Position numbers and translations under genes: made by a program. The notes beneath the pieces were generated by a model. That model did not search any database and was not told the DNA's origin. It was given only the letters and a program-made list of their open reading frames with translations. A DNA stretch of 64,000 nt from Taklimakanibacter albus (lineage in GTDB: Bacteria > Pseudomonadota > Alphaproteobacteria > Rhizobiales > Aestuariivirgaceae), in NCBI RefSeq assembly GCF_016595235.1, contig NZ_JAENHL010000007.1, positions 1,834,765 through 1,898,764 on the forward strand. Direction: 5' to 3'. This document shows positions 1 to 64,000 of this stretch, one piece after another (the first letter of the stretch is position 1; each line of letters opens with the position of its first letter).

Positions 1-739
1 TGGCCACCATCATGCTCGCGGGTCCGCCAACCAGCGACGGCACCACGAAGAAGCCGGTGGACAGGACGAATACGAGCGTGAAGCCCGCGATGACACCCGG
101 CAGGCATAAAGGCAACGTGACATGAATGAAGATCCGCAGCCCGGTCGCGCCGAGACCGCGCGCCGCCGTCGGGAGTTCGCGGGGGATGGAGGCGAGATTG
201 GTGTAAAGCGGCAGCACGACATAGGGCAGGAGGACATGCACCATGACGGTGATCACCGCGCCCTTGCTGTACATGAAGCGCAGCGGCTGATCGATGAGTC
301 CCAATGTGAGCAGGAGATCGTTCAGGACGCCGCGATATTGGAGCACCACCGTCCAGGCATAGGTGCGCAGCAATACGCTGGTCCATAGCGGGACCATCAC
401 GCACGCACCGATAGCGGCGGCGCCGATGGCGGATGATCTCGACATCAGATAGGCGACCGGGAAGCCGAGCGCCGTGCAGATGGCGCCGACCAGGGCGCTC
501 ATCCACAAAGTCCGCCACAGCACGGAAAGATAGGTCATGTCGAGAAGGGTCGAGAAATGGGCGGTTGAGAGGCCCCCATCGACCACACTGAGCGACAGAA
601 AATCGAAGAGCGGCACGAAATAGAGCGCCACATAGAGGACGAGCGCGGGCGCCAGCAACAGCAAGGCCACCAGAGCCCGGCGGTTTCCGAGCGCCAGCCG
701 GAGCGGTCTGCCGGACGATACAATGCTTGCTGCGGTCAT
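1..739 (-). CDS. ABC transporter permease, polyamine (PotB-like) type, partial
   Basis: Inner-membrane permease of a spermidine/putrescine-type ABC importer. I translated 246 codons leftward from an ATG at 739; the C-terminus lies beyond the left edge. Hydrophobic segments lie at about residues 22-42, 78-99, 105-128, 160-178 and 212-236. The cytoplasmic EAA-like loop that docks on the ATPase is at about 191-214 (ARGLGATG... followed by LPLCLPG). The start overlaps the stop of the ATPase gene as TGATG, so the two are translationally coupled. Family assignment rests on the PotB-like topology and on the neighbouring PotA-like ATPase; the substrate cannot be read from the sequence. The second permease and binding protein are expected beyond the edge. 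Confidence 0.85.
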   Translation of the reverse strand, partial: MTAASIVSSGRPLRLALGNRRALVALLLLAPALVLYVALYFVPLFDFLSLSVVDGGLSTAHFSTLLDMTYLSVLWRTLWMSALVGAICTALGFPVAYLMSRSSAIGAAAIGACVMVPLWTSVLLRTYAWTVVLQYRGVLNDLLLTLGLIDQPLRFMYSKGAVITVMVHVLLPYVVLPLYTNLASIPRELPTAARGLGATGLRIFIHVTLPLCLPGVIAGFTLVFVLSTGFFVVPSLVGGPASMMVA

Positions 740-1866
740 CACGCGCGTCCGTCGGCGGGATAGATGAAGGCGCTGGTTTCGTCCCACTGCAGCGATACGG
801 CGTCGCCCTGGGCGGCATGACTGCCGGCAGACAAGGCCCGGCTGAGATAGATGGCGCCGGAGGCGTGGCGCACGATGCGCGTCGTTGTCCCGCCGGTAAA
901 CTGGACATCGATGAGAGTGCCGCTCACCCGAGAATCTGGTTTGCTATTGAGGCTCACGGCTTCTGGACGGACGGCGATCTCGACCTTGGCGCCGAGAGCG
1001 ATGCTCTTTCCCTCCGGCAGTTGCCCGGCCAGCACCTTTCCGCCATCGAGCTTCACCTGCCCCTTGCGGCCGGCAGTGGCGATGAGCTGACCTGGAAAGA
1101 AGTTATTGTCGCCGACAAAGTCCGCGACGAAGCGAGAGGATGGCCGATCATAAAGCTCACGCGGTGTCGCAAACTGGCTGAGCCCGCCCTGGTTGATGAC
1201 GGCGACCCTGTCGGAAAGACTGAGCGCCTCGTCTTGATCATGGGTGACGAAGACGACGGTGATCCCCAATTCGCGTTGGATCTGCTTGATCTCGATCTGC
1301 ATCTCCTCGCGCAGCTTCTTGTCGAGCGCGCCCAAGGGCTCATCCATCAGGAGAAGCGCCGGCTGAAAGACGATGGCGCGCGCCAGCGCGACGCGCTGCT
1401 GCTGTCCGCCGGACAGCTGATGCGGCAGCCTCTCCCCGAGGGCCGACAGGCGCATCCGCTCCAGCGCATTGGCGACCATGGGACCGCGCTTCGCCTTCTC
1501 GATGCCGCGCATCTTGAGCGGAAAGGCGATATTTTCGGCCGCGGTCATATGCGGGAAAAGCGCGTATTTCTGGAACACATGCCCGAAGTTGCGCCGGTGC
1601 GGCGGGATATCTGTCAGGCGCTCGCCGCCGAGAAACAGTTCCCCCGAATCAGGCTGTTCGAAGCCGGCTATGATCATCAGGAGAGTCGACTTGCCCGACC
1701 CGCTTGGGCCCAGCAGGGACACGAATTCACCGGCGGAAATGCCGAGAGTGACATCGTCCACCGCCACGGCCTGACCAAATTTCTTGCTGACCGCCTCAAC
1801 GCGCATCTCCCGTCCGGCCACCCTGGCCGTTCGGTCATCGGCAAGCCTCAACTGCTGCTCTCTCAT
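739..1866 (-). CDS. ABC transporter ATP-binding protein, polyamine (PotA-like) type
   Basis: Cytoplasmic ATPase energising the adjoining permease. With the ATG at 1866 as residue 1, Walker A GPSGSGKST is at about 53-61, the Q-loop in HVFQKYALF near 97, the signature LSGGQQQR near 151, Walker B LLLMDEP near 172 and the switch histidine in VTHDQDEA near 209. The C-terminal ~120 residues form the TOBE-like domain of this subfamily. All catalytic residues are intact. An in-frame ATG at 1911 would add 15 residues but has no ribosome-binding site and falls inside a pair of inverted repeats; 1866 has a weak AGGG about 10 bases upstream. The next gene upstream is 120 bases away and codes for an unrelated MBL enzyme, so this gene probably heads its own operon. 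Confidence 0.9.
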   Translation of the reverse strand: MREQQLRLADDRTARVAGREMRVEAVSKKFGQAVAVDDVTLGISAGEFVSLLGPSGSGKSTLLMIIAGFEQPDSGELFLGGERLTDIPPHRRNFGHVFQKYALFPHMTAAENIAFPLKMRGIEKAKRGPMVANALERMRLSALGERLPHQLSGGQQQRVALARAIVFQPALLLMDEPLGALDKKLREEMQIEIKQIQRELGITVVFVTHDQDEALSLSDRVAVINQGGLSQFATPRELYDRPSSRFVADFVGDNNFFPGQLIATAGRKGQVKLDGGKVLAGQLPEGKSIALGAKVEIAVRPEAVSLNSKPDSRVSGTLIDVQFTGGTTTRIVRHASGAIYLSRALSAGSHAAQGDAVSLQWDETSAFIYPADGRA

Positions 1867-1881
1867 TCGGTCGTTCCGCCC

Positions 1882-1915
1882 TGATATTTTTTCTAACATA
1901 TCAAGTGACATGTCA
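1882..1915 (-). promoter_or_regulatory. Candidate operator: two adjacent inverted repeats before the PotA-like gene
   Basis: TGATAT at 1882-1887 and ATATCA at 1898-1903 form a perfect 6-bp inverted repeat with a 10-bp spacer. TGACATGTCA at 1906-1915 is a perfect 10-bp palindrome. Read on the minus strand, the two share TGAYATGT in direct repeat 12 bp apart. They sit just upstream of the preferred ATG at 1866. Regulator unknown; function is inferred from symmetry and position only. Confidence 0.4.
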
Positions 1916-1985
1916 GAGTCAATAGGGCGTGTTTAGAGAACAGCGTCAGAGGAGGAAGCGCGGGACGAAACCCGGCGTATCGCGT

Positions 1986-2972
1986 TCAGAAGGAGAAGCG
2001 CTTGCCGACCGCCAGCGGCACCAGGACCTTGTCGCCGAACTCATTGGCGAGCGCGGTGACGGCGCGCCAGCCGGTGCAGTGACCGGCCGCGATGACCGTG
2101 AGGCCGAATTCGCGCAGCGCCGCCACCGTCTCCGGGATGATCCGCTCGTTGGTGCCGGACAGATGAAGTCCGCCCGCCACCGCATAGAGCGGCACGTCGA
2201 GAAACGACGCTTTGGCCTGTTTCAGCACATTGATGACACCGGCATGCGAACAGGCGGTGAAGACGATGAGCCCCTTGCCTTTGACATTGAGCGCGACGAA
2301 GCGCTCATCCATGATCAACTCGTCGAGCTCCCATCCCTGCCCGTCCGCCATGCGCCGGTGCTGGCCGGGAAGTCCGCGCTCGAAAGGCGTGACGCGCGCG
2401 ATCTCGCCGCTCACATAGGCCATCCCACCGAACAGCGTTTGCGCCTCGGCCGTAATGACGACATCGGCGCCGTGAAGGCTGAGCGCTTCCACACCCGGCA
2501 CGTCTTCCATGATGAGCATCTGGCCGTCCGGCCGCTTCATCGCGCGGGTGCGGAACATGTCGGGATGCGCGTAATAGGGCACGCGCTTGCCGCCATTGCG
2601 GTCGCGGATGATCTGCAGCGCCTTGAGCATGGCGCCGCCATGGTCCCAATGGCCATGCGACAGCACGATCGCCTCGACCGCGCCAAGATCGGCGCCGAGC
2701 CGCGAGACATTCTGCTCGAAGACGCGGTCTTCAGGCCCGGTATCGAACAACAACGTCTTCGTTTCGTCGCCACGGCGCGCCGTGATCAGGCAGGAGAGCC
2801 CATGCGCCGCGCAGCACAGGCAGCTGCCGCTCAAGACCCAATGACCGTGCCGGCGCCGGCCGAGTCCGGCGAACTCCGTTTCGGCGAAGGAGGGCACCGA
2901 GGACAGGCTGTCGGTGACATTGTCGACCAGGATATGGATTTCGACGCTGTCGACGGGATCGAGCCGGGTCAT
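1986..2972 (-). CDS. MBL-fold metallohydrolase, COG1237 type
   Basis: A 328-residue cytoplasmic metallo-beta-lactamase-fold enzyme. The metal motif SHGHWDHGG (HxHxDH) is near residue 106. The Cys-rich stretch with CLCCAAHGLS near 52-60, the later CSHAG and the C-terminal GGLHL and GHCTG blocks match the subgroup annotated as dihydropterin-ribofuranosyl-aminobenzene-phosphate synthase-like hydrolases (COG1237). That archaeal activity is unlikely in this host, so the substrate is open. A 22-base gap separates it from the DUF2277 gene upstream on the same strand, so it may be the last gene of that small operon. Confidence 0.8.
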   Translation of the reverse strand: MTRLDPVDSVEIHILVDNVTDSLSSVPSFAETEFAGLGRRRHGHWVLSGSCLCCAAHGLSCLITARRGDETKTLLFDTGPEDRVFEQNVSRLGADLGAVEAIVLSHGHWDHGGAMLKALQIIRDRNGGKRVPYYAHPDMFRTRAMKRPDGQMLIMEDVPGVEALSLHGADVVITAEAQTLFGGMAYVSGEIARVTPFERGLPGQHRRMADGQGWELDELIMDERFVALNVKGKGLIVFTACSHAGVINVLKQAKASFLDVPLYAVAGGLHLSGTNERIIPETVAALREFGLTVIAAGHCTGWRAVTALANEFGDKVLVPLAVGKRFSF

Positions 2973-2994
2973 GACCGCCCTCCTCCTGCGCTCT

Positions 2995-3261
2995 TCAAGC
3001 GAAGCGCGCTTTCGATCTCTCGCGCGCCTTGATCGCCTCGATCTCGCGGTTGCGAGGCGGCGCCTGCGTTTCGAGCGCGAAGATGAGCCTGCGTGCCGCT
3101 TCCGTCACTTCCACGACGGCGCGATCGAAGGCCGCTTCGTTGGCTTTCGACGGCTTGCCGAAACCTGAAAGCTTGCGCACGAACTGGACCGCCGAGGCGC
3201 GGATCTCGTCGTCGCTGGCCGGCGGCTCGAAATTGAACAAAGTGCGGATGTTCCGGCACAT
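2995..3261 (-). CDS. DUF2277 family small protein
   Basis: An 88-residue soluble protein starting MCRNIRTLFNFEPPA, the conserved opening of the DUF2277 family, followed by a helical region (ASAVQFVRKLSGF) and a basic tail. Length is usual for the family. Function unknown. It lies between a DUF1801-like gene and an MBL hydrolase on the same strand, with short gaps, and is probably co-transcribed with them. Confidence 0.8.
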   Translation of the reverse strand: MCRNIRTLFNFEPPASDDEIRASAVQFVRKLSGFGKPSKANEAAFDRAVVEVTEAARRLIFALETQAPPRNREIEAIKARERSKARFA

Positions 3262-3322
3262 CGGCGCCTCCTTCGAAGAAAATTCTCAGCGCTCAATATA
3301 AGCGGCCGCGCCCGCGCCGGCA

Positions 3323-3706
3323 TCATTTTTTCTTCTTCTTCGCCTTGCTCTGATTGAACGCGATGGCGGCGCGCACCAGGTCCTTGAGCGCCCGCTCGTC
3401 GACCACATCGCCTTCGAACAGATCGATGGCCCGCCAGACCTTGCCGTCGAGCCCGGCATTGAAGAGTTTGTCGGGATCGGCAAGGCTGGCGCCTTGCGAG
3501 AAGGTGAGCTTGACCTTGTCCTTATGCGCATTGCCGACCGCGATCATGCCGTCGCGCGACCACACCGGGCTTCCCATCCACTTCCAGTCTTCCGTGATCT
3601 CAGGGTCGGCCGCGAGGATGCTCTTGCGGACTTTGGCGAGCGTCTTGCCGCGCCAGTCCGTGAGCTTGGCGATCAGCTGGTCGATCTGTTCCGTTGCTGT
3701 GCTCAT
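3323..3706 (-). CDS. DUF1801 domain protein with lysine tail
   Basis: A 127-residue protein of the DUF1801 (YdhG-like) group, recognised by the ILAADPEITEDWKWMGSPVW block at about 29-48, the later VKLTFSQGA stretch and overall length. It ends in a poly-lysine run (AKKKKK). Biochemical role not established for the family. It begins 3 bases after the VOC stop codon, indicating translational linkage with the VOC and AraC genes. Confidence 0.75.
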   Translation of the reverse strand: MSTATEQIDQLIAKLTDWRGKTLAKVRKSILAADPEITEDWKWMGSPVWSRDGMIAVGNAHKDKVKLTFSQGASLADPDKLFNAGLDGKVWRAIDLFEGDVVDERALKDLVRAAIAFNQSKAKKKKK

Positions 3707-3709
3707 CCA

Positions 3710-4111
3710 TCACCCTTCGATCAGCTTCCAGCCATTGCCGGAAGGGTCGCGGAAGCCGGCATCAACGCGACCGTAACGCTCGACCGGCTCTTGCGTGAAT
3801 TCCACGCCAGGCACCTGCAGTCGCTTATAGGCGGCGCGGCAATCATCGACCATCAGAACCAACGGCGGCATGGCGCCCTTGGCAACCATCTCACGCAAGG
3901 TCTGCGCCGTCGCCGCGTCATGCAAGGGCGGTCCGGGCGTGAACAGGCCAAGCTGGAAGGACGGTTGCTCCGGATGTTTCACCGTGAGCCAGCGGAACGG
4001 GCCATTGCTCATATCGGCATGGACCTCGAATCCGAGCTTGCCGACATAAAAGGCGAGCGCCTCATCCTGATCGCGAACATATATACCAACGACATCGATA
4101 CCTTGGCTCAT
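3710..4111 (-). CDS. VOC (glyoxalase/bleomycin-resistance fold) protein
   Basis: A 133-residue vicinal-oxygen-chelate protein. The opening VVGIYVRDQDEALAFYVGKL is the classic beta-alpha start of the fold, and the second module carries LVLMVDDCRAAYKRL and ends RDPSGNGWKLIE, the usual metal-ligand/C-terminal signature (E near 132). Substrate not predictable; relatives range from glyoxalase-like enzymes to antibiotic-binding proteins. Its ATG overlaps the stop of the AraC regulator by four bases (ATGA), so regulator and VOC are coupled and the AraC protein is the likely controller. Confidence 0.85.
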   Translation of the reverse strand: MSQGIDVVGIYVRDQDEALAFYVGKLGFEVHADMSNGPFRWLTVKHPEQPSFQLGLFTPGPPLHDAATAQTLREMVAKGAMPPLVLMVDDCRAAYKRLQVPGVEFTQEPVERYGRVDAGFRDPSGNGWKLIEG

Positions 4112-4584
4112 AGGACCTCCATTTCTTCGGGGCCCTCCGTATCACCCTCGGCCCGCCGTCGCTTCTCCGAAACTGCTATTGTGAGGCCGGGACGCCCGGC
4201 GGCGCGCAGGAGGCATTCCGGCACCAGCTCACGCTGATGCGGCGTCGCCTGCTCGCGCTCCCGGACCGCGGCGGGATTGTCGCCCGTGACGTTGCGGAAC
4301 GTCCGCCCGAAAGTGCCGAGACTGTTCCAGCCGGTCTGGAAGGCGATCTCGGTGATCGGCAGATCCGTCTCCCGCAACAGCGCCATGGCCCGCTCGATGC
4401 GCCTGGTGAGCAGGTAGCGATGCGGCGGGACACCGAAAGCCTCCTTGAAGGAGCGCGCGAAATGCGCCGCCGACGTGCCGCTCGCTTCCGCCAGCCGCCG
4501 GACCGGCCATTCCTCCTGCGAGGCGCCATCCATCCGGTCCTTGGCGCGCAGCAGGCGTCGCAGCAGTTCCGGATCCTGACCCAT
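4108..4584 (-). CDS. AraC-family transcriptional regulator (short form)
   Basis: A 158-residue DNA-binding protein consisting almost only of the double helix-turn-helix AraC domain: first HTH around WPVRRLAEASGTSAAHFARSF, second around PITEIAFQTGWNSLGTFGR, then the typical F..V.G.NPAAVR ending. No sensor domain is visible, only a ~50-residue basic tail. The ATG at 4584 has a strong AGAGGAAG site six to seven bases upstream; a longer reading frame from 4683 lacks support and would run through the divergent promoter. It heads the AraC-VOC-DUF1801-DUF2277 group and faces the alpha/beta hydrolase gene across an 80-base divergent promoter region, so it may control both sides. Confidence 0.85.
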   Translation of the reverse strand: MGQDPELLRRLLRAKDRMDGASQEEWPVRRLAEASGTSAAHFARSFKEAFGVPPHRYLLTRRIERAMALLRETDLPITEIAFQTGWNSLGTFGRTFRNVTGDNPAAVREREQATPHQRELVPECLLRAAGRPGLTIAVSEKRRRAEGDTEGPEEMEVL

Positions 4585-4664
4585 TTGTCTTCCTCTGGAG
4601 AATAGTGATTTCGGATGGCAGTATAGGTGAAACCCTAGCCTCTGCCCAAGCTCAGGAAATCGCC

Positions 4665-5351
4665 ATGCCGGTACCGGATGCAACCCCCGTCACCATCGAT
4701 GTCGCCGGCGAAGGCCAGGTTTCCGGCCTCCTGCTGAAGTCGAAAGATGCCCGCGCTTTTTATGTCTTCGCCCATGGCGCCGGCGCCGGCATGACACATG
4801 CATCGATGGCGGCGATCGCCAATGGCCTGGCCGAGCGCGGCATCGCCAGTCTGCGCTATCAGTTTCTTTACATGGAGCGTAAATCGAAGCGCCCTGACCC
4901 GCCGAAGCTCGCGCAGGCCGCGGTCCGCGCGGCAATCACCGAAGCCCGGCGTCTCGCGCCCAAGCTGCCGCTTTTCGCCGGCGGCAAATCTTTCGGCGGG
5001 CGCATGACATCGGGGGCGCAGGCCGCAAGCCCGCTAGAGGATGTGCGTGGTCTCACCTTCTTGGGATTCCCGCTGCACCCCGCGGGCAAGCCCGCGCGTG
5101 ATCGTGCCGATCATCTGAGCAATGTCCAGATTCCGATGCTGTTCCTGCAAGGCACCCGCGATGCGCTGGCCGAGCTCGACGAGCTTCAACCGGTGATCAA
5201 GAGCCTCGGCAAGCGCGCCACGCTGAAGCTCTATGATCCCGCCGATCATTCCTTCCATGTCCCGGCGAAGAGCGGCCGCAAGGATCCGGAAGTGCTGAAC
5301 GAGATCCTGGACGATTTTGCGGCTTGGGTCGACAAAGTGATCGCGTCATGA
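4665..5351 (+). CDS. Alpha/beta hydrolase (KANL3/Tex30, dienelactone-hydrolase-like)
   Basis: A 228-residue cytoplasmic serine hydrolase. YVFAHGAGAGMTH forms the oxyanion-hole strand, GGKSFGGR is the nucleophile elbow (GxSxG), GTRDAL supplies the aspartate and DHSFH the histidine, so the triad is complete. This pattern matches the KANL3/Tex30-like branch. The ATG at 4665 is preceded by CAGGAA at 8 bases and gives the usual length; an upstream ATG at 4605 adds 20 low-complexity residues. The stop overlaps the next ATG (ATGA). Natural substrate unknown. Confidence 0.85.
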   Translation: MPVPDATPVTIDVAGEGQVSGLLLKSKDARAFYVFAHGAGAGMTHASMAAIANGLAERGIASLRYQFLYMERKSKRPDPPKLAQAAVRAAITEARRLAPKLPLFAGGKSFGGRMTSGAQAASPLEDVRGLTFLGFPLHPAGKPARDRADHLSNVQIPMLFLQGTRDALAELDELQPVIKSLGKRATLKLYDPADHSFHVPAKSGRKDPEVLNEILDDFAAWVDKVIAS

Positions 5352-5689
5352 CCTATGACGAGGTGCGGACGATGGTGCTGGCTTGGCCCGGCGTCGAGGA
5401 CGGCACCTCTTACGGCGCGCCGTCGCTCAAGATCAAAGGCAAGTTCTTCACTCGCCTGAAGGAGGATGGCGACAGCCTCGTCATCAAGGATGTCGATCCC
5501 GACGAGCGCGATATGCTGATGGAGGCCGAGCCCGACATCTTCTACGTCACCGATCACTACAAGGGCTGGCCGATGGTGTTGATGCGCCTCTCCAGGGCGC
5601 ATCCCGATCAGGTGAAGGCGCTGCTGCTGCGCTCCTGGAAGGCCACCGCGCCGAAGCGGCTGGTGAAGGAATTCGCGCAGAAATCATAG
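5348..5689 (+). CDS. MmcQ/YjbR family DNA-binding-fold protein
   Basis: A 113-residue protein opening MTYDEVRTMVLAWPGVEDGT, with SYGAPSLKIKGKFFTRL and a later DIFYVTDHYKGWPMVLMRL, the hallmarks of the YjbR/CyaY-like fold family. Biochemical role unknown. The start codon overlaps the hydrolase stop by four bases (ATGA), so they form a two-gene operon. Confidence 0.85.
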   Translation: MTYDEVRTMVLAWPGVEDGTSYGAPSLKIKGKFFTRLKEDGDSLVIKDVDPDERDMLMEAEPDIFYVTDHYKGWPMVLMRLSRAHPDQVKALLLRSWKATAPKRLVKEFAQKS

Positions 5690-5776
5690 GCTTGATCGCC
5701 AGTACAGTTCCTGGCCTAGCCCCTGCCCCGCGACTTCGGTTTATTGCCGCTCCCTGCCGATCTAGGAGTACAGGCT

Positions 5777-5962
5777 ATGAGTCCGGATATAGACGACCAC
5801 TGTGAGACCCGACTGCTGCAGCGGCTGCTTTCTGTCGTGCTGCCCGTACGCGCAAGACATCGCCGGCGCCGCGTTTCGGCGCGTGACGTTGGCGCATTAA
5901 ACAATCACCTGCTGCGCGATATTGGTCTCGACCGCATCCACGTCCGGGAGCGACGAAAATAG
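5777..5962 (+). CDS. DUF1127 domain small protein
   Basis: A 61-residue, arginine-rich protein carrying LLRDIGLDR, the conserved core of the DUF1127 (YjiS-like) family. The ATG at 5777 follows AGGAG by about nine bases; an upstream ATG at 5744 is less likely. In other alphaproteobacteria short DUF1127 proteins bind RNA or affect phosphate and carbon metabolism; here the role is unproven. It is monocistronic and converges with the isomerase gene with only 4 bases between stops. Confidence 0.8.
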   Translation: MSPDIDDHCETRLLQRLLSVVLPVRARHRRRRVSARDVGALNNHLLRDIGLDRIHVRERRK

Positions 5963-5966
5963 GCCG

Positions 5967-6821
5967 TCAACGCGTATGCACATGCGCGTCCTTGAGGAGC
6001 TGCAAGGCCGCGCCATGCGCTTCCGCCACCCAGGCCGCCATGCCGCGCGGATCAGGCGGGAATTCGAGCTCGATCGAGGCGGCGCCGACGAAACCTGTCT
6101 CGCGGATGGCGGCGAGATAGTCGGCGAACGGCGTGTTGCCGCGCCCGGGCGGCATGTCGCCATGGTTGGTGCCGTCGCAGTCCGACATATGCACATGGGC
6201 GACGCGGCCTTTCAGCCTTTTGGCGACCTCGACCGGCGGGATGCGCATCAGCCAGAAATGCGAGATGTCGATCGTCGCCTTCACATTGGCGAGTCCGACC
6301 TCGTCGAGGAAACGCTCCATCGTGTCAAGCGAGTTGATGAAGGAGAATTCGAACGGCAGCAGCTCGATGGCGAGCTCACGCTTGCGCGTTGCCGCATGGG
6401 CGCCGACCTGCCGCGTCGCATCGACGACTGCGTCCCACTCCCCCTTGGCCGGAATGAGCTTCTTCTGGAACATATATTCGCCGGGCACGAAGCAGAGATT
6501 GCGGGTGGTCGGCATGTCGGCGGCCAGATCGACGACATTCTTGGCCCGCTCGATATGATAGCCGCGGATCGCCGGATTGAAGTCGCTCAGACCTAAGCAG
6601 GTGCAGACGAGCGAAACGACCGGCAGCCCGGTCGACAGATTTTCGTCGATATAGGCTTGGCGCTCCGCCTTGGAGAGCTTGCCCGGATCGAATCCGACAA
6701 AGAGATCGAGGCTTTCGAAACCGATCCGCTTCGCCTCCTCGCGCCCGCGCCTGCCCTCATACTCCGTGCCGAACCAGGCCGAGTCGATCAAACCGAGTGT
6801 CCAACTTCCATTCTGCGGCAT
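5967..6821 (-). CDS. Sugar phosphate isomerase/epimerase-like TIM-barrel protein
   Basis: A 284-residue xylose-isomerase-like TIM barrel (AP endonuclease 2 superfamily). Metal-site strands are visible as LAIELLPFEF (Glu), ATIDISHFWL (Asp and His), VAHVHMSDCDGTNHGDMPPGRG (His, Asp, and the conserved PGxG) and ASIELEFP (Glu). The residues needed for a divalent metal are present. Probable role is interconversion of ketoses or ketose acids; the exact substrate is open. It follows preA on the same strand after a 61-base gap and could be its last operon member, but pyrimidine breakdown needs no such enzyme. Confidence 0.75.
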   Translation of the reverse strand: MPQNGSWTLGLIDSAWFGTEYEGRRGREEAKRIGFESLDLFVGFDPGKLSKAERQAYIDENLSTGLPVVSLVCTCLGLSDFNPAIRGYHIERAKNVVDLAADMPTTRNLCFVPGEYMFQKKLIPAKGEWDAVVDATRQVGAHAATRKRELAIELLPFEFSFINSLDTMERFLDEVGLANVKATIDISHFWLMRIPPVEVAKRLKGRVAHVHMSDCDGTNHGDMPPGRGNTPFADYLAAIRETGFVGAASIELEFPPDPRGMAAWVAEAHGAALQLLKDAHVHTR

Positions 6822-6882
6822 AGAGCACCTCCCGCGCCATCTTCACCGACTTTGCGCGAGATGCCAACCCCGAAGCGCAGCC

Positions 6883-8193
6883 CTACTCCGCCGCCACCTT
6901 TGCCGCCGGATTGTTCGGATGAGTCGTCCAGTTGGCGTATTTGGGATCGATCTTCTTGCCGGTGCGCGGATCGGTGCCTTTGGTCATCTGCACCATGGTG
7001 ATGCATTGCTCGACCGGACAGACTTCGACGCAGAGATTGCAGGCGACACATTCGGCGTCGATCACCTCGAAATGGCGCTTGCCGTTCTTGGGCGCGTTCG
7101 AAATCGCCTGGTGTGACGTGTCCTCGCAGGCGGCGTAGCAGCGCCCGCACTGGATGCATTTGTCCTGGTCGATCTGCGCCTTGGCGATGTAATTGAGATT
7201 GAGATATTGCCAGTCGGTGACATTGGGCACCGCCTTGCCGACGAGCTCATCGAGATGTTGGAAACCCCGCTCGTCCATCCAGTTCTCAAGCCCTGAAGTC
7301 ATCTCCTCGACGATCTTGAAGCCATAGGTCATGGCGGCGGTGCAGACCTGCGCCGTGCCGGCGCCGAGCAGGATGAATTCCAGCGCGTCGCGCCAGGTGG
7401 TGATGCCGCCGATGCCCGAGATCGGCATGCCCTTCGTCTCGGCGTCGCGCGCGATCTCCGACACCATCGACAGTGCGATCGGCTTCACCGCCGGGCCGCA
7501 ATAGCCGCCATGCGTGCCCTTGCCGTCGATCGTCGGCTCCGGCGCGAAGCTGTCGAGATTGACGCTCATGATCGAATTGATCGTATTGATCAACGACACG
7601 GCATCGGCGCCGCCCTTTCTCGCGGCGCGGGCGGGCTTCCGGACATCGGTGATGTTGGGCGTGAGCTTCACGATCACCGGCATGCGCGTATGGGCCTTGC
7701 ACCAGCGCGCCACCATTTCGATATATTCCGGCACCTGGCCCACCGCCGAGCCCATGCCGCGTTCCGACATGCCATGCGGGCAGCCGAAGTTCAGTTCGAC
7801 GCCGTCGCAGTCCGTCTCCTCGACGCGTTTCAAGATCGCCGCCCAGTTCGGCTCCTCGCAGGGCACCATCAGGGAAACGACCATAGCGCGATCCGGCCAG
7901 TCGCGTTTGACGCGTTTGATCTCGTCGAGATTGGTCTGCAACGGCCGGTCGGTGATGAGTTCGATATTGTTAAGGCCGAGAAGCCGGCGGTCGCCCGAAT
8001 GAATGGCGCCATAGCGCGGCCCGTTCACATTGACGATATGCGGATCCTCGCCCAGCGTCTTCCATACGACGCCGCCCCAGCCCGCCTTGAAGGCGCGGAC
8101 CACGTTATATTCCTTGTCCGTCGGCGGCGCCGAGGCGAGCCAGAACGGGTTCGGCGACTTTATGCCGACGAAATTGCTGCGAAGGTCTGCCAT
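6883..8193 (-). CDS. preA: NAD-dependent dihydropyrimidine dehydrogenase subunit PreA
   Basis: A 436-residue FMN and iron-sulfur subunit that reduces uracil or thymine (or runs in reverse). The N-terminal two thirds is a dihydroorotate-dehydrogenase-like barrel (SNFVGIKSPNPFWLASAPP, the catalytic segment ELNFGCPHGMSERGMGSAVG with Cys, and GIGGITTW). The C-terminus has two [4Fe-4S] motifs, CIQCGRCYAAC and CVACNLCVEVC. The start has AAGGAG at seven bases and lies 11 bases past the preT stop. With PreT it makes the heteromeric enzyme known from E. coli. The hydrolytic genes of the pathway are not in this window. Confidence 0.95.
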   Translation of the reverse strand: MADLRSNFVGIKSPNPFWLASAPPTDKEYNVVRAFKAGWGGVVWKTLGEDPHIVNVNGPRYGAIHSGDRRLLGLNNIELITDRPLQTNLDEIKRVKRDWPDRAMVVSLMVPCEEPNWAAILKRVEETDCDGVELNFGCPHGMSERGMGSAVGQVPEYIEMVARWCKAHTRMPVIVKLTPNITDVRKPARAARKGGADAVSLINTINSIMSVNLDSFAPEPTIDGKGTHGGYCGPAVKPIALSMVSEIARDAETKGMPISGIGGITTWRDALEFILLGAGTAQVCTAAMTYGFKIVEEMTSGLENWMDERGFQHLDELVGKAVPNVTDWQYLNLNYIAKAQIDQDKCIQCGRCYAACEDTSHQAISNAPKNGKRHFEVIDAECVACNLCVEVCPVEQCITMVQMTKGTDPRTGKKIDPKYANWTTHPNNPAAKVAAE

Positions 8194-8204
8194 GGGGGTT
8201 CTCC

Positions 8205-9536
8205 TTAGGCTGACAAATGGAGATGGATCGCTTCGGCGGCGCGCCGGCCGTCATCGACCGCGGCGACGGTGAGATCCTGGCCGCCCGCCGCGCAGTCGCC
8301 ACCCGCCCAGACATCGGCGAGATTGGTGCGCCGTGAAGCGTCGACCTTGATGCGTCCGCCGTCAAGCACGATCGCATCCTGCATCGGATCGGCCACGAAA
8401 GTCTGGCCGATCGCCTTGAAGATCATGTCGGCGGAGAGCTTGAAGGTCTCGCCGGTGCCGGTGAGCTTGCCCTTCTTCTCTTCCGTATATTCGCATTCGA
8501 GGCCGACCGCCTTGCCGTCCTTGACGATGACCTTCTTCGGCATCACCCAATGTTTGATCTTGACGCCCTTGGTCTGCGCCAGATCCTGCTCGAAGTCCGA
8601 GGCCTTCATCTGGTCGGCGCCGCGGCGATAGAGGATGGTGACATCCTCGGCGCCCAGGAGCTTCGACTGCACCGCTATGTCGATGGCGGTCATGCCGCCG
8701 CCGATGACCAGCACCTGGCGCCCGACCGGCAATTTGCCGAGGTCCTTCGCCTGTCGCAGCTCGGCGATATAATCGACCGCGTCCTCGACGCCGGCGCTTT
8801 CCTCATGGCGGGTGTTGAGCGCATTGACGCCCTGCAGCCCCATGCCGAGAAACACCGCGTCATAGTCCTTGCGCAAGGTCTCGAGCTTGATCTGCTTGCC
8901 CAGCGCCTTGCCGTGCTCGATGTCGATGCCGCCGATGCCGAGGACGAAATCGACCTCCTCCTGCGCAAAGCCGTCGACCGTCTTGTAGGCGGCGATGCCA
9001 TATTCGTTGAGGCCGCCCGGTTTTTTGCGTGCCTCGAAGATCGTGACGTCATGGCCGTGCAGCGCCAGGCGGTGAGCACAAGCGAGGCCCGCCGGCCCCG
9101 CCCCAACGACGGCCACTTTTTTCCCGGTCGCGGGCGCGCGTTGGAAGGGTTGCGCATTGGCGCGCATCAGCGTGTCGGTGGCGTAGCGTTGCAGAAGACC
9201 GATCTTGACCGGCTTGCCTTCCGCCTTCTCGCGCACGCAGACTTCTTCGCACAAGGTCTCGGTCGGGCAGACGCGGGCGCACATTCCGCCCAAGATGTTC
9301 TGCTCGAAGATCGTTTCGGCCGCGCCCTTGGCATTGCCGGCGCTGATCTGACGGATGAACAGCGGAATGTCGATCGAGGTCGGACAGGCCTGCTGGCAGG
9401 GCGCGTCATAGCAGAAGTAGCAGCGGTCGCTTTCGACCAGCGCCTCATGCGCGCTCAACGGCGGATGCAGGTCGGAAAAGTTCTTTGCGTAGGCGTCCTT
9501 GCCGAGACGCCGGCCCGTTATGTCGGGATGGCCCAT
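8205..9536 (-). CDS. preT: NAD-dependent dihydropyrimidine dehydrogenase subunit PreT
   Basis: A 443-residue FAD/iron-sulfur subunit passing electrons from NAD(P)H to PreA. The N-terminal Cys-rich region (CYFCYDAPCQQACP near 40-53, later CARVCP and CEEVC) binds 4Fe-4S clusters. VVGAGPAGLACAHRLA near 140 is the FAD dinucleotide fold, VIGGGMTAIDIA the NAD(P) fold, and WAGGDCAAGG the C-terminal FAD contact. The ATG at 9536 has GTGAGGAG at seven bases. A GTG five codons upstream is in frame but is itself part of that ribosome-binding site, so I reject it. Operon order preT-preA is the standard one. Confidence 0.95.
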   Translation of the reverse strand: MGHPDITGRRLGKDAYAKNFSDLHPPLSAHEALVESDRCYFCYDAPCQQACPTSIDIPLFIRQISAGNAKGAAETIFEQNILGGMCARVCPTETLCEEVCVREKAEGKPVKIGLLQRYATDTLMRANAQPFQRAPATGKKVAVVGAGPAGLACAHRLALHGHDVTIFEARKKPGGLNEYGIAAYKTVDGFAQEEVDFVLGIGGIDIEHGKALGKQIKLETLRKDYDAVFLGMGLQGVNALNTRHEESAGVEDAVDYIAELRQAKDLGKLPVGRQVLVIGGGMTAIDIAVQSKLLGAEDVTILYRRGADQMKASDFEQDLAQTKGVKIKHWVMPKKVIVKDGKAVGLECEYTEEKKGKLTGTGETFKLSADMIFKAIGQTFVADPMQDAIVLDGGRIKVDASRRTNLADVWAGGDCAAGGQDLTVAAVDDGRRAAEAIHLHLSA

Positions 9537-9577
9537 AGGTAGTCTCCTCACGTCCGATCTTCACGCCGGATGCCGGA

Positions 9578-9627
9578 ATATTGAATCAGTTTTCTCATTT
9601 GGTCAAATTATTTATCAAAAGGTCAAA
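9578..9627 (-). promoter_or_regulatory. Candidate preT promoter with GGTCAAA direct repeats
   Basis: On the minus strand TTGACC (9606-9601), 17 bases, then CAATAT (9583-9578) resembles a sigma-70 promoter reading into preT. On the plus strand GGTCAAA occurs at 9601-9607 and 9621-9627, two helical turns apart in an AT-rich patch, and could bind a regulator. Prediction only. Confidence 0.35.
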
Positions 9628-9716
9628 AATTGTCGGAGACCACCCCTCATTTGAGGTGGGCAAAGCGGGTGACTTCTTCCTAAACTCCGGAAATGGCGGA
9701 TAATCCGGGAAGTCTC

Positions 9717-10874
9717 ATGCGCCTGCCTTTCCTCATTTTGCTTGCCTTCTGCCTGGCCGCGCCGGCCGCGGCCGAGGACTGGGACGGGGTGGTGAAATTC
9801 CTCAAGCCCGTGGCGCCAGACGAGCCGGTCCATGTTCTCTGCAAGGCGGAGCAGGCCTGCGGCCTCATCAATTCGGCGGGCGAGCTGGTTCTCGACCAGG
9901 TCTATCGCCGGCTCACCGTCGGCCCGCCAATGCCGGCCAGCGCGCGCCAGGTCATTGCCGAGGCTGTCGCCGGCCGGACCGGCCTGTTCGATCTCACCGG
10001 CAAATGGCTGCTGCGCCCGAAATATGAAAATGCGAGCTTCCTCTATAATGATCGCATCGCGGTCAAGAAGGGCGGCGCCTGGGGTTATGTCAGCGGCAGC
10101 GATCGGATGATCGTTCAGCCCAGATATGAAATAGCGACCGACTTCACGGCCCCTGTCACGTCGGTCTATCTCAATGGAAAATGGGGGCTCATCGACACGA
10201 ACGGCCTCGTCGTCGCCGAGCCGAAATACAGCGTCATCAGGGAATTCACCGACGGCGTGGCGATCTTCGCCGCCGACCAGGGCTATGGCCTGATCGATGC
10301 GGCCGGCAAGGAAATCCTCTCCGGCTACACCACGATCGAGCCCTTTTCCGAAGGCTTCGCCATGGCGCTGAAGGAGCTGAATCAAGTCGGCTTCATCGAC
10401 AAGACCGGCAAATGGATGTTCAGGACCAGGTTTCAAAGCGCCGGAAATTTCCATGAAGGCCTCGCCTCTGTCACCAATGGCGACCGGACGGGTTTCGTGG
10501 CCAAGGATGGCCGCGTGACGATCCCGCTCAAATTCGACGACGCGCATGATTTCTCCGGCGGCGTGGCGCCGGTCGCCGTCAATGGGAAGTGGGGCGTGAT
10601 CGACCGCAAGGGACGCTGGGCCATCAAGCCCCGATTTGATTATCTCTGGTCGTTCACCAAGGGCGTCGCCGTCGCCAATCGCGGCGGCAGCTTCGATGAA
10701 TTCGGCGTGCCGGAGAAGGACGCCGGAACCTGGGGCGCCATCAGCGTGTCGGGCGACTGGATCGTCAAGCCGCAATTCGACAGCGTCGAAGTGACGGACG
10801 GCCTCATCGTCGCCTGGAAGGACAAGAAACGCCGCTATTTCGACTTCGACGGCAAGCTGGTTACCTCCGAATAG
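9717..10874 (+). CDS. Exported WG-repeat protein (first tandem copy)
   Basis: A 385-residue secreted protein. Residues 1-20 form a Sec signal peptide (basic MR, hydrophobic core LPFLILLAFCLA, cleavage after APAAA). The rest is about nine WG-type beta-repeats, e.g. GYVSGSDRMIVQPRYE, GLIDTNGLVVAEPKY, GVIDRKGRWAIKPRFD. The start at 9717 is chosen because the signal peptide begins there, GGGAAG lies upstream, and the neighbouring paralogue starts at the equivalent place; an ATG at 9693 would bury the signal peptide. WG repeats are thought to mediate binding; no enzymatic motif is seen. A Cys pair (VLCKAEQACG) shared with the paralogue could be a disulfide. Confidence 0.85.
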   Translation: MRLPFLILLAFCLAAPAAAEDWDGVVKFLKPVAPDEPVHVLCKAEQACGLINSAGELVLDQVYRRLTVGPPMPASARQVIAEAVAGRTGLFDLTGKWLLRPKYENASFLYNDRIAVKKGGAWGYVSGSDRMIVQPRYEIATDFTAPVTSVYLNGKWGLIDTNGLVVAEPKYSVIREFTDGVAIFAADQGYGLIDAAGKEILSGYTTIEPFSEGFAMALKELNQVGFIDKTGKWMFRTRFQSAGNFHEGLASVTNGDRTGFVAKDGRVTIPLKFDDAHDFSGGVAPVAVNGKWGVIDRKGRWAIKPRFDYLWSFTKGVAVANRGGSFDEFGVPEKDAGTWGAISVSGDWIVKPQFDSVEVTDGLIVAWKDKKRRYFDFDGKLVTSE

Positions 10875-10990
10875 CCGGCCAGGCGGCGTGCCTCCGACCC
10901 TCGCGCGCCACTGTACCTCTCATCTGGGGTGAGCCAAGGAAACGGCATTCCCTTAGACTCAGGCTGCGACCGCCAACTCGGAGACATCTC

Positions 10991-12154
10991 ATGCGCCTGT
11001 CCCTTCTCGTTCCGTTTCTGATCTGCCTTGCCCTGCCGGCGGCGGCAGAGGGGTCGGAAGAGCTGGTGAAATTTCTCAAGCCGGTCGCGGCCGATGCCAA
11101 TGTCCATGTCCTGTGCAAGAAGGAGCAGGAATGTGGACTCATGAATTCGGCGGGCGAGCTGATCCTGGAGCAGACCTATCGCCGGCTTGTCGTCGGCCCT
11201 TCGTCACCAGGCATCCCGCGTCAGGTGATCGCCGAGCCGGTCGGCGGCAAGACCGGCATCTTCGATCTCACCGGCAAGTGGCTGCTGCAGCCGGGGTCCG
11301 ATTATGAGGAAATGGGTTATCTCCGCAACAACCGGATCGCGGTCAAGCGCGAGGGCAAATGGGGTTATGTGGATGGCCGCGGAAAGATGGTCATCCCGCC
11401 TCAATTCGAAAGCGCCGGCGATTTCCTGACGACAGCGGCCATTGTCCGCGGCCGCGACAATCTGGGCTTGATCGACGTCAACGGCACCCCGCTCACGCCG
11501 CATAAATATATCAAGATCGGCGATTTCGTGGATGGAGTCGCCGAGTTCATGGATGCCGACGTCGTCGCCGGTCTCATCGATCTCAAGGGCAAGGAGATCG
11601 TCACAGGCTATACGGTGACGGGGCCGTTGTCGGAGGGCCTCGCCATGGCATTCAAGAGCAACAAGGAGCAAGGTTATATCGACCGGACCGGCAAATGGGT
11701 CATCAAATCCAAATTCGGTGTCAGAGGAGATTTCAGCGAAGGTCTCGCCATCGTCGATGCCAAGGGCAAGCGGGGCTACATGGCCAGGAACGGCAAGCTC
11801 GCCATTCCCTTCAAATACGATTCCGCCAAGGCCTTCTCGAACGGCGTCGCTTCTGTCGCCCAGAAGCGCAAATGGGGCGTGATCGACCGCAAAGGCCGCT
11901 TCCTCGTCAAACCGGAGCTCGACTACATCGACTCCTTCGTCAACGACATCGCCCGCGCCAATCGCGGCGGCAGCCTTGATGAGTATGGCATGTCCGAAGG
12001 AGCCGAGGGCTTGTGGGGTGTCATCGACAAGTCCGGCAAATGGATCATCGAGCCGCAATATGAATCACTCGAGATCAACGGCGACCTCATCAAGGCCTGG
12101 AAAGGCGGCTATCACTATTTCGCCCTGGATGGCCGCCCCATCCAGGTGAACTGA
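10991..12154 (+). CDS. Exported WG-repeat protein (second tandem copy)
   Basis: A 387-residue paralogue of the preceding gene with the same architecture: Sec signal peptide (MRLSLLVPFLICLALPAAA), then a conserved opening (KFLKPVAADANVHVLCKKEQECG) and about nine WG repeats such as KWGYVDGRGKMVIPPQFE and WGVIDKSGKWIIEPQYE. The two proteins align along their whole length and so arose by tandem duplication. The 116-base gap before it resembles the leader of the first copy, suggesting each copy kept its own upstream region. Periplasmic or surface location is inferred from the signal peptide; function unknown. Confidence 0.85.
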   Translation: MRLSLLVPFLICLALPAAAEGSEELVKFLKPVAADANVHVLCKKEQECGLMNSAGELILEQTYRRLVVGPSSPGIPRQVIAEPVGGKTGIFDLTGKWLLQPGSDYEEMGYLRNNRIAVKREGKWGYVDGRGKMVIPPQFESAGDFLTTAAIVRGRDNLGLIDVNGTPLTPHKYIKIGDFVDGVAEFMDADVVAGLIDLKGKEIVTGYTVTGPLSEGLAMAFKSNKEQGYIDRTGKWVIKSKFGVRGDFSEGLAIVDAKGKRGYMARNGKLAIPFKYDSAKAFSNGVASVAQKRKWGVIDRKGRFLVKPELDYIDSFVNDIARANRGGSLDEYGMSEGAEGLWGVIDKSGKWIIEPQYESLEINGDLIKAWKGGYHYFALDGRPIQVN

Positions 12155-12160
12155 TCGCCG

Positions 12161-13456
12161 TCAGCTCGCCGGCTTCGGCGCATAGTCGGCGCCGTTCACG
12201 CTCTTCGGTCGGCCGTCGAGATGAAGCGTCGATAGTCGTTCCGGCGCTTCGGCGATCACCTTGCCGCGCTTGATGACGAAAAGCCGCTGCGGCTTGAGCC
12301 TGATCGCCTCGATCGGATCCTTGGCCTGCAGCACCACCATGTCGGCATGGCAGCCCTTGTCGAGACCATAACCGTCGAGATGCATCGCCTTGGCGGGATT
12401 GACCGTCACCGCATCGAAGCACCAGCGCATGCCTTCGCGGCTCGTCATCTGCGCCACATGCACGCCCATATGGGCCGCCTCCAGCATGTCGCCCTGGCCC
12501 AGCGAATACCAGGGATCGAGCACGCAATCATGGCCGAAGGAGACGTTGATGCCGGCCTGGCGCAGTTCCGGCACCCGCGTCATGCCGCGCCGCTTGGGAT
12601 AGGTATCATGGCGGCCTTGCAGCGTGATGTTGATCAGCGGATTGGGTGTCGCGTGAAGCTGCGCCTCGACCATCAAGGCGATGAGCTTCGACACATAATA
12701 ATTGTCCATCGAATGCATCGAGGTGAGATGCGAGCCGACCACGCGGCCATGGAGACCGAGCCGTTGCGTCTCATAAGCCAGCGCCTCGACATGGCGCGAC
12801 ATCGGATCGTCCGTCTCGTCGCAATGGATATCGACCAGGAGCCCACGCTTGGCCGCGATCTCGCAGAGCGCCTTCAGGCTCTGCGCGCCATCCGCCATGG
12901 TGCGTTCGAAATGCGGGATTCCGCCCACCACATCGACGCCGAGATCGAGGGCGCGTTCGAGATTCTTCGCTGCCGTCGGTGAGCGGTAATAGCCGTCCTG
13001 CGGAAAGGCGACGATCTGCAGGTCGATATAGGGCGCGATCTTCTTGCGCACTTCGAGCAGCGCCTCGACGCACAGCAAACGGTCGTCGCACACATCGACA
13101 TGCGTGCGGATGGCGAGGAGCCCTTGTGACACCGCGAGGTCGCAATAGCGCAAGGCCCGCTCGATGACCGCCTCATGGGTGAGGAGCGGCTTGAGCTCGC
13201 CCCACAGCGCGATGCCCTCGAGCAAGGTGCCCGAACGGTTGAGCCGTGGCTGACCGAGCGAGAGCGTCGCATCCATATGGAAATGCGCGTCGACGAAAGG
13301 TGGCGAGACCAGATAACCCTTGGCGTCGATCTCACGCGCCCCGGCGATCGCCGGCACCGTGCCGATCTCGGCGATACGGCCATTGCGGCACAGGATGCTT
13401 TGTCCCGTCCGGCCATCCGGCAGGCTCGCATTTCTGATGATGAGATCGCTGGTCAT
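12161..13456 (-). CDS. Cytosine-deaminase-like amidohydrolase
   Basis: A 431-residue metal-dependent deaminase. DAHFHMD at about 55-61 provides the HxH pair, HCDETDDP near 212 the third His and active-site Glu, VGSHLTSMHS the next His, and FGHDCVLDPWYSLG the metal Asp and the segment typical of E. coli CodA. It therefore most probably hydrolyses cytosine or a related ring such as creatinine or isoguanine. A pyrimidine role fits the presence of preT-preA 2.6 kb away, but the genes are not adjacent. It converges with the second WG gene, with 6 bases between them. Confidence 0.8.
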   Translation of the reverse strand: MTSDLIIRNASLPDGRTGQSILCRNGRIAEIGTVPAIAGAREIDAKGYLVSPPFVDAHFHMDATLSLGQPRLNRSGTLLEGIALWGELKPLLTHEAVIERALRYCDLAVSQGLLAIRTHVDVCDDRLLCVEALLEVRKKIAPYIDLQIVAFPQDGYYRSPTAAKNLERALDLGVDVVGGIPHFERTMADGAQSLKALCEIAAKRGLLVDIHCDETDDPMSRHVEALAYETQRLGLHGRVVGSHLTSMHSMDNYYVSKLIALMVEAQLHATPNPLINITLQGRHDTYPKRRGMTRVPELRQAGINVSFGHDCVLDPWYSLGQGDMLEAAHMGVHVAQMTSREGMRWCFDAVTVNPAKAMHLDGYGLDKGCHADMVVLQAKDPIEAIRLKPQRLFVIKRGKVIAEAPERLSTLHLDGRPKSVNGADYAPKPAS

Positions 13457-13524
13457 GGGCTCCGCTCATTCTGAAAAAAGCCATGTGAGCAGGATTCTCC
13501 GCGGTCGTCCATGCGCTCGTCTCG

Positions 13525-14343
13525 TCAGCCCTTGCGCGCCTCGAGTGAGAAGGCGAGCGGCAGCTGCACGTGATCAGCGGGCAACCGGTAGAGCCCGTCT
13601 TCGCCCGCTTTCATATTGGGAAACAGCGGCCATACCAATGCCGCATGCTCGCGGAACCAGTTGAGCGTCAGCCCCGCCGCGATCAGGCCGTTGATGATGT
13701 CGGACAGAGGATGCTGCCAGGAATAGGTCTTCTTGTTGGCGAGCTCGTCTGCCGCACCCGTATAGGTCGTCGCGACCTCTTCCACGATCGGCGCTTCCTT
13801 GGGCGTGCGCCAATCATAGCGCGGAACGATGCGCTCCTCGACCCAGTCGAGGCTCAGGATCGTCTGATGCGTCTCGGCGAGATAGAGCTTGCCGCCCGGC
13901 TTGAGCAGCGAAGCGACGACCTTCGCCCACAAAGCGATATCGGGCAGCCAGTTGATGGCGCCCCAGGTGACATAGACCCTGTCGAATTCGCCTGCGAGCA
14001 GATCGCGCGCATCATAGACATTGCCTTCGACGAATTGCGCATCGACGCCAAGCCTTTCGGCGAGGGCGCGCGCCTCGGCGACAGCAGCGGGGGAGAAATC
14101 GAGCCCGGTCACCGACGCGCCGCGCCGTGCCAGCGAAATCGAGTCCAGCCCGAAGTGGCATTGCAGATGCGCGATGCGCAAACCCTTCACGTCGCCGATT
14201 TCGGCCGCCTCGATCGGGCTCAGGCTGTCCTTGCCGGCGATGAACTGCTCGACGTCATAGAACTTCGTGTCGTCGCGGCGATGGATCGCCACGCGCTCGT
14301 CCCAGCTCTTGCGGTTGGCGTCGAAATAGCTCTGCTTGTCCAT
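13525..14343 (-). CDS. Class I SAM-dependent methyltransferase
   Basis: A 272-residue soluble methyltransferase. GLRIAHLQCHFGLDSISLAR is a motif I variant, VTGLDFSPAAVAEAR carries the acidic residue contacting SAM, and VYVTWGAINWLPD resembles motif IV/post-II; the following LKPGGKLYLAE is the standard motif. The ATG at 14343 follows a GGGGGGAA site; the longer frame from 14403 would read through a likely terminator. Acceptor substrate unknown. Confidence 0.8.
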   Translation of the reverse strand: MDKQSYFDANRKSWDERVAIHRRDDTKFYDVEQFIAGKDSLSPIEAAEIGDVKGLRIAHLQCHFGLDSISLARRGASVTGLDFSPAAVAEARALAERLGVDAQFVEGNVYDARDLLAGEFDRVYVTWGAINWLPDIALWAKVVASLLKPGGKLYLAETHQTILSLDWVEERIVPRYDWRTPKEAPIVEEVATTYTGAADELANKKTYSWQHPLSDIINGLIAAGLTLNWFREHAALVWPLFPNMKAGEDGLYRLPADHVQLPLAFSLEARKG

Positions 14344-14351
14344 GTGTTCCC

Positions 14352-14386
14352 CCCAAAGGAAACGGGCCAGCTCGATGAGCCGGCCC
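14352..14386 (-). terminator. Probable terminator of the ribosomal operon
   Basis: Read leftward, a 10-bp stem (GGGCCGGCTC / GAGCTGGCCC, one G-T pair) with a three-base loop at 14386-14364 is followed by GTTTCCTTT. It begins 31 bases past the rplS stop and ends just before the methyltransferase ribosome-binding site. The T-run is interrupted, so some read-through is possible. Confidence 0.5.
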
Positions 14387-14416
14387 GCGCCAAATCTCAA
14401 CAAGCTGATGCTTGAA

Positions 14417-14839
14417 TTACGCCTTGTCGGCTTCGCTCGCCTGCGTCACCGGAACGGCGTCCGACGCACCCGGCACCAGAGCGCGCTGCTTCTCGGCGAT
14501 ACGCGCCGACTTGCCGGTGCGGCCGCGCAGATAATAAAGCTTGGCGCGACGGACATGGCCGCGGCGCACCACCTTGATCGAGTCGATCAGCGGCGAATAG
14601 ACCGGGAAGACGCGCTCCACGCCTTCGCCATAGGAGATCTTGCGGACCGTGAAGTTCTCGTTCAGGCCGCCGCCCGAACGCGCGATCACCACGCCTTCAT
14701 AGGCCTGCACGCGGCTGCGATCGCCTTCGACGACCTTCACATTCACGACGACCGTGTCGCCGGGGGCAAAATCGGGAACGGCGCGCTTCGCGGCCACCAC
14801 CGCTACTTGCTCTTTCTCGAGCTGCTCGATGATATTCAT
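14417..14839 (-). CDS. rplS: 50S ribosomal protein L19
   Basis: A 140-residue large-subunit protein located at the 30S-50S interface. The body from [18 protein letters not shown] through [26 protein letters not shown] to [24 protein letters not shown] matches L19; the last ~25 residues are an extra low-complexity tail of the kind seen in alphaproteobacteria. It is the last gene of the ffh-rpsP-rimM-trmD-rplS cluster and follows trmD after 52 bases. Confidence 0.98.
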
Positions 14840-14891
14840 GGCACTAAATCCTTTTGGAGTTGCGGCTCTTTACCTGCTGAGCCGGGTAAAA

Positions 14892-15584
14892 TCAATTCTT
14901 TCTCTGCACATAAGCCTGCCAAAGATCGGCGCGGCGTTTCTCGGTTAGTCGCTCCCGCTGCTCTTTCTTCCAGCGGGCCATCGCCTTATGGTCGCCGGAG
15001 AGCAAAACCTCAGGAATCTCAAGGCCTTCCCAGGTCCGCGGGCGGGTATATTGCGGCTGCTCGAGAAGCCCGTCCTCGAAGCTTTCCTCGAAGCCTGACC
15101 GCTCATCGCCCATGACGCCCGGCAAAAGCCTTACCACTGCGTCCAAAAGCGCCAGCGCCGCCGGTTCACCGCCCGACAGGACGAAATCCCCAAGCGAGAC
15201 CTCGCGCAAGCTTCGCCGCTCGATCACCCTTTCATCCACGCCCTCGAACCGGCCGCAGATGATGAGGGCGCCCGGCCCCGCCGCCAGATGGCGGACCAGG
15301 CCTTGGGTGAGACGTTCGCCGCGCGGGCTCATCAGAAGCCTGGGCCCCTGATGCTCGGTCTGGTCGATCGTCGCCGCGAGAATATCGGGCTTGATGACCA
15401 TGCCGGGTCCGCCGCCCGCCGGGGAATCGTCCACCGTGCGGTGGCGGTCGGTGGCGGAGGCGCGAATATCGCGCACCGCCAATGACCAGATGCCGGCATT
15501 GAGCGCCTTGCCGGCGAGCGAGGTGCCGAGCGGTCCCGGAAACATCTCCGGAAACAGCGTCAGGATGGTGGCCTGCCAGCTCAT
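14892..15584 (-). CDS. trmD: tRNA (guanine37-N1)-methyltransferase
   Basis: A 230-residue SPOUT-class enzyme that methylates G37 of tRNAs reading CNN codons, preventing +1 frameshifts. Recognisable are [13 protein letters not shown] at the N-terminus, [12 protein letters not shown], the knot segments [10 protein letters not shown] and [32 protein letters not shown], and [20 protein letters not shown] near the end. Length is normal. Its start overlaps the rimM stop by four bases (ATGA). Confidence 0.98.
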
Positions 15585-16114
15585 GGGTCGTCCGGCTCGC
15601 CCTCATCCAGATAGGTCTCGGGCAGATCGAGCGTCAGCTCGGGCTTGGCGAGATCGATCTTCGGCACATACGCATCGGCGAACGGCACCAGCACGGTTTC
15701 CTTCACCCCGTCGCGGCGGATCTCGAGAAGATCGCCGGCGCCGAAATTCGGCATCGCGATCACTGTCCCGAATTTCTCGCCTGCAACCGTCACCACCGAG
15801 GCCCCGATGAGGTCATGCACATAGACCTCGTCATCTTCGGGCTCCGGCAGCTGCCCGCGCTTGAGAAACAGTTCCGCACCTTTCAGCGTCTCCGCCTGGT
15901 TGCGGTCCCGCACCCCTTTCAGCACGGCGATGAAACCGTCCTTCTGGGCCCGGAGCTTCTCGATCACGAGGCTTTCGCCGCGTGAGGTGCGAAGCGGGCC
16001 ATAGGAGGCGATCGCTTCCGGATCGGCGGTGAAGCTCTTGAGCTTCACCTCGCCCTTGATGCCATGCGCGGCGGTGATGACACCGGCCAGCACGTTATCG
16101 TCGGGCGAGACCAT
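15581..16114 (-). CDS. rimM: Ribosome maturation factor RimM
   Basis: A 177-residue 30S assembly factor that binds S19 and helps 16S rRNA 3'-domain processing. The N-terminal RimM domain opens with [21 protein letters not shown]; the PRC-barrel domain follows from about residue 95 ([14 protein letters not shown]) and ends [24 protein letters not shown]. Sits between rpsP and trmD as in most bacteria. Confidence 0.97.
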
Positions 16115-16123
16115 CCGTGATGC

Positions 16124-16495
16124 TTAGCTCTGCGGCGCGGCAGCGGCTTCAGCGGCCTTGGCGGCAGCGTCGGCCTGGGCCTTCTCACGCTCCAGGCGCT
16201 TCTTGCCGGGGAGAGCCTTGTTCGGGTTGTTGCGGGCTTCACGCTTCTTGAGGCCGGCCTTGTCGAGGAAGCGCAGCACGCGATCGGTCGGCTGGGCGCC
16301 CTTCTTGAGCCACGCCGCGGCCTTCTCAGCATCGAGCTGAACGCGCTTCTCGTCGGTCTTGCCGAGCATCGGGTTGAAGGCGCCGACCACGTCGATGAAC
16401 TTGCCGTCGCGCGGCGACGCCGCATCGGCGACCACGATGTGGTAATAGGGCCGCTTCTTCGAGCCGGCGCGCGACAGTCTGATCTTGAGGGACAT
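16124..16495 (-). CDS. rpsP: 30S ribosomal protein S16
   Basis: A 123-residue small-subunit protein: [25 protein letters not shown] is the universal S16 opening, followed by [14 protein letters not shown] and [20 protein letters not shown]. The C-terminal 40 residues are an alanine/lysine-rich extension common in alphaproteobacteria. It lies 9 bases before rimM and 20 bases after the GNAT gene. Confidence 0.98.
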
Positions 16496-16515
16496 TCTAG
16501 TTCTCCTTGGATGTT

Positions 16516-17022
16516 TCAGTATTGGGAATGCAGATAGACATGGTGATGTGTGCCATGGAGAAGGAATTCACCTTCCCGTCTGGCGCCGAGCTTCTCGGCG
16601 ACGCGTTGCGAGGCCGTGTTGCTGGGATTGATGTAGCTGACGAGACGCGGCAGCCCGAGCGTGCGATAGCCATGCTGGCGGGCGCGTTCCGCCGCTTCAC
16701 GCGCGAAACCTTTGCCGCGGAATTCCGGCATGATGCCCCAGCCGATTTCCGGATCGCCCCAGCCATCGGGAAACCACAGGCCGCTATGGCCAACGAATTT
16801 TCCGCTCGCGCGCTCTTCGAGCGCCCACGGCCCGAAGCCCCGCAAGGTCCAGTGGCCGATGAACAGCCCGATACGGCGCCAGACATCGCTGCGCGTGACG
16901 TCGCCGCTGTCATAGACCGCGACCGACTGCGGATCGCGATAGAAGTCGAGAAACGGATCGACGTCGCTTTCGCGCCACTGGCGCAAGCGCAGTCTTTCCG
17001 TCTCGAATTCTGGAAAAGCCAT
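16516..17022 (-). CDS. GNAT N-acetyltransferase, RimJ/RimL type, inside the ffh-rpsP operon
   Basis: A 168-residue acetyltransferase. [23 protein letters not shown] is the RimJ/RimL-type opening; [22 protein letters not shown] is the acetyl-CoA pyrophosphate loop (R/QxxGxG/A form), and [23 protein letters not shown] is the conserved alpha4 end. The ATG at 17022 lies one base past the ffh stop, with the lysine-codon run of ffh acting as ribosome-binding sequence; a frame from 17163 would overlap ffh by 140 bases and is rejected. It may acetylate a ribosomal or SRP protein given its position, but this is inference. Confidence 0.88.
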
Positions 17023-17023
17023 G

Positions 17024-18595
17024 TCATTTCTTCTTGCCGAGCCCCGGCAAGCCTTTGAAGGGTGACCCGCCGCCAAGGCCCGGCAATCCGCCGAGGCCGG
17101 GAAGCTTGACGCCGCCGAGACCCGGCAGGCTCGCCGGCAGTTTCGGCATGTCGGGCAAAGCACCGCCCTGCATCATATCTTTGAGCTCGGCCGGGATCGC
17201 ATTGGGATCCATCTTGGCGAGCTCGGCCTGCATCTTTTCCATCTCGGCCGCATCAGGCCCGCCCTTGCCGCCGAACATGCGGCTCATCAGGCCCCGGTTG
17301 CCGCCCATCTTCTTCATCATATCCGCCATCTGGATATGCATCTTGAGCAGCCGGTTGATTTCCTCGACCTTGGTGCCCGAGCCCGCCGCCACACGTTTCT
17401 TGCGCGAGGCGTTCATGACTTTCGGGTTGCGCTTCTCAAACACCGTCATCGATTTGATGATCGCCATCTGGCGCTTCAGCACCGAATTATCGAGATCGAC
17501 GCCATCGAGCTGCTTCTTGATCTTGCCCATGCCGGGCAGCAATCCCATCATGCCCGACATGCCGCCCAGCTTCTGCAGCTGGTTCAGCTGATCGGCGAGA
17601 TCCTCGAGATCGAAGGCGCCTTTCTTCATCCGCTCGGCGATGCGCTTCGCCTTCTCGGCGTCGATCGATTGCGCCGCCTTCTCGACGAGGCTGACGACGT
17701 CGCCCATGCCGAGAATGCGCCCGGCGATGCGCTGCGGATGGAAATCCTCGAGCCCGTCGAGCTTTTCGCCGGTGCCCATGAGCTTGATCGGCTTGCCGGT
17801 GACGCCGCGCATCGACAGCGCCGCGCCGCCACGGCCATCACCGTCGATGCGGGTCAGCACGATGCCGGTGATGCCGATCTTCTCATCGAAGCTCTTCGCC
17901 AGATTGACGGCGTCCTGGCCGGTCAGCGCGTCGGCGACGAGCAGCGTTTCATTGGGCTTGGCGATGTCGCGGACGGCGGCCGCTTCGGCGAGAAGCTCCT
18001 CGTCGATATGAAGACGGCCGGCGGTGTCGAGCATGACGACGTCGAAGCCGCCGCGGCGGGCTTCCGACATCGCCCGCTTGGCGATCTCGATCGGCGTCTG
18101 GCCCTTGATGATGGGGAGCGTCTCGACGCCCGTCTGGGTACCTAGAATGGCGAGCTGCTCCTGCGCCGCGGGACGGCGCGTATCGAGCGAGGCCATCAGC
18201 ACCTTGCGCTTCTCGCGCTCCTGCAGGCGCTTGGCGATCTTGGCGGTGGTGGTCGTCTTGCCCGAGCCCTGCAGGCCGACCATCAGGATCGGCACCGGCG
18301 GCGAGGCCCGGAGATTGAGGGCGGAGCCTTCCGAGCCCAGTATCTCGACCATCGCGTCATGGACGATCTTGACGACCATCTGGCCGGGGGTCACCGATTT
18401 GACCACCTCGGCGCCGACCGCCCGTTCCTTCACCTTGTCGATGAAGCCGCGCACCACATCGAGCGCCACGTCGGCTTCGAGCAAGGCCCGGCGGACCTCG
18501 CGCATCGCCGTGTCGACATCAGCCTCCGACAGCGCACCACGCCCGGTGAGCTTGTCGAGAATGCCGGAAAGCCGCTCTTGCAGTGTGTCAAACAT
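17024..18595 (-). CDS. ffh: Signal recognition particle protein Ffh
   Basis: A 523-residue GTPase that recognises signal sequences with 4.5S RNA and delivers ribosomes to FtsY. The N domain is followed by G1 GLQGSGKTTTTAKI, DTRRPAAQEQL, G3 DTAGRLHID, and G4 TRIDGDGRGG. The M domain is methionine-rich (MSGMMGLLPGMGKIKKQ) with the RNA-binding helix around GSGTKVEEINRLLKMH. A Gly/Pro/Leu-rich tail (LPGLGG repeats) of about 50 residues is typical of alphaproteobacteria. It heads the operon; 191 bases precede it up to the MFS gene. I did not recognise the 4.5S RNA gene in the window. Confidence 0.97.
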   Translation of the reverse strand: MFDTLQERLSGILDKLTGRGALSEADVDTAMREVRRALLEADVALDVVRGFIDKVKERAVGAEVVKSVTPGQMVVKIVHDAMVEILGSEGSALNLRASPPVPILMVGLQGSGKTTTTAKIAKRLQEREKRKVLMASLDTRRPAAQEQLAILGTQTGVETLPIIKGQTPIEIAKRAMSEARRGGFDVVMLDTAGRLHIDEELLAEAAAVRDIAKPNETLLVADALTGQDAVNLAKSFDEKIGITGIVLTRIDGDGRGGAALSMRGVTGKPIKLMGTGEKLDGLEDFHPQRIAGRILGMGDVVSLVEKAAQSIDAEKAKRIAERMKKGAFDLEDLADQLNQLQKLGGMSGMMGLLPGMGKIKKQLDGVDLDNSVLKRQMAIIKSMTVFEKRNPKVMNASRKKRVAAGSGTKVEEINRLLKMHIQMADMMKKMGGNRGLMSRMFGGKGGPDAAEMEKMQAELAKMDPNAIPAELKDMMQGGALPDMPKLPASLPGLGGVKLPGLGGLPGLGGGSPFKGLPGLGKKK

Positions 18596-18786
18596 ACCCT
18601 AAGTCCTTTCGCCCAAACGCAAAAACACCCGGGGGCGCCACGCGCTGCCGGATGCCGGCTCATCACCTCCCGGGATCATGTCCCATGTGTGATAAGGCCT
18701 GAAGACGTTCAAGCGTCTTGAAATTCGAGGGGTGTTCTAGGGAAACGGCCCGAGAAAGTCAATTCTGGCCCGATATGGGCCCCGCG

Positions 18787-20046
18787 TCAGCTCGCTGGCG
18801 CCCAGATTAACCTTTTCACCGGCCGGTCCTCTTTCAGGAAAAAGACCATGATGCCGGCCAGCACCGCGGTGCCGAAGGCGGCCCACCACATTTCCGTATA
18901 GCGGGCGAAGAGGTCGAACAGATAGCCGCCCATGAAGGAGCCGAGCGCGCCGCCCAGCGCATGACCGCCGCTGATGAGCCCCATGGCAAGGCCCATGATC
19001 TTGAGCCCCAGATGCGAGGCGGCGAGGCTCGCCGTCGGCGGCACCGTCGAATAGTCGAAGATGCCGTAGATGAAGGCGAAGAGGATCAGCATCTCGTAGC
19101 TGGTGCCCACTTGCATCAGCACCAGGAAGGAGAACGAGCGCACGATATAGATGGAGCCCAGAAGCAACGGCCGGTTGACCCGGTCGGTGAGCCAGCCGGC
19201 CAGGAACATGCCGGCGAGATTGATGGCCATGACGGCGCCATAGACGCCCGAGGCCGGCACCGGCGGGAAGCCGCAGAAGGCGGCATAGGGCAGGAAATGC
19301 GTTTCGATGGCGCCGGTGGTGGTGACGCCGCAGATGAAGAAGCTCCAATAGAGAATGTGGAAGGTCGGGTTGGTGAGCAGGAATTTGAGCCGTGTCCACA
19401 GGGCTTCCTGCGGCTCGGCCAGAGCTTCCTTGTCGCCCGCATCGGCGCCTGCCGGCGGCTTGAGGGCCACCCAGATGACCGCCGCCATCACCAGGCAGAC
19501 CACCGCCACGGCCAGGATGCTCCAGCGCCAGCTAATATAGGCAAGCCCCGCGGTGACCAGAGGAACGGTGATGAACTGTCCGGCGGTGGCGCCCGAATTG
19601 GCGATGCCGGTGGCGAGGCCCCGCTGCTCGGTGAACAGCTTGGCGACCGCGGTCGAGATCAGATGCATATTGGCGGTGGCGAAGCCGACGCCGCCGACGA
19701 GGCCGTAGCCTATGATATAAAGAGCGGCGATCGGATAGGCGGCGAAGATCAGAAGGCCGGCCGCCACGACGAGCAACCCCACCGTGAGCATGAGCCTGGC
19801 GCCATAGCGGTCGGCGAGATTGCCGGCGATCGGCGCCACGATGGCGATCATCACCAGCGCCACCGATTGGCCCGAGCTGATGAAGGTTTTCGACCAGCCG
19901 AGCGTGCGCGTCCAGTCGTCGGTCATGATGGCGACGACCTGGCGCGCCGACATCACGATGGAGAGCACGGAGAAGCACAGCCACACGACGATCCACGGAT
20001 TGACGTGGCGGGTGCTGTCTCGAGTCGGGGCGGAAATGCTGGTCAT
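18787..20046 (-). CDS. MFS transporter (monocarboxylate/oxalate-formate antiporter-like)
   Basis: A 419-residue inner-membrane carrier with about 12 hydrophobic segments in two six-helix halves. The loop after helix 2 has GNLADRYGARL and the equivalent loop in the second half has GWLTDRVNRPLL, the MFS A-motifs. A cytoplasmic central loop (about 190-220) is charged. The pattern, including TRTLGWSKTFISSGQSV after helix 1, resembles OxlT/MCT-like carriers of organic anions; substrate unproven. The ATG directly follows a perfect hairpin and no ribosome-binding site is visible. Confidence 0.8.
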   Translation of the reverse strand: MTSISAPTRDSTRHVNPWIVVWLCFSVLSIVMSARQVVAIMTDDWTRTLGWSKTFISSGQSVALVMIAIVAPIAGNLADRYGARLMLTVGLLVVAAGLLIFAAYPIAALYIIGYGLVGGVGFATANMHLISTAVAKLFTEQRGLATGIANSGATAGQFITVPLVTAGLAYISWRWSILAVAVVCLVMAAVIWVALKPPAGADAGDKEALAEPQEALWTRLKFLLTNPTFHILYWSFFICGVTTTGAIETHFLPYAAFCGFPPVPASGVYGAVMAINLAGMFLAGWLTDRVNRPLLLGSIYIVRSFSFLVLMQVGTSYEMLILFAFIYGIFDYSTVPPTASLAASHLGLKIMGLAMGLISGGHALGGALGSFMGGYLFDLFARYTEMWWAAFGTAVLAGIMVFFLKEDRPVKRLIWAPAS

Positions 20047-20069
20047 GCCCGGCAGATGGCCAGCCGGGC
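20047..20069 (-). promoter_or_regulatory. Hairpin abutting the MFS start codon
   Basis: GCCCGGC (20047-20053) and GCCGGGC (20063-20069) form a perfect 7-bp stem with a 9-base loop whose last base touches the ATG at 20046. It occupies exactly the place of a ribosome-binding site. It may hinder initiation or be a repeat remnant. Confidence 0.4.
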
Positions 20070-20149
20070 AAGCTTCCGTCCAGCAAATTTATTTGATGGA
20101 CCCATCGCGGCCGCTGATGAGTCCAAACTTGCGTTCGCCCAAATACAAC

Positions 20150-20175
20150 CCGTCCGGCTTTCGCCGGGATGACGG
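20150..20175. repeat. Short GC-rich palindrome, fragment of a dispersed element
   Basis: CCGTCCGGC and GCCGGGATGACGG form an imperfect hairpin around TTTC. Similar CCGTCATCCCGGC-type sequences recur between genes in many alphaproteobacteria. It lies between the hydroxylase stop and the MFS upstream region and may also serve as a transcription barrier. Confidence 0.35.
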
Positions 20176-20182
20176 TAGGGGG

Positions 20183-21025
20183 TCAGCCCTTCGGCTGATT
20201 ACGCAGCCTTTCGGCTTCCGCGTAGAAGCGCTTTTCCCATTCCTTGTGATTGTCCAGCCCCTCGCGGATGAAGGGCGTGAACAGCGCGATATTCATCAGC
20301 AGCCAGTTGACGAAGTTGCCCGGGAAACGCATCGGCTTCACGAAATCGACGAACAGCACCACCCGAGTCTTGTCGGAATGATTCCAGGCTTCATGCTCAT
20401 AGGCGTCATCGAAAATGAGAACCTTGCCTTCGCTCCAATGGCAGATCTGCTTGTCCACCCGGATGGCGATCTTGTCGCGCGGCTCCGGCACGATCATGCC
20501 GAGATGGAGGCGCAGCACGCCATTATAGGGGCCGCGATGGGCGGGCAGATGTTTGCCCGGCTCGAAGATCGAGAACATCGCGGTCTTGAGCCCCGGAATA
20601 TGCTGCACGGCTTTCCAGGTTTCGGGGCACTGCGCGATATTCTGTTCCGACTTCATGCCGAAGGCGAGCAGGAAGAAGGTCTTCCAGCCCTGATCGGTGC
20701 TGATCGTCTTCACGTCGGACGAGATATCCTGGAAATTCGGCAGCTCCGACTTGCGCACCAGCACCCGCTCGAGCTCGGCGCGGATCGCCGGATAGGCCTT
20801 CTCGATCTCGCCCACCCAGGGGAAGACCTTGTTGTCGTAGACCGGCGGGTTGCCGAGCCTGGCGCTTTTCAGATTGAGCTTTTCCGCCTTGGCGACGATG
20901 CCCATGAAGAAGCGGGTGAGAGCACTGGGCCGGTCCAGGGGGGCGACGCCGGCGGTGCCGAATTGCTGCTGGGCTTCCCCCTGCTGCGCAGGAGTGAATG
21001 CACCATCCGTAGGATTTGCGGTCAT
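20183..21025 (-). CDS. Aspartyl/asparaginyl beta-hydroxylase-like oxygenase
   Basis: A 280-residue Fe(II)/2-oxoglutarate oxygenase-fold protein. SIFEPGKHLPAHRGPYNGVLRLHLGMIVP holds the first metal His and the 2-oxoglutarate-side region, and VLIFDDAYEHEAWNHSDKTRVVLFVDFVKP holds the distal His and Arg, the layout of the aspartyl hydroxylase / LpxO lipid A hydroxylase family. A hydrophobic stretch near the C-terminus (NFVNWLLMNIALFTPF) suggests membrane association, as in LpxO. The ATG at 21025 follows GGGGG by about seven bases; starts further upstream would enter the dapF promoter. Substrate (lipid A, ornithine lipid or protein) is unresolved. Confidence 0.8.
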   Translation of the reverse strand: MTANPTDGAFTPAQQGEAQQQFGTAGVAPLDRPSALTRFFMGIVAKAEKLNLKSARLGNPPVYDNKVFPWVGEIEKAYPAIRAELERVLVRKSELPNFQDISSDVKTISTDQGWKTFFLLAFGMKSEQNIAQCPETWKAVQHIPGLKTAMFSIFEPGKHLPAHRGPYNGVLRLHLGMIVPEPRDKIAIRVDKQICHWSEGKVLIFDDAYEHEAWNHSDKTRVVLFVDFVKPMRFPGNFVNWLLMNIALFTPFIREGLDNHKEWEKRFYAEAERLRNQPKG

Positions 21026-21132
21026 GACGACCCCCGGATATGGCCGCATCGTGGCGGCTCTATGGCAGAAACTTTGCCTAAGAGTTAGCAAAAGGCTAGC
21101 CTTTCCCGAAGCTTTCACCATATAAACCGGCC

Positions 21133-21990
21133 ATGAACGGGTTGGCTCCCATGGACTTCCGCAAGATGAACGGGCTCGGCAATGACTTTGTCGTGCTCGA
21201 CGCCCGCTTGCGCCCTTTGTCGATCAGCACTGAACTGGCGCGCGCTATCGCCGATCGCACGTCCGGCATAGGCTGCGATCAGCTCATCGTCCTCGAGCCG
21301 TCGCGCACGGCCGATGTGCGCATGCGCATCTGGAATAATGAAGGCTTCGAGGTCGAGTCCTGCGGCAACGCCTCCCGCTGCATAGCTGACATGCTGTTTG
21401 CGGAGAAGCGCCAGACGGTCGCCACCATCGACACCCTGGGTGGTTACCTTACCTGCGAGAAAGCCGGCGACGGGCTGGTGCGGGTCGATATGGGCGCCCC
21501 CCGGTTCGGCTGGCAGGACATTCCCTTGTCGGAGCCTTTCGCCGACACCCGCCATATCGAATTGCAGCTGGGTCCGATCGATGCGCCGCTGATCCATTCG
21601 CCCTCGGTCGTCAATGTCGGCAATCCGCATTGCATCTTCTGGGTGAAGGACCTCGCCGTCGTCGATCTCGCCAAGGCGGGTCCTATGCTCGAGCATCATC
21701 CGCTCTTCCCCGAGCGCGCCAATATCTCGCTCGCCCGGGTCGACGCCAAGGATCACATCACGCTGAAAGTATGGGAGCGCGGTGCCGGCCTGACCCGCGC
21801 CTGCGGCACGGCCGCCTGCGCCGTCCTCGCGGCGGCGGCCCGCATCAAGCTCACCCATCGCAAGGCCACCGTGACTTTGCCGGGCGGCGATCTTCTCGTC
21901 GAATGGCGCGAGGCCGACGATCACATCCTGATGACTGGCCCCGTCACCTATGAATATGAGGGTGTCCTGCCCGCTCATCTCGCGGTGTGA
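21133..21990 (+). CDS. dapF: Diaminopimelate epimerase
   Basis: A 285-residue cofactor-independent racemase converting LL- to meso-diaminopimelate for lysine and peptidoglycan synthesis. FRKMNGLGNDFVVLDAR is the N-terminal signature; the two catalytic cysteines are in ESCGNASRC (C77) and RACGTAAC (near 228). Two starts are possible: ATG 21133, or ATG 21151 giving MDFRKMNG, which matches the usual N-terminus better; neither has a clear ribosome-binding site. First gene of the dapF-mtaB-ftsY-yciB chain. Confidence 0.96.
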   Translation: MNGLAPMDFRKMNGLGNDFVVLDARLRPLSISTELARAIADRTSGIGCDQLIVLEPSRTADVRMRIWNNEGFEVESCGNASRCIADMLFAEKRQTVATIDTLGGYLTCEKAGDGLVRVDMGAPRFGWQDIPLSEPFADTRHIELQLGPIDAPLIHSPSVVNVGNPHCIFWVKDLAVVDLAKAGPMLEHHPLFPERANISLARVDAKDHITLKVWERGAGLTRACGTAACAVLAAAARIKLTHRKATVTLPGGDLLVEWREADDHILMTGPVTYEYEGVLPAHLAV

Positions 21991-21992
21991 TC

Positions 21993-23255
21993 ATGTCGAA
22001 GCCGGACATCATCACCTTTGGCTGTCGCCTCAATGCCTATGAATCGGAAGTGATGCGCGATGAGGCCGAGAAAGCCGGCCTCGAAAACGCGGTCATCTTC
22101 AACACCTGCGCGGTGACGGCCGAGGCCACCCGGCAGGCGCGCCAGGCCATCCGCCGCGCCCGCAAGGAGAACCCGGACGCGCGCATCATCGTTACCGGCT
22201 GCGCCGCCCAGACCGATCCCAAGATGTTCGCCGCGATGCCGGAAGTCGATCTGGTGCTCGGCAATCAGGAAAAGCTCGACGCCCGCAACTACCGCTTCGC
22301 CGATTTCGGACTTGCCGGCGAAGAGCGCGTCAAGGTGAACGACATCATGGCGGTGCGCGAGACGGCGCTCCACATGATCGAAGGCTTCTCCGAGCGCACC
22401 CGCGCCTTCGTGCAGATCCAGAATGGCTGTGACCATCGCTGCACCTTCTGCATCATCCCCTTCGGACGCGGCAATTCGCGCTCGGTGGCGGCCGGCGAAG
22501 CGGTCGAGCAGATCCGCCGCCTCGTCGCCAATGGTTATTCCGAGATCGTCCTGTCGGGCGTCGACATCACCTCCTGGGGCGCCGACCTGCCTGGAAGCCC
22601 ACACCTCGGCAATCTGGTGCGCCGCATCCTCAAGGCGGTGCCGGAGCTGAAGCGCCTGCGTCTCTCCTCGATCGATTCGATCGAGGCCGATCCCGATCTC
22701 ATGCAGGCGATCGCCGAGGAGGAGCGGCTGATGCCGCATCTCCATCTCTCGCTCCAGGCGGGTGACGACATGATCCTGAAGCGCATGAAGCGCCGGCATC
22801 TGCGCGATCACTCGATCTCCTTCTGCGAAGAGGTGCGCAAGCTGCGCCCCGACATCGTCTTCGGCGCCGACATCATCGCCGGCTTCCCGACCGAGACCGA
22901 GGCGATGTTCGAAAATTCGCTGAAGATCGTCGAGGAATGCGGCCTCACCTATCTGCATGTCTTCCCCTTTTCTCCCCGGCCCGGCACCCCGGCGGCGCGC
23001 ATGCCGCAACTGGCGAAACCGGTCATCCAGGAGCGCGCCCGGCAATTGCGTGAAAGGGGCAAGCAGCGCCTCGATGCGTTCCTGGGGCAGGAAGTCGGCA
23101 CCTCGCGCTCGATCCTGATCGAGACCGAGAGCACCGGGCGCACCGAGCATTTCGCCGCGGTCAAATTTGTGCAGCGCATGAATGCCGGCGCCATCGTCCG
23201 CGCCATGGTGACGGGACGCGGCACCGACCATCTCGAGGCGAGCCTGGCCGCATGA
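21993..23255 (+). CDS. mtaB: tRNA t6A37 methylthiotransferase MtaB
   Basis: A 420-residue radical-SAM methylthiotransferase that converts t6A37 to ms2t6A37 in tRNAs reading ANN codons. N-terminal UPF0004 domain Cys are in TFGCRLNAYES, FNTCAVT and TGCAAQ; the radical-SAM cluster motif is CDHRCTFC (C146, C150, C153); the end resembles a TRAM domain. GCRLNAYES distinguishes MtaB from MiaB. The ATG at 21993 is 2 bases past dapF; a GTG at 21987 is in frame and would overlap. Its stop overlaps ftsY (ATGA). Confidence 0.93.
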   Translation: MSKPDIITFGCRLNAYESEVMRDEAEKAGLENAVIFNTCAVTAEATRQARQAIRRARKENPDARIIVTGCAAQTDPKMFAAMPEVDLVLGNQEKLDARNYRFADFGLAGEERVKVNDIMAVRETALHMIEGFSERTRAFVQIQNGCDHRCTFCIIPFGRGNSRSVAAGEAVEQIRRLVANGYSEIVLSGVDITSWGADLPGSPHLGNLVRRILKAVPELKRLRLSSIDSIEADPDLMQAIAEEERLMPHLHLSLQAGDDMILKRMKRRHLRDHSISFCEEVRKLRPDIVFGADIIAGFPTETEAMFENSLKIVEECGLTYLHVFPFSPRPGTPAARMPQLAKPVIQERARQLRERGKQRLDAFLGQEVGTSRSILIETESTGRTEHFAAVKFVQRMNAGAIVRAMVTGRGTDHLEASLAA

Positions 23256-24334
23256 GTGGTTTCTTCAAGAAACTCTTCAGCCGAGGATCAGATCGCATCG
23301 ATGAGGCAGTGCCGCCGCCGGAGCCGGAAGTCCCGGCCGCGGCCGCCGCGGAACCAGAGCCCGAGCCTGAACCGGAAACTGCCCCCTCGCCCGATCCTGT
23401 GCCGCAATCGCAACCGCGCGGCAGCTGGTTCGGCCGGCTCAGGGACGGTCTGGCGAAATCCTCCCGCTCGCTCACCGGATCGATCAGCGCCATCTTCACC
23501 AAGCGCAAGCTCGATCAGGCGACGCTCGAGGAGCTCGAGGATGCGCTGATCCAGGCCGATCTCGGTGTCGAGACGACCGGTCGCATCATCCAGGCGGTCT
23601 CGGCCGGGCGCTACGACAAGGAGATCGAGCCTGAGGAAGTGAAGTCCATTCTTGCCGGCGAAGTGGCGAAAGTCCTGAAGCCGGTCGAGGTTCCGTTCAA
23701 TTTCGGCACCCAGAAGCCTTTCGTCGTCCTCGTCGTCGGCGTCAACGGCGCCGGCAAGACGACGACCATCGGCAAGCTCGGCGCCATCGCGGCGCGCGAG
23801 GGTCATTCGGTCGTGCTGGCGGCCTGCGACACGTTCCGCGCCGCCGCCATCGAGCAGCTCACCGTCTGGGGCACGCGCATCGGCGCCAAGGTCATTTCCC
23901 GCCCGACCGGCGCCGACGCCGCCGGTCTCGCTTTTGATGCGATGAAAGAGGCCAAGGCCGACGGCGCCGACATTCTCTTCATCGACACCGCCGGACGTCT
24001 TCAGAACAAGGCCAATCTCATGGCCGAGCTCGACAAGGTGGTGCGCGTCATCAAGAAACAGGACGAGACGGCACCACATGCTGTGTTGCTGGTGCTCGAC
24101 GCCACTACTGGTCAGAATGCGATCTCGCAGGCCGATGTTTTCACCAAGGTCGCGGGCGTCACCGGCCTCATCATGACCAAGCTCGACGGCACCGCGCGCG
24201 GCGGCATCCTGGTCGCCATCGCCGAGCGCTTCAAGCTTCCCATCCATGCCGTCGGCGTCGGTGAGCAGATCGAGGATCTGCAGCCTTTCGACGCCGAGGC
24301 GTTCTCCCGCGCGATAGCAGGTCTTGCCGAATGA
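23252..24334 (+). CDS. ftsY: Signal recognition particle receptor FtsY
   Basis: A 360-residue membrane-associated GTPase that docks the SRP-ribosome complex at SecYEG. An acidic, proline-rich A region (alternating EP residues, about 25-55) precedes the N domain. G motifs are GVNGAGKTTTIGKLG, DTFRAAAIEQL, DTAGRLQNK and TKLDGTARGG, and the C-terminus carries AVGVGEQIEDLQPFDA. Four-base overlaps with mtaB and yciB mark tight translational coupling. Partner of ffh in this window. Confidence 0.97.
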   Translation: MSGFFKKLFSRGSDRIDEAVPPPEPEVPAAAAAEPEPEPEPETAPSPDPVPQSQPRGSWFGRLRDGLAKSSRSLTGSISAIFTKRKLDQATLEELEDALIQADLGVETTGRIIQAVSAGRYDKEIEPEEVKSILAGEVAKVLKPVEVPFNFGTQKPFVVLVVGVNGAGKTTTIGKLGAIAAREGHSVVLAACDTFRAAAIEQLTVWGTRIGAKVISRPTGADAAGLAFDAMKEAKADGADILFIDTAGRLQNKANLMAELDKVVRVIKKQDETAPHAVLLVLDATTGQNAISQADVFTKVAGVTGLIMTKLDGTARGGILVAIAERFKLPIHAVGVGEQIEDLQPFDAEAFSRAIAGLAE

Positions 24335-24885
24335 ACCCTCTGGTCAAAATCATCATCGAAGCCGGCCCACTGGTCGCCTTCTTCCTGTCCAACTGGCTCG
24401 CCGGCATCTTCTGGGCCACCGGCATCTTCATGGCGGCGACGGTGGTCGCTTTGCTTCTTTCGTGGATCCTCACCCGCAAGCTCGCGGTCATGCCGCTGAT
24501 CAGCGCCGGTTTCGTCGCTGTTTTCGGCGTGCTCACTCTGTGGCTGCATGACGAAACTTTCATCAAGGTGAAAGTCACTTTGATCAATGCCCTGTTCGGG
24601 GTGCTGCTCCTCGGCGGTTTGCTCTTTGGACAGACATTCCTCAAATATGTCATGGGTGAAGCCATCAAGATGACCGAAGCCGGCTGGCGTGCGCTCACCA
24701 TACGCTGGGGAATTTTCTTCATCATCGTCGCCATCGTCAATGAAGTGGTGTGGCGCATGGTCACGACCGACACATGGGTGAACTTCAAGGTGGCCCTTCT
24801 GCCGGTCACGCTGGTCTTCGCCCTGTCCCAGGCGCCAATGATGACCAAACACATGATTCAGGACGACCCCAAGTCGCCTCAGTAA
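24331..24885 (+). CDS. yciB: Inner membrane-spanning protein YciB (septation protein A family)
   Basis: A 184-residue integral membrane protein with five hydrophobic segments (about 8-30, 32-52, 58-72, 85-100, 125-142). LIEAGPLVAFFLSNW-like opening and FFIIVAIVNEVVWRMVTTDTWVNFKV are characteristic of the YciB/IspZ family, linked to envelope integrity and division. It is the last gene of the dapF chain, overlapping ftsY by four bases. Confidence 0.93.
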   Translation: MNPLVKIIIEAGPLVAFFLSNWLAGIFWATGIFMAATVVALLLSWILTRKLAVMPLISAGFVAVFGVLTLWLHDETFIKVKVTLINALFGVLLLGGLLFGQTFLKYVMGEAIKMTEAGWRALTIRWGIFFIIVAIVNEVVWRMVTTDTWVNFKVALLPVTLVFALSQAPMMTKHMIQDDPKSPQ

Positions 24886-25250
24886 CTAGCCTTGTCACAA
24901 ATTGGAGCAATGGACCGAAATTTTTCGGGCAATCCGATGCGTAAAACAAAGAGATAGAGCGCCGGACGATTCTATGAGAACGTCCTATACTCCGGAGACC
25001 GTTCCGTATGCTGACGATGCGGCCATCCGACCATCACAAAAATGTTTCTCGCAATTGCACAAGAGCGCTTTGCTTTATCCTCTTGCCGTCGCCGTTGCGA
25101 GGCGCTAGGACAAATGGCTTCGGGTGACGGCAACGATAAGCTCTCGCATTTTTCGGGGCGAGGAAGCGGAGCAACACCATCCGGAGTGAGGCATCAAAGT
25201 TAGACGCGTGGCGGGGCTGGCGGCTCGCGGCGTGGCAGGAGTAGGGGTCG
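24886..25250. other. 365-base intergenic region without a recognised feature
   Basis: Lies between yciB and the MarR gene. Both strands show only short open stretches with no ribosome-binding site or family resemblance. No strong terminator hairpin or RNA family was recognised. The last bases carry AGGAG and AGGGG before the marR-like start, so the MarR promoter should be here, possibly with an autoregulatory site that I could not define. Confidence 0.5.
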
Positions 25251-25751
25251 ATGACAGGCAACAAAGACGTGAAGCAGCTTTCACGCTCGCCATATCATCT
25301 TTTGAAGAGAGCGGCTCAGTATGCCGCCTATGTCTATCAAGGTGAGGTCGGCAAGGCCGGACTCACACAGCGCCAATTTACCGTTCTCATCGCCGTCGAT
25401 CAGAATGAAGGCGTCAGCCAGACGGCTCTGGTGAAGATGACCGGTATCGATCGTTCGACGCTGGCCGATCTCGTCGCGCGTCTCCTGGCGCAAGGCTATC
25501 TGCAGCGTCGCCGTACCAAGGATGACGGCCGCACCAATTCGGTGCGCATCACCTCCTCCGGCAAGCGCATGCTGAAGCTGGCGCAGCCCGGCGCCGATGA
25601 AGTGGACAAGCAGGTGCTGGCCGCGGTGCCGGTGAGCCACCGCAAGTCCTTCACCGAGGCCTTGGCTCTGCTCGCCGCCGAGATGGACCGCGTCGAGGAA
25701 GAGAGCGACGCGAAGCCCGCCCTCAAGATCAAGAACCGCCGCCGCGCCTGA
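25251..25751 (+). CDS. MarR-family transcriptional regulator
   Basis: A 166-residue winged-helix regulator. SPYHLLKRAAQYAAYVYQGEVG begins the dimerisation helices; GLTQRQFTVLIAV, SQTALVKMTGIDRSTLADLVARLLAQGYLQRRRTKDDGRTNSVRIT is the winged HTH with the wing motif DDGR. The C-terminal ~20 residues are basic. Monocistronic, converging on ccmG with a 23-base overlap of the coding ends. Ligand and targets unknown. Confidence 0.9.
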   Translation: MTGNKDVKQLSRSPYHLLKRAAQYAAYVYQGEVGKAGLTQRQFTVLIAVDQNEGVSQTALVKMTGIDRSTLADLVARLLAQGYLQRRRTKDDGRTNSVRITSSGKRMLKLAQPGADEVDKQVLAAVPVSHRKSFTEALALLAAEMDRVEEESDAKPALKIKNRRRA

Positions 25752-26304
25752 TCTCTTCGATCTTCGGAATGATTTGTTTTGTCAGGGCTTCTCGGGTGAG
25801 AGGCCCGATCCATTTCATGCGGATGGTGCCCGTGCCGTCGACGAGAAAGCTCTCCGGCACGCCATAGACACCCCAGTCGACCGCCGCCCGGCCATTGGGA
25901 TCGGCGCCGACGGCGGTGAAGGGAATGCCGAGCGTCACCAGGAAGCGGCGGGCATTCTCCGGATCGTCCTTGTAATTGATGCCGACGACACGCAGATCGC
26001 CGCGGCTCGCCAGTTCCATGAGCAGCGGATGCTCCTCGCGGCACGGCACGCACCAGGATGCCCAGACATTGACGAGCGTGACCTCGCCCTTTTTGAGGTC
26101 GCCATCGGCAAGCCCCGGCAGATCCAGCCCGGCGATGGGGGACAGGGTGAAGGACGGCACCGGCTTGTTGATGAGCACCGACGGCACGTCGGCCGGATTG
26201 CCCGACAGCCCGCGATAGAAGAGGACCGCCAAGAGGGCGAAGACGGCGACCGGCAGAAGCGTGAGCCAGGCGCGCGTCTTGCGCGGCGGAGCCGGGTCAG
26301 CCAT
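25729..26304 (-). CDS. ccmG: Thiol:disulfide interchange protein CcmG/DsbE
   Basis: A 191-residue membrane-anchored periplasmic thioredoxin that keeps apocytochrome c CXXCH cysteines reduced for heme attachment. One N-terminal helix (about 12-31), then the thioredoxin fold with WASWCVPC (C85, C88), the insert VVGINYKDDPENARRFL, and the cis-Pro segment GVPESFLVDGTG, all typical of CcmG. Its start overlaps the ccmD stop by 8 bases. Last gene of the ccmABCDG run. Confidence 0.95.
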   Translation of the reverse strand: MADPAPPRKTRAWLTLLPVAVFALLAVLFYRGLSGNPADVPSVLINKPVPSFTLSPIAGLDLPGLADGDLKKGEVTLVNVWASWCVPCREEHPLLMELASRGDLRVVGINYKDDPENARRFLVTLGIPFTAVGADPNGRAAVDWGVYGVPESFLVDGTGTIRMKWIGPLTREALTKQIIPKIEEIRRGGGS

Positions 26305-26455
26305 CCCTGCGGTCCCTTTCGCGATCGAGGGTGGCGATCTGGCGCTTCAATTTCCGGTCGCGCAGCAGGATGAAGACCATCAGGAAAGCGAGTCCGGCAA
26401 AGCTCACCGCATAGGCGGCGATGACGAAATCGATATGGGCGGCGTTCCAGTCCAT
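26297..26455 (-). CDS. ccmD: Heme exporter protein CcmD
   Basis: A 52-residue single-helix membrane protein that retains holo-CcmE on the CcmABC complex. The helix spans about residues 10-31 (FVIAAYAVSFAGLAFLMVFI), followed by a basic stretch LLRDRKLKRQIATLDRER, as expected for CcmD. Its ATG shares one base with the ccmC stop (TGATG) and its end overlaps ccmG by 8 bases. Identification rests on size, topology, basic tail and position. Confidence 0.9.
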   Translation of the reverse strand: MDWNAAHIDFVIAAYAVSFAGLAFLMVFILLRDRKLKRQIATLDRERDRRDG

Positions 26456-27177
26456 CAACGCCCCTCGATGCCGGCGAGCCGCAGCTGGCGCAATTTGCGC
26501 TGGGCGATCTCGCTGCGCATGGCGACGAGGAGCAGCCCGACGAATAGCAGCGTGTAAGCGAGCGCCATGATGAGCAGCGGCCACAGCATCCGCGCATCGA
26601 TGGTGGGTCCGCCCATGCGGAAGACGGAGGCGCCCTGATGCAACGAATTCCACCAGTCGACCGAGAATTTCACGATCGGCACATTGATGAAGCCGGCAAT
26701 GGCGACGATGCGGGCGATGAGTGCGGCGCGATGCGGATCCTCGATCGCCTGCCACACCGCCATATAGCCCAGATATAGAAGCAGCAGGACGAACACCGAG
26801 GTGAGGCGCGCGTCCCACACCCACCAGGCGCCCCACATCGGCTTGCCCCAGAGCGAGCCCGTTATGAGAGCCAGAAGACAGAACATGGCGCCGATCGGCG
26901 CTGCCGCCTTGGCCGCCATGTCGGCGAGCGGATGCCGGAAAATCGCCGCCATGATGCTCGCCGCCGCCATCGACGTATAGACCATCAGCGCCATCCAGGC
27001 GGCCGGCACATGCACGAACATGATCCGCACCGTCTCGCCCTGCTGATAGTCGGGCGGCGCGGTGACGAGCGACATGTAAAGCCCGGCGGCGAAAGCGAGG
27101 ATCGTTACCCCCCAGATGGGAGGTAGCAGCGTCTCGGCGAGCTTGAGGAACCGGGCCGGATTGGCGAATTTCTGCAT
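26455..27177 (-). CDS. ccmC: Heme exporter protein CcmC
   Basis: A 240-residue six-helix membrane protein of the heme-handling family that loads heme onto CcmE. The periplasmic tryptophan-rich WWD signature appears as WGAWWVWDARLTS near 118-130, with flanking His residues (VHVPAAWMAL and a second His in the loop NSLHQGASV). Complete length. Preceded by ccmB after 23 bases. Confidence 0.96.
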   Translation of the reverse strand: MQKFANPARFLKLAETLLPPIWGVTILAFAAGLYMSLVTAPPDYQQGETVRIMFVHVPAAWMALMVYTSMAAASIMAAIFRHPLADMAAKAAAPIGAMFCLLALITGSLWGKPMWGAWWVWDARLTSVFVLLLLYLGYMAVWQAIEDPHRAALIARIVAIAGFINVPIVKFSVDWWNSLHQGASVFRMGGPTIDARMLWPLLIMALAYTLLFVGLLLVAMRSEIAQRKLRQLRLAGIEGR

Positions 27178-27200
27178 GGCTCTATTTTAGGGACCCCGCT

Positions 27201-27857
27201 TCATTTCAGATAGGCGCGCAACGCCGCAGCGGCGGCGACCGGCACCAGCACGAAACTGGCAAGCACCAGCGCCGTCAGGATCAGAAGCGACGGCTGGACG
27301 AGCTCGGACGCCCGGCTGGCCGCCACTCCGAAGATCAGGCAAGGCACGTAGAAGGGCAGGATCAGCAGCGACACCAGCAACCCACCGCGCCTCAGCGCCA
27401 CGGTGATCGCCGCCCCCAGCGCCGCGAGCAGCGACAGGAAGATCGAGCCCAGCATCATCGCCAGCCAGAGCGGCAGAATGTCCTGGGGATCGAGATTGAT
27501 CAGGAAACCGAACAAGGGGGCAACGACGGCAAGCGGCAGCGAGGTGGTGAGCCAATGCGCCATCGCCTTGGCCAGCACCACGAGCTCGAGCGGCACGACG
27601 CCCAGGGCCATCGCATCGAGCGAGCCGTCTTCGTAATCGGCCTGGAAGATCCGTTCCGCCGAGAGCAGCACCGACAGAAGGAGCGCGATCCACAGGGCGC
27701 CGGGCGCGATGCGCTGCAGCAACGCCTGGTCAGGCCCGAGCCCCAAGGGCAAGAGCACGATCACCGTGACGAAGAAGCCGATCGCCGTACCGGCGCCGCC
27801 GCCCTGCCGCGTAGCCAGCGTGAGATCGCGGCGGATCAGCGCCCAGATGAGCTTCAT
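27201..27857 (-). CDS. ccmB: Heme exporter protein CcmB
   Basis: A 218-residue six-helix membrane subunit pairing with CcmA. LIRRDLTLATRQGGGAGTAIGFF is the characteristic opening and DYEDGSLDAMALGVVPLELVVLAKAMAHW the conserved cytoplasmic segment. The ATPase CcmA is not used for transport of heme itself but for releasing holo-CcmE. The start overlaps the ccmA stop by four bases. Confidence 0.95.
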   Translation of the reverse strand: MKLIWALIRRDLTLATRQGGGAGTAIGFFVTVIVLLPLGLGPDQALLQRIAPGALWIALLLSVLLSAERIFQADYEDGSLDAMALGVVPLELVVLAKAMAHWLTTSLPLAVVAPLFGFLINLDPQDILPLWLAMMLGSIFLSLLAALGAAITVALRRGGLLVSLLILPFYVPCLIFGVAASRASELVQPSLLILTALVLASFVLVPVAAAAALRAYLK

Positions 27858-28456
27858 CGGGCGGTCCCCAGGACAAGCGTCGCGTCTGCGGTGAGGTCGA
27901 GCGGCGCATGCGTCGCCACCACCGCGAGCCCGCCACCGCTCAGATGCCCGCGCAGCAGCCTGGTCAGCCGGTCGAGCGAATTGGCATCGAGGCCGACCGT
28001 CGGCTCATCGAGAAGCCAGAGGAGACGCGGCACCAGAGCGAGCCGCGCCAGCGACAGGCGCCGCTTCTGCCCGGCCGAAAGAAGAGCGGCCGGATAATCG
28101 GCAAGTGCACCGAGGTCGAAGGCGGCAAGCGCCGCCGCCATATCCCCGCCGCCCAGGAAGTCGCCCCAGAATTTCAGGTTTTCAGCCACCGTCAGCGGCG
28201 CTTTGATTGCCTCCTGATGGGCGGCGTAATGCGCCTGCTGGCCGATCGAGAGATCGCCGTTGCCGCCCGCGAGGGTGATCTGGCCGGAAATGGCCTCGCC
28301 CAGCCCGGCGATCAGCCGCAGGAGCGAGGACTTGCCCGCCCCATTGGGACCTCTGAGCTCCAGGAGCTGGCCGGAGGACAGGGTGAAATTCACATCGGTG
28401 AACACCGTCCGGCCGCCGCGCTGGCAGGCAAGCGAGTCTGCGTGGAGTTGGACCAT
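27854..28456 (-). CDS. ccmA: Cytochrome c biogenesis ATPase CcmA
   Basis: A 200-residue ABC ATPase energising release of holo-CcmE from CcmC. Walker A GPNGAGKSSL near 37, signature LSAGQKRRLSLARL near 127 (the SAGQ variant is normal for CcmA), Walker B LWLLDEPTVGLD near 149, switch His in VVATHAP. The ATG at 28456 with GGGGG upstream gives the family length; a frame reaching 28552 runs into the intergenic repeat. ccmE, F, H and I must lie elsewhere. Confidence 0.95.
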   Translation of the reverse strand: MVQLHADSLACQRGGRTVFTDVNFTLSSGQLLELRGPNGAGKSSLLRLIAGLGEAISGQITLAGGNGDLSIGQQAHYAAHQEAIKAPLTVAENLKFWGDFLGGGDMAAALAAFDLGALADYPAALLSAGQKRRLSLARLALVPRLLWLLDEPTVGLDANSLDRLTRLLRGHLSGGGLAVVATHAPLDLTADATLVLGTAR

Positions 28457-28531
28457 CGGCCCCCGCTTAACCCATCGGGAGGCGTGAGGCAAAGCGATAC
28501 CCTCGCCTCGCCCCGCACTCGCCAGCATTCC

Positions 28532-28664
28532 CCCTCTCCCGTTGCGCAGCAATGGGAGAGGGTGCCCGAAGGGCGGGTGAGGGCTCTTGGGCTTCCAAGT
28601 TTTACTAAGGAGCCCTCATCCGGCCTGTCGGCCACCTTCTCCCACGCTGCGCGCGGGAGAAGGG
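28532..28664. repeat. Composite intergenic palindrome (three nested hairpins) before acnA
   Basis: Fills much of the 335-base gap between ccmA and acnA. CCCTCTCCC/GGGAGAGGG at 28532-28562, GTGAGGGCTC/GAGCCCTCAT at 28577-28619 and CCTTCTCCC/GGGAGAAGG at 28635-28663 form successive perfect stems. This CCCTCATCCGGCC...CTTCTCCC pattern is a dispersed element frequent in rhizobial genomes. It lies in the divergent promoter region of ccmA and acnA; the remaining ~125 bases to the acnA start should contain its promoter. Confidence 0.7.
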
Positions 28665-28791
28665 AAAAATGGGAGGGATTCCCTCCAATCCCCCACCCCG
28701 CTTGTGTGACATGCAGCCTTGGCATTGTCATGGAAATGGACCTATATGCTCGACAAATCCCGCCTGGACCAATTTGCACCAAGGATCAGCC

Positions 28792-31500
<2,709 letters not shown>

Positions 31501-31604
31501 GATATGATCATGTGCCAAGTCCAGGAATGGCCCCTCACTCCCTCGTGAGCGGGCTCACCTGAACGTGACTCGAAGGGGTGTCATGTTTACGTCATATAGG
31601 CCGC

Positions 31605-32372
31605 ATGCAGAACGCGATTGAACTGACCCGCCGACAGGTGCTGGGGCTGGCCGCGGGTGCGGTCGCGACCGGTGCCGTGGGCCGGGTCGTGAAGGCCGAC
31701 ACGGTACGGCCGACGATCGTCGAGCTCTTTACCAGCCAGGGCTGCTCTTCCTGCCCGCCCGCCGATGCTTATATGGCGGAAGTACGCGCCATGAAGGATG
31801 TCGTGGCGCTCACCTACAATGTCGACTACTGGGACTATCGCGGCTGGCGCGACACGCTGGCCTCGCCTGAGAATTCCAAGCGCCAGTACAAATATGCCAA
31901 GGCGCGCGGCGACATGGATGTCTATACGCCGCAGATGATCATCGACGGCGCCACCCATGTGGTCGGCAGCCAGAAGAGCGCCGTCGTCTCGGCGATCAAG
32001 CATTCGCTCGCCAATCCGCCGCCGATGTGGGTTCCGGTCTCGATCCTCGCCAATGACACGGAATTCCAGATCACCGTGGATCAGGCGCCGCTCGACACGC
32101 CGGCGCCCACCGCGAGCCTGTGGTTCGTGTCGGTCGCGCCGCAAGTGCCGGTCGAGATCGAAAAGGGCGAGAATGCCGGCCAGCACATCATCTATCTCAA
32201 TGTCGTGCGCAAGCTTGTGCCGGTCGGCATGTGGCATGGCGAGCGGACAACCTTGGCTTTGCCCAAAGACAGCGTGATGACCGAGGACAGCACCAGCTGC
32301 GTCGCTTTGCTGCAGATGAAGCCTTTGGGCCGCATATTGGGCTGCGCCATCTGGGGCCGCCTGAATTCATAG
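31605..32372 (+). CDS. DUF1223 family exported thioredoxin-like protein
   Basis: A 255-residue protein with an N-terminal export signal containing a twin arginine (LTRRQVLGLAAGAVATGA) and then PTIVELFTSQGCSSCPPADAYM, the DUF1223 signature whose CSSC resembles a thioredoxin-type CXXC. DVYTPQMIIDGATHVVGS is the cis-Pro/TP segment of the same fold. Probably periplasmic; the twin-arginine signal suggests Tat export, though a Sec route is not excluded. Role in thiol redox is inferred. The ATG at 31605 is chosen because the signal starts there. Confidence 0.85.
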   Translation: MQNAIELTRRQVLGLAAGAVATGAVGRVVKADTVRPTIVELFTSQGCSSCPPADAYMAEVRAMKDVVALTYNVDYWDYRGWRDTLASPENSKRQYKYAKARGDMDVYTPQMIIDGATHVVGSQKSAVVSAIKHSLANPPPMWVPVSILANDTEFQITVDQAPLDTPAPTASLWFVSVAPQVPVEIEKGENAGQHIIYLNVVRKLVPVGMWHGERTTLALPKDSVMTEDSTSCVALLQMKPLGRILGCAIWGRLNS

Positions 32373-32541
32373 CCGTTCCGGTATCTTGGGCGCTTTGTGC
32401 CGCCTGACCGAAGCCGGCGCCCGCATTTACTAACCCTGCGCCAGGGCTCGCAATTCCTATCTCAATGATTATATATTGGGGACGCCGTTATCGCGCCTGA
32501 CGCGATGGCCGCATGGATCGTGCCCAACACGGAGAATGATG

Positions 32542-33384
32542 ATGTCTTACAAGACCGTTCTCGTCGCCCTCAATGAAATCAACCGACTCGATGCCCTGAA
32601 CGAAGCCGCCGTCAAGATCGCCAAGCTCGGGGGCGCTTTCGTGCGCGGCCTCTATACGATCCCGGCCGCGCAGATTTATCCCTCGACCGGCTTCGAGGCC
32701 GTGCCGCAGATGTTCGAAGGCCATCAGACCTTTTTCAAGAACAATCTCGCCAAGGTGAAAAGCGCTTTCGAAGCGTCTTTGCAGAAGGCCGGTCTGCAGG
32801 GCGAGTTTATCGCCATTGAAGGCCACTCGCCTTTGATCTCGGATGAGATCATCAGCCACGGCAAATCCGCCGATCTCATTATCGCCAGCGCCACCGACCC
32901 GGCCGAGGTTTCGGGCGTCGAGCTCGATTGTATCGAGCGTGTGCTCATCGGCGCCGGCCGTCCGCTGCTTGTCCTGCCACGGCGCAACGACCATGTGCTC
33001 GATCTGTCGCGCGTCGTCGTCGGCTGGAACGGCGGGCGCGAGGCCGCCCGTTCGGTCTTCGACGCCATACCGCTGCTCAAGGACGCGCAAGCCGTCGATA
33101 TCGTCTGTGTCGACCCCAAGAACGAGGAACGGGTCACACCGGAAGAACCGGGGCGCCGCATCGTGGCGACCTTGCAGCGCCATGGCGTGAAGGCCGAGGC
33201 GCGCACCATGGAAGGTGGCGGCGAAAGCGCCGGCAAGGCGCTTCTCAAGCGTGCCCAGGAGATCAATGCCGGCCTTCTGGTGATGGGCGCCTATGGCCAC
33301 AGCCGCCTGCGCGAATTCGTCTTCGGCGGCGCCACCCGTCATGTGCTCGACGACATGACTCGGCCCGTCCTCATGTCGCATTAG
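32542..33384 (+). CDS. Universal stress protein, tandem UspA domains
   Basis: A 280-residue cytoplasmic protein with two Usp domains. The first starts MSYKTVLVALNEI; the second, from about residue 155 (SRVVVGWNGGREAARSVFDAIP), ends with the ATP-binding loop GAYGHSRLREFVFGGATRHVL (G-2X-G-9X-G pattern), so the C-terminal domain likely binds ATP while the first lacks this loop. Three consecutive ATG codons occur at 32536, 32539 and 32542; GGAG lies seven bases before the last, which I selected. Confidence 0.9.
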   Translation: MSYKTVLVALNEINRLDALNEAAVKIAKLGGAFVRGLYTIPAAQIYPSTGFEAVPQMFEGHQTFFKNNLAKVKSAFEASLQKAGLQGEFIAIEGHSPLISDEIISHGKSADLIIASATDPAEVSGVELDCIERVLIGAGRPLLVLPRRNDHVLDLSRVVVGWNGGREAARSVFDAIPLLKDAQAVDIVCVDPKNEERVTPEEPGRRIVATLQRHGVKAEARTMEGGGESAGKALLKRAQEINAGLLVMGAYGHSRLREFVFGGATRHVLDDMTRPVLMSH

Positions 33385-33385
33385 C

Positions 33386-33488
33386 GCGGGATGCGAAAAA
33401 ATGGATACCGGTTTTTCGCGAGAATCCCGCGCCAATGATCTAAAAGCATCGGCCCGAAAAGTTGCAGACCTTTCGGATAAGCCGATGC
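33386..33488. repeat. Two adjacent intergenic hairpins
   Basis: GCGGGAT/ATCCCGC at 33386-33430 with an inner GCGAAAAA/TTTTTCGC stem, and GCATCGGC/GCCGATGC at 33446-33488 with inner CCGAAAAG/CTTTCGG. Both have the form of dispersed palindromic elements of Hyphomicrobiales. The first starts two bases after the usp stop and may act as its terminator; the second lies just before the HAD gene. Confidence 0.7.
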
Positions 33489-33507
33489 GTACTTGCTGAA
33501 GGAAGCC

Positions 33508-34188
33508 ATGCCCGTAGCGAAACCCGCCTTCCTGTTTGATCTCGACGGCACCCTCGTCGACAGCGTCTATGATCACGTGCTCGCCTGGCACGACGCCTTG
33601 CTTTCCGAGAATATCGAGCTGCCGGTCTGGCGCATCCACCGCCGCATCGGCATGTCGGGCGGGCTTTTCGCCAATATGCTGCTTCGGGAAGTCGGCCAGG
33701 AGATCAGCAAGGAACGCATCGACCATCTGCGCCGCGTCCATGCCGAATCCTACGCGAAACGCTCGGCCAAGGTCAGGCCGTTGCCGGGCGCCAAGGAGCT
33801 GCTGGCCTATCTGACCAAGAACAAGATTCCATGGGCCATCGCCACCAGTGGCCGGATGGAGACCGCCGGGCCGGTGCTCAAGACCTTGGGCGTCGATCTC
33901 AAGAAGATCCCGGTGGTGACCCGCGACCAGGTGCGTTTCGCCAAGCCCGATCCCGATCTTTTCATTGAAGCGGCCGATCGTCTCGGCATCGACATCACCG
34001 CTGCTTCGGTGGTGGGCGACGCCATCTGGGACATGCTGGCGGCGCGGCGTGCCCGGGCCCTGGGCATAGGCCTTCTTTCCGGCGGTTATGGCGAGGAGGA
34101 GCTGGTGCGCTCCGGCGCCTATCGCGTCTTCGCTGAGCCCGCCGACATGCTGCGCCATATCGATGAGATCGGCGGCCGCCAGGTTTGA
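33508..34188 (+). CDS. HAD-superfamily hydrolase (phosphoglycolate-phosphatase-like)
   Basis: A 226-residue phosphatase. Motif I DLDGTLVDS (D11 nucleophile, D13 acid/base), motif II in IATSGRM, motif III lysine in FAKPDPDLF, motif IV VVGDAIWDM. An alpha-helical cap lies between motifs I and II, as in subfamily IA (Gph, beta-phosphoglucomutase). The ATG at 33508 follows GAAGGAA; a TTG at 33493 also opens the frame but overlaps that site. Substrate not predictable. Confidence 0.88.
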   Translation: MPVAKPAFLFDLDGTLVDSVYDHVLAWHDALLSENIELPVWRIHRRIGMSGGLFANMLLREVGQEISKERIDHLRRVHAESYAKRSAKVRPLPGAKELLAYLTKNKIPWAIATSGRMETAGPVLKTLGVDLKKIPVVTRDQVRFAKPDPDLFIEAADRLGIDITAASVVGDAIWDMLAARRARALGIGLLSGGYGEEELVRSGAYRVFAEPADMLRHIDEIGGRQV

Positions 34189-34235
34189 GGCCGGCGCCTT
34201 GATGGTCGTTCGGACTATTGCGGCGCAGCAAAACA

Positions 34236-34283
34236 GATCACGATCAATTCAGATCGGTTCGACCTGAACTGATAAACGTGATC
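34236..34283. repeat. Intergenic hairpin between HAD gene and antitoxin gene
   Basis: GATCACG at 34236-34242 pairs with CGTGATC at 34277-34283, and inner segments TCAATTCAGATCG/CGACCTGAACTGA pair with a few mismatches around GTTC. It lies between two converging genes, so it may terminate both, or be another dispersed palindrome. Confidence 0.6.
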
Positions 34284-34315
34284 GGAATCTCAAGCTGAGC
34301 CGCCGCTCTTGCCGG

Positions 34316-34636
34316 TCAGGCGCTGGACCTGCCGCGCCCGGTGCGGCTGGACGTCGCTTTGTCCAGCGCGATCGACAGGCGCAAGCCGAGCGCTTTCATG
34401 ACCTTCATGACCGTCGCGAATTCCGGATTGCCGCCACTCCCGAGAGACCGGTAGAGGCTCTCACGGTTCAGGTTCGTGGCGGTGGCGATATCGGTCATCC
34501 CGCGTTTGCGCGCGACCAATCCCAGCGCGTCACGGATGGCATCTGCGTCACCCGACGCAATCGCCTTCCCGATAAAGTCTTTCTGCCGCTCAGGAGTGTC
34601 CAGATTTTTAGACACATCCACTTTCCTCTTTTTCAT
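34316..34636 (-). CDS. Addiction-module antidote-like HTH protein (HI1420/HigA type), no toxin adjacent
   Basis: A 106-residue protein of the HI1420-type antitoxin group: residues 14-45 (ERQKDFIGKAIASGDADAIR) then an XRE-like helix-turn-helix (GLVARKRGMTDIATATNLNRESLYRSL) and NPEFATVMKVMKALGLRLSI. It ends in a short basic tail. In this family the toxin (RelE/HigB-like, ~100 aa) normally sits directly upstream. The 239 bases upstream here contain no such reading frame, so the antitoxin is an orphan. The ATG at 34636 matches the family start; codons up to 34687 are probably untranslated. Confidence 0.82.
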   Translation of the reverse strand: MKKRKVDVSKNLDTPERQKDFIGKAIASGDADAIRDALGLVARKRGMTDIATATNLNRESLYRSLGSGGNPEFATVMKVMKALGLRLSIALDKATSSRTGRGRSSA

Positions 34637-34694
34637 TGCAATGATTCTCCCCGGATCCGGGGCGATCTCCCTGTCGCCGTTATCCAACAGAGCA

Positions 34695-34728
34695 CAATTG
34701 CAACAATTTTAGCAAGCACAAAATTGCA
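34695..34728 (-). promoter_or_regulatory. AT-rich inverted repeat upstream of the orphan antitoxin
   Basis: TGCAACAATTTT and AAAATTGCA form an imperfect inverted repeat around AGCAAGCAC in a locally AT-rich patch about 60 bases before the antitoxin ATG. Antitoxins of this kind autoregulate through such palindromes; assignment is positional. Confidence 0.4.
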
Positions 34729-34875
34729 GGTAGCGCCATCACATCATTGGGAAAAGCGGCTTGCGGTCAAATAGAGGCATACCCGGTTACCAAGGGTGGA
34801 ATAAATCCTTTCAACTTTGGCGGGATTTGCCCGGCAATAAGGTGACCGGATTCTTACATTGACGCATAAGGCAAG

Positions 34876-35760
34876 TTACGCGTCTGGAGCGTTCCTCTGG
34901 CGCAGGCTCGATCGCATGGCCAGGCCCGCCGCGAAGAGAATCGCGGCAAAACCCGCAATATCCGCAAGGCTCGGCCGGTCGCCGACCAGCAGCATGGCGG
35001 AAAGGACTCCCACCACCGGAACGGCAAAGCTGAGCAATGCCGAGGTCGAGGCCGAGTTGCGGTCGAGAATGGTGAACCACAGGAGATAGGCCGTCGACGT
35101 GGCGCCGATGATATGAAACGCAAAGGCGCCCAGAACGGGGGCTGAGAGCGTGCCCGGCAGCGATTGGCCGGTGGCGAAAAGACAAAGGATGGCGATCACC
35201 GCACCGATCAGAAGCTGATAGGCGGTGGTGGCGAGAGGATCGCCCTCGATCGGCCATTTCTTTTGCACGACGATGCCGAGCGCCCAGGCAAAAGCGGAGA
35301 GCAGCGGCATAATTACCCCGAGGAATCGGCCCGATTCGAGCACCGGCAAAGCGAGCAGCACCACGCCGGCGGCGCCGGCGGCAAGCGCCACGAGCTTGTC
35401 GCGACCGACCGGTTCGCGCAGGACCATGACGGCCAGCAAGGTCGACCAGATCGGCATCGTGTAGGTCAGGATGGCGGCGCGCGAGGTCGTGGTGTTGAGC
35501 TGCGCGAAGGCGCTCAATATGTTGAACGCGGCGATATTCAGACAGCCGGCCAAAGCAAGCGCGGGCCAGGAGGCGGAGGGCACGAGAAGCCGCCGGCCCA
35601 TGAGCAGCGCCACGCCGAGGAGCAGGAGGCCGGCGCTGGTCAGGCCGATGCTGCGCAGGACGAAAACGGGGACTTCGCCCAGCACGATCTTCACCGCCGG
35701 CCAGTTGAAGCCCCAGAGCAGCGCCAGCAAAACGGGATAGAAGGCCTCGCGCTTACTCAT
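34876..35760 (-). CDS. EamA/DMT-family transporter
   Basis: A 294-residue inner-membrane protein with ten predicted hydrophobic segments in two EamA repeats. YPVLLALLWGFNWPAVKI opens repeat 1, with SRAAILTYTMPIWSTLLAVMVLREPV at its end; the parallel in repeat 2 is STSALLSFAVPVVGVLSAMLLVGDRPSL. Likely exporter of a metabolite or amino acid. It starts 18 bases after the GNAT gene, forming a two-gene operon. Confidence 0.88.
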   Translation of the reverse strand: MSKREAFYPVLLALLWGFNWPAVKIVLGEVPVFVLRSIGLTSAGLLLLGVALLMGRRLLVPSASWPALALAGCLNIAAFNILSAFAQLNTTTSRAAILTYTMPIWSTLLAVMVLREPVGRDKLVALAAGAAGVVLLALPVLESGRFLGVIMPLLSAFAWALGIVVQKKWPIEGDPLATTAYQLLIGAVIAILCLFATGQSLPGTLSAPVLGAFAFHIIGATSTAYLLWFTILDRNSASTSALLSFAVPVVGVLSAMLLVGDRPSLADIAGFAAILFAAGLAMRSSLRQRNAPDA

Positions 35761-35778
35761 ATGTCAGTAGCGTCCGGG

Positions 35779-36225
35779 CTACAGGCTCTTGCGATAGACG
35801 ATGAAGGACGAGCGCGGCACGATCGTATCGTAGAGCGAGCGCGCCGCTCCGTTATATTCCTGGGTCTGCCAATAGAGTCGGAAAGCGCCTTTCGCCTTGG
35901 CCTTCTCCTCGCAGGCGAGGATGAGTTTCTTGGCCGCGCCGCCGCCGCGCGCTTGCGGGTCGACGAACAGATCCTGCAGGTAGCAGATCGGCTGGGTGCT
36001 CCAGGTGCTGTCATGGAAGAGATAGTTGCAGATGCCGATCACCCGGCCGTCGCTTTCGGCCACCAGGGCTTCGATATTGCTGGCCGGATCGAGGATGAGC
36101 CGCCAGGTATTGGCGGTCGCCTCTTCCGGCACCGCGCCGCGATAGAATTTGACATAGCCGGCCCACAGCTCGCGCCAACGGGCTTCGTCCTTGGGCGCGG
36201 CGGGGCGAATGACGACGTCGGGCAT
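35779..36225 (-). CDS. GNAT family N-acetyltransferase
   Basis: A 148-residue acetyltransferase: MPDVVIRPAAPKDEARWRELW opening, ICYLQDLFVDPQARGGGAAKKLILACEEKA as beta4 plus the acetyl-CoA loop (ARGGGA), and LYWQTQEYNGAARSLYDTI as the C-terminal NxxAxxLY element. The pattern is that of the diamine/spermidine-type or general COG0456 enzymes. ATG at 36225 follows GAGAGGA. Co-transcribed with the EamA transporter, which may export the acetylated product; this is inference. Confidence 0.87.
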   Translation of the reverse strand: MPDVVIRPAAPKDEARWRELWAGYVKFYRGAVPEEATANTWRLILDPASNIEALVAESDGRVIGICNYLFHDSTWSTQPICYLQDLFVDPQARGGGAAKKLILACEEKAKAKGAFRLYWQTQEYNGAARSLYDTIVPRSSFIVYRKSL

Positions 36226-36328
36226 GGCAATCCTCTCAAAGCGGTGGCGGTCCGGGAGGCGCGACCATCGCCGGTTCACCTTGCTCCAGACAGAGCCACT
36301 TTCGCAAAAGGAATTCAGTCCACCGAGA

Positions 36329-36532
36329 GCATGATCCGGAAAAGTGCGAAACGGTTTTCCGGAAAGATCATGCGCAAACAGGAAAATAGAGCGAGATGGC
36401 TCCTTCCTAGAGTGCTTCCCGCCAAAGTTGCTCGACTTTGGCGATAAGGAAGCGCTCCAGATTTATATGCTTTCGAGCCCTTTTACCCATTTTGATCGAA
36501 GCGGAACGATTCGATCAAAACGGGCAGGGCTC
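36329..36532. repeat. Cluster of three intergenic palindromes
   Basis: The 322-base gap between the GNAT promoter side and the aldolase stop holds GCATGATC/GATCATGC (36329-36373, inner CCGGAAAA/TTTTCCGG), AGTGCTTCC/GGAAGCGCT (36411-36456, inner CGCCAAAGT/ACTTTGGCG) and GAGCCC/GGGCTC (36475-36532, inner TTTTGATCGAA/TTCGATCAAAA). These are typical dispersed extragenic palindromes of Hyphomicrobiales. The last one lies 16 bases past the end of the ten-gene catabolic operon and may protect or terminate its transcript. Confidence 0.75.
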
Positions 36533-36547
36533 TAAGGCGATCACGCT

Positions 36548-37579
36548 TCAGGCCGCCGGCAGCGACTGCCGGTATTTTTCCGCATCCCAGTTGACCAGAG
36601 CGAGCTCGTCTTCGAGCGACAGGGCGCGGACCGGGTCCTGGGCGCCGAGCCTTAGACCGACATCGGCGAGGCAGCGCGCCATGGCGAGCACCGAAGGCGT
36701 CGCATCGCGGGGGAGGACCACGCCTTTACCCGGCAGGACGACGAGCTTGGGCTCGGGCCGGCCGGAAAGACCGACGCGCTCCGCCGCCGCCCGCGGGCTT
36801 TCGCCGGGTTGCACGACCGCGATGCCGGCCCCCAGAAAGACGATATGATCGGGATAGAGCGTACCCTTGCCGGCCTGAGCAAGGCTCACCTCATCCAGCG
36901 CCAGGGCATGAATGGCAGGGTCGCGCGCCGGCTCATACGGCCTCCCTGCGGTAAGTTTATCCAGGGCCGCCACATCGGCCGGCGCCGCCGCGCGGGCTGG
37001 CCGGACGAGCGCTTTCACGACCTCGCGCAGCAGCTTCTCCGCCTCGCTGACGCTGTCACCCGCCACCACGAGACCATGATTGCCGAGAACCAGCACATCC
37101 GTGTCGGGCTTGAGCCTGAGGCGGATTTCCTTGGCGAGCGGAAGACCCGGACGGCGATAGGGAATGAAGGCCCAGCTGAAGCGGGCGAGACGCGGGGCGA
37201 GCATGGCCTCGGCGTCGGCACGCACCGCCCAGGAGATCGTCTCGACGCAATGGACATGGACGACGACCCGATGCGCCAGGCTTGCATGCACGGTCGTCTC
37301 GATCGAGGGGCGCAAGCCCAAGGCGTTGAGATCGGTTCGCACGAAATCAGTGCAGCTCTCGCAGGCCGGATCGTCCCGTTCGAGACCTGCGAGCAGCGGC
37401 GCCATCGCCACCGGCACGAAGATGTCGCGCTCCTGCGCATGCTGGAGCCAGGTGCCGGAGGCCTTGATCCACATCACGCCGGCCTGCTTCAGCGAGGTGT
37501 TACCGCCCGCCGCCTGCACCAGGAGCGGATTGGCGCCGACCTTGGCGGAGAGCGCCTTGAGCCTCGTCATCTCATCCAT
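36548..37579 (-). CDS. Class II aldolase/adducin family protein
   Basis: A 343-residue zinc-dependent aldolase-type enzyme. AAGGNTSLK near the N-terminus is the substrate phosphate loop (GGNxS), VVHVHC the zinc His pair, and VLGNHGLVVAG the third zinc His. The class II aldolase domain covers about 1-205; the remaining ~140 residues form an extra alpha/beta domain (VFLGAGIAVVQPG, PKLVVLPGKGVVL) found in longer members. Probable task: cleavage or decarboxylation of the phosphorylated product of the operon's kinase and dehydrogenase. Its start overlaps the dehydrogenase stop by 8 bases. Last gene of the operon. Confidence 0.82.
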   Translation of the reverse strand: MDEMTRLKALSAKVGANPLLVQAAGGNTSLKQAGVMWIKASGTWLQHAQERDIFVPVAMAPLLAGLERDDPACESCTDFVRTDLNALGLRPSIETTVHASLAHRVVVHVHCVETISWAVRADAEAMLAPRLARFSWAFIPYRRPGLPLAKEIRLRLKPDTDVLVLGNHGLVVAGDSVSEAEKLLREVVKALVRPARAAAPADVAALDKLTAGRPYEPARDPAIHALALDEVSLAQAGKGTLYPDHIVFLGAGIAVVQPGESPRAAAERVGLSGRPEPKLVVLPGKGVVLPRDATPSVLAMARCLADVGLRLGAQDPVRALSLEDELALVNWDAEKYRQSLPAA

Positions 37580-39074
37580 TCGTCCAGCCCTTCAGATAGG
37601 TCCTGACCGCCTCGGTCTCCCCGGGACTGAGATGCAGGCCATGCTTGGTGCGCCGCTCCAATATGTCCTCGGCCGTCTGCGCCCATTCCGCCTCGCGCAG
37701 ATAGGCGATTTCCCGCTCATAGAGAAGCGCGCCGAAATGCCGGCCGAGATCACCCACCGAATGGGCACCCGCCAGCAGGCCATGCGCCATGCTGCCATAG
37801 AGCCGTGCATAATGCTGCGCCAGTGGCGCCGGAAGCCACGGATAGCGCCTGGCCAGATCGCCGAGAAACGCCTCGAAGCTTGGCACCCCCAGATCACCGC
37901 CCGGCAGATGCGCCGTCGCGGTCCAGGCGCCGCCCATCGCCGGAAAATAAGGCTTGAGCTTCTCGAGCGCATGTTCGGCGAGCTTGCGATAGGTGGTGAT
38001 CTTGCCGCCGAAGATCGACAGCAGAGGCGGCATGCCTTCGCCGCCATCGATATCGAAGACATAGTCGCGCGTCACGGCGGAAGGGTTGGCGGCATTGTCG
38101 TCATAAAGCGGTCTCACGCCCGAAAAAGCCTGGACGATGTCGGCTCGTTTCAGCTCGCGCCTGCTGTAACGGTTGACCACCGCCAGCAGATAATCGATCT
38201 CACGGTCGTCGATCGCGACATCTTCTGCGCGACCTTCATAGGGAATGTCGGTGGTGCCGATGAGACAGAGATTGTCCTGATAGGGATTGACGAAAATCAC
38301 CCGCTTGTCGTCGTTCTGGAAGAGATAGGCCTGCGGCCCGTCCCAGAATTTCGGCACCACGATATGGCTGCCTTTGACAAGGCGGACGCGCCGGTTGGAA
38401 TTGACGCCGCTCACCTGACCCAGCACATCCTGCACCCAGGGCCCTGCCGCATTGACAAGCGCCCGCGCCGTCACCCGCCGCCCACCTTCCGAGCCTTTGA
38501 GATCGACCTGCCACAGGCCCTCATCCCGGCGCGCCGACATGGCTTCCATGCGGGTGAGGATCGTGGCGCCCCGGTCACGGGCGTCGATGGCATTGAGGAC
38601 GACGAGGCGCGCATCATCGACCCAGCAATCGGAATATTCGAAGCCGGTCTTGAACTGATCGCGGATGATGGCGCCTTCCGGATCGCGGCGCAGATCGATG
38701 CGCCGGCAGCCGGGCAAGGTCTCGCGTTTGCCGAGGTGATCGTAAAGAAAGAGGCCGAGCCGGATCAGCCAGGCCGGCCGCTGCTCGGGCGAATGCGGCA
38801 GCACCAGGCGCATCGGCCAGATGATATGCGGTGCCGCCTTGAGCAGCACCTCGCGCTCGGTGAGCGCTTCGCGCACCAGCCGGAATTCGTAATATTCGAG
38901 ATACCGCAGGCCGCCATGAATGTATTTGCCCGAGCGCGAGCTGGTGCCCTGCGCCAGATCGCCCTTCTCGCAGAGCAGCACCTTGAGGCCGCGCCCCGCC
39001 GCGTCACGCGCGATCCCGGCCCCGTTGATGCCGCCGCCGATGACCACGAGATCATAAGGATCGCGCTTCGCCAT
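37572..39074 (-). CDS. FAD-dependent glycerol-3-phosphate dehydrogenase-like protein (GlpD/EryB family)
   Basis: A 500-residue flavoprotein oxidising a polyol phosphate to a ketose phosphate and passing electrons to quinone. YDLVVIGGGINGAGIARDAAGRG near 8-30 is the FAD fold, GTSSRSGKYIHGGLRYLEYYEFRLV the signature of GlpD, and LLSIFGGKITTYRKLAEHAL the C-terminal dehydrogenase motif. EryB of the Brucella erythritol pathway belongs to the same family, and the adjoining EryA-like kinase favours a four-carbon or related polyol over plain glycerol. The ATG at 39074 follows GAGG; the frame to 39155 overlaps the upstream gene and is rejected. Confidence 0.88.
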   Translation of the reverse strand: MAKRDPYDLVVIGGGINGAGIARDAAGRGLKVLLCEKGDLAQGTSSRSGKYIHGGLRYLEYYEFRLVREALTEREVLLKAAPHIIWPMRLVLPHSPEQRPAWLIRLGLFLYDHLGKRETLPGCRRIDLRRDPEGAIIRDQFKTGFEYSDCWVDDARLVVLNAIDARDRGATILTRMEAMSARRDEGLWQVDLKGSEGGRRVTARALVNAAGPWVQDVLGQVSGVNSNRRVRLVKGSHIVVPKFWDGPQAYLFQNDDKRVIFVNPYQDNLCLIGTTDIPYEGRAEDVAIDDREIDYLLAVVNRYSRRELKRADIVQAFSGVRPLYDDNAANPSAVTRDYVFDIDGGEGMPPLLSIFGGKITTYRKLAEHALEKLKPYFPAMGGAWTATAHLPGGDLGVPSFEAFLGDLARRYPWLPAPLAQHYARLYGSMAHGLLAGAHSVGDLGRHFGALLYEREIAYLREAEWAQTAEDILERRTKHGLHLSPGETEAVRTYLKGWTNG

Positions 39075-39084
39075 CACGCGAGCC

Positions 39085-40128
39085 TCAGCACCGGTTGACC
39101 GGCGGTTCGCCCGCCAGATAACGACGCACCTCTTCCGCGGCGAGACCCGCGGCATAGGTGACGGTCTTGACCGAGGCGCCGGCGATATGGGGCGTCAGCG
39201 TCACATTTTCGAGCTTGAGCAGCGGCCAGTCCGCAGGCACCGGCTCGATGGCGAAGGTTTCGAGCATCGCGCCGCGCAGTTTTCCATTGGCCAGCGCCTG
39301 ATAGAGCGCATCATAATCGACGAGCGGCCCGCGCGCCGTGTTGATCAGGATCGCCGTCTGCTTCATCTGCGCCAGCGTCTCGGCATTGATGAGCTTCTCC
39401 GTCTCCTGGGTCACGCGCGGATGCAAGGTCACCACATCGGATTGCGCCAGCAGCGTCTCGAGCGAGACCTGCTCGATACCGTCAGCCAGGTCGCCCGCCG
39501 ACAATTGCACATAAGGGTCGGCGACCAGGATGCGACAGCCGAAAACTTTCAGCAGCCGCACCACGCGCATGCCGATCTCGCCATAACCGATGACGCCAAC
39601 CGTCATCTCCGAGAGCTCCTCGCCGGTCCGGTCGGCACGATAGAGATCGCCCCGCCATAGGCCCTGGCGCAGAGCGTCGTGCCCCCTGGTAATGAGGCGC
39701 GTCTCGGCGAGAATGGCGCCGATGGTGAATTCGGCGACGGCGGACGCATTGCGGCCCGGCGTGTTGACGACGGTGATGCCGCGCTCACGCGCCGCCTTCA
39801 TGTCGATATTGACGGGCCCGCCGCGCGACACCGCGACGAATTTGAGCGATGGACAGCGGTCCATGATGCCGGCCGACAGGGGAGCCAGATGGGTGACCAG
39901 GATCTCGGCGCCGTCGATCAGCGCGACCGTGTCGTCGGCACCGCCCATATATTCCTTGAGACCGTCCATGCCGGCATGCGCATAGCCATGCTCCATCGGC
40001 TTGTCCGGCCAGTCGAGATCATGGCGCACGATGTCGAGCGGGGCTTGCGGGCATTTCTGCCGCAACGCCGTCTCGAACATGTCGGACCGCATGAAATGAT
40101 CGCCGATGATGACAAGCTTACGTTTCAC
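39085..40128 (-). CDS. D-isomer 2-hydroxyacid dehydrogenase
   Basis: A 347-residue NAD-dependent dehydrogenase. VAVSRGGPVNIDMKAARERGITVVNTPGRNA, the NAD fold VGVIGYGEIGMRVVRLLKVFG (GxGxxG), INTARGPLVDYDAL with the active Arg, and LTPHIAGAS with the catalytic His are those of the D-3-phosphoglycerate dehydrogenase/hydroxypyruvate reductase group. The Glu partner is in the CSS-like LETFAIEP stretch. An acid intermediate in the operon's pathway is therefore likely. Its start overlaps the kinase stop by 11 bases. Confidence 0.87.
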   Translation of the reverse strand: MKRKLVIIGDHFMRSDMFETALRQKCPQAPLDIVRHDLDWPDKPMEHGYAHAGMDGLKEYMGGADDTVALIDGAEILVTHLAPLSAGIMDRCPSLKFVAVSRGGPVNIDMKAARERGITVVNTPGRNASAVAEFTIGAILAETRLITRGHDALRQGLWRGDLYRADRTGEELSEMTVGVIGYGEIGMRVVRLLKVFGCRILVADPYVQLSAGDLADGIEQVSLETLLAQSDVVTLHPRVTQETEKLINAETLAQMKQTAILINTARGPLVDYDALYQALANGKLRGAMLETFAIEPVPADWPLLKLENVTLTPHIAGASVKTVTYAAGLAAEEVRRYLAGEPPVNRC

Positions 40129-41683
40129 TTATTTGCCTCGCACTCTGCAACCCGCGCCAGATGGGCCGCATCCGGTCGCGGGTTTCCTTGTAGATCGGGA
40201 ACATCGTATCGAACATCTTCACCAGTGCCGCATCGGGTTGCGTCTCAGGTCCGAGCGCCGGATCGACCCATTGCGCGGCACATGCCGCCATGTCGGGATA
40301 GATCTTCTGCTGCACGGCGGCGATCATCGCCGCGCCGGCGGCCCCGGCTTCCTCGCGCAGCACGCTGCTGACCGGCGCATTGAGCGCGCTGGCGAAAAGC
40401 AGTCTCAGCGCTTTGGAGCGGGCGCCGCCCCCGGTGAGACGGATATCCTTGGGCAAAGGCCCCATCGCGGCATAACAATCGCGCGCGGCGAAGCTCAGGC
40501 CCTCGAACACCGCGCGCATCAGATCCGCATAGCCCATGCCGGCTTCGAGCCCGGTAAACTGAGCCCGCGCGCCCGCATCGAGAAACGGTCCCCGTTCGCC
40601 CGCTTGCGAAATATAGGGATGATAGAGAAGCCGGCCACCCGGCCGCTCCAATATGCGGTCATCGAGCCCTTCGATGAGGTCGCGGCGGCTGCGCTCGACA
40701 CCCTGGCTCGCCAGAATTTCGCGGCCCATATCGAGCAGCCAGTCGATATTGAGGGTGGAGGCCATGTTGGACTGCATCTGCGCCAGCATGCCGGGCACCG
40801 GAAAAGCCATCGTATAGCCGGTGCGCTCGTCATTGAGGCGCACACTGTCGACCGAAGGTGCGAGCCGCATATGCATGCCGGTCGAGCCCGCGATCGAGCA
40901 GCCGACCCGGCCTTCGCGGTCGAACAATCCGCCGCCCAACGCCGTGCAGGCGACATCGACATAACCGAGCACGACGGGCGTGCCGACGGCGAGGCCGGTG
41001 GCCGAAGCCGCTTCGAGGCTCAAGCCATGCGCCACCTCCGTTCCCTCGATGATCGGCGGCAGCAGCCTTTTGGCATCGGCGACATCGAGCGCATCCAATA
41101 TGTCGGGTGCATATTGGCGGGTGCGGTAATTGCCGAAGGTGAAATTGGCTTCGGAAGGGTCGCATACCCGTTCGCCCGTCAGCTTGAAATAAAGCCAGTC
41201 CTTGCAGTGATGCGCCGACTGCGCCGATGCCAGAACCTCCGGCGCATGTCGCTTCAACCAGGCGAGCTGGACATTTTGCTGGCAGGCATTCACGCCGGTG
41301 CCGGTGCGTTCATAATGCGCCGGATAGGCGGCGGACCGGGTGAAGTCCTCGGCGATCGACGCGGCGCGTGAATCGAGCCACAGCCAGGCGGGGGCGGCCG
41401 GCTCACCGTCCTTGTCGATCAACCACATGCCGTCACCTTGTCCGGTGACCGCGATGGCGACGACACGGTTGTTGAGATTCTCGATCTTGTCGGCGAGGTC
41501 CCGCAAGGTCTGCGCCGCATCCTTCCAGGTGCGCGCCATGTCCTGCTCGACACCGCCGTTTTTCAGCGTCTTGTAGTGATTGGCGATGGCCGCGACGGCG
41601 AGCTGATCTCCGGCCGTCGAGAAGGCGACGGATTTGATCACCGACGTACCGGCATCGATACCGATGATGATGCCGTCGCTCAT
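40118..41683 (-). CDS. FGGY-family carbohydrate kinase, erythritol kinase (EryA)-like
   Basis: A 521-residue kinase with the two-domain FGGY fold. IIGIDAGTSVIKSVAF binds phosphate, VTGQGDGMWLID and WLWLDSRA are substrate-domain motifs, HCKDWLYFKLTGERVCDPSEANFTFGN resembles EryA closely, LGYVDVACTALGGG and LTGGGARSKAL are the C-terminal ATP motifs. The EryA-type segments (GTGVNACQQ, LLYHPYISQAGERGPF) argue for a polyol kinase related to erythritol kinase. No eryC, eryH or eryI homologue is in the window, so the substrate may differ. Overlaps the upstream ATPase by four bases. Confidence 0.87.
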   Translation of the reverse strand: MSDGIIIGIDAGTSVIKSVAFSTAGDQLAVAAIANHYKTLKNGGVEQDMARTWKDAAQTLRDLADKIENLNNRVVAIAVTGQGDGMWLIDKDGEPAAPAWLWLDSRAASIAEDFTRSAAYPAHYERTGTGVNACQQNVQLAWLKRHAPEVLASAQSAHHCKDWLYFKLTGERVCDPSEANFTFGNYRTRQYAPDILDALDVADAKRLLPPIIEGTEVAHGLSLEAASATGLAVGTPVVLGYVDVACTALGGGLFDREGRVGCSIAGSTGMHMRLAPSVDSVRLNDERTGYTMAFPVPGMLAQMQSNMASTLNIDWLLDMGREILASQGVERSRRDLIEGLDDRILERPGGRLLYHPYISQAGERGPFLDAGARAQFTGLEAGMGYADLMRAVFEGLSFAARDCYAAMGPLPKDIRLTGGGARSKALRLLFASALNAPVSSVLREEAGAAGAAMIAAVQQKIYPDMAACAAQWVDPALGPETQPDAALVKMFDTMFPIYKETRDRMRPIWRGLQSARQISET

Positions 41684-42801
41684 GCGAGCTCCGCCCCATG
41701 CGCGATGGCCGCACCACTGTCGGCGGCAAAGATGTGCAGGTCCTGCGGCGCGATGCGCAGAAAGAGGCTGCTGCCGGGCGCCGCCTTGATCTGTTCATGC
41801 GAGACCGAGACGACGGTGCGTCCGGCGATCTCGGCGGCGATATGGGTCTGATCGCCGAGCCATTGGCAGGTGACGACGCGCGCCATCAGTCCCTTCTTGC
41901 CGATATGCACCGCATGCGGCCGGACTCCCAGCACCAGCCCGTCGTCATTCTTCAGGCGCCGGCGCACGGCATCCGGAAAGTCCTGCGCCGCATAGGACAG
42001 CACCTGGCCGTCACTGCCCTCGAGCACGAAGTCGATCGTCTGGCCATTGTCCTTGACCCGGACGGGCAAGACATTCATCGGCGGCTCGCCGATGAAGGTG
42101 CCGACAAAAAGATTAGCGGGGCGCACTTTCAGCTCCGCCGGCGTCGCATATTGCTGCAGCACGCCACCCTCCATGACCGCGATCCGGTCGGCCAGAGCAT
42201 TGGCCTCGGTCTGGTCGTGGGTGACGAGGATCGTCGTGCAGTGATGCTCGCGCAGATAATGCTTGATGCGGCCGCGCAAGACGGCGCGCAATTGCGGCTC
42301 GAGCTGGCCCATCGGCTCATCGAGCAGATAGAGGCCGGCCTTGCGCACCAGCGCGCGGCCAAGGCTGGCGCGCTGCTGCTGGCCGCCCGACACCGAGCTT
42401 GGATATTTATGAAGTACATCGCCGATTTCGAGCATCTCGGCCATCGCCTTGACCCGCTTGTCGACGTCGGCACTCGGAAGCTTCTGCGCCTTGAGCGCGA
42501 ATGAGATATTCTCGGCAAGGGTGAGCGGCGGATAGAGCGAATAGGTTTCAAACGCCATGGCGACGCCGCGCTGCGCCGGCGCCAGCTCGTGGATGGCGCG
42601 ACCGTCGAGCGCGATCGCGCCATTGGTCACCGTCTCGAAACCCGCGATCATGCGCAAGGTCGAGGTCTTGCCGCAGCCCGATGAGCCGAGCAGTGCCGTG
42701 ATCTCACCCGGCTTCACCGTGAAGCTCAGATCCTTCACCGCATGCACGGTGCCCGCGCCATAGATCTTGTCGACATTCTGGAGGACGAGTTCGGACGACA
42801 T
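41680..42801 (-). CDS. Sugar ABC transporter ATP-binding protein (UgpC/GlpT-like, canonical)
   Basis: A 373-residue ATPase of the carbohydrate-uptake CUT1 type. Walker A GSSGCGKTSTL near 38, Q-loop in MAFETYSLYP, signature VSGGQQQR near 135, Walker B LYLLDEPMGQLEP near 154, switch His in VTHDQTEA. The C-terminal domain carries TOBE elements (LVLGVRPHAVHIG). The D-loop reads GQLE where SALD/GALD is usual, and the Q-loop position is Glu rather than Gln. With the next ATPase it should form a heterodimer, as GlpS/GlpT do in the Rhizobium glycerol importer. Shares one base with that gene's stop. Confidence 0.88.
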   Translation of the reverse strand: MSSELVLQNVDKIYGAGTVHAVKDLSFTVKPGEITALLGSSGCGKTSTLRMIAGFETVTNGAIALDGRAIHELAPAQRGVAMAFETYSLYPPLTLAENISFALKAQKLPSADVDKRVKAMAEMLEIGDVLHKYPSSVSGGQQQRASLGRALVRKAGLYLLDEPMGQLEPQLRAVLRGRIKHYLREHHCTTILVTHDQTEANALADRIAVMEGGVLQQYATPAELKVRPANLFVGTFIGEPPMNVLPVRVKDNGQTIDFVLEGSDGQVLSYAAQDFPDAVRRRLKNDDGLVLGVRPHAVHIGKKGLMARVVTCQWLGDQTHIAAEIAGRTVVSVSHEQIKAAPGSSLFLRIAPQDLHIFAADSGAAIAHGAELA

Positions 42802-43880
42802 CAGGCACGACCCTTGGCATGTGTGGCGCCTGTCTCGCGATCGAAGAGATGGCTGCCGATCGGATTGAAGCTGATGGTGACCTCGCTTTCCGCCTTGGGG
42901 ATGGCGGGTGAGGACGAAGGCAGCGACGCCAGGAGTTCCGCCCCACCTTTGGTCTGGAGCAGCAGCACGGTGCGCTCATTGAGCGGTGTCACCGCCATGA
43001 CCTGCGCCTTGAGGCCGGCGCCGTCGCCAAGCGCAACTGCTTCCGGCCGGACGCCGAAAGTGACGGACCTGCCTTTGAGCCCGGCATAGGCCTTGTCGAT
43101 CTCCACTGTCTCGCCGGCCAGATCGATCGTCGCCCCCTCGCCCACCACGGTCTCGACGAGATTGATCGTCGGATCGCCGAACAGCCGCGCCACATTCACC
43201 GTCGCCGGATGACGATAGATTTCCTCAGGAGTTGCCACCTGGACGAATTTGCCATGGGCCAGGACGGCGATGCGATCGGCGAGCGCCATCGCTTCCTTGT
43301 AGTCCTGCGTCACGTAAAGCACGGTGGACTTCGCCTCGCGCAGAAGCCTGGGCAATTCGAGACGCATCTCGAAGCGCAATTTGGCATCGACATTGCGCAA
43401 GGGGTCATCGAGCAGCAGGAGCTTCGGCGATGAGGCGAGCGCGCGCGCCAAAGCGGTGCGCTGCTTCTGGCCGTTCGACAATTGCCGTGGCGCATGGCTC
43501 AACACATGGTCGATCTTGAGCAGTTTGGCGACCCGCGCCACGCCCTCCTTGATCTGCGCGGCGCTCTGGGCGCGCGCGCGCAAGGGAGTGGCGATATTCT
43601 CGAAAGCGTCGAAATGCGGGAACAGCGCGAAATTCTGGAAGGCCATGCCGACATCGCGATGTTCGGGCGCCACATCGGCCATGTCCTGATCGTCGATGCT
43701 GATCGTGCCTGCCGTCGGCTCCTCGACGCCGGCGATGAGGCGGAGCAGCACCGTCTTGCCGGTGCCGGACGGCCCGAAGATGACGACGATCTCGCCCGCA
43801 TCCGCGGCGAGCGAGATGTCGTCCAGCACCTTGTTGGACTTGAAGGACTTGGAGATCGAGGCGAGTTCGAGATGCGGCAT
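42801..43880 (-). CDS. Sugar ABC transporter ATP-binding protein with altered catalytic motifs
   Basis: A 359-residue ATPase, partner of the gene that follows. Walker A GPSGTGKTVLL is intact, but the signature is LSNGQKQR instead of LSGGQ, Walker B is LLLLDDPLRN with Asp replacing the catalytic Glu, and the switch His is Gln (VTQDYKEA). The TOBE-like C-terminus ends with SFNPIGSHLFDRETG. The loss of the Glu and His suggests one weak hydrolysis site in the heterodimer, as in asymmetric ABC systems. The ATG at 43880 lies two bases past the permease stop; reading further upstream enters the permease gene. Confidence 0.88.
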   Translation of the reverse strand: MPHLELASISKSFKSNKVLDDISLAADAGEIVVIFGPSGTGKTVLLRLIAGVEEPTAGTISIDDQDMADVAPEHRDVGMAFQNFALFPHFDAFENIATPLRARAQSAAQIKEGVARVAKLLKIDHVLSHAPRQLSNGQKQRTALARALASSPKLLLLDDPLRNVDAKLRFEMRLELPRLLREAKSTVLYVTQDYKEAMALADRIAVLAHGKFVQVATPEEIYRHPATVNVARLFGDPTINLVETVVGEGATIDLAGETVEIDKAYAGLKGRSVTFGVRPEAVALGDGAGLKAQVMAVTPLNERTVLLLQTKGGAELLASLPSSSPAIPKAESEVTISFNPIGSHLFDRETGATHAKGRA

Positions 43881-43882
43881 GA

Positions 43883-44740
43883 TCAACCCTTCACCGCGCC
43901 GAGCGACAGGCCTTCGACCAGGTAGCGCTGCGCATAGAGGGCGAGCGCCAAGGTCGGCGCGATCGACAGCACGATGGCCGCCGCGATCTGCCCATATTGG
44001 ATGCCGGACGCGGTCACGAAAGCGAGTGCGCCCACCGTCACCGGCTGCTTGTCGGCGGAAGCGAGGATGAGCGCGAAGACGAAATTGTTCCAGGCGAAGA
44101 TGAAGGCGAGCAGCCCCGCCGCGGCGATGCCCGGCTTGGCGAGCGGCACGGCGATCTTCCAGAAGGTCTTGAGCCAGCTGTTGCCGGAGATCCGATAGGC
44201 GTGCTCGATGTCGGGGCTGATATCCTCGAAATAGCCGCGCACGATCCACAGAATGAGCGGCAGGCAGATCAGCTGATAGACCCAGATGAGGCCGATATAG
44301 GTGTTGGTGAGGCCGAGTTGCTTGAAATAGAGGCTGAGCGGTAAGAGCACCAGGAGCGGCGGCGCGAAGCGGAAGGACAGCAGCGTGAAGGCGATGTCCT
44401 CGCCGAGCCGGAAACGGAACCGGGCGAAGGCATAGGCCGCCGGAATACCGAGGACAAGCGCGATCAGGACGGAGGAGGCCGACAGGAAGAAGCTGTTCCA
44501 CAGGTTCTTCATGAAGGCGATGTCGAGATTGCCGGCCGCACTTTCGAGACGGCCGGTGATCAGCGCCGAGTAGTTGGACAGCGTCGGCTCGAAGACGATG
44601 CTGGGCGGAATGCGCAGGATCGTCTCATTGGTCTGGAACGACATCAGGACGATCCAGAAGATCGGGAATAGGAAGAAGACCAGGACGCAGGTGATGAGAA
44701 CACCGCGGATGACCTGCTCGAGAGTGGAGGTGTGGTCCAT
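43883..44740 (-). CDS. Sugar ABC transporter permease, MalG-like
   Basis: A 285-residue inner-membrane protein with six hydrophobic segments, beginning near VLITCVLVFFLFPIFWIVLMSF. The EAA loop is EHAYRISGNSWLKTFWKIAVPLAKPGIAAAG, which contacts one ATPase. The C-terminus LVEGLSLGAVKG is the standard CUT1 ending. Three bases separate it from the preceding permease gene. Confidence 0.92.
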   Translation of the reverse strand: MDHTSTLEQVIRGVLITCVLVFFLFPIFWIVLMSFQTNETILRIPPSIVFEPTLSNYSALITGRLESAAGNLDIAFMKNLWNSFFLSASSVLIALVLGIPAAYAFARFRFRLGEDIAFTLLSFRFAPPLLVLLPLSLYFKQLGLTNTYIGLIWVYQLICLPLILWIVRGYFEDISPDIEHAYRISGNSWLKTFWKIAVPLAKPGIAAAGLLAFIFAWNNFVFALILASADKQPVTVGALAFVTASGIQYGQIAAAIVLSIAPTLALALYAQRYLVEGLSLGAVKG

Positions 44741-44743
44741 GTC

Positions 44744-45670
44744 TCACGCTCCTCCATGCGCGCGTTCGCGCAATTTGAGCCACTGCTTGATGAAGATGTT
44801 CGACAGCAGATAGGTGATAGCCCACAGGACGATCAGCAGCGCCGCCGACCGCCCGACATTCGTATATTGGAAGAATTCGAGATAGGACTGGACCTGGAAC
44901 ACCATGAGCCGGTCGCCGGGCCCGCCCTGCGTCATCGAATAGACGATGTCGAATTGCTGGATCGAGTCGAGAAGGCGGAACAGCGACGCGGTGATGATAT
45001 AGGGCAGCAGCATCGGCAGCGTAATGCGGAAGAAGACGAAGCTGCGCGGCACGCCGTCGAGCGCCGCCGCTTCGAAAGGCGCCTTGGGCAGCGAGCGCAG
45101 CCCGGCAAGCAGCAGGATCATGATGAAGGGCGTATAGACCCAGACATCGACCAAAGTGACGGTGAACAGCGCCGTCGAGGGATCGGACGCCCATTTGAAA
45201 TCATGAAAGCCGAGCAGGCTCACGAAGTAGCTGAGGATGCCGAAATTGGGATTGGTCATCAGCTTCCACATCAGCGCCGCGAGCGCCGGCGCCGTCATCA
45301 AGGGCAGCAGCAGCAGAATCGAGGCGATATTGTTGAAACGGGTCGGCTTCTGCAGAAGGAGGGCGATGCCGAGGCCCAGCAGCAATTCGACGCCGACGGT
45401 GAGGCCGGCATAGACGAGCGAGATCTTGACCGTGTTCCAGAAGGCCGCATCGCTCAGGAAGTTGATGTAATTGTCGAACCAGATGAAACCTTTCATCGCC
45501 GGCAGGTTCAGCCGGAAGCGTAAGAGCGAATAATAGACGGCGGTGAAGAACGGAATGAGGATGCCGATGCAGACGAGCAAAGCCGGCAGGCTGAGAAGAT
45601 AGGGCAGCGCCCGGCGCATGAACCGGCTGCTCGTCTTCGGTCGTGTCACGTGATCGGCTGCCGCGGTCAT
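44744..45670 (-). CDS. Sugar ABC transporter permease, MalF-like
   Basis: A 308-residue membrane protein with six to seven hydrophobic segments; the opening LPYLLSLPALLVCIGILIPFFTAVYYSLLRF is typical of CUT1 permeases. EAA loop: EAAALDGVPRSFVFFRITLPMLLPYI. Pairs with the MalG-like subunit. Located after the binding-protein gene with a stable hairpin in the gap, which usually lowers permease expression relative to the binding protein. Confidence 0.92.
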   Translation of the reverse strand: MTAAADHVTRPKTSSRFMRRALPYLLSLPALLVCIGILIPFFTAVYYSLLRFRLNLPAMKGFIWFDNYINFLSDAAFWNTVKISLVYAGLTVGVELLLGLGIALLLQKPTRFNNIASILLLLPLMTAPALAALMWKLMTNPNFGILSYFVSLLGFHDFKWASDPSTALFTVTLVDVWVYTPFIMILLLAGLRSLPKAPFEAAALDGVPRSFVFFRITLPMLLPYIITASLFRLLDSIQQFDIVYSMTQGGPGDRLMVFQVQSYLEFFQYTNVGRSAALLIVLWAITYLLSNIFIKQWLKLRERAHGGA

Positions 45671-45716
45671 GATCCTGGCCCGTTCTCCATCCGAGTATAG
45701 GTCATATTTAGGGGGT

Positions 45717-45752
45717 GCGCAGCCCGGCCGGGGAGGATCGGCCGGACTGCGC
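45717..45752 (-). promoter_or_regulatory. Intercistronic hairpin between binding-protein and permease genes
   Basis: Fourteen paired positions (GCGCAGTCCGGCCG with CGGCCGGGCTGCGC, one T-G pair) and an eight-base loop, starting nine bases past the binding-protein stop. No T-run follows, so it is more likely an mRNA-stabilising or partial-attenuation structure than a full terminator. Confidence 0.65.
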
Positions 45753-45760
45753 TTCGATGC

Positions 45761-47206
45761 CTAGCCGAGCCCGGCATCCTTCAGCTGCTTGTCGACATTG
45801 GCGGCGAGCTTATCGAGGCCTTCATCGACCGGAAGCTCCTTGGCCACCATCTTCTGCAACGTCTCCGCCCATTGGGTGGTGAGGTCGAAGAACAGAGGCT
45901 GCGCCGTGAAGTAGATCTTCGCTCCCGGCGCCGACGTGTCGTGCTGGTTCAGATAGCCCGGATAGGACTTGTCGATGCGGCCCCTGAACTCCTCGTCCTT
46001 CCACACCGAAGCGCGGACCGGATTGACGAAGTCCATCTTGCGGGCGCCGAACAGATCATGCTCGACCGAAGAGGCCCACTGCATGAAGTACCAGGCGGCG
46101 TCCTTCTGGCCGGAGAAGTTCGACAGCGCCAGCGACCAGATCCACACATTGGGCGTGGGCGCCGTGGCCTTCGGATTGGCGGCGAAGGGCGCATAGCCGA
46201 TATTGCCCTTCTCCTTGTTGTCGCCGCCATTCATGAAGTAGCCCAGAATGTCGGCGTCGAAGATCATGGCGGAAGCGCCAGCGCCGAGATCGGTGCCGAC
46301 CTGGTACCAGGTATAGGTCGACCAGTTCTTCGGCCCCGATTCCTGGATCATCTGCACCCATTGCTTGTGGAAAGCTTTCGATTCGGCCGTGTTCATCGCC
46401 GCGGTCAGCTTGCCGTCGGCGACGGAGAAGTCCTTCTGGCCGAAATTCGAATAGCCCGACAGGAAGCCCGGATGGATCGTCGCCCAGGAGCGCGAGCCAC
46501 GCACGCCGACGCCATAGGGACCACCGAGATCCTTGGTGAGCTTCGCCGCGGTCGCGACGAGCTCATCGAGATTCTTCGGCGGCTGGACGCCGGCCTTTTC
46601 GAACATCTTCACATTGTAGGAGAGATTGTTGAGCTCATAGCCCCACGGGATGCACCACTGCTTGGCATCCGCCGAGCCCAGTTCACCGCCCGGCACGCCG
46701 TTCCACGCGGTCGAGGCGCGCAGGCCCGGCAGCACGTCGTCCCAATTATAGGTCGGGTTCGTCTTGGCCGGATCCTTGATATATTCGTTGAGATCGGCGA
46801 TCCAGCCGGCCGGACCATAGGTCCAGGTCATATAGGCACCGGTCATGAAGGCATCGTATTCGCTCGAGCCCGAGGAGAGGGCGGCCGTCACCTTGTCGAA
46901 ATACACGTCCTCCGGAAAGACGTCATAGGTGACGTCCATGCCGGTCATGTCCTTGAAGGTCTGCAGATTGGCGATCATCGCATCTGCGTAAGGGTGCTTG
47001 TTGAGCAGGAGTTTGAGCTTGGTGCCTTTGTAGGCCATCCAGTCGAACTCCGCCGCCATGGCGCGGGTCTGCGCCTGGGTCAGCAGCATGCCGCCGGCGG
47101 CCGCTGAAATACCGAGCTTGGCCGAAGCGGCGAGCAATTCGCGCCGGGAGAGCTTCCCCGCCACGAAGGCGTCGAACAGCCCTTTTTCTTTCTCGTACAT
47201 TCCCAT
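45761..47206 (-). CDS. ABC sugar-binding protein, Tat-exported (family 1 solute-binding)
   Basis: A 481-residue periplasmic binding protein. The N-terminus has a cytosolic-looking lead of about 18 residues, then SRRELLAASAKLGISAAAGGMLL with a twin arginine, and AMAAEFDW at the likely cleavage site, indicating Tat export. The mature part (TKLKLLLNKHPYADAMIANLQTFKDMTGMDVTYDVFP) is a family-1 extracellular solute-binding fold. Two starts are possible, 47206 and 47200; GGAGG spacing fits the second ATG better. Ligand unknown; the operon suggests a polyol or related compound. 23 bases after the regulator stop. Confidence 0.9.
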   Translation of the reverse strand: MGMYEKEKGLFDAFVAGKLSRRELLAASAKLGISAAAGGMLLTQAQTRAMAAEFDWMAYKGTKLKLLLNKHPYADAMIANLQTFKDMTGMDVTYDVFPEDVYFDKVTAALSSGSSEYDAFMTGAYMTWTYGPAGWIADLNEYIKDPAKTNPTYNWDDVLPGLRASTAWNGVPGGELGSADAKQWCIPWGYELNNLSYNVKMFEKAGVQPPKNLDELVATAAKLTKDLGGPYGVGVRGSRSWATIHPGFLSGYSNFGQKDFSVADGKLTAAMNTAESKAFHKQWVQMIQESGPKNWSTYTWYQVGTDLGAGASAMIFDADILGYFMNGGDNKEKGNIGYAPFAANPKATAPTPNVWIWSLALSNFSGQKDAAWYFMQWASSVEHDLFGARKMDFVNPVRASVWKDEEFRGRIDKSYPGYLNQHDTSAPGAKIYFTAQPLFFDLTTQWAETLQKMVAKELPVDEGLDKLAANVDKQLKDAGLG

Positions 47207-47229
47207 TTTCCTCCGTTGGTTGAACGTCG

Positions 47230-48252
47230 TCAGGCGGATGCGGCTTTGTTGCCGTTCTTATTGCCGGCTTCTGCGCCCGGCTCTTCGCCCGTCAATTGCC
47301 GGGCGGTCGTCTCGTCGGTGATGAGGCCGGTCAGGAGACCGCTCTTCAGCACCGAGCGAATGGCTTTGATCTTGTTGCGGCCGCCGGCGATGGCGACCAT
47401 CTCGCGCCCGCGCAGCACTTCGATATCGGGGGCGAGCGCGCGGTCGGAGAGATCGGTCGGCACAAGCCGTCCATCCTCGGCGAAGAACGAGCCCAGCACT
47501 TCGCCGCAGGCGCCATCGCGCGCCACTTCCTCGATCTCGGCCGGGGCAATCATGCCGGCGGAGGTGATGAAGCCGGCATTGTCGACCTCGCCGATGCCGA
47601 CGAGATGCAGGCTCGCTTGTCGCGCTAAAGCCACGACATCGGCGATGCCGAATTGCGAAAGCAGCACCGCTTTGTCCTCGACGCTGTTGGCGAAGAACGG
47701 AACGGGGAGCAGATAGGCTTCCGATCCGGTGCGCTCGGACAAGCGGTGGATCACGTCATAGGGATTGGCGGCGAAGCGCCGCGTGAGGCCGCCCAGCAGC
47801 GACACGAATTTCACATGCGGGGCGGGCGATGACGGCAGGAAGTCGATCGCCGCTGCGAGGGTGCGGCCATGGCCGACGCCGATGATCTCATGCGTGGCGC
47901 GGTCGAGCACATTGCGCAGGTAACGCGCGCCCGCCATCCCGAGCGTGCGCAGCGGCAAGGCGCCGTCATCGATATTGGGCACCACCTCGCAATGGCTGAT
48001 GCCGAATTTGGCCTTGAGCCCCTCTTCCAGCGCCACGCAGCCGGCGATCGGGCCTTCGACGAAGACCCGGATCAGCCCGTCGCGGCTGGCGCGTGCGATG
48101 AGGCGGTGCGCCTTGGTGTTGGGGATATTGAGCTTCTCGGCGATCTCGCCCTGGGTCTGGCCGCCGGCGAAATAGAGCCAGGCGGCGCGCGCCGCCAGCG
48201 TCGCTTCCTCGTCGATCTGCAGATGTGATCGCGGCTGATCCAAGGCTCCCAT
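47230..48252 (-). CDS. SorC/DeoR-type sugar-binding transcriptional regulator (EryD-like)
   Basis: A 340-residue regulator. The N-terminal HTH is AAWLYFAGGQTQGEIAEKLNIPNTKAHRLIARASRDGLI; the rest is the SorC sugar-phosphate-binding domain with GMAGARYLRNVL, IIGVGHGRTLAAAIDFLP, LLGGLTRRFAANPYDVIHRLSERTG and VAIAGGRNKIKAIRSVLKSGLLTGLITDETTARQL. EryD, the erythritol regulator of Brucella, is of this family. I chose ATG 48252; a TTG at 48309 is in frame but forms the -35 box of a candidate promoter. First gene of the ten-gene operon. Confidence 0.87.
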   Translation of the reverse strand: MGALDQPRSHLQIDEEATLAARAAWLYFAGGQTQGEIAEKLNIPNTKAHRLIARASRDGLIRVFVEGPIAGCVALEEGLKAKFGISHCEVVPNIDDGALPLRTLGMAGARYLRNVLDRATHEIIGVGHGRTLAAAIDFLPSSPAPHVKFVSLLGGLTRRFAANPYDVIHRLSERTGSEAYLLPVPFFANSVEDKAVLLSQFGIADVVALARQASLHLVGIGEVDNAGFITSAGMIAPAEIEEVARDGACGEVLGSFFAEDGRLVPTDLSDRALAPDIEVLRGREMVAIAGGRNKIKAIRSVLKSGLLTGLITDETTARQLTGEEPGAEAGNKNGNKAASA

Positions 48253-48280
48253 CCATTTTGAATTTTTTTTCGTTGCCTGC

Positions 48281-48309
48281 AATATTTTGCAATAGCGAAT
48301 ATGAGTCAA
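48281..48309 (-). promoter_or_regulatory. Candidate promoter of the SorC-led catabolic operon
   Basis: On the minus strand TTGACT (48309-48304), a 17-base spacer and AATATT (48286-48281) match sigma-70 spacing. Across it TATTGCA occurs twice, ten bases apart, on the minus strand, a possible operator for the SorC protein. It would give a leader of about 20-25 bases before ATG 48252. Confidence 0.5.
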
Positions 48310-48376
48310 CGAAATTCGTCGCGGCGCTGCAGCACAGGCGCGTAATCAGAGCTTGGAAGAGAGCGTAGGAAAGCGC

Positions 48377-49117
48377 CTAAGCCGGCGCCCGGCAGCGGGT
48401 GTAACGCCCTGATTTGAAATCGAAAATCACACCGTTCTGGGCGAAGTCGGAGCTCAGCATGGTGACGATGGCGGGCCCCAGCGCTTCCGGCAGTGGCACG
48501 CTTTCGGGATCCTCCTCGGGCCAGGCCTCGACCCGCAATTCGGTGCGGATCGGGCCCGGGCTGATCAGATTGGCGCGGACCGACGTGTCCTGGATCTCAT
48601 GCGCATAGACCCCGACCAGCGCTTCGAGCCCGGCTTTGCTGACCGAATAAGGCGCCCAGCCGGCATGGCGTTTCCAGGCGACGCCCGAGGTCACGAACAG
48701 CGCCCGACCCGCCGGGCTTTTCCGGAGCAATGGATCGAGCCGGTGCAGCAGGCGGAAATTGGCGGTGAGATTTATGGCGAGCGCTGCCTCGAATTCCTGG
48801 GGCGGCAAGTCGCCGACCGCCTGCTTCTTGCCGAGAATGCCGGCATTGCCGAACAGCCCGTCGAGCCGGTCGAACCGCGCGGCGATCACTGTCGCCAGCC
48901 GGTCGATGTCGGAGGCCTCGCTCATCTCGCAGGCGACCGGTGTCGCCGCACCGCCCAAGGCCTTAGCTTCGGCTTCGATCCCGGCCAGCGCCTCCAGGCT
49001 GCGCGCCGTTGCCACCACATGGGCGCCCTCTTCGGCCAGCGCCCGCAAAGCGGCGCGGCCGATGCCGCGCGAGGCGCCGGTGACCAGGATGACGCGGTCT
49101 TTCTGCTGTCCAGCCAC
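48377..49117 (-). CDS. SDR-family oxidoreductase
   Basis: A 246-residue short-chain dehydrogenase. VTGASRGIGRAALRALAEEG is the NAD(P) glycine motif, LFGNAGILG the structural NAG motif, and VTSGVAWKRHAGWAPYSVSKAGLEAL provides the catalytic Ser, Tyr and Lys (YSVSK). The C-terminus is consistent with the YciK-like branch. It is transcribed leftward, divergent from the amino-sugar operon, with 128 bases between. Substrate unknown. Confidence 0.9.
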   Translation of the reverse strand: MAGQQKDRVILVTGASRGIGRAALRALAEEGAHVVATARSLEALAGIEAEAKALGGAATPVACEMSEASDIDRLATVIAARFDRLDGLFGNAGILGKKQAVGDLPPQEFEAALAINLTANFRLLHRLDPLLRKSPAGRALFVTSGVAWKRHAGWAPYSVSKAGLEALVGVYAHEIQDTSVRANLISPGPIRTELRVEAWPEEDPESVPLPEALGPAIVTMLSSDFAQNGVIFDFKSGRYTRCRAPA

Positions 49118-49189
49118 CAGAGCCTCTCCGAGATGTGATCGTGATACGCTTGCGCTTAACCTGTCCCATCCCGGCTTTCAACCCGAGAC

Positions 49190-49233
49190 AATACCACTAC
49201 AATACCACTATACACAGGTATTGCTTTGGTATT
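49190..49233. promoter_or_regulatory. Symmetric operator with four AATACC/GGTATT half-sites
   Basis: AATACC at 49190 and 49201, and GGTATT at 49217 and 49228, are arranged with exact dyad symmetry centred at 49211.5; each pair is spaced 11 bp, one helical turn. The outer arms extend to AATACCA/TGGTATT. It lies directly before the amino-sugar operon, 13 bases from its ATG and on the divergent side of the SDR gene. The GntR-family regulator encoded two genes downstream is the probable ligand-responsive binder. Confidence 0.65.
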
Positions 49234-49245
49234 ATAGGTGGCCGC

Positions 49246-50136
49246 ATGATCGATAGAGTTCTATTCATGGGCGTCGACGGCGGCGGCACCAAATGCCGGG
49301 TCCGCCTGCGTGACCGGTCCGGCGCTTCCGTCGCCGAGGCCGTGGGCGGCCTCGCCAATCTCTATCAGGATCTCGAGGCGGCCATCGCCACCATCCGCGC
49401 CACCATGGCCGAGACCCTGCGCCAGGCCGGGCTCACCGAAACCGACCGGCGCTCCATCCATGTCGGCCTCGGCCTCGCCGGCGCCGTCACCGAGGAGACG
49501 ACGAGCGCCGTCCGCCAGGCTTTGCAGGACTTCGGCAGCGCCAGCGTCGATGTCGACGGCTACGCCGCTTTTCTCGGCGCCCATGACGGCGGAGATGGCG
49601 GCATCGTCATCGCCGGCACCGGCTCGGCCGGCCTCGCGGTGGTCAAAGGCGAGCGCCACTGGATCGGCGGTTTCGGCTTCTGGCTCGGCGACCAGGGCTC
49701 GGGCGCCATTTTGGGCCGCGGCGCCTTGCGGCGCGCCGCGCTCGCTCTCGACAATCTCATTCCCTCCTCGCCGCTGCTCGAGGAAATCCTCGCCGAATTC
49801 CACCGCGACCGGGACGGCTTCGCCGACTGGGCCCGCCACGCGCTGCCGCGCGATTATGCCCGCTACGCGCCGCGTATCTTCGCCGCCGCCACATCAGGCG
49901 ACCGCTATGGAGCTGAGCTCGTCGAGGAAGCGGCGCGCGCCGTCGCCCGCCTCGCGCGCGAGCTTCTCGCCCGCGGCGCGCCGAGCGTGGCCCTTGTCGG
50001 CGGCCTCGCCAAACCCTTGACGCCTTTCATGCCGGAAGAACTCACGGCTCATCTGATCGCCCCGAAGCGAGATGCGCTCGACGGCGCCATCATGATGGCG
50101 CGCCGCGCCGCCGGCCTCACCGGCTGGAACATATGA
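49246..50136 (+). CDS. BadF/BadG-type ATPase, N-acetylglucosamine kinase-like
   Basis: A 296-residue ASKHA-fold kinase. FMGVDGGGTKCRVRL is the phosphate 1 loop, VDGYAAFLGAHDGGDGGIVIAGTGSAG the phosphate 2/adenosine region, and FGFWLGDQGSGAILGRGALR the GlcNAc-kinase type segment. Together with the following deaminase and deacetylase it likely phosphorylates GlcNAc to GlcNAc-6-P, since no PTS is visible. The ATG at 49246 has AGGTGG seven bases before it; GTG/ATG codons further up overlap the operator. Confidence 0.85.
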   Translation: MIDRVLFMGVDGGGTKCRVRLRDRSGASVAEAVGGLANLYQDLEAAIATIRATMAETLRQAGLTETDRRSIHVGLGLAGAVTEETTSAVRQALQDFGSASVDVDGYAAFLGAHDGGDGGIVIAGTGSAGLAVVKGERHWIGGFGFWLGDQGSGAILGRGALRRAALALDNLIPSSPLLEEILAEFHRDRDGFADWARHALPRDYARYAPRIFAAATSGDRYGAELVEEAARAVARLARELLARGAPSVALVGGLAKPLTPFMPEELTAHLIAPKRDALDGAIMMARRAAGLTGWNI

Positions 50137-50897
50137 GCGCCGCGCCACAGATCTTCGCCCGCGCCCGCATCGCCGATGGCGGGCCGGCGCCGCTTTATCT
50201 GAAGCTCAAGCGGCTCGTCACCGACGCCATTGCGCAAGGCGACCTCGCCGACCACGACGCCATTCCGGGCGAGCGCGATCTCGCCCGCATGCTCGGCATC
50301 TCGCGCGTCACGGTGCGCAAGGCCTTCGCCGATCTCGTCGCCGACGGCGTGCTGGTGCAGCGCCGCGGCTCCGGCACCTTCGTAGCCGCGAAGGAAGAGC
50401 GCATCGAACTGCCGCTGTCGCGGCTGACGAGCTTCACCGAGGATATGCGCCTGCGCGGTCTTCCGACCACATCGGACTGGATCGAACGTTCCGTCGGCCT
50501 GCCGACGCCCGAGGAGGCGCTCGTCCTGGCGCTGTCGCCCGGCGAGAAAGTGAGCCGGCTGCAGCGCCTGCGCCGCGCCGAAGACAAGCCGCTCGCCATC
50601 GAGCGCGCCGCCATCCCGCATCGCTTCCTGCCCGATCCCCTCGCCATCGAAACCTCGCTCTATGAGGCGCTCACCGACCGGGGGTTGCGCCCGGTGCGCG
50701 CCTTGCAGCGCCTCCACGCGACCGCCCTCAGCAAAGGCGATGGCGAAATGCTCGGCCTTCCGGAAGGAAGTCCGGCGCTGTTCACCGAACGTGTGGCCTA
50801 TCTCGCCGACGGACGTGTCGTCGAATTCACCCGTTCACATTATCGCGGCGATTCCTATGACTTCGTCGCCGAACTTCATCTCTCGGAAGGATCATGA
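50133..50897 (+). CDS. GntR/HutC-family regulator with UTRA domain (NagQ/NagR-like)
   Basis: A 254-residue regulator. Winged HTH: PLYLKLKRLVTDAIAQGDLADHDAIPGERDLARMLGISRVTVRKAFADLVADGVL followed by QRRGSGTFVA, the HutC-type signature. The UTRA effector domain (FTEDMRLRGLPTTS, VSRLQRLRRAEDKPLAIERAAIP, VEFTRSHYRGDSYDFV) senses amino-sugar phosphates in NagR/DasR-like members. ATGA overlap with the kinase and deaminase shows it is part of the operon it probably controls through the half-sites at 49190-49233. Confidence 0.9.
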   Translation: MSAAPQIFARARIADGGPAPLYLKLKRLVTDAIAQGDLADHDAIPGERDLARMLGISRVTVRKAFADLVADGVLVQRRGSGTFVAAKEERIELPLSRLTSFTEDMRLRGLPTTSDWIERSVGLPTPEEALVLALSPGEKVSRLQRLRRAEDKPLAIERAAIPHRFLPDPLAIETSLYEALTDRGLRPVRALQRLHATALSKGDGEMLGLPEGSPALFTERVAYLADGRVVEFTRSHYRGDSYDFVAELHLSEGS

Positions 50898-51895
50898 CAG
50901 ACCATCAGACCGACATGGCGCGCGAAGTCGCCGAAGCGCCCGAAGCCGTTGCCCGCATGCTCGCCCATAATCGCGCCGGCCTTGCCGAGCTGGGCAGGCT
51001 CTATCAGGCGAAGAAGCCGAGCCACATCGTCACCTGCGCGCGCGGCTCCTCCGACTGCGCCGCGTCCTATTTCAAATATCTGATCGAGATCACGCTGGGC
51101 CTGCCCTGCTGCTCGGTCGGCGCGTCCGTCGTTTCGGTCTATGGCGCCAGGCTCAGCTTACGCGATACGCTGCTGCTGACCATCTCGCAATCGGGCAAGA
51201 GCCCCGACATCCTGGCCTTCCAGGCGGAAGCGAAACGTGCCGGCATTCCCACTCTTGCGGTGACCAACACCGAGGATTCGCCCTTGGCGCGCGACGCCGA
51301 TCTCTGCCTGCTGCTCTGCGCCGGCCCGGAAAAGAGCGTCGCCGCGACCAAGACCTTCATCGCTTCCGCCGCCATGGCGGCCGCCCTCGTCGCCGCTTGC
51401 GGCGGGGACGCGCGTTTCGCCAAGGCGGTCGAAAGACTGCCCGAGGATCTGCACAAGGCGCTCGCCATCCGCTGGACCGAGATGGAGGACGCTTTCACCG
51501 TGGCGAGCTCGGCTTACGTGCTGGGCCGCGGCCCCTCTTTGCCGATGGCGCAGGAAGCTGCGCTCAAGCTCAAGGAAACCTCCGGCCTTCATGCCGAAGC
51601 CTATTCCGCCGCCGAAGTCATTCATGGACCGATGGAGCTCGTGGGCCCGGGCTTCCCGGTCGTCGTGCTGGCGCCCGAGGACAAGGCGCTCGCCACCACG
51701 CGTGACACGGCCAAACGGCTCGCCGATGCCGGCGCCCATGTGATGACGCCCGATTTCGCGCGCACCAGCGATCCGCTTCTCGATCCGATTTCGATGATCC
51801 AGAGCTTCTATGGCAGTGCCGAGCGCATCGCCCGCCTGCGCGGGCGCGATCCCGACCGGCCGCGGCTCCTGAAAAAGGTGACGGAGACCAGATGA
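50894..51895 (+). CDS. nagB-II: SIS-domain glucosamine-6-phosphate deaminase (NagB-II type)
   Basis: A 333-residue protein with two sugar-isomerase domains and no glutaminase domain. TCARGSSDCAASYFKYLIE and LTISQSGKSPDILAF are SIS-1 phosphosugar contacts; YVLGRGPSLPMAQEAALKLKETSGLHAEAYSAAEVIHGPMELV is SIS-2, with the catalytic Glu/His region as in GlmS. This architecture is the NagB-II deaminase found in proteobacteria in place of NagB. It converts GlcN-6-P to Fru-6-P plus ammonia. Overlaps both neighbours by four bases. Confidence 0.88.
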   Translation: MTDHQTDMAREVAEAPEAVARMLAHNRAGLAELGRLYQAKKPSHIVTCARGSSDCAASYFKYLIEITLGLPCCSVGASVVSVYGARLSLRDTLLLTISQSGKSPDILAFQAEAKRAGIPTLAVTNTEDSPLARDADLCLLLCAGPEKSVAATKTFIASAAMAAALVAACGGDARFAKAVERLPEDLHKALAIRWTEMEDAFTVASSAYVLGRGPSLPMAQEAALKLKETSGLHAEAYSAAEVIHGPMELVGPGFPVVVLAPEDKALATTRDTAKRLADAGAHVMTPDFARTSDPLLDPISMIQSFYGSAERIARLRGRDPDRPRLLKKVTETR

Positions 51896-53031
51896 CCCGC
51901 ATCGCGCTGACAGGTGCTCGTCTCTTCGACGGGGAGACGATCCACAAGGATATGGCTGTCCTCATCGAGGAAGAGAGGATCGACCGCATCCTCCCTGCAT
52001 CCGAAGTGCCGGCCGGTGTCTCGACGATCGATCTCGAGGGCGGCCTCCTGGCGCCGGGCTTCATCGATGCGCAAGTGAATGGCGGCGGCGGCGTGCTGCT
52101 CAACGAGGCGCCGACCGTCGCCACGGTGCGCCGCATGGCGGAGGCCTATCGCGTTTTCGGCACCACCGGCCTGTTGCCGACCGTCATCACCGACGACACC
52201 CGGATCATCCACCAAGCCGCTGCGGCGGTGGCCGCTGCGCGCCGGGAGAAAGTGCCGGGCATTCTCGGCATTCACATCGAAGGCCCGTTCCTCGATCCGC
52301 GCCGGCGCGGCGCTCATCCGCCCGAACATATCCGCGCCATCACGCCCGATGATATCGCCTGGCTGACGAAGCTCGATTGCGGCATCGTCCTCCTCACCGT
52401 GTCGCCGTCGCATGTCGCGCCCGCGACGATCGAAATCCTGGCCAAGGCCGGCATCATCGTCTCGCTTGGCCATTCCGATGCCACTGCACAACAAGCGCGA
52501 GCCGCCCTCGCCGCCGGCGCCTGCGGCTTCACCCATCTCTACAACGCCATGAGCCAGCTGCAGCATCGCGAGCCTGGCATGGTCGGCGCGGCGCTCGCCG
52601 ATCGCGCGAGCTATTGCGGCATCATTGCCGATGGCCACCATGTCGACCCACTCGCTTTGCAGGTGGCGATCGCCGCGAAGCCCAGAGGCCATATCTTCCT
52701 GGTCACCGATGCGATGCCGCCCGCCGCCGGCGGTCCTGATCGCTTCGAACTCCAGGGCCGCATGGTTCTCGCCCGCAATGGCCGCCTCGAGCTTGCCGAC
52801 GGCACGCTGGCGGGCTCGATCATCACGATGGACGATGCTTTGCGCTATTGCGTCGATGTCCTGAAGCTCGATGTCACCGAGGCCCTGCGCATGGCTTCAC
52901 TCTATCCCGCCGCCTTCCTCGGAAAGGATCGCCAGCTCGGCCGAATCGCCCCAGATTACCGCGCCGATCTCGTGCATCTGACGGATGATCTCGCCGTCAC
53001 CCGGACCTGGATCGACGGAAAGAGCTCATGA
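51892..53031 (+). CDS. nagA: N-acetylglucosamine-6-phosphate deacetylase
   Basis: A 379-residue amidohydrolase. GFIDAQVNGGGGVLLNEAPT is the NagA-specific opening (QxNG rather than HxH), HIEGPFLDPRRRGAHPPEH carries the metal Glu, SLGHSDATAQQARAAL and GFTHLYNAMSQLQHREPG the metal His pair, and LVTDAMPPAAG the catalytic Asp. Supplies GlcN-6-P to the upstream deaminase. Its stop overlaps the PP2C gene (ATGA). Confidence 0.96.
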   Translation: MTRIALTGARLFDGETIHKDMAVLIEEERIDRILPASEVPAGVSTIDLEGGLLAPGFIDAQVNGGGGVLLNEAPTVATVRRMAEAYRVFGTTGLLPTVITDDTRIIHQAAAAVAAARREKVPGILGIHIEGPFLDPRRRGAHPPEHIRAITPDDIAWLTKLDCGIVLLTVSPSHVAPATIEILAKAGIIVSLGHSDATAQQARAALAAGACGFTHLYNAMSQLQHREPGMVGAALADRASYCGIIADGHHVDPLALQVAIAAKPRGHIFLVTDAMPPAAGGPDRFELQGRMVLARNGRLELADGTLAGSIITMDDALRYCVDVLKLDVTEALRMASLYPAAFLGKDRQLGRIAPDYRADLVHLTDDLAVTRTWIDGKSS

Positions 53032-53870
53032 AACTCAAACTCGCCGGGCAATTGAGCCTCGGCAGCGGCAAGGTGAACGAGGACGCGGTCGGCTTCGTCG
53101 GCGATCCCCATGACATCGAGGCCGCCTGGGCTCTCGACGGCGTCACCGGCATCAATGACAAGGGCCTGGGGCTCATGGGCAGCGACGCGCAATGGTTCGT
53201 CGCGCGCATCGATCACCATCTGCGCCGTCTTCTTCCCGGCGCAAAAGATCTGCCGCTTGTGATGTCCGATCTGATCGACCATCTCATCGCCGATCTCGGC
53301 CAGCATGTCTTGCCCGACAAATATGATCCGCCGGCCGCCTGCATCGCCGCCGTTTGCCGCATCGAGGGGCAATGGCAGGCGGTGCGCCTCGGCGATTGCC
53401 GCTTTCTGGCCGAGGATCGCAACGGTCTTCAGCGCATCGTCGATTTCGCCAATGATGATTTCGATCACTGGGTCACCGCCGAGGCGATGCGCCTGCGCGG
53501 CACCGGCATGAGCGATCTCAAGGAAATCGCGCGCGCCATGCGGCAAGTCCAGTTCGACAATCGCCGCCGCCGTAACCGGCCGGGCGGTTATGGCGTGATC
53601 GAGGCTGACCGCGCCTGTCTCGCTTTCGCGGAGTATATGGAGCTCGATGAGCCCTCCTCGGTGCTGCTGACCAGCGATGGCTTCTTCCGCCTGGTCGACT
53701 ATTACGGCCAGATGTCGGAGACCGATCTCCTCGCGCGCTCAGGCCGCGACGGCGAGCTTGCGCGCCTCTATGACATGATGCGCAAGCTCGAGGACGGCGA
53801 TCCCGACGGTGCCAGGTATCCGCGCTTCAAGCCCAAGGACGATGCGAGCGCGATTGCGCTCATCGCATGA
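53028..53870 (+). CDS. PP2C-family protein phosphatase coupled to nagA
   Basis: A 280-residue metal-dependent Ser/Thr phosphatase-like protein. VNEDAVGF and WALDGVTGIND align with the PP2C motifs that bind the two Mn ions (NxD, DGxxG), LTSDGFFRLVDYYG with the later DG motif, and PKDDASAIALIA with the terminal DN/DD-A motif. The core metal Asp residues are thus present. It is the fifth gene of the amino-sugar operon, coupled by an ATGA overlap. No partner kinase is visible nearby. A role in resetting a phosphorylated sugar-uptake or regulatory protein is conjecture. Confidence 0.82.
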   Translation: MKLKLAGQLSLGSGKVNEDAVGFVGDPHDIEAAWALDGVTGINDKGLGLMGSDAQWFVARIDHHLRRLLPGAKDLPLVMSDLIDHLIADLGQHVLPDKYDPPAACIAAVCRIEGQWQAVRLGDCRFLAEDRNGLQRIVDFANDDFDHWVTAEAMRLRGTGMSDLKEIARAMRQVQFDNRRRRNRPGGYGVIEADRACLAFAEYMELDEPSSVLLTSDGFFRLVDYYGQMSETDLLARSGRDGELARLYDMMRKLEDGDPDGARYPRFKPKDDASAIALIA

Positions 53871-53871
53871 T

Positions 53872-55197
53872 TCAGTTTGACGAAGGCCCCATCGCCTGCC
53901 GGCCGATGCTGTGATAGGCGAAAGGCGTCTTGGCGATGTCGGTCGGCGAGTAGAGATTGCGCAGGTCGATCATCACCGCCGCGCGCATCGACTTGGCGAG
54001 CTTGGCCAGATCGAGCCCTCTGAACTCGTTCCATTCCGTGAGCAGGATGACCGCATCGGCGCCTTTGGCGGCCGCATAGGCTGACTTCGCCCATTCCACG
54101 CCCTCAAAGGCTGACACACCATTGGGCTTCACCACCGGGTCATAGGCGACGACCTGAGCTTTCGCGGCGGTGAGCGCCGGAATGAGATCGAGCGCCGGCG
54201 CGTCGCGCATGTCGTCGGTATCCGCTTTGAAGGCAAGCCCCAGCACCGCGATGCGCTTGTCGGCGACCGAGCCGCCCAGCATGCGGGTGACGCGCGTCGA
54301 CAAATCCAGCTTGCGCTTGTCATTGGCCTTCACCACCGCCTCGATGAGGCTGAAGGGGGCGCCCGCCTCGCGCGCCGTGACGGCCAGCGCCTTGGTGTCC
54401 TTCGGGAAGCATGAGCCGCCGAATCCCGGCCCCGGCTGCAGATAGTGATGACCGATGCGCTTGTCATGGCCGATGCCCTTGGCCACCACCGCGATGTCGC
54501 CGCCCACTTCCTCGCACAGATCGGCGAGCTGGTTGATGAAGGCGAGCCGCATCGCCAGATAGCCGTTGGCGGCATATTTGATGAGCTCGGCCGATTCGAA
54601 GTCGGTGAAGATGAGCGGCGCGCCCGTCATGGCGATCGGCTGATAGATCTTGCGCAGGACTTCCTGCGCCCGTTTCTTTTCGGTACCGATGACGACGCGG
54701 TCGGGCTTCAGGAAGTCATCGACCGCCGAGCCTTCGCGCAAAAATTCCGGATTGGCGGCGACATCGAAATCGGCATCGGGCCGTTCCGCCGTGATCTGTG
54801 CCTTGATCTTGCGCGCCGTGCCGACCGGCACCGTGGATTTGGTGATGATGACACTGTAGCCGTCGAGCGCCGCGGCGATCTGGCTTGCCGCCTGATGCAC
54901 ATAAGCGAGATCGGCGGCGTCATCGCCGCGCCTGGTCGGGGTCGAGACCGCGATGAACACCGCCTCGGCCTTCGAGACGGCCGCTTTCAGATCCATGGTG
55001 AAATGGAGCCGGCCGGCCCGCGCATTGTCATGGATGAGCTTGCCGAGCCCCGCCTCGTGGATGGGAACGCGGCCGGCATTGAGCGCCTCGACCTTGGCCG
55101 CGTCATGATCGACGCAGAACACATCGAAGCCGAATTGCGCGAGACACGCGCCTGAGACCAGCCCGACATAACCGGCCCCGATAACAGCTATTTTCAT
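53872..55197 (-). CDS. ugd: UDP-glucose 6-dehydrogenase
   Basis: A 441-residue NAD-dependent enzyme making UDP-glucuronate for polysaccharide synthesis. IAVIGAGYVGLVSGACLAQFG is the N-terminal NAD fold, VSTPTRRGDDAADL and STVPVGTARKI are conserved loops, and FGGSCFPKDTKAL holds the catalytic Cys. GYVGL and the C-terminal FKADTDDMRDAPALDLI complete the family pattern. Converges with the PP2C gene, one base between the stops. Confidence 0.96.
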   Translation of the reverse strand: MKIAVIGAGYVGLVSGACLAQFGFDVFCVDHDAAKVEALNAGRVPIHEAGLGKLIHDNARAGRLHFTMDLKAAVSKAEAVFIAVSTPTRRGDDAADLAYVHQAASQIAAALDGYSVIITKSTVPVGTARKIKAQITAERPDADFDVAANPEFLREGSAVDDFLKPDRVVIGTEKKRAQEVLRKIYQPIAMTGAPLIFTDFESAELIKYAANGYLAMRLAFINQLADLCEEVGGDIAVVAKGIGHDKRIGHHYLQPGPGFGGSCFPKDTKALAVTAREAGAPFSLIEAVVKANDKRKLDLSTRVTRMLGGSVADKRIAVLGLAFKADTDDMRDAPALDLIPALTAAKAQVVAYDPVVKPNGVSAFEGVEWAKSAYAAAKGADAVILLTEWNEFRGLDLAKLAKSMRAAVMIDLRNLYSPTDIAKTPFAYHSIGRQAMGPSSN

Positions 55198-55230
55198 GAC
55201 GGCTGGCTCGCCCTTTTGAGAAGATCAATT

Positions 55231-55246
55231 GCGTTACATGTTACGC
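55231..55246. promoter_or_regulatory. Near-perfect 16-bp palindrome upstream of ugd
   Basis: GCGTTACATGTTACGC has 14 of 16 symmetric positions, 34-49 bases before the ugd start. It shares the ACATGT core with the palindrome at 1906-1915. Position is right for an operator; the regulator is unknown. Confidence 0.4.
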
Positions 55247-55273
55247 TAGAGGAGCTTAAGAAGCTCTGCAAGC

Positions 55274-56407
55274 TCACGCGCGGCCCTTCAAATCGGCCGC
55301 CGCCATGGCGTAACCACCGGCGGCGCCGTCGATGAAATGGAAATGATCCCGCGCGAACGGGTTGGGAACGAAGCAGGTCATCAGGGCCTGGTCCTGACGG
55401 TGCAGGCCATACCGGCAGAGCCCGGCCTGATAAGCCTGCTTGAGGCGCTCGATGAGGCGGGTGATGAGGGCGGGCTCGATATCCACGGTGAGCTTGAGAC
55501 CGTCGTCGAATTTGCGGAAGTCGGTGTTCTGCGCCACGTCGTTCTTATAGACCGCCGCGTCGAAGCGGCCGACCTTCAGGTTTCCTTGAAACACCAGCCA
55601 GCCGGCGAGGCTCTCGGCCAGGATATGAAGCTTGCGCAACAAGGGTGATCCGCGATGCGTGGCGAGCGTCTCATATTTGAGCCCCTTGGGCGGGAAGCCG
55701 AATTTGCGCGGCACCGGCAGGCCGGCCCGGTCCTCGCCATCGATGATGGCGACGATGTCGTCGACGAGCCGGGTGAAGTCCGCGCTGCGCTCCGCCGAGA
55801 CCGGGGTCACGATGAGGGAAATGATCTCGCCATTCTTCGCCGCGATCGGGTCCCAGCGGCAGGACAGGCCGGAGAGATCCGGGCGCGCCCCCGCGGCGGC
55901 GGCCGGCACGCGGTATTTGCCCGCTTTCATCTGTGCTTCCGCCCAACTGGCGCCACCGCCGGCAAACATCGCATAGGTGACTTCGGGGCTGGCGCGGAAC
56001 CGCGCCACCCGCACATCATGGCCGCCTGCCCGGATATCGCGCATCGGCACGATGGCGGCGCGCAGATCGAGATCGAGATCCTCCTTCACCCAGACTTGCG
56101 TGAGCGCCAGCGCCTCGCGCGTCTTGGGCAGAACACTTTCGGGCACCGCCAGGAGCGCGCCATCGCCGCCGAAGACGAACGGAACCTTATGCGCGCCGCC
56201 CAGCGCATTGAGCACCGCCGAGATCACGCTGGCGCCGGCCATGTTGACGGCCTTGTATTCGCCGCGCGCGATCGCCTGCGTCGAGCTCACGATGTCGGCG
56301 GTCGCCAGCGACCAGTCGTCCGGCAAGGGTTGATAATTCGCCGCATCGGCGACGCCGGAGAATTTCTCGAAAGTGGGCAGCGCCGCAAAGAAATCATCAT
56401 GAGTCAT
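55274..56407 (-). CDS. DUF3095 protein, class III cyclase-like fold
   Basis: A 377-residue protein of the DUF3095 family. About residues 30-115 resemble a class III nucleotide-cyclase domain: TADIVSSTQAIARGEYK (metal Asp-Ile motif) and FVFGGDGALLAVPES (GGDG-type metal Asp). The later part (RCGYG-like HRQDQALMTCF and FIDGAAGGYAMAA) is family-specific. Members have been labelled adenylate cyclase by similarity; catalytic activity is not established. No membrane helix or signal peptide. Single gene between ugd and the divergent glycosyltransferase. Confidence 0.8.
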   Translation of the reverse strand: MTHDDFFAALPTFEKFSGVADAANYQPLPDDWSLATADIVSSTQAIARGEYKAVNMAGASVISAVLNALGGAHKVPFVFGGDGALLAVPESVLPKTREALALTQVWVKEDLDLDLRAAIVPMRDIRAGGHDVRVARFRASPEVTYAMFAGGGASWAEAQMKAGKYRVPAAAAGARPDLSGLSCRWDPIAAKNGEIISLIVTPVSAERSADFTRLVDDIVAIIDGEDRAGLPVPRKFGFPPKGLKYETLATHRGSPLLRKLHILAESLAGWLVFQGNLKVGRFDAAVYKNDVAQNTDFRKFDDGLKLTVDIEPALITRLIERLKQAYQAGLCRYGLHRQDQALMTCFVPNPFARDHFHFIDGAAGGYAMAAADLKGRA

Positions 56408-56435
56408 GGCGAAAAGCTAGCATGCTGGGAGGACC

Positions 56436-57575
56436 TTGGCGACCGATCCCCGATTGACGCCCGGACGCGACATCGCCATAGGCAAAGGGGTGAGGATCGC
56501 CTTTTACGCCCCGCTCAAAGCGCCCGACCATCCGGTTCCCTCCGGGGACCGCCAGATGGCGCGGCTGCTCCTGCGGGCGTTGCATCTCGCCGGTTTCGCG
56601 GCCGATGTCGTGAGCACCTTGCGCGCCTTCACACCCGATCCCGAGCCGCAGGCCTTCGCGCCCGTGCGGCAGGCGGCCGATGACGAGAAGGCGCGGCTCA
56701 AGGCGCTTTGGCACGCCGGCGAAAAACCCGATCTGTGGTTCACCTATCATCCTTATTACAAGGCGCCCGATCTTCTGGGTCCCGATCTCGCGCGTCATCT
56801 CGCTATTCCCTATGTCACCGCCGAGGCCTCTTATGCGGGCAAACGCGATCGCCAGGGCTGGGCCGAACGCCAGGCGCTGATCCGCGACGCCATCGGCCTC
56901 GCCAGGCTCAATCTCTGTTTCACCGAGCGCGACCGCGCCGGGCTGGAGAAGGCGGTGCCGGGCGCCCGCCTGGCAGCCCTTCCGCCTTTCATCGATACGC
57001 AGGCTTTCGCCGATGGTTTCGCGAACACCCCGCCGGCGCGCCTGATGACGGTGGCGATGATGCGCAAGGGTGACAAATTCACGAGCTTCACCATGCTCGC
57101 AAGGGCGCTGCCCCTGCTCCTCGATCTGCCGTGGCGGCTCACCGTCATCGGTGATGGTCCCTTGCGCGCCGAGACGATGTCCCTCTTTGCCGGCATTCCG
57201 TCCGGGCGGCTCGACTGGCGCGGCGAGATAGCGCCCGAAAAAGTGCCCGCCGCTCTGGCCGACGGCGGTGTCTACGTCTGGCCGGGTTCGGGTGAAGCCT
57301 ATGGCATTGCCTATCTCGAGGCGCAGGCCGCCGGTCTGCCGGTGGTGGCGCAGGAGACGGCCGGCGTTCCCGCCGTGGTGCGCCATGGCGAGACCGGCAT
57401 CCTGACGCCGGAAGGTGATGTCGAAGCCTATGCATTGGCGATCCGCGCGCTTCTCACCGATGATGCCCGGCGTGCAACCTATGGCCGCGCCGCACGCGCA
57501 TTCGTGCTCGAGGAGCGTTCGCTGACCAACGCGGCGCAACGCCTCGCGGCCCTCCTCGATAAGGCGCGGGCATGA
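56436..57575 (+). CDS. Glycosyltransferase family 4
   Basis: A 379-residue GT-B fold enzyme. RIAFYAPLKAPDHPVPSGDRQMARLL is the acceptor-domain start, VIGDGPLR and the C-terminal nucleotide-sugar site VYVWPGSGEAYGIAYLEAQAAGLPVVAQETAGVPAVV with the EX7E pattern are GT4 hallmarks. The TTG at 56436 has GGGAGG at 4-5 bases and is my choice; an in-frame GTG at 56490 (AAAGGG upstream) is an alternative. Coupled to the next gene by ATGA. Acts on an unknown acceptor, perhaps with ugd products. Confidence 0.88.
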   Translation: MATDPRLTPGRDIAIGKGVRIAFYAPLKAPDHPVPSGDRQMARLLLRALHLAGFAADVVSTLRAFTPDPEPQAFAPVRQAADDEKARLKALWHAGEKPDLWFTYHPYYKAPDLLGPDLARHLAIPYVTAEASYAGKRDRQGWAERQALIRDAIGLARLNLCFTERDRAGLEKAVPGARLAALPPFIDTQAFADGFANTPPARLMTVAMMRKGDKFTSFTMLARALPLLLDLPWRLTVIGDGPLRAETMSLFAGIPSGRLDWRGEIAPEKVPAALADGGVYVWPGSGEAYGIAYLEAQAAGLPVVAQETAGVPAVVRHGETGILTPEGDVEAYALAIRALLTDDARRATYGRAARAFVLEERSLTNAAQRLAALLDKARA

Positions 57576-58339
57576 CTCTCTGGCAGCCGCTCCAGGACGA
57601 GTTGGCGCAGTGGCGCGATGCCGGCCGCAGCGCGTCGCTGTGGCTGCGCGACGACGACGCCATCGCACCGACGCCGGCGCTCGACCGGCTCGCCGATCTC
57701 GCGCGCGGCCATGACGTGCCGGTGGCGCTGGCGATCATTCCGGCCCGCACCGGCCCTGATTTGGCGAGCCGTCTCGCGGCGGAGACGATCATCCACCCGG
57801 TCATCCACGGCTGGTCGCATGCCAATCACGCGCCGGCGCCGGAGAAGAAGCAGGAGCTTGGGCCGCATCGCCCGCGCGCCACCTTGTTGGGCGAGCTGGC
57901 CAACGGCCTGGCGCGTCTGCGCGCGCTCTATGGCGACAGGCTGACGCCGATGCTGGTGCCGCCCTGGAATCGCATCGATCCCTCCTTGCTCGACGATCTG
58001 CCGGAAACCGGCTTCACCGGCCTGTCGGCCTTCGGCCACAAGCTCGCCTCGCGGCCGGGCCTCGCCGTCATCAACACCCATATCGACATCGTCGATTCGC
58101 GCGCCGGCAATCGCTGCCGCGATCACGGCATGCTGATCGCGGGGCTTGTTCAGGAACTGCAGGAAGCGCGCGCCGTGGGCGGCAGCAGGCCGGTCGGCGT
58201 GCTCAGCCACCATCTGGTCAGCGATGACGACGCCTTCCGCTTCCTCGCCGATCTGTTCGCGCTCGCGGCGCAGAGCGGCACAGTCAATTGGAAAAGTCCT
58301 GCTGATCTGCTTCAGAGTGTTGCGCCCAGAAGCATTTGA
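57572..58339 (+). CDS. Polysaccharide deacetylase-like (CE4 fold) protein
   Basis: A 255-residue protein with the divergent CE4 signature: LWLRDDDAIA (Asp pair), IHGWSHANH with the two metal His, and LVPPWNRIDP as the later substrate motif. No signal peptide, so a cytoplasmic deacetylase or a non-enzymatic relative is suggested. Overlap with the glycosyltransferase implies a joint role in modifying a glycan or lipid-linked sugar. Confidence 0.78.
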   Translation: MTLWQPLQDELAQWRDAGRSASLWLRDDDAIAPTPALDRLADLARGHDVPVALAIIPARTGPDLASRLAAETIIHPVIHGWSHANHAPAPEKKQELGPHRPRATLLGELANGLARLRALYGDRLTPMLVPPWNRIDPSLLDDLPETGFTGLSAFGHKLASRPGLAVINTHIDIVDSRAGNRCRDHGMLIAGLVQELQEARAVGGSRPVGVLSHHLVSDDDAFRFLADLFALAAQSGTVNWKSPADLLQSVAPRSI

Positions 58340-58366
58340 TCAGCAAGGCGAAGAATATTCCCTCCC

Positions 58367-58478
58367 CCCTCATGCTGAGGTGGCCGCGAAGCGGCCCTCG
58401 AAGCATCCCTCAGGATAGAATGGGGTTGCGGAGAGTGACCCTTCGAGGCTCGCTGCGCTCGCACCTCAGGGTGAGGAT
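58367..58478. repeat. Long intergenic inverted repeat
   Basis: Outer arms CCCTCATGCTGAGGT (58367-58381) and ACCTCAGGGTGAGG (58463-58476), middle arms CCTCGAAG/CTTCGAGG (58396-58403, 58441-58448), and a small hairpin GGCCGCGAAGCGGCC (58382-58396). This CTGAGGTGGCCGC...CTTCGAGG pattern is a dispersed element in rhizobial genomes. It lies between converging genes and fills most of the 159-base gap. Confidence 0.7.
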
Positions 58479-58498
58479 GATAGGTCGGTGCAAACTGA

Positions 58499-59332
58499 TC
58501 AGAGCTTGATCACCAATCCCTGGCTGGCCACGACGGCGCCGGGGAAAGCTTCCTTCGCCTCGACGCCGATCCTGTCCAGCTCATCGTCGTTGCGCAAAGG
58601 CGAATGATGGAAGATGGCGAGCTGCTTGGCCTTGGCCGCCTTGCACAGGCGCACACCTTCTTCCCAGCTCGAATGCCCGAAGCCGCGATAGCGCGGCATC
58701 TCATGATCGGTGAAGGCCGCGTCATAGATGACGAGATCGGCATGATCGATGAGCTTCATCACATTCTGATCGGGCTTGCCCGGCACATGCTCGGTGTCGG
58801 TGATATAGCAGGCGGACTTGCCCGCGAATTCGACGCGGTAGCCGACCGCGGCATTGGGATGATTGAGGCTCGCGGTGCGCAGCACGATGCCCGCATGGGG
58901 TTTCAGCACATCGCCCGGCTTGAAGTCCTTGTAGTCGACATCGGCGATGAAAATTTCCGGCGCGATCGGGAAGTAGGGCGCCTTCATGATGCCGGAGATC
59001 ATTTCATGCGTTGTCATCACGCCGGCGAGATGGCCCGACCAGATACGGATCTTGTTGCTGCCGCGATAGAACGGCATGAAGAAGGGAATGCCGAAGATAT
59101 GATCCCAATGGCAGTGCGAGAAGAACATGTCGAGACGCTCGACGCCTTCGCGCTCGAGCTCCTGGCCGGCGCGCTTGAGGCCTGACCCGGCGTCGAACAT
59201 CAGAACATGCTCGCCGCAGCGCATCTCGACGCAGGACGAATCACCGCCATAGCGCGAGACTTCCGGTCCCGACACCGGAATGCTGCCTCTGGAGCCCCAG
59301 AATTTTACTGTGAATTCACTCTTTTCTTTCAA
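58499..59332 (-). CDS. MBL-fold hydrolase at the end of the cyclase operon
   Basis: A 277-residue metallo-beta-lactamase-fold protein of the PhnP/RNase Z-like branch. WGSRGSIPVSGPEVSRYGGDSSCVE opens it, FSHCHWDHIFGIPFF is the HxHxDH metal motif, and HPNAAVGYRVEFAGKSACYITDTEH plus DHEMPRYRGFGHSSWEEGV hold further metal ligands. The start is TTG at 59332 with GAGGG about ten bases upstream; 38 bases separate it from the cyclase gene. In this operon a cyclic-nucleotide phosphodiesterase activity is an attractive guess but not shown by the sequence. Confidence 0.85.
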   Translation of the reverse strand: MKEKSEFTVKFWGSRGSIPVSGPEVSRYGGDSSCVEMRCGEHVLMFDAGSGLKRAGQELEREGVERLDMFFSHCHWDHIFGIPFFMPFYRGSNKIRIWSGHLAGVMTTHEMISGIMKAPYFPIAPEIFIADVDYKDFKPGDVLKPHAGIVLRTASLNHPNAAVGYRVEFAGKSACYITDTEHVPGKPDQNVMKLIDHADLVIYDAAFTDHEMPRYRGFGHSSWEEGVRLCKAAKAKQLAIFHHSPLRNDDELDRIGVEAKEAFPGAVVASQGLVIKL

Positions 59333-59370
59333 CGACTTGAACCCTCGCTCAGGCCTTATCGTAGCAGGTT

Positions 59371-61065
59371 CTACGGCTTAGGCGACTCTAAAGCGGGCAA
59401 TTGCGTCGCCCGCTTCACCATGATCACATCGAGCGCCCCGGCCCTCCCCCTGATCTCGATGCTCTGGGTCTCGAGCCCGGCGAATTCCGCTTCCGCCTTG
59501 TCAAGGACCGCCCGCGAAATGATGGCTTGCATGTTGAGCTCCTTGCAGGCGCCCTCCAGCCGGCTCGCCGTATTTACCGTGTCGCCGAGCGCGGTGACGC
59601 CCAGCGCCGCCGAGCCTTTGCCGGCCGCCCCGATACGGCCGAGAATGGCCGTCCCCGAATGAAGCCCGATCCCCATTTCGAGCATGCCGCGCATTTCGTC
59701 ATGCAGGCTTTGATTGAGAGCATCGAGCACACCGCCCATGGCGCGCACCGCGCCCAGCGCTTCCCGGGCCCCGGCTTTGCCGCTCTTGTCCATGCCGAAG
59801 ATCGCCATGATCCCGTCCCCCATGAATTTGTCGACATAGCCCCCGGTATCGATGATGACTTCGCTCATGCGGCCCAGATACTGGTTGAGAAGGAAAACGA
59901 CGTCATAGGAGAGACGTTGCTGCGACAATCTGGTGAAGCCCCTGAGGTCGCAGAACATGACGGTGACCTCCTGCTCCACGCCCCAGAAATATTTATCGAC
60001 GAGTCCATTCACTGTATCGGCCGTCACCGCCGGCAGAAGTGTCGTGATGGTGAGGTCGGTCTCCGGCCGGAATTGGCAGGCGAGACGGACATTGGCGGGG
60101 GCGCCCACCCGTTTCAGCACCTTCTGCTCATTGGCATCGGCCGGGGGCTGATCCGCCGGTCCTTCGATCACGCGGATCCGGCAGGTGGAGCAGCGGGCAC
60201 GTCCGCCACAGACCGAGGCATGCGGTATGTTGTTGAGGCGGCTGATTTCGAGGATGGAAAGACCGCGGCGCGCCGACACGCGTTGCCCGCCCGTATAGGT
60301 GATGGCGATCGTGTGCCGGTAGCGGTCGAGCAATCCGAGGCCAAGGCGCGCCGCCACGATCAAAGCGAGCAATCCCAGATAGCCGTAGAATTCATAGTCG
60401 AGCAGCCCATGCAGGAAGTCGAACTGCTCCTGGCTCATCGGCGGCTGGAAATCCGTCTCATAACGGATGGCGCGCCCGGCCGAGGTGAAGCCGGCAAAAC
60501 CAAGCGTCGGAATCAACGTCGCGAGCACCACCCAAAGCCACTTCAGGCGGCGGTACCAGGGCTTGAATTCCAGCCAGTGATGCAGGCCGATGAGCCCATG
60601 TACCCAGACCAGCGTCATCAGCGACGCCTGCCGCCAGGCCTCGGCCGGCCACATGGCCCACAATGCATAAAAGTAATTGTCATCGACACCGGCATAGATA
60701 TGGGCGCCGCGGGTCGCGGTGACATGGCGGATCAGCAGAAGCGGGATGAGCAGGCCGAAACCGAGTTGCACCCATTCATGCGTGCTGATCTTCAGGCTGC
60801 GGCGCCGGATGAACACCACGATCCCGAGCACGAAGTGGACGAGGAACGAGGTGAGCAGGATGGCCGTGCCGGGAACGCTGCGGGTGACGGCGATGCGCCA
60901 TGAGCGCACCTCCTCCATCGTGTCGATCGACACGAGGCCGACGGCGTGATTGAGGAAATGCGTCGCCGCGAAGGCGAACAGCACAAGCCCCGTCGCCAGC
61001 CGCAGCTGGCGCAGTGTTATACGGAGGGCGGGCCTGTACCGCACGGCAGAATCGGGAGCGGTCAT
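59371..61065 (-). CDS. Membrane-bound class III adenylate/guanylate cyclase with 2Fe-2S ferredoxin domain
   Basis: A 564-residue three-part protein. Residues ~20-245 hold six hydrophobic segments with conserved His (H36, H40, H77, H114, H156, H162/163), like a succinate-dehydrogenase-type diheme b anchor. Residues ~255-345 form a plant-type ferredoxin domain with CGGRARCSTC (C286, C292, C295) and C330. Residues ~365-550 form a class III cyclase: FCDLRGFTRLS (D373), KFMGDGIMAIFG (D417) and LGDTVNTASRLEG. The fusion implies cAMP (or cGMP) output responding to heme or iron-sulfur redox state; a heme-containing CyaC is known in Sinorhizobium. AGGAGG ribosome-binding site; 18 bases after the cNMP-binding gene. 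Confidence 0.9.
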   Translation of the reverse strand: MTAPDSAVRYRPALRITLRQLRLATGLVLFAFAATHFLNHAVGLVSIDTMEEVRSWRIAVTRSVPGTAILLTSFLVHFVLGIVVFIRRRSLKISTHEWVQLGFGLLIPLLLIRHVTATRGAHIYAGVDDNYFYALWAMWPAEAWRQASLMTLVWVHGLIGLHHWLEFKPWYRRLKWLWVVLATLIPTLGFAGFTSAGRAIRYETDFQPPMSQEQFDFLHGLLDYEFYGYLGLLALIVAARLGLGLLDRYRHTIAITYTGGQRVSARRGLSILEISRLNNIPHASVCGGRARCSTCRIRVIEGPADQPPADANEQKVLKRVGAPANVRLACQFRPETDLTITTLLPAVTADTVNGLVDKYFWGVEQEVTVMFCDLRGFTRLSQQRLSYDVVFLLNQYLGRMSEVIIDTGGYVDKFMGDGIMAIFGMDKSGKAGAREALGAVRAMGGVLDALNQSLHDEMRGMLEMGIGLHSGTAILGRIGAAGKGSAALGVTALGDTVNTASRLEGACKELNMQAIISRAVLDKAEAEFAGLETQSIEIRGRAGALDVIMVKRATQLPALESPKP

Positions 61066-61083
61066 CCCGAGCCTCCTGACGCG

Positions 61084-61548
61084 TTAATTTGCCTTTCGCC
61101 GGAGATCGCTGCGCGCTTCGCTGAGCTCGGCGGTCGTGTGGCTCAGGCGATCGGCGAGCACCCGCATGATCTCGACGGCCATTTCCGGAAACTCCGCCAG
61201 CAATCTGAGGAAATGATCCTTGCGGATGCGCAGCGTCTCGAGCGGCGCATTGGCTTTGACGGTTGCGGTGCGCGAAACATCGCAAAGAATGGCGATCTCA
61301 CCGACGATCGAATTGGGCTCGAGTGTCGCCACCTTGATCTCGCCGCTTTGCGAATTGACCAGCACATCGGCCGAGCCCGACAACACCACATAGGCGGCAT
61401 CACCCGGGTCGCCTTGCTTGAACAGCGTCTGGCCCTGGTCGAAGTTGACGCGATCCGACGTGAAGGCCAGAAGCTTGAGCTTGGCCGGCGCGACATTCGA
61501 GAAGAGCGGCACGCGCCGCAACAGCTCCACTTCATCCTTGAGCTGCAT
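61084..61548 (-). CDS. Stand-alone cyclic-nucleotide-binding domain protein
   Basis: A 154-residue protein made of one CAP-type cyclic-nucleotide-binding domain. VNFDQGQTLFKQGDPGDAAYVVLSGSADVLV is the beta barrel, and IVGEIAILCDVSRTATVKA (about 81-99) the phosphate-binding cassette with Glu84 and Arg93 present. LETLRIRKDHFLRLLAEFPEMA follows. There is no helix-turn-helix; the last ~30 residues are a helix suited to protein contact. It should act as a cAMP sensor that relays to a partner, such as the neighbouring ABC-like protein. Lies between that gene and the cyclase. Confidence 0.9.
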   Translation of the reverse strand: MQLKDEVELLRRVPLFSNVAPAKLKLLAFTSDRVNFDQGQTLFKQGDPGDAAYVVLSGSADVLVNSQSGEIKVATLEPNSIVGEIAILCDVSRTATVKANAPLETLRIRKDHFLRLLAEFPEMAVEIMRVLADRLSHTTAELSEARSDLRRKAN

Positions 61549-61580
61549 GTCTCATCACTCCCATTTCCACTCCATCCATA

Positions 61581-64000
61581 TTACGACGCCAGAAGCCCGG
61601 CGAATACGCCCTTTCGAGCCATCAACTGGTCGTAATTCCCATCCTCGACCGCAGTTCCGCGGTCGAGCACCACCACCCGATCGAACAGCCGGGCGAGATT
61701 TGGATTGCTCAGCACCCAGATGACCGCCGGCTTGCGCCCGTCGCGCGCCGCCTCGCCCAGCACCGAGCGCACCAGCTGCTCCTGGGTGCGCTGCTCGACC
61801 GAGGATAACGCCTTGTTGAGAATGATGAAATCGCCGCGCTTGAGCAAAGCGCGGGCGACATGCAGCTTCTGGCGCTGCACCGAGGTGAGGCGGCGGCCAC
61901 CGACGCCCACATTGAACTCCAACCCGACCCTCACCACATCTCTGCTGACATCGAGATCGTCGAGAACCGAGCGCACGATGGCGCGAATGCGGTCTGCGGC
62001 GTCGGCATGGCGATGGCCAATGCGACCGAACAGCACATTATCGAGGATGCTGGCGGACTTGTTGTAGCCTTCGGCATCGTAAGGCTCGATCGCCCCCTTG
62101 AGGCTCTCCGGCAGATTGTCATGGAAGGCGGCGCGCGCCGCCACGATGCGATCCATCATCTCCTGGTCGAGAAGGCCGAAACGATAGCGCGGCTCGACAT
62201 AGGAGAAGGCGAGTTTCATCATTCGCTTGCTGTCGGCCTCGGCGACTTGCGCGAAGGGCTTGTCCTGCAGCCTTTGCAGCAGCGCCTGGTAATCGGGGAT
62301 CTCGTCCGCCGTCATGAAACCCAGTTGCTGGAAGAACGGGTGGTCGGGCGGCAGGTCGCGGAACAGCTCGACGGCGTTGCGGGCGATCTCGACGCCCATC
62401 CGGTAGAGCGCCTCATCGAGCCCCGCTTGCGCCAGCACCGAGCGGAAATAGGCATTCGACGCCAGATTCACATTCGAAAGCTCCGACCCCATCGGCGTGC
62501 CGAACAGCAGATTCTCGGCGACCGTCGCCTCGGCATTGTAGAGCGCCGCATCAAAGGAGGTGACGAGGCTCGCCAGGTTCTCTTCCTCGAGCCGTGTCCG
62601 GAGCGCCTTGCGCGCCGCCACGATATGCTCGGGGATTGCCGGATGGACTTTCTCGTCGACGGATGCCCTGAGGCCCAGATCGAAAACATCGTCCGAGAAT
62701 TGTACGGCCTCGAGCGTCTGCTCCATGGCCGTGAACAGCTCGTCCGGCCCGTCGACGCCGATCGTCGCATAGTCGATCCAGTCGCCATGCAGATCGTGAT
62801 CGGGATTGCCGGCATTGAGTGCTTCTGCCTTTTCCCAATCGCGATGCGCCAGCGCCGCGCCCTCATAAACACGCTCGCGCACCGGATAATGCTTCAGCAC
62901 ATAGGTCAGATTGTCGTAGATGGTGCCTTGGAACAGGAAAGCGTCGCCCGAGGCATAGGCGGTGCGCCGCCCGGTGAGCGCTTCCGGAAGAAAAAGCAGA
63001 TCCTCGCCATTGATGCTGACGCGGCCCTGTTCCGGCCACACCAGACGCACCAGCGTATCGGCGAGCGCCTCGCTGCCGCCGCCTGCCGTGCCGATGACGG
63101 CGACGCTTTCGCCGGGCCGCATGTCGAGCGTGATGTTCTCGAGGAGCCTGGCGCCGCTGTCGTCGCTGGCCGAGAAGTTGACGACGGAGATCGGCGTCTT
63201 GATCGGCGCCACCGGGCCGCTCGTCACGTCCTGTATGGCCGGCTCGATGATCTGGTCGACATGGAACTGCTCATAGACCTGGGCATATTTGACCTGAACG
63301 TCGATGCGCTGCTGGTCCCAATCGATCAGGTCCTTGATCGGCGACGGCAGGTCCTTATAGGCCGAGATCACCGCGATGAGCTGACCGATGTCGAGCTGTC
63401 CGCGCAGCGCCAGATAGCCGCCGATCGCGTAGAACAGGAACGGCGTGACCTGGGCCAGGAAGTTGTTGAGGAACTTGACGAAGAATTTCCACTGATAGAG
63501 GTCGTAGCGGATCTTGAAGATGCGCCCCAGCCGGTCGGCGACATCGGCGCGCTCGTAGTTCGACGTGTCGTGGACATGGATCGAGGAAATGCCGTCGACG
63601 ATCTCGCCGACGCGGCCGGCGAGCTGGCGCGCGGTAAGCTGACGCTCCTTGCCGAGCCGGATGAGGCGGCGGCGCATCTTCGGGATGACGACGCCCTGGA
63701 TGCCCACCATGAAGGCGGCGAGAAGGCCCAGCCAGACATTCTGCAGAAGGATGAAGAACAGCGCGGTCGCCGCCTGGAGGCCGAGAAAGGCCGGCTGCAC
63801 GAAAGCATCGCCGATGAAGCCGCCGAGCGGCTCGACCTCGTCCTTCACCATGGTGGCGACTTCGGCCGCCTTCACGCGCTTGAAGACATTGGGCGGAAAG
63901 CGCAGCACGCGGTCGATGAGCTGGAAGCGCAGGCGGCGCAGCATGCGTTCGCCGAGCCGGCCCTTGAAGGTGTTGATATAGAGCTTGAACAGGCCGTTGA
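61581..64000 (-). CDS. Degenerate ABC-exporter-like protein with long repeat insertion, partial
   Basis: About 805 codons; the N-terminus lies beyond the right edge. An ABC-exporter membrane domain is followed by an ABC-type domain in which every nucleotide motif is altered: Walker A reads GTAGGGSEA (no Lys; 63063-63092), the signature LTSVQRQK (61863-61889), Walker B FIILNKALSS (Asn, Lys; 61801-61830), and the switch His is Ser (SNPN near 61700). Between Walker A and the signature sits ~350 residues instead of ~100, with three copies of an xLF.xTIxENLxFG-like element: FQGTIYDNLTYV, EATVAENLLFG, SASILDNVLFG. It is probably not an ATPase. First visible gene of the operon with the cNMP-binding protein 32 bases on. 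Confidence 0.85.
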   Translation of the reverse strand, partial: NGLFKLYINTFKGRLGERMLRRLRFQLIDRVLRFPPNVFKRVKAAEVATMVKDEVEPLGGFIGDAFVQPAFLGLQAATALFFILLQNVWLGLLAAFMVGIQGVVIPKMRRRLIRLGKERQLTARQLAGRVGEIVDGISSIHVHDTSNYERADVADRLGRIFKIRYDLYQWKFFVKFLNNFLAQVTPFLFYAIGGYLALRGQLDIGQLIAVISAYKDLPSPIKDLIDWDQQRIDVQVKYAQVYEQFHVDQIIEPAIQDVTSGPVAPIKTPISVVNFSASDDSGARLLENITLDMRPGESVAVIGTAGGGSEALADTLVRLVWPEQGRVSINGEDLLFLPEALTGRRTAYASGDAFLFQGTIYDNLTYVLKHYPVRERVYEGAALAHRDWEKAEALNAGNPDHDLHGDWIDYATIGVDGPDELFTAMEQTLEAVQFSDDVFDLGLRASVDEKVHPAIPEHIVAARKALRTRLEEENLASLVTSFDAALYNAEATVAENLLFGTPMGSELSNVNLASNAYFRSVLAQAGLDEALYRMGVEIARNAVELFRDLPPDHPFFQQLGFMTADEIPDYQALLQRLQDKPFAQVAEADSKRMMKLAFSYVEPRYRFGLLDQEMMDRIVAARAAFHDNLPESLKGAIEPYDAEGYNKSASILDNVLFGRIGHRHADAADRIRAIVRSVLDDLDVSRDVVRVGLEFNVGVGGRRLTSVQRQKLHVARALLKRGDFIILNKALSSVEQRTQEQLVRSVLGEAARDGRKPAVIWVLSNPNLARLFDRVVVLDRGTAVEDGNYDQLMARKGVFAGLLAS

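Follow-up and report, generated by a model that had tools for sequence, protein, structure and literature searches.

The gene at the right-hand end of the 64,000-nt stretch of Taklimakanibacter albus DNA that we analysed (hereafter the window; GCF_016595235.1, NZ_JAENHL010000007.1:1,834,765-1,898,764) encodes an exporter-type ABC membrane domain joined to a nucleotide-binding domain (NBD) whose ATPase residues have been replaced. Binding and hydrolysing ATP is what defines ABC transporters, and the protein belongs to a widespread family that has kept the body of such a transporter and lost the ATPase by degrees. In the window protein the ATPase residues are absent, their replacements are conserved, a segment of the NBD is triplicated, the gene is under purifying selection, and a cyclic-nucleotide-binding (CNB) protein is almost constantly encoded beside it or fused to it. 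Transport and gating by the ABC protein are what we infer from these features, and the reading that we tentatively place first is that of a flippase, gate or receptor in a glycan locus, whose dead NBD would relay a CNB signal instead of ATP turnover.

Domain organisation and predicted structure

The open frame ends at window position 61581 on the minus strand and crosses the right window edge, the window holding residues 105-909 (61581..64000, residue 104 being split by the edge). Extending the sequence to the right to reach the N-terminus, as an earlier note on this DNA had advised, gave the whole protein of 909 aa, which in the assembly runs from window 61581 to the equivalent of 64310. In Pfam, ABC_membrane (PF00664) matches residues 91-316 with 70.1 bits (cut-off 28), and ABC_tran (PF00005) matches residues 390-490 only, with 39.3 bits (cut-off 25). 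NCBIfam and PDB searches matched exporters such as MsbA and P-glycoprotein, mainly through the residues before about 490 and after about 750; the score against the MsbA equivalog model TIGR02203, 178.9 bits, lies far below its cut-off of 602.

The transmembrane domain with its linker extends up to residue 370 (in-window part 63201..64000, minus strand) and is the family's most invariant part, 61 of the 78 invariant columns of a 22-sequence family alignment falling in residues 1-350. Since the membrane part holds most of the invariant columns, its conservation points to a genuine function in the membrane beyond simple anchoring, and would make a translocation or gating role at least as likely as the "sensor or scaffold" role that the earlier note had proposed.

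The AlphaFold2 model of the 909-aa protein has a mean pLDDT of 84 and a pTM of 0.77, with weak stretches (pLDDT <50) at residues 182-199 and 310-322. The best 50 Foldseek rows were ABC exporters or their relatives, among them P-glycoprotein, PCAT1, MsbA and TmrAB. The match to P-glycoprotein (E 6e-19) identifies the exporter fold, with a loose superposition: half-transporters reached target TM-scores of about 0.5-0.64, and among the PDB matches listed the query-length TM-score was at most 0.41 and the rmsd at least 14 A. The MsbA-like type IV exporters (MsbA, P-glycoprotein, TmrAB, PCAT1), which are the best matches, have the membrane domain and the NBD fold in common with the window protein; unlike them, it lacks the catalytic motifs, carries an insert of about 320 residues and has two extra copies of the post-Q-loop segment.

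Replacement of the catalytic residues

The earlier note had claimed the loss of the Walker A, Walker B, signature and switch motifs from the part of the protein lying in the window, and this holds for the full-length protein. In place of the pattern GxxxxGK[ST] stands GTAGGGSE, within a degenerate Walker A GTAGGGSEA (residues 407-415; 63066..63092, minus strand) that has Ser413 for Lys and Glu414 for Ser/Thr. LSGGQ is likewise altered, its GG being lost in the signature region RRLTSVQRQ (residues 806-814; 61869..61895, minus strand), where LTSVQ occupies residues 808-812. Walker B reads FIILNKA (residues 828-834; 61809..61829, minus strand), with Asn832 for the Asp and Lys833 for the catalytic Glu, and the switch (H-loop) region reads IWVLSNP (residues 864-870; 61701..61721, minus strand), with Ser868 for His.

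Residues were counted from an automatic alignment of 187 non-identical alphaproteobacterial homologues with open frames of at least 837 aa, a set that includes some near copies and two sequences (L036 and L041) cut by contig ends. The Walker A Lys position has K in 77, R in 50 and other residues in 60; the Ser/Thr position has E (89), D (60), S (8) and T (6); Asp of Walker B is kept in 27, with N in its place in 111; the catalytic Glu position has E in 71 and R in 40; and the switch His is kept in 41. Lys, Ser/Thr, Asp and Glu are kept together in four of the 187, and all five catalytic residues in a single one (L192). A basic residue at 833 is found in 46 of the 60 homologues that have neither Lys nor Arg at 413, in contrast to 1 of the 127 that have one or the other. 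The family forms a natural series, from near-intact through Lys-to-Arg to fully lost, which lets one ask what an NBD does besides burning ATP.

We define the window clade as 50 sequences without Walker A Lys or Arg, namely the 56 such rows of a 181-row tree minus L094, L151, L180, L186, L188 and L191. In this tree (catalytic columns omitted; quick LG+G4 search with SH-aLRT only; midpoint-rooted, no outgroup), built without six rows that were long or odd (L047, L100, L102-L104 and L204, four of them also without Lys/Arg), the 50 form one side of a branch with an SH-aLRT of 99, the other six lying elsewhere. A tree of the membrane part, in which no single branch set the added outgroup apart and which is therefore not rooted by it, groups 48 of them (support 87) and leaves L031 and L040 outside the group, so that a single origin of the window clade holds in one of the two trees. 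The sister clades retain some catalytic residues, having Lys or Arg together with an acid in the Ser/Thr position. Judging from the tree without an outgroup root, the window clade probably arose from relatives that had the catalytic equipment, and the catalytic residues seem to have been lost once, the new residues being conserved thereafter.

That the altered motifs are themselves conserved in the window clade, a point for which the earlier note had advised aligning homologues, is evident from a first scoring of 49 members, whose rows were chosen by locus and residues jointly. Residue 413 is A in 33, G in 12, S in two and T in two (A/G in 45); residue 414 is E in 38, D in 10 and G in one (E/D in 48); residue 832 is N in 46, H in two and Q in one; residue 833 is R in 39, K in seven, Q in two and N in one (R/K in 46); and residue 868 is never His (S24, T8, A7, G6, E2, M1 and one gap). 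Glu414 and Arg/Lys833 may form an ion pair that fills the empty ATP site. The association of 833 with 413 is no independent proof of coupling, since the changes map to essentially one branch or event, and an independent-pairs test gave no support for coupling of sites 413/414/832/833.

One may also consider that ATP is still bound in the altered pocket without being hydrolysed, and that the protein cycles slowly on binding energy. The sister clades, with their combination of Lys/Arg and an acidic Ser/Thr site, imply that the family tolerates odd pockets, but the window clade has neither Lys nor Arg at the Walker A Lys position and mostly combines an acid at the Ser/Thr site with a base at the Glu site, and we consider such retained binding rather improbable.

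A decaying pseudogene would account for catalytic motifs lost relative to the sister clades. However, the frame is open over its full length, similar replacements recur across 50 homologues, and whole-gene dN/dS is 0.08-0.17 when the window gene is paired with each of three near relatives (0.08-0.18 over the six pairs of four genes). Constraint is strongest in the degenerate C-terminal lobe itself: residues 798-909, which contain the altered signature, Walker B and switch motifs, have a dN/dS of 0.00-0.06 and are the lowest region in every pair. We reject the pseudogene reading on this dN/dS evidence, giving it next to no credence, and the earlier note's argument that the gene is no pseudogene is upheld by the purifying selection and by the conserved replacements. 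The same note had held that homologues with intact motifs would make the protein a decayed copy. L192 alone keeps all five residues, and Lys, Glu or His survives in many members of the sister clades; a decayed copy does not follow from this, because the lost state is common to 50 homologues and is kept by selection.

The inserted region and its three repeats

Between the Q-loop and the signature lies an inserted region of about 320 residues (476-797; 61920..62885, minus strand). The earlier note's figure of about 350 residues between Walker A and signature is roughly right for that whole stretch, the inserted part itself being the shorter one. Three TIxxNLxxG elements occur at residues 463-471, 594-604 and 752-762, and at each of them the AlphaFold2 model has a helix followed by a short strand. 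They belong to three units, all on the minus strand and compared with hhalign: A, on the Q-loop side, with TIYDNLTYV (residues 440-548; 62667..62993); B, with EATVAENLLFG (residues 549-648; 62367..62666); and C, with SASILDNVLFG, which leads into the signature (residues 700-797; 61920..62213).

Family profiles of 42 sequences (A 440-548, B 549-648, and C taken as 700-810) were compared by hhalign, giving scores of 95 for B-C (E 8e-18), 44 for A-B and 42 for A-C. Twenty column shuffles each reached at most 16 for B-C and 15 for A-B, and unrelated windows taken from the membrane domain no more than 22, the latter being the sole control for A-C; comparisons with a segment "D", which overlaps B and C, were not counted as evidence. 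Six ordinary ABC ATPases encoded in the same genome (18 genes sampled, 10 recognised, 6 usable, 3 of the 6 looking importer-type) served as a reference: their post-Q-loop segment scored 45, 28 and 32 against A, B and C, in alignments spanning 31-42 columns, with shuffles reaching at most 14. On this profile evidence the segment around TIxxNLxxG is present three times, and the earlier suggestion that part of the ABC fold had been copied gains support both from hhalign scores above the shuffles and from the match to ordinary ABC ATPases. In ABC exporters, the coupling helices that link the ATP-driven closing of the two NBDs to the membrane domain lie near the segment that is triplicated here.

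Modelled alone, residues 440-806 (367 residues) are confidently predicted as a unit of their own (pLDDT 88, pTM 0.81). They had no sequence match in the PDB (E limit 0.01), and a Foldseek search of the PDB and BFVD with their fold gave nothing at E<=0.001; the possibility that the insert is a known domain was rejected on these grounds.

The cyclic-nucleotide-binding partner and the cyclase

The adjoining gene (61084..61548, minus strand) encodes a stand-alone CNB protein of 154 aa, which is essentially one cNMP_binding domain (Pfam PF00027, 1.6e-21) with a phosphate-binding-cassette-like GEIAILCDVSRTA; the cassette Glu and Arg are both present, and the protein is predicted to bind cAMP or cGMP. 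A loose cassette pattern is found in 176 of 193 CNB hits, redundant copies counted. Judged by domain positions, a CNB domain is encoded directly after the ABC gene, in the same orientation, in 159 of the 187 homologues and is fused to the C-terminus of the ABC protein in 14, i.e. it is next gene or fused in 173, which supports the tie between CNB neighbour and ABC protein proposed in the earlier note. It lies elsewhere in one homologue and was not found in 11, and in two the contig ends too soon; in the window clade it is present in all 48 members with room for it. Since fusions occur, they show that the CNB domain and the ABC protein can, in principle, act as one chain.

The 11 homologues in which it was not found are L100 and L102-L104, which are the most divergent rows, L176, L190 and L193, which keep Lys, Glu and His, and L197-L199 and L206. 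As some CNB-linked relatives also keep Lys and Glu, the CNB protein does not simply replace ATP family-wide.

A possible source of the cyclic nucleotide is encoded next to the CNB gene (59371..61065, minus strand), namely a class III nucleotidyl cyclase with a 2Fe-2S ferredoxin domain (Pfam Guanylate_cyc and Fer2) and a hydrophobic N-terminal region. Among 39 loci surveyed with long flanks, a class III cyclase domain lies within the fetched stretch in 15, which are not 15 independent cases (nine are from Aureimonas/Mangrovicella and three from the window's near kin). In a Pfam scan of five of the 15, four were above the cut-off and one just below it; the cyclase bears a ferredoxin domain in three Taklimakanibacter-like loci.

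Gene neighbourhood

The ABC-CNB unit usually sits in a glycosyltransferase locus. Beyond the cyclase, the window encodes a metallo-beta-lactamase-fold protein (58499..59332, minus strand; in 14 of the 39 loci), a polysaccharide-deacetylase-like protein whose Pfam match is below the cut-off (57572..58339, plus strand; 20 of 39) and a group 1 (GT4-like) glycosyltransferase (56436..57575, plus strand; 29 of 39). Two GT28-like glycosyltransferases (GT28a and GT28b) and one GT4-like are each found in 27 of the 39 loci and a second GT4-like in 29; none of these four occurs in the fetched stretch of nine loci, and since the flanks are of unequal length such absences are weak evidence. R. etli and S. 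meliloti preserve the gene order importer genes, glycosyltransferases, ABC, CNB. For a DUF3095 neighbour, there was no match in the PDB and no paper in the open literature searched.

No second exporter half was seen alongside the gene when open frames were inspected by eye in window 55000-64000 and in positions 3800-16000 of the assembly stretch L001, where the gene occupies 4346-7075; the other ABC genes at the locus look, by eye and from annotated synteny, like a peptide-type importer. The annotated R. etli and S. meliloti records likewise have no partner half-transporter and only importer-type ABC genes.

Comparison with described systems

S. meliloti MsbA2 is a polysaccharide exporter. Its gene (SMb21191) is described, in the available portions of two papers, as an ABC-exporter gene beside glycosyltransferases on pSymB (PMC3687685, PMC12239276). 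We rejected it as the same protein, since a 600-aa frame picked by its operon place matches our query over about 100 residues only; the window family's homologue in S. meliloti 1021 maps to another part of pSymB (841723-844381).

Exporters with one degenerate site, such as TAP (ABCB2/B3), CFTR (ABCC7) and Pdr5, are common according to the available part of a review of them (PMC7756269), and TM287/288, again going by a partial source, is an exporter with one degenerate nucleotide site. The window protein resembles them in having lost catalytic residues from an exporter NBD, and differs from them in lacking the Walker A Lys and in that no partner half-transporter gene was seen alongside. It could accordingly be asked whether the protein is the degenerate half of a heterodimeric exporter with its catalytic half encoded elsewhere in the genome. 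In favour of this, such exporters are common and the genome has at least 150 ABC_tran matches; however, the degenerate sites of known heterodimeric exporters still bind ATP, according to the same partial source (PMC7756269), whereas the window protein has no Walker A Lys, and the ABC genes nearby look importer-like, which leaves a heterodimer quite unlikely.

Of the described proteins that we encountered, in sources available in part, HetC of Nostoc comes closest in uniting a CNB domain with an ABC exporter. The accessible text describes HetC as a peptidase-containing ABC exporter with an N-terminal CNB domain, which is needed for function and binds ppGpp in vitro, a C39 peptidase and an ATPase residue that is also needed (PMC10986499). 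Going by that text, HetC and the window family both join an ABC exporter fold to a CNB domain; unlike HetC, the window system has its CNB domain separate or C-terminal, and its ATPase residues are gone. A Pfam search of the 909-aa protein found neither a C39 peptidase domain nor an N-terminal CNB domain.

Possible modes of action

Under the glycan-locus reading that we prefer, the window protein would be an ABC-exporter-type membrane protein, probably homodimeric, whose NBD would no longer hydrolyse ATP and probably no longer bind it. With the ATP site gone, a membrane domain that still moves needs some other input to set the state of the NBD. The CNB protein would bind cyclic nucleotide, dock on the enlarged pseudo-NBD and so set the state of the ABC protein, and the membrane domain would act as flippase, gate or receptor for a glycan from the neighbouring glycosyltransferases, within a pathway for envelope glycans. 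The loss of ATP residues, the two added segment copies and the near-constant CNB neighbour suggest a pump fold rewired to another signal; if this is true, a glycan pathway would be under cyclic-nucleotide control.

Close behind a cyclic-nucleotide-regulated flippase, gate or receptor comes a non-transporting scaffold or receptor, in which the ABC fold would anchor glycosyltransferases and CNB protein at the membrane and regulate glycan synthesis. Several observations fit it: the ATPase residues are absent, glycosyltransferases adjoin in most of the 39 loci, and the two extra segment copies, being near the coupling helices, would offer docking sites. Moreover, since without ATP no energy source is apparent for uphill export, there is room for a non-transporting role. 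Against this, the membrane part is the most conserved, beyond an anchor's needs, and the near-complete ATPase motifs of L192, L071 and L176 suggest ancestral transport, so that we regard a pure scaffold or receptor as conceivable, if on the unlikely side.

A further proposal, an exchanged ligand, strikes us as rather doubtful. Here the charge swap, with an acid at the Ser/Thr site and a base at the Glu site, would close the ATP site, a separate CNB subunit seated on the triplicated helical segment would drive the NBD, and the flipping of an envelope glycan would in this way be gated by cyclic nucleotide.

Spread of the family

Of 60 related genomes, 28 hold a relative of the whole protein (E<=1e-60), and a search of genome contigs gave relatives at 19 loci. 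Genera with relatives include Taklimakanibacter, Allorhizobium, Rhizobium, Aureimonas, Mangrovicella, Lichenifustis and a bin named Asaia; most genomes have one copy, although the first survey scored part of its candidates. Of 385 genomes sampled from the class, 131 had a match to a profile built on the insert region (residues 440-806), and 122 of these 131 are represented in the 187 homologues; G183, G255, G269, G351, G410, G426 and G437 were excluded as partial or split matches (G269 having an in-frame stop), and L064 and L067 were dropped as too short. Among 398 genomes drawn from the phylum there were 31 with a match to the profile, none of them outside the order or class to which the window belongs. 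Among the matches listed from the open literature searched, no title or opening of an abstract described the family, which is a statement about those parts of the papers and not about print as a whole. There were also 264 plasmid records with a match (E<=1e-40), mostly Rhizobium and Sinorhizobium replicons, and the plasmid-borne members, among the matches listed, are annotated, if at all, as generic ABC transporters.

Neighbouring genes

Among the 39 homologue loci with long flanks of differing length, only in the Taklimakanibacter-like ones (L001-L003, L001 being the window's own locus extended beyond it) was the ferredoxin-bearing form of the class III cyclase found, in which a hydrophobic N-terminal region is combined with a 2Fe-2S ferredoxin domain. 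The protein in the window (59371-61065) is a possible redox-responsive cyclase. A DUF3095 protein (window 55274-56407, match E-value 6e-129) may also be a class III cyclase, judging by the look of its segments ADIVSST and GGDG, and a PDB search with it returned no relative. It was found in five of the 39 loci, a count in which the fetched L001 stretch stops short of the DUF3095 gene. Outside the window, L001 contains a set of genes (L001 11039-15943) resembling those of an ABC importer of the peptide type, with an ATPase, a solute-binding protein and two permeases, and standing ahead of the glycosyltransferases; in R. etli and S. meliloti annotated importer genes occupy the equivalent position, again ahead of glycosyltransferases.

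Variant copies and the antisense frame

Several homologues of the ABC protein depart from the usual form. The copy on pSymB of S. meliloti 1021 (NC_003078.1 841723-844381; loci L131 and L132) is divided between two reading frames, and two-piece matches were also obtained in several other S. meliloti records, whereas in strains GR4 and RCAM1750 the homologue occupies a single frame, unlike the split 1021 copy. At locus L107 (6347-10504) the homologue lies within an open frame of 1386 aa, where about 480 residues precede the usual start; this extension had no match in a Pfam scan and may be untranslated. In one bacterial family (f49) the number of divergent copies in a genome ranges from one to three (L105, L106, L211, L212 and further places in genome G213), with a C-terminal fusion to a cyclic-nucleotide-binding domain in all four copies examined.

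Antisense to the ABC gene runs a long open frame (window 61860-63998, plus strand; 836 aa in L001), which we take to be a by-product of the high GC content at third codon positions (84%).
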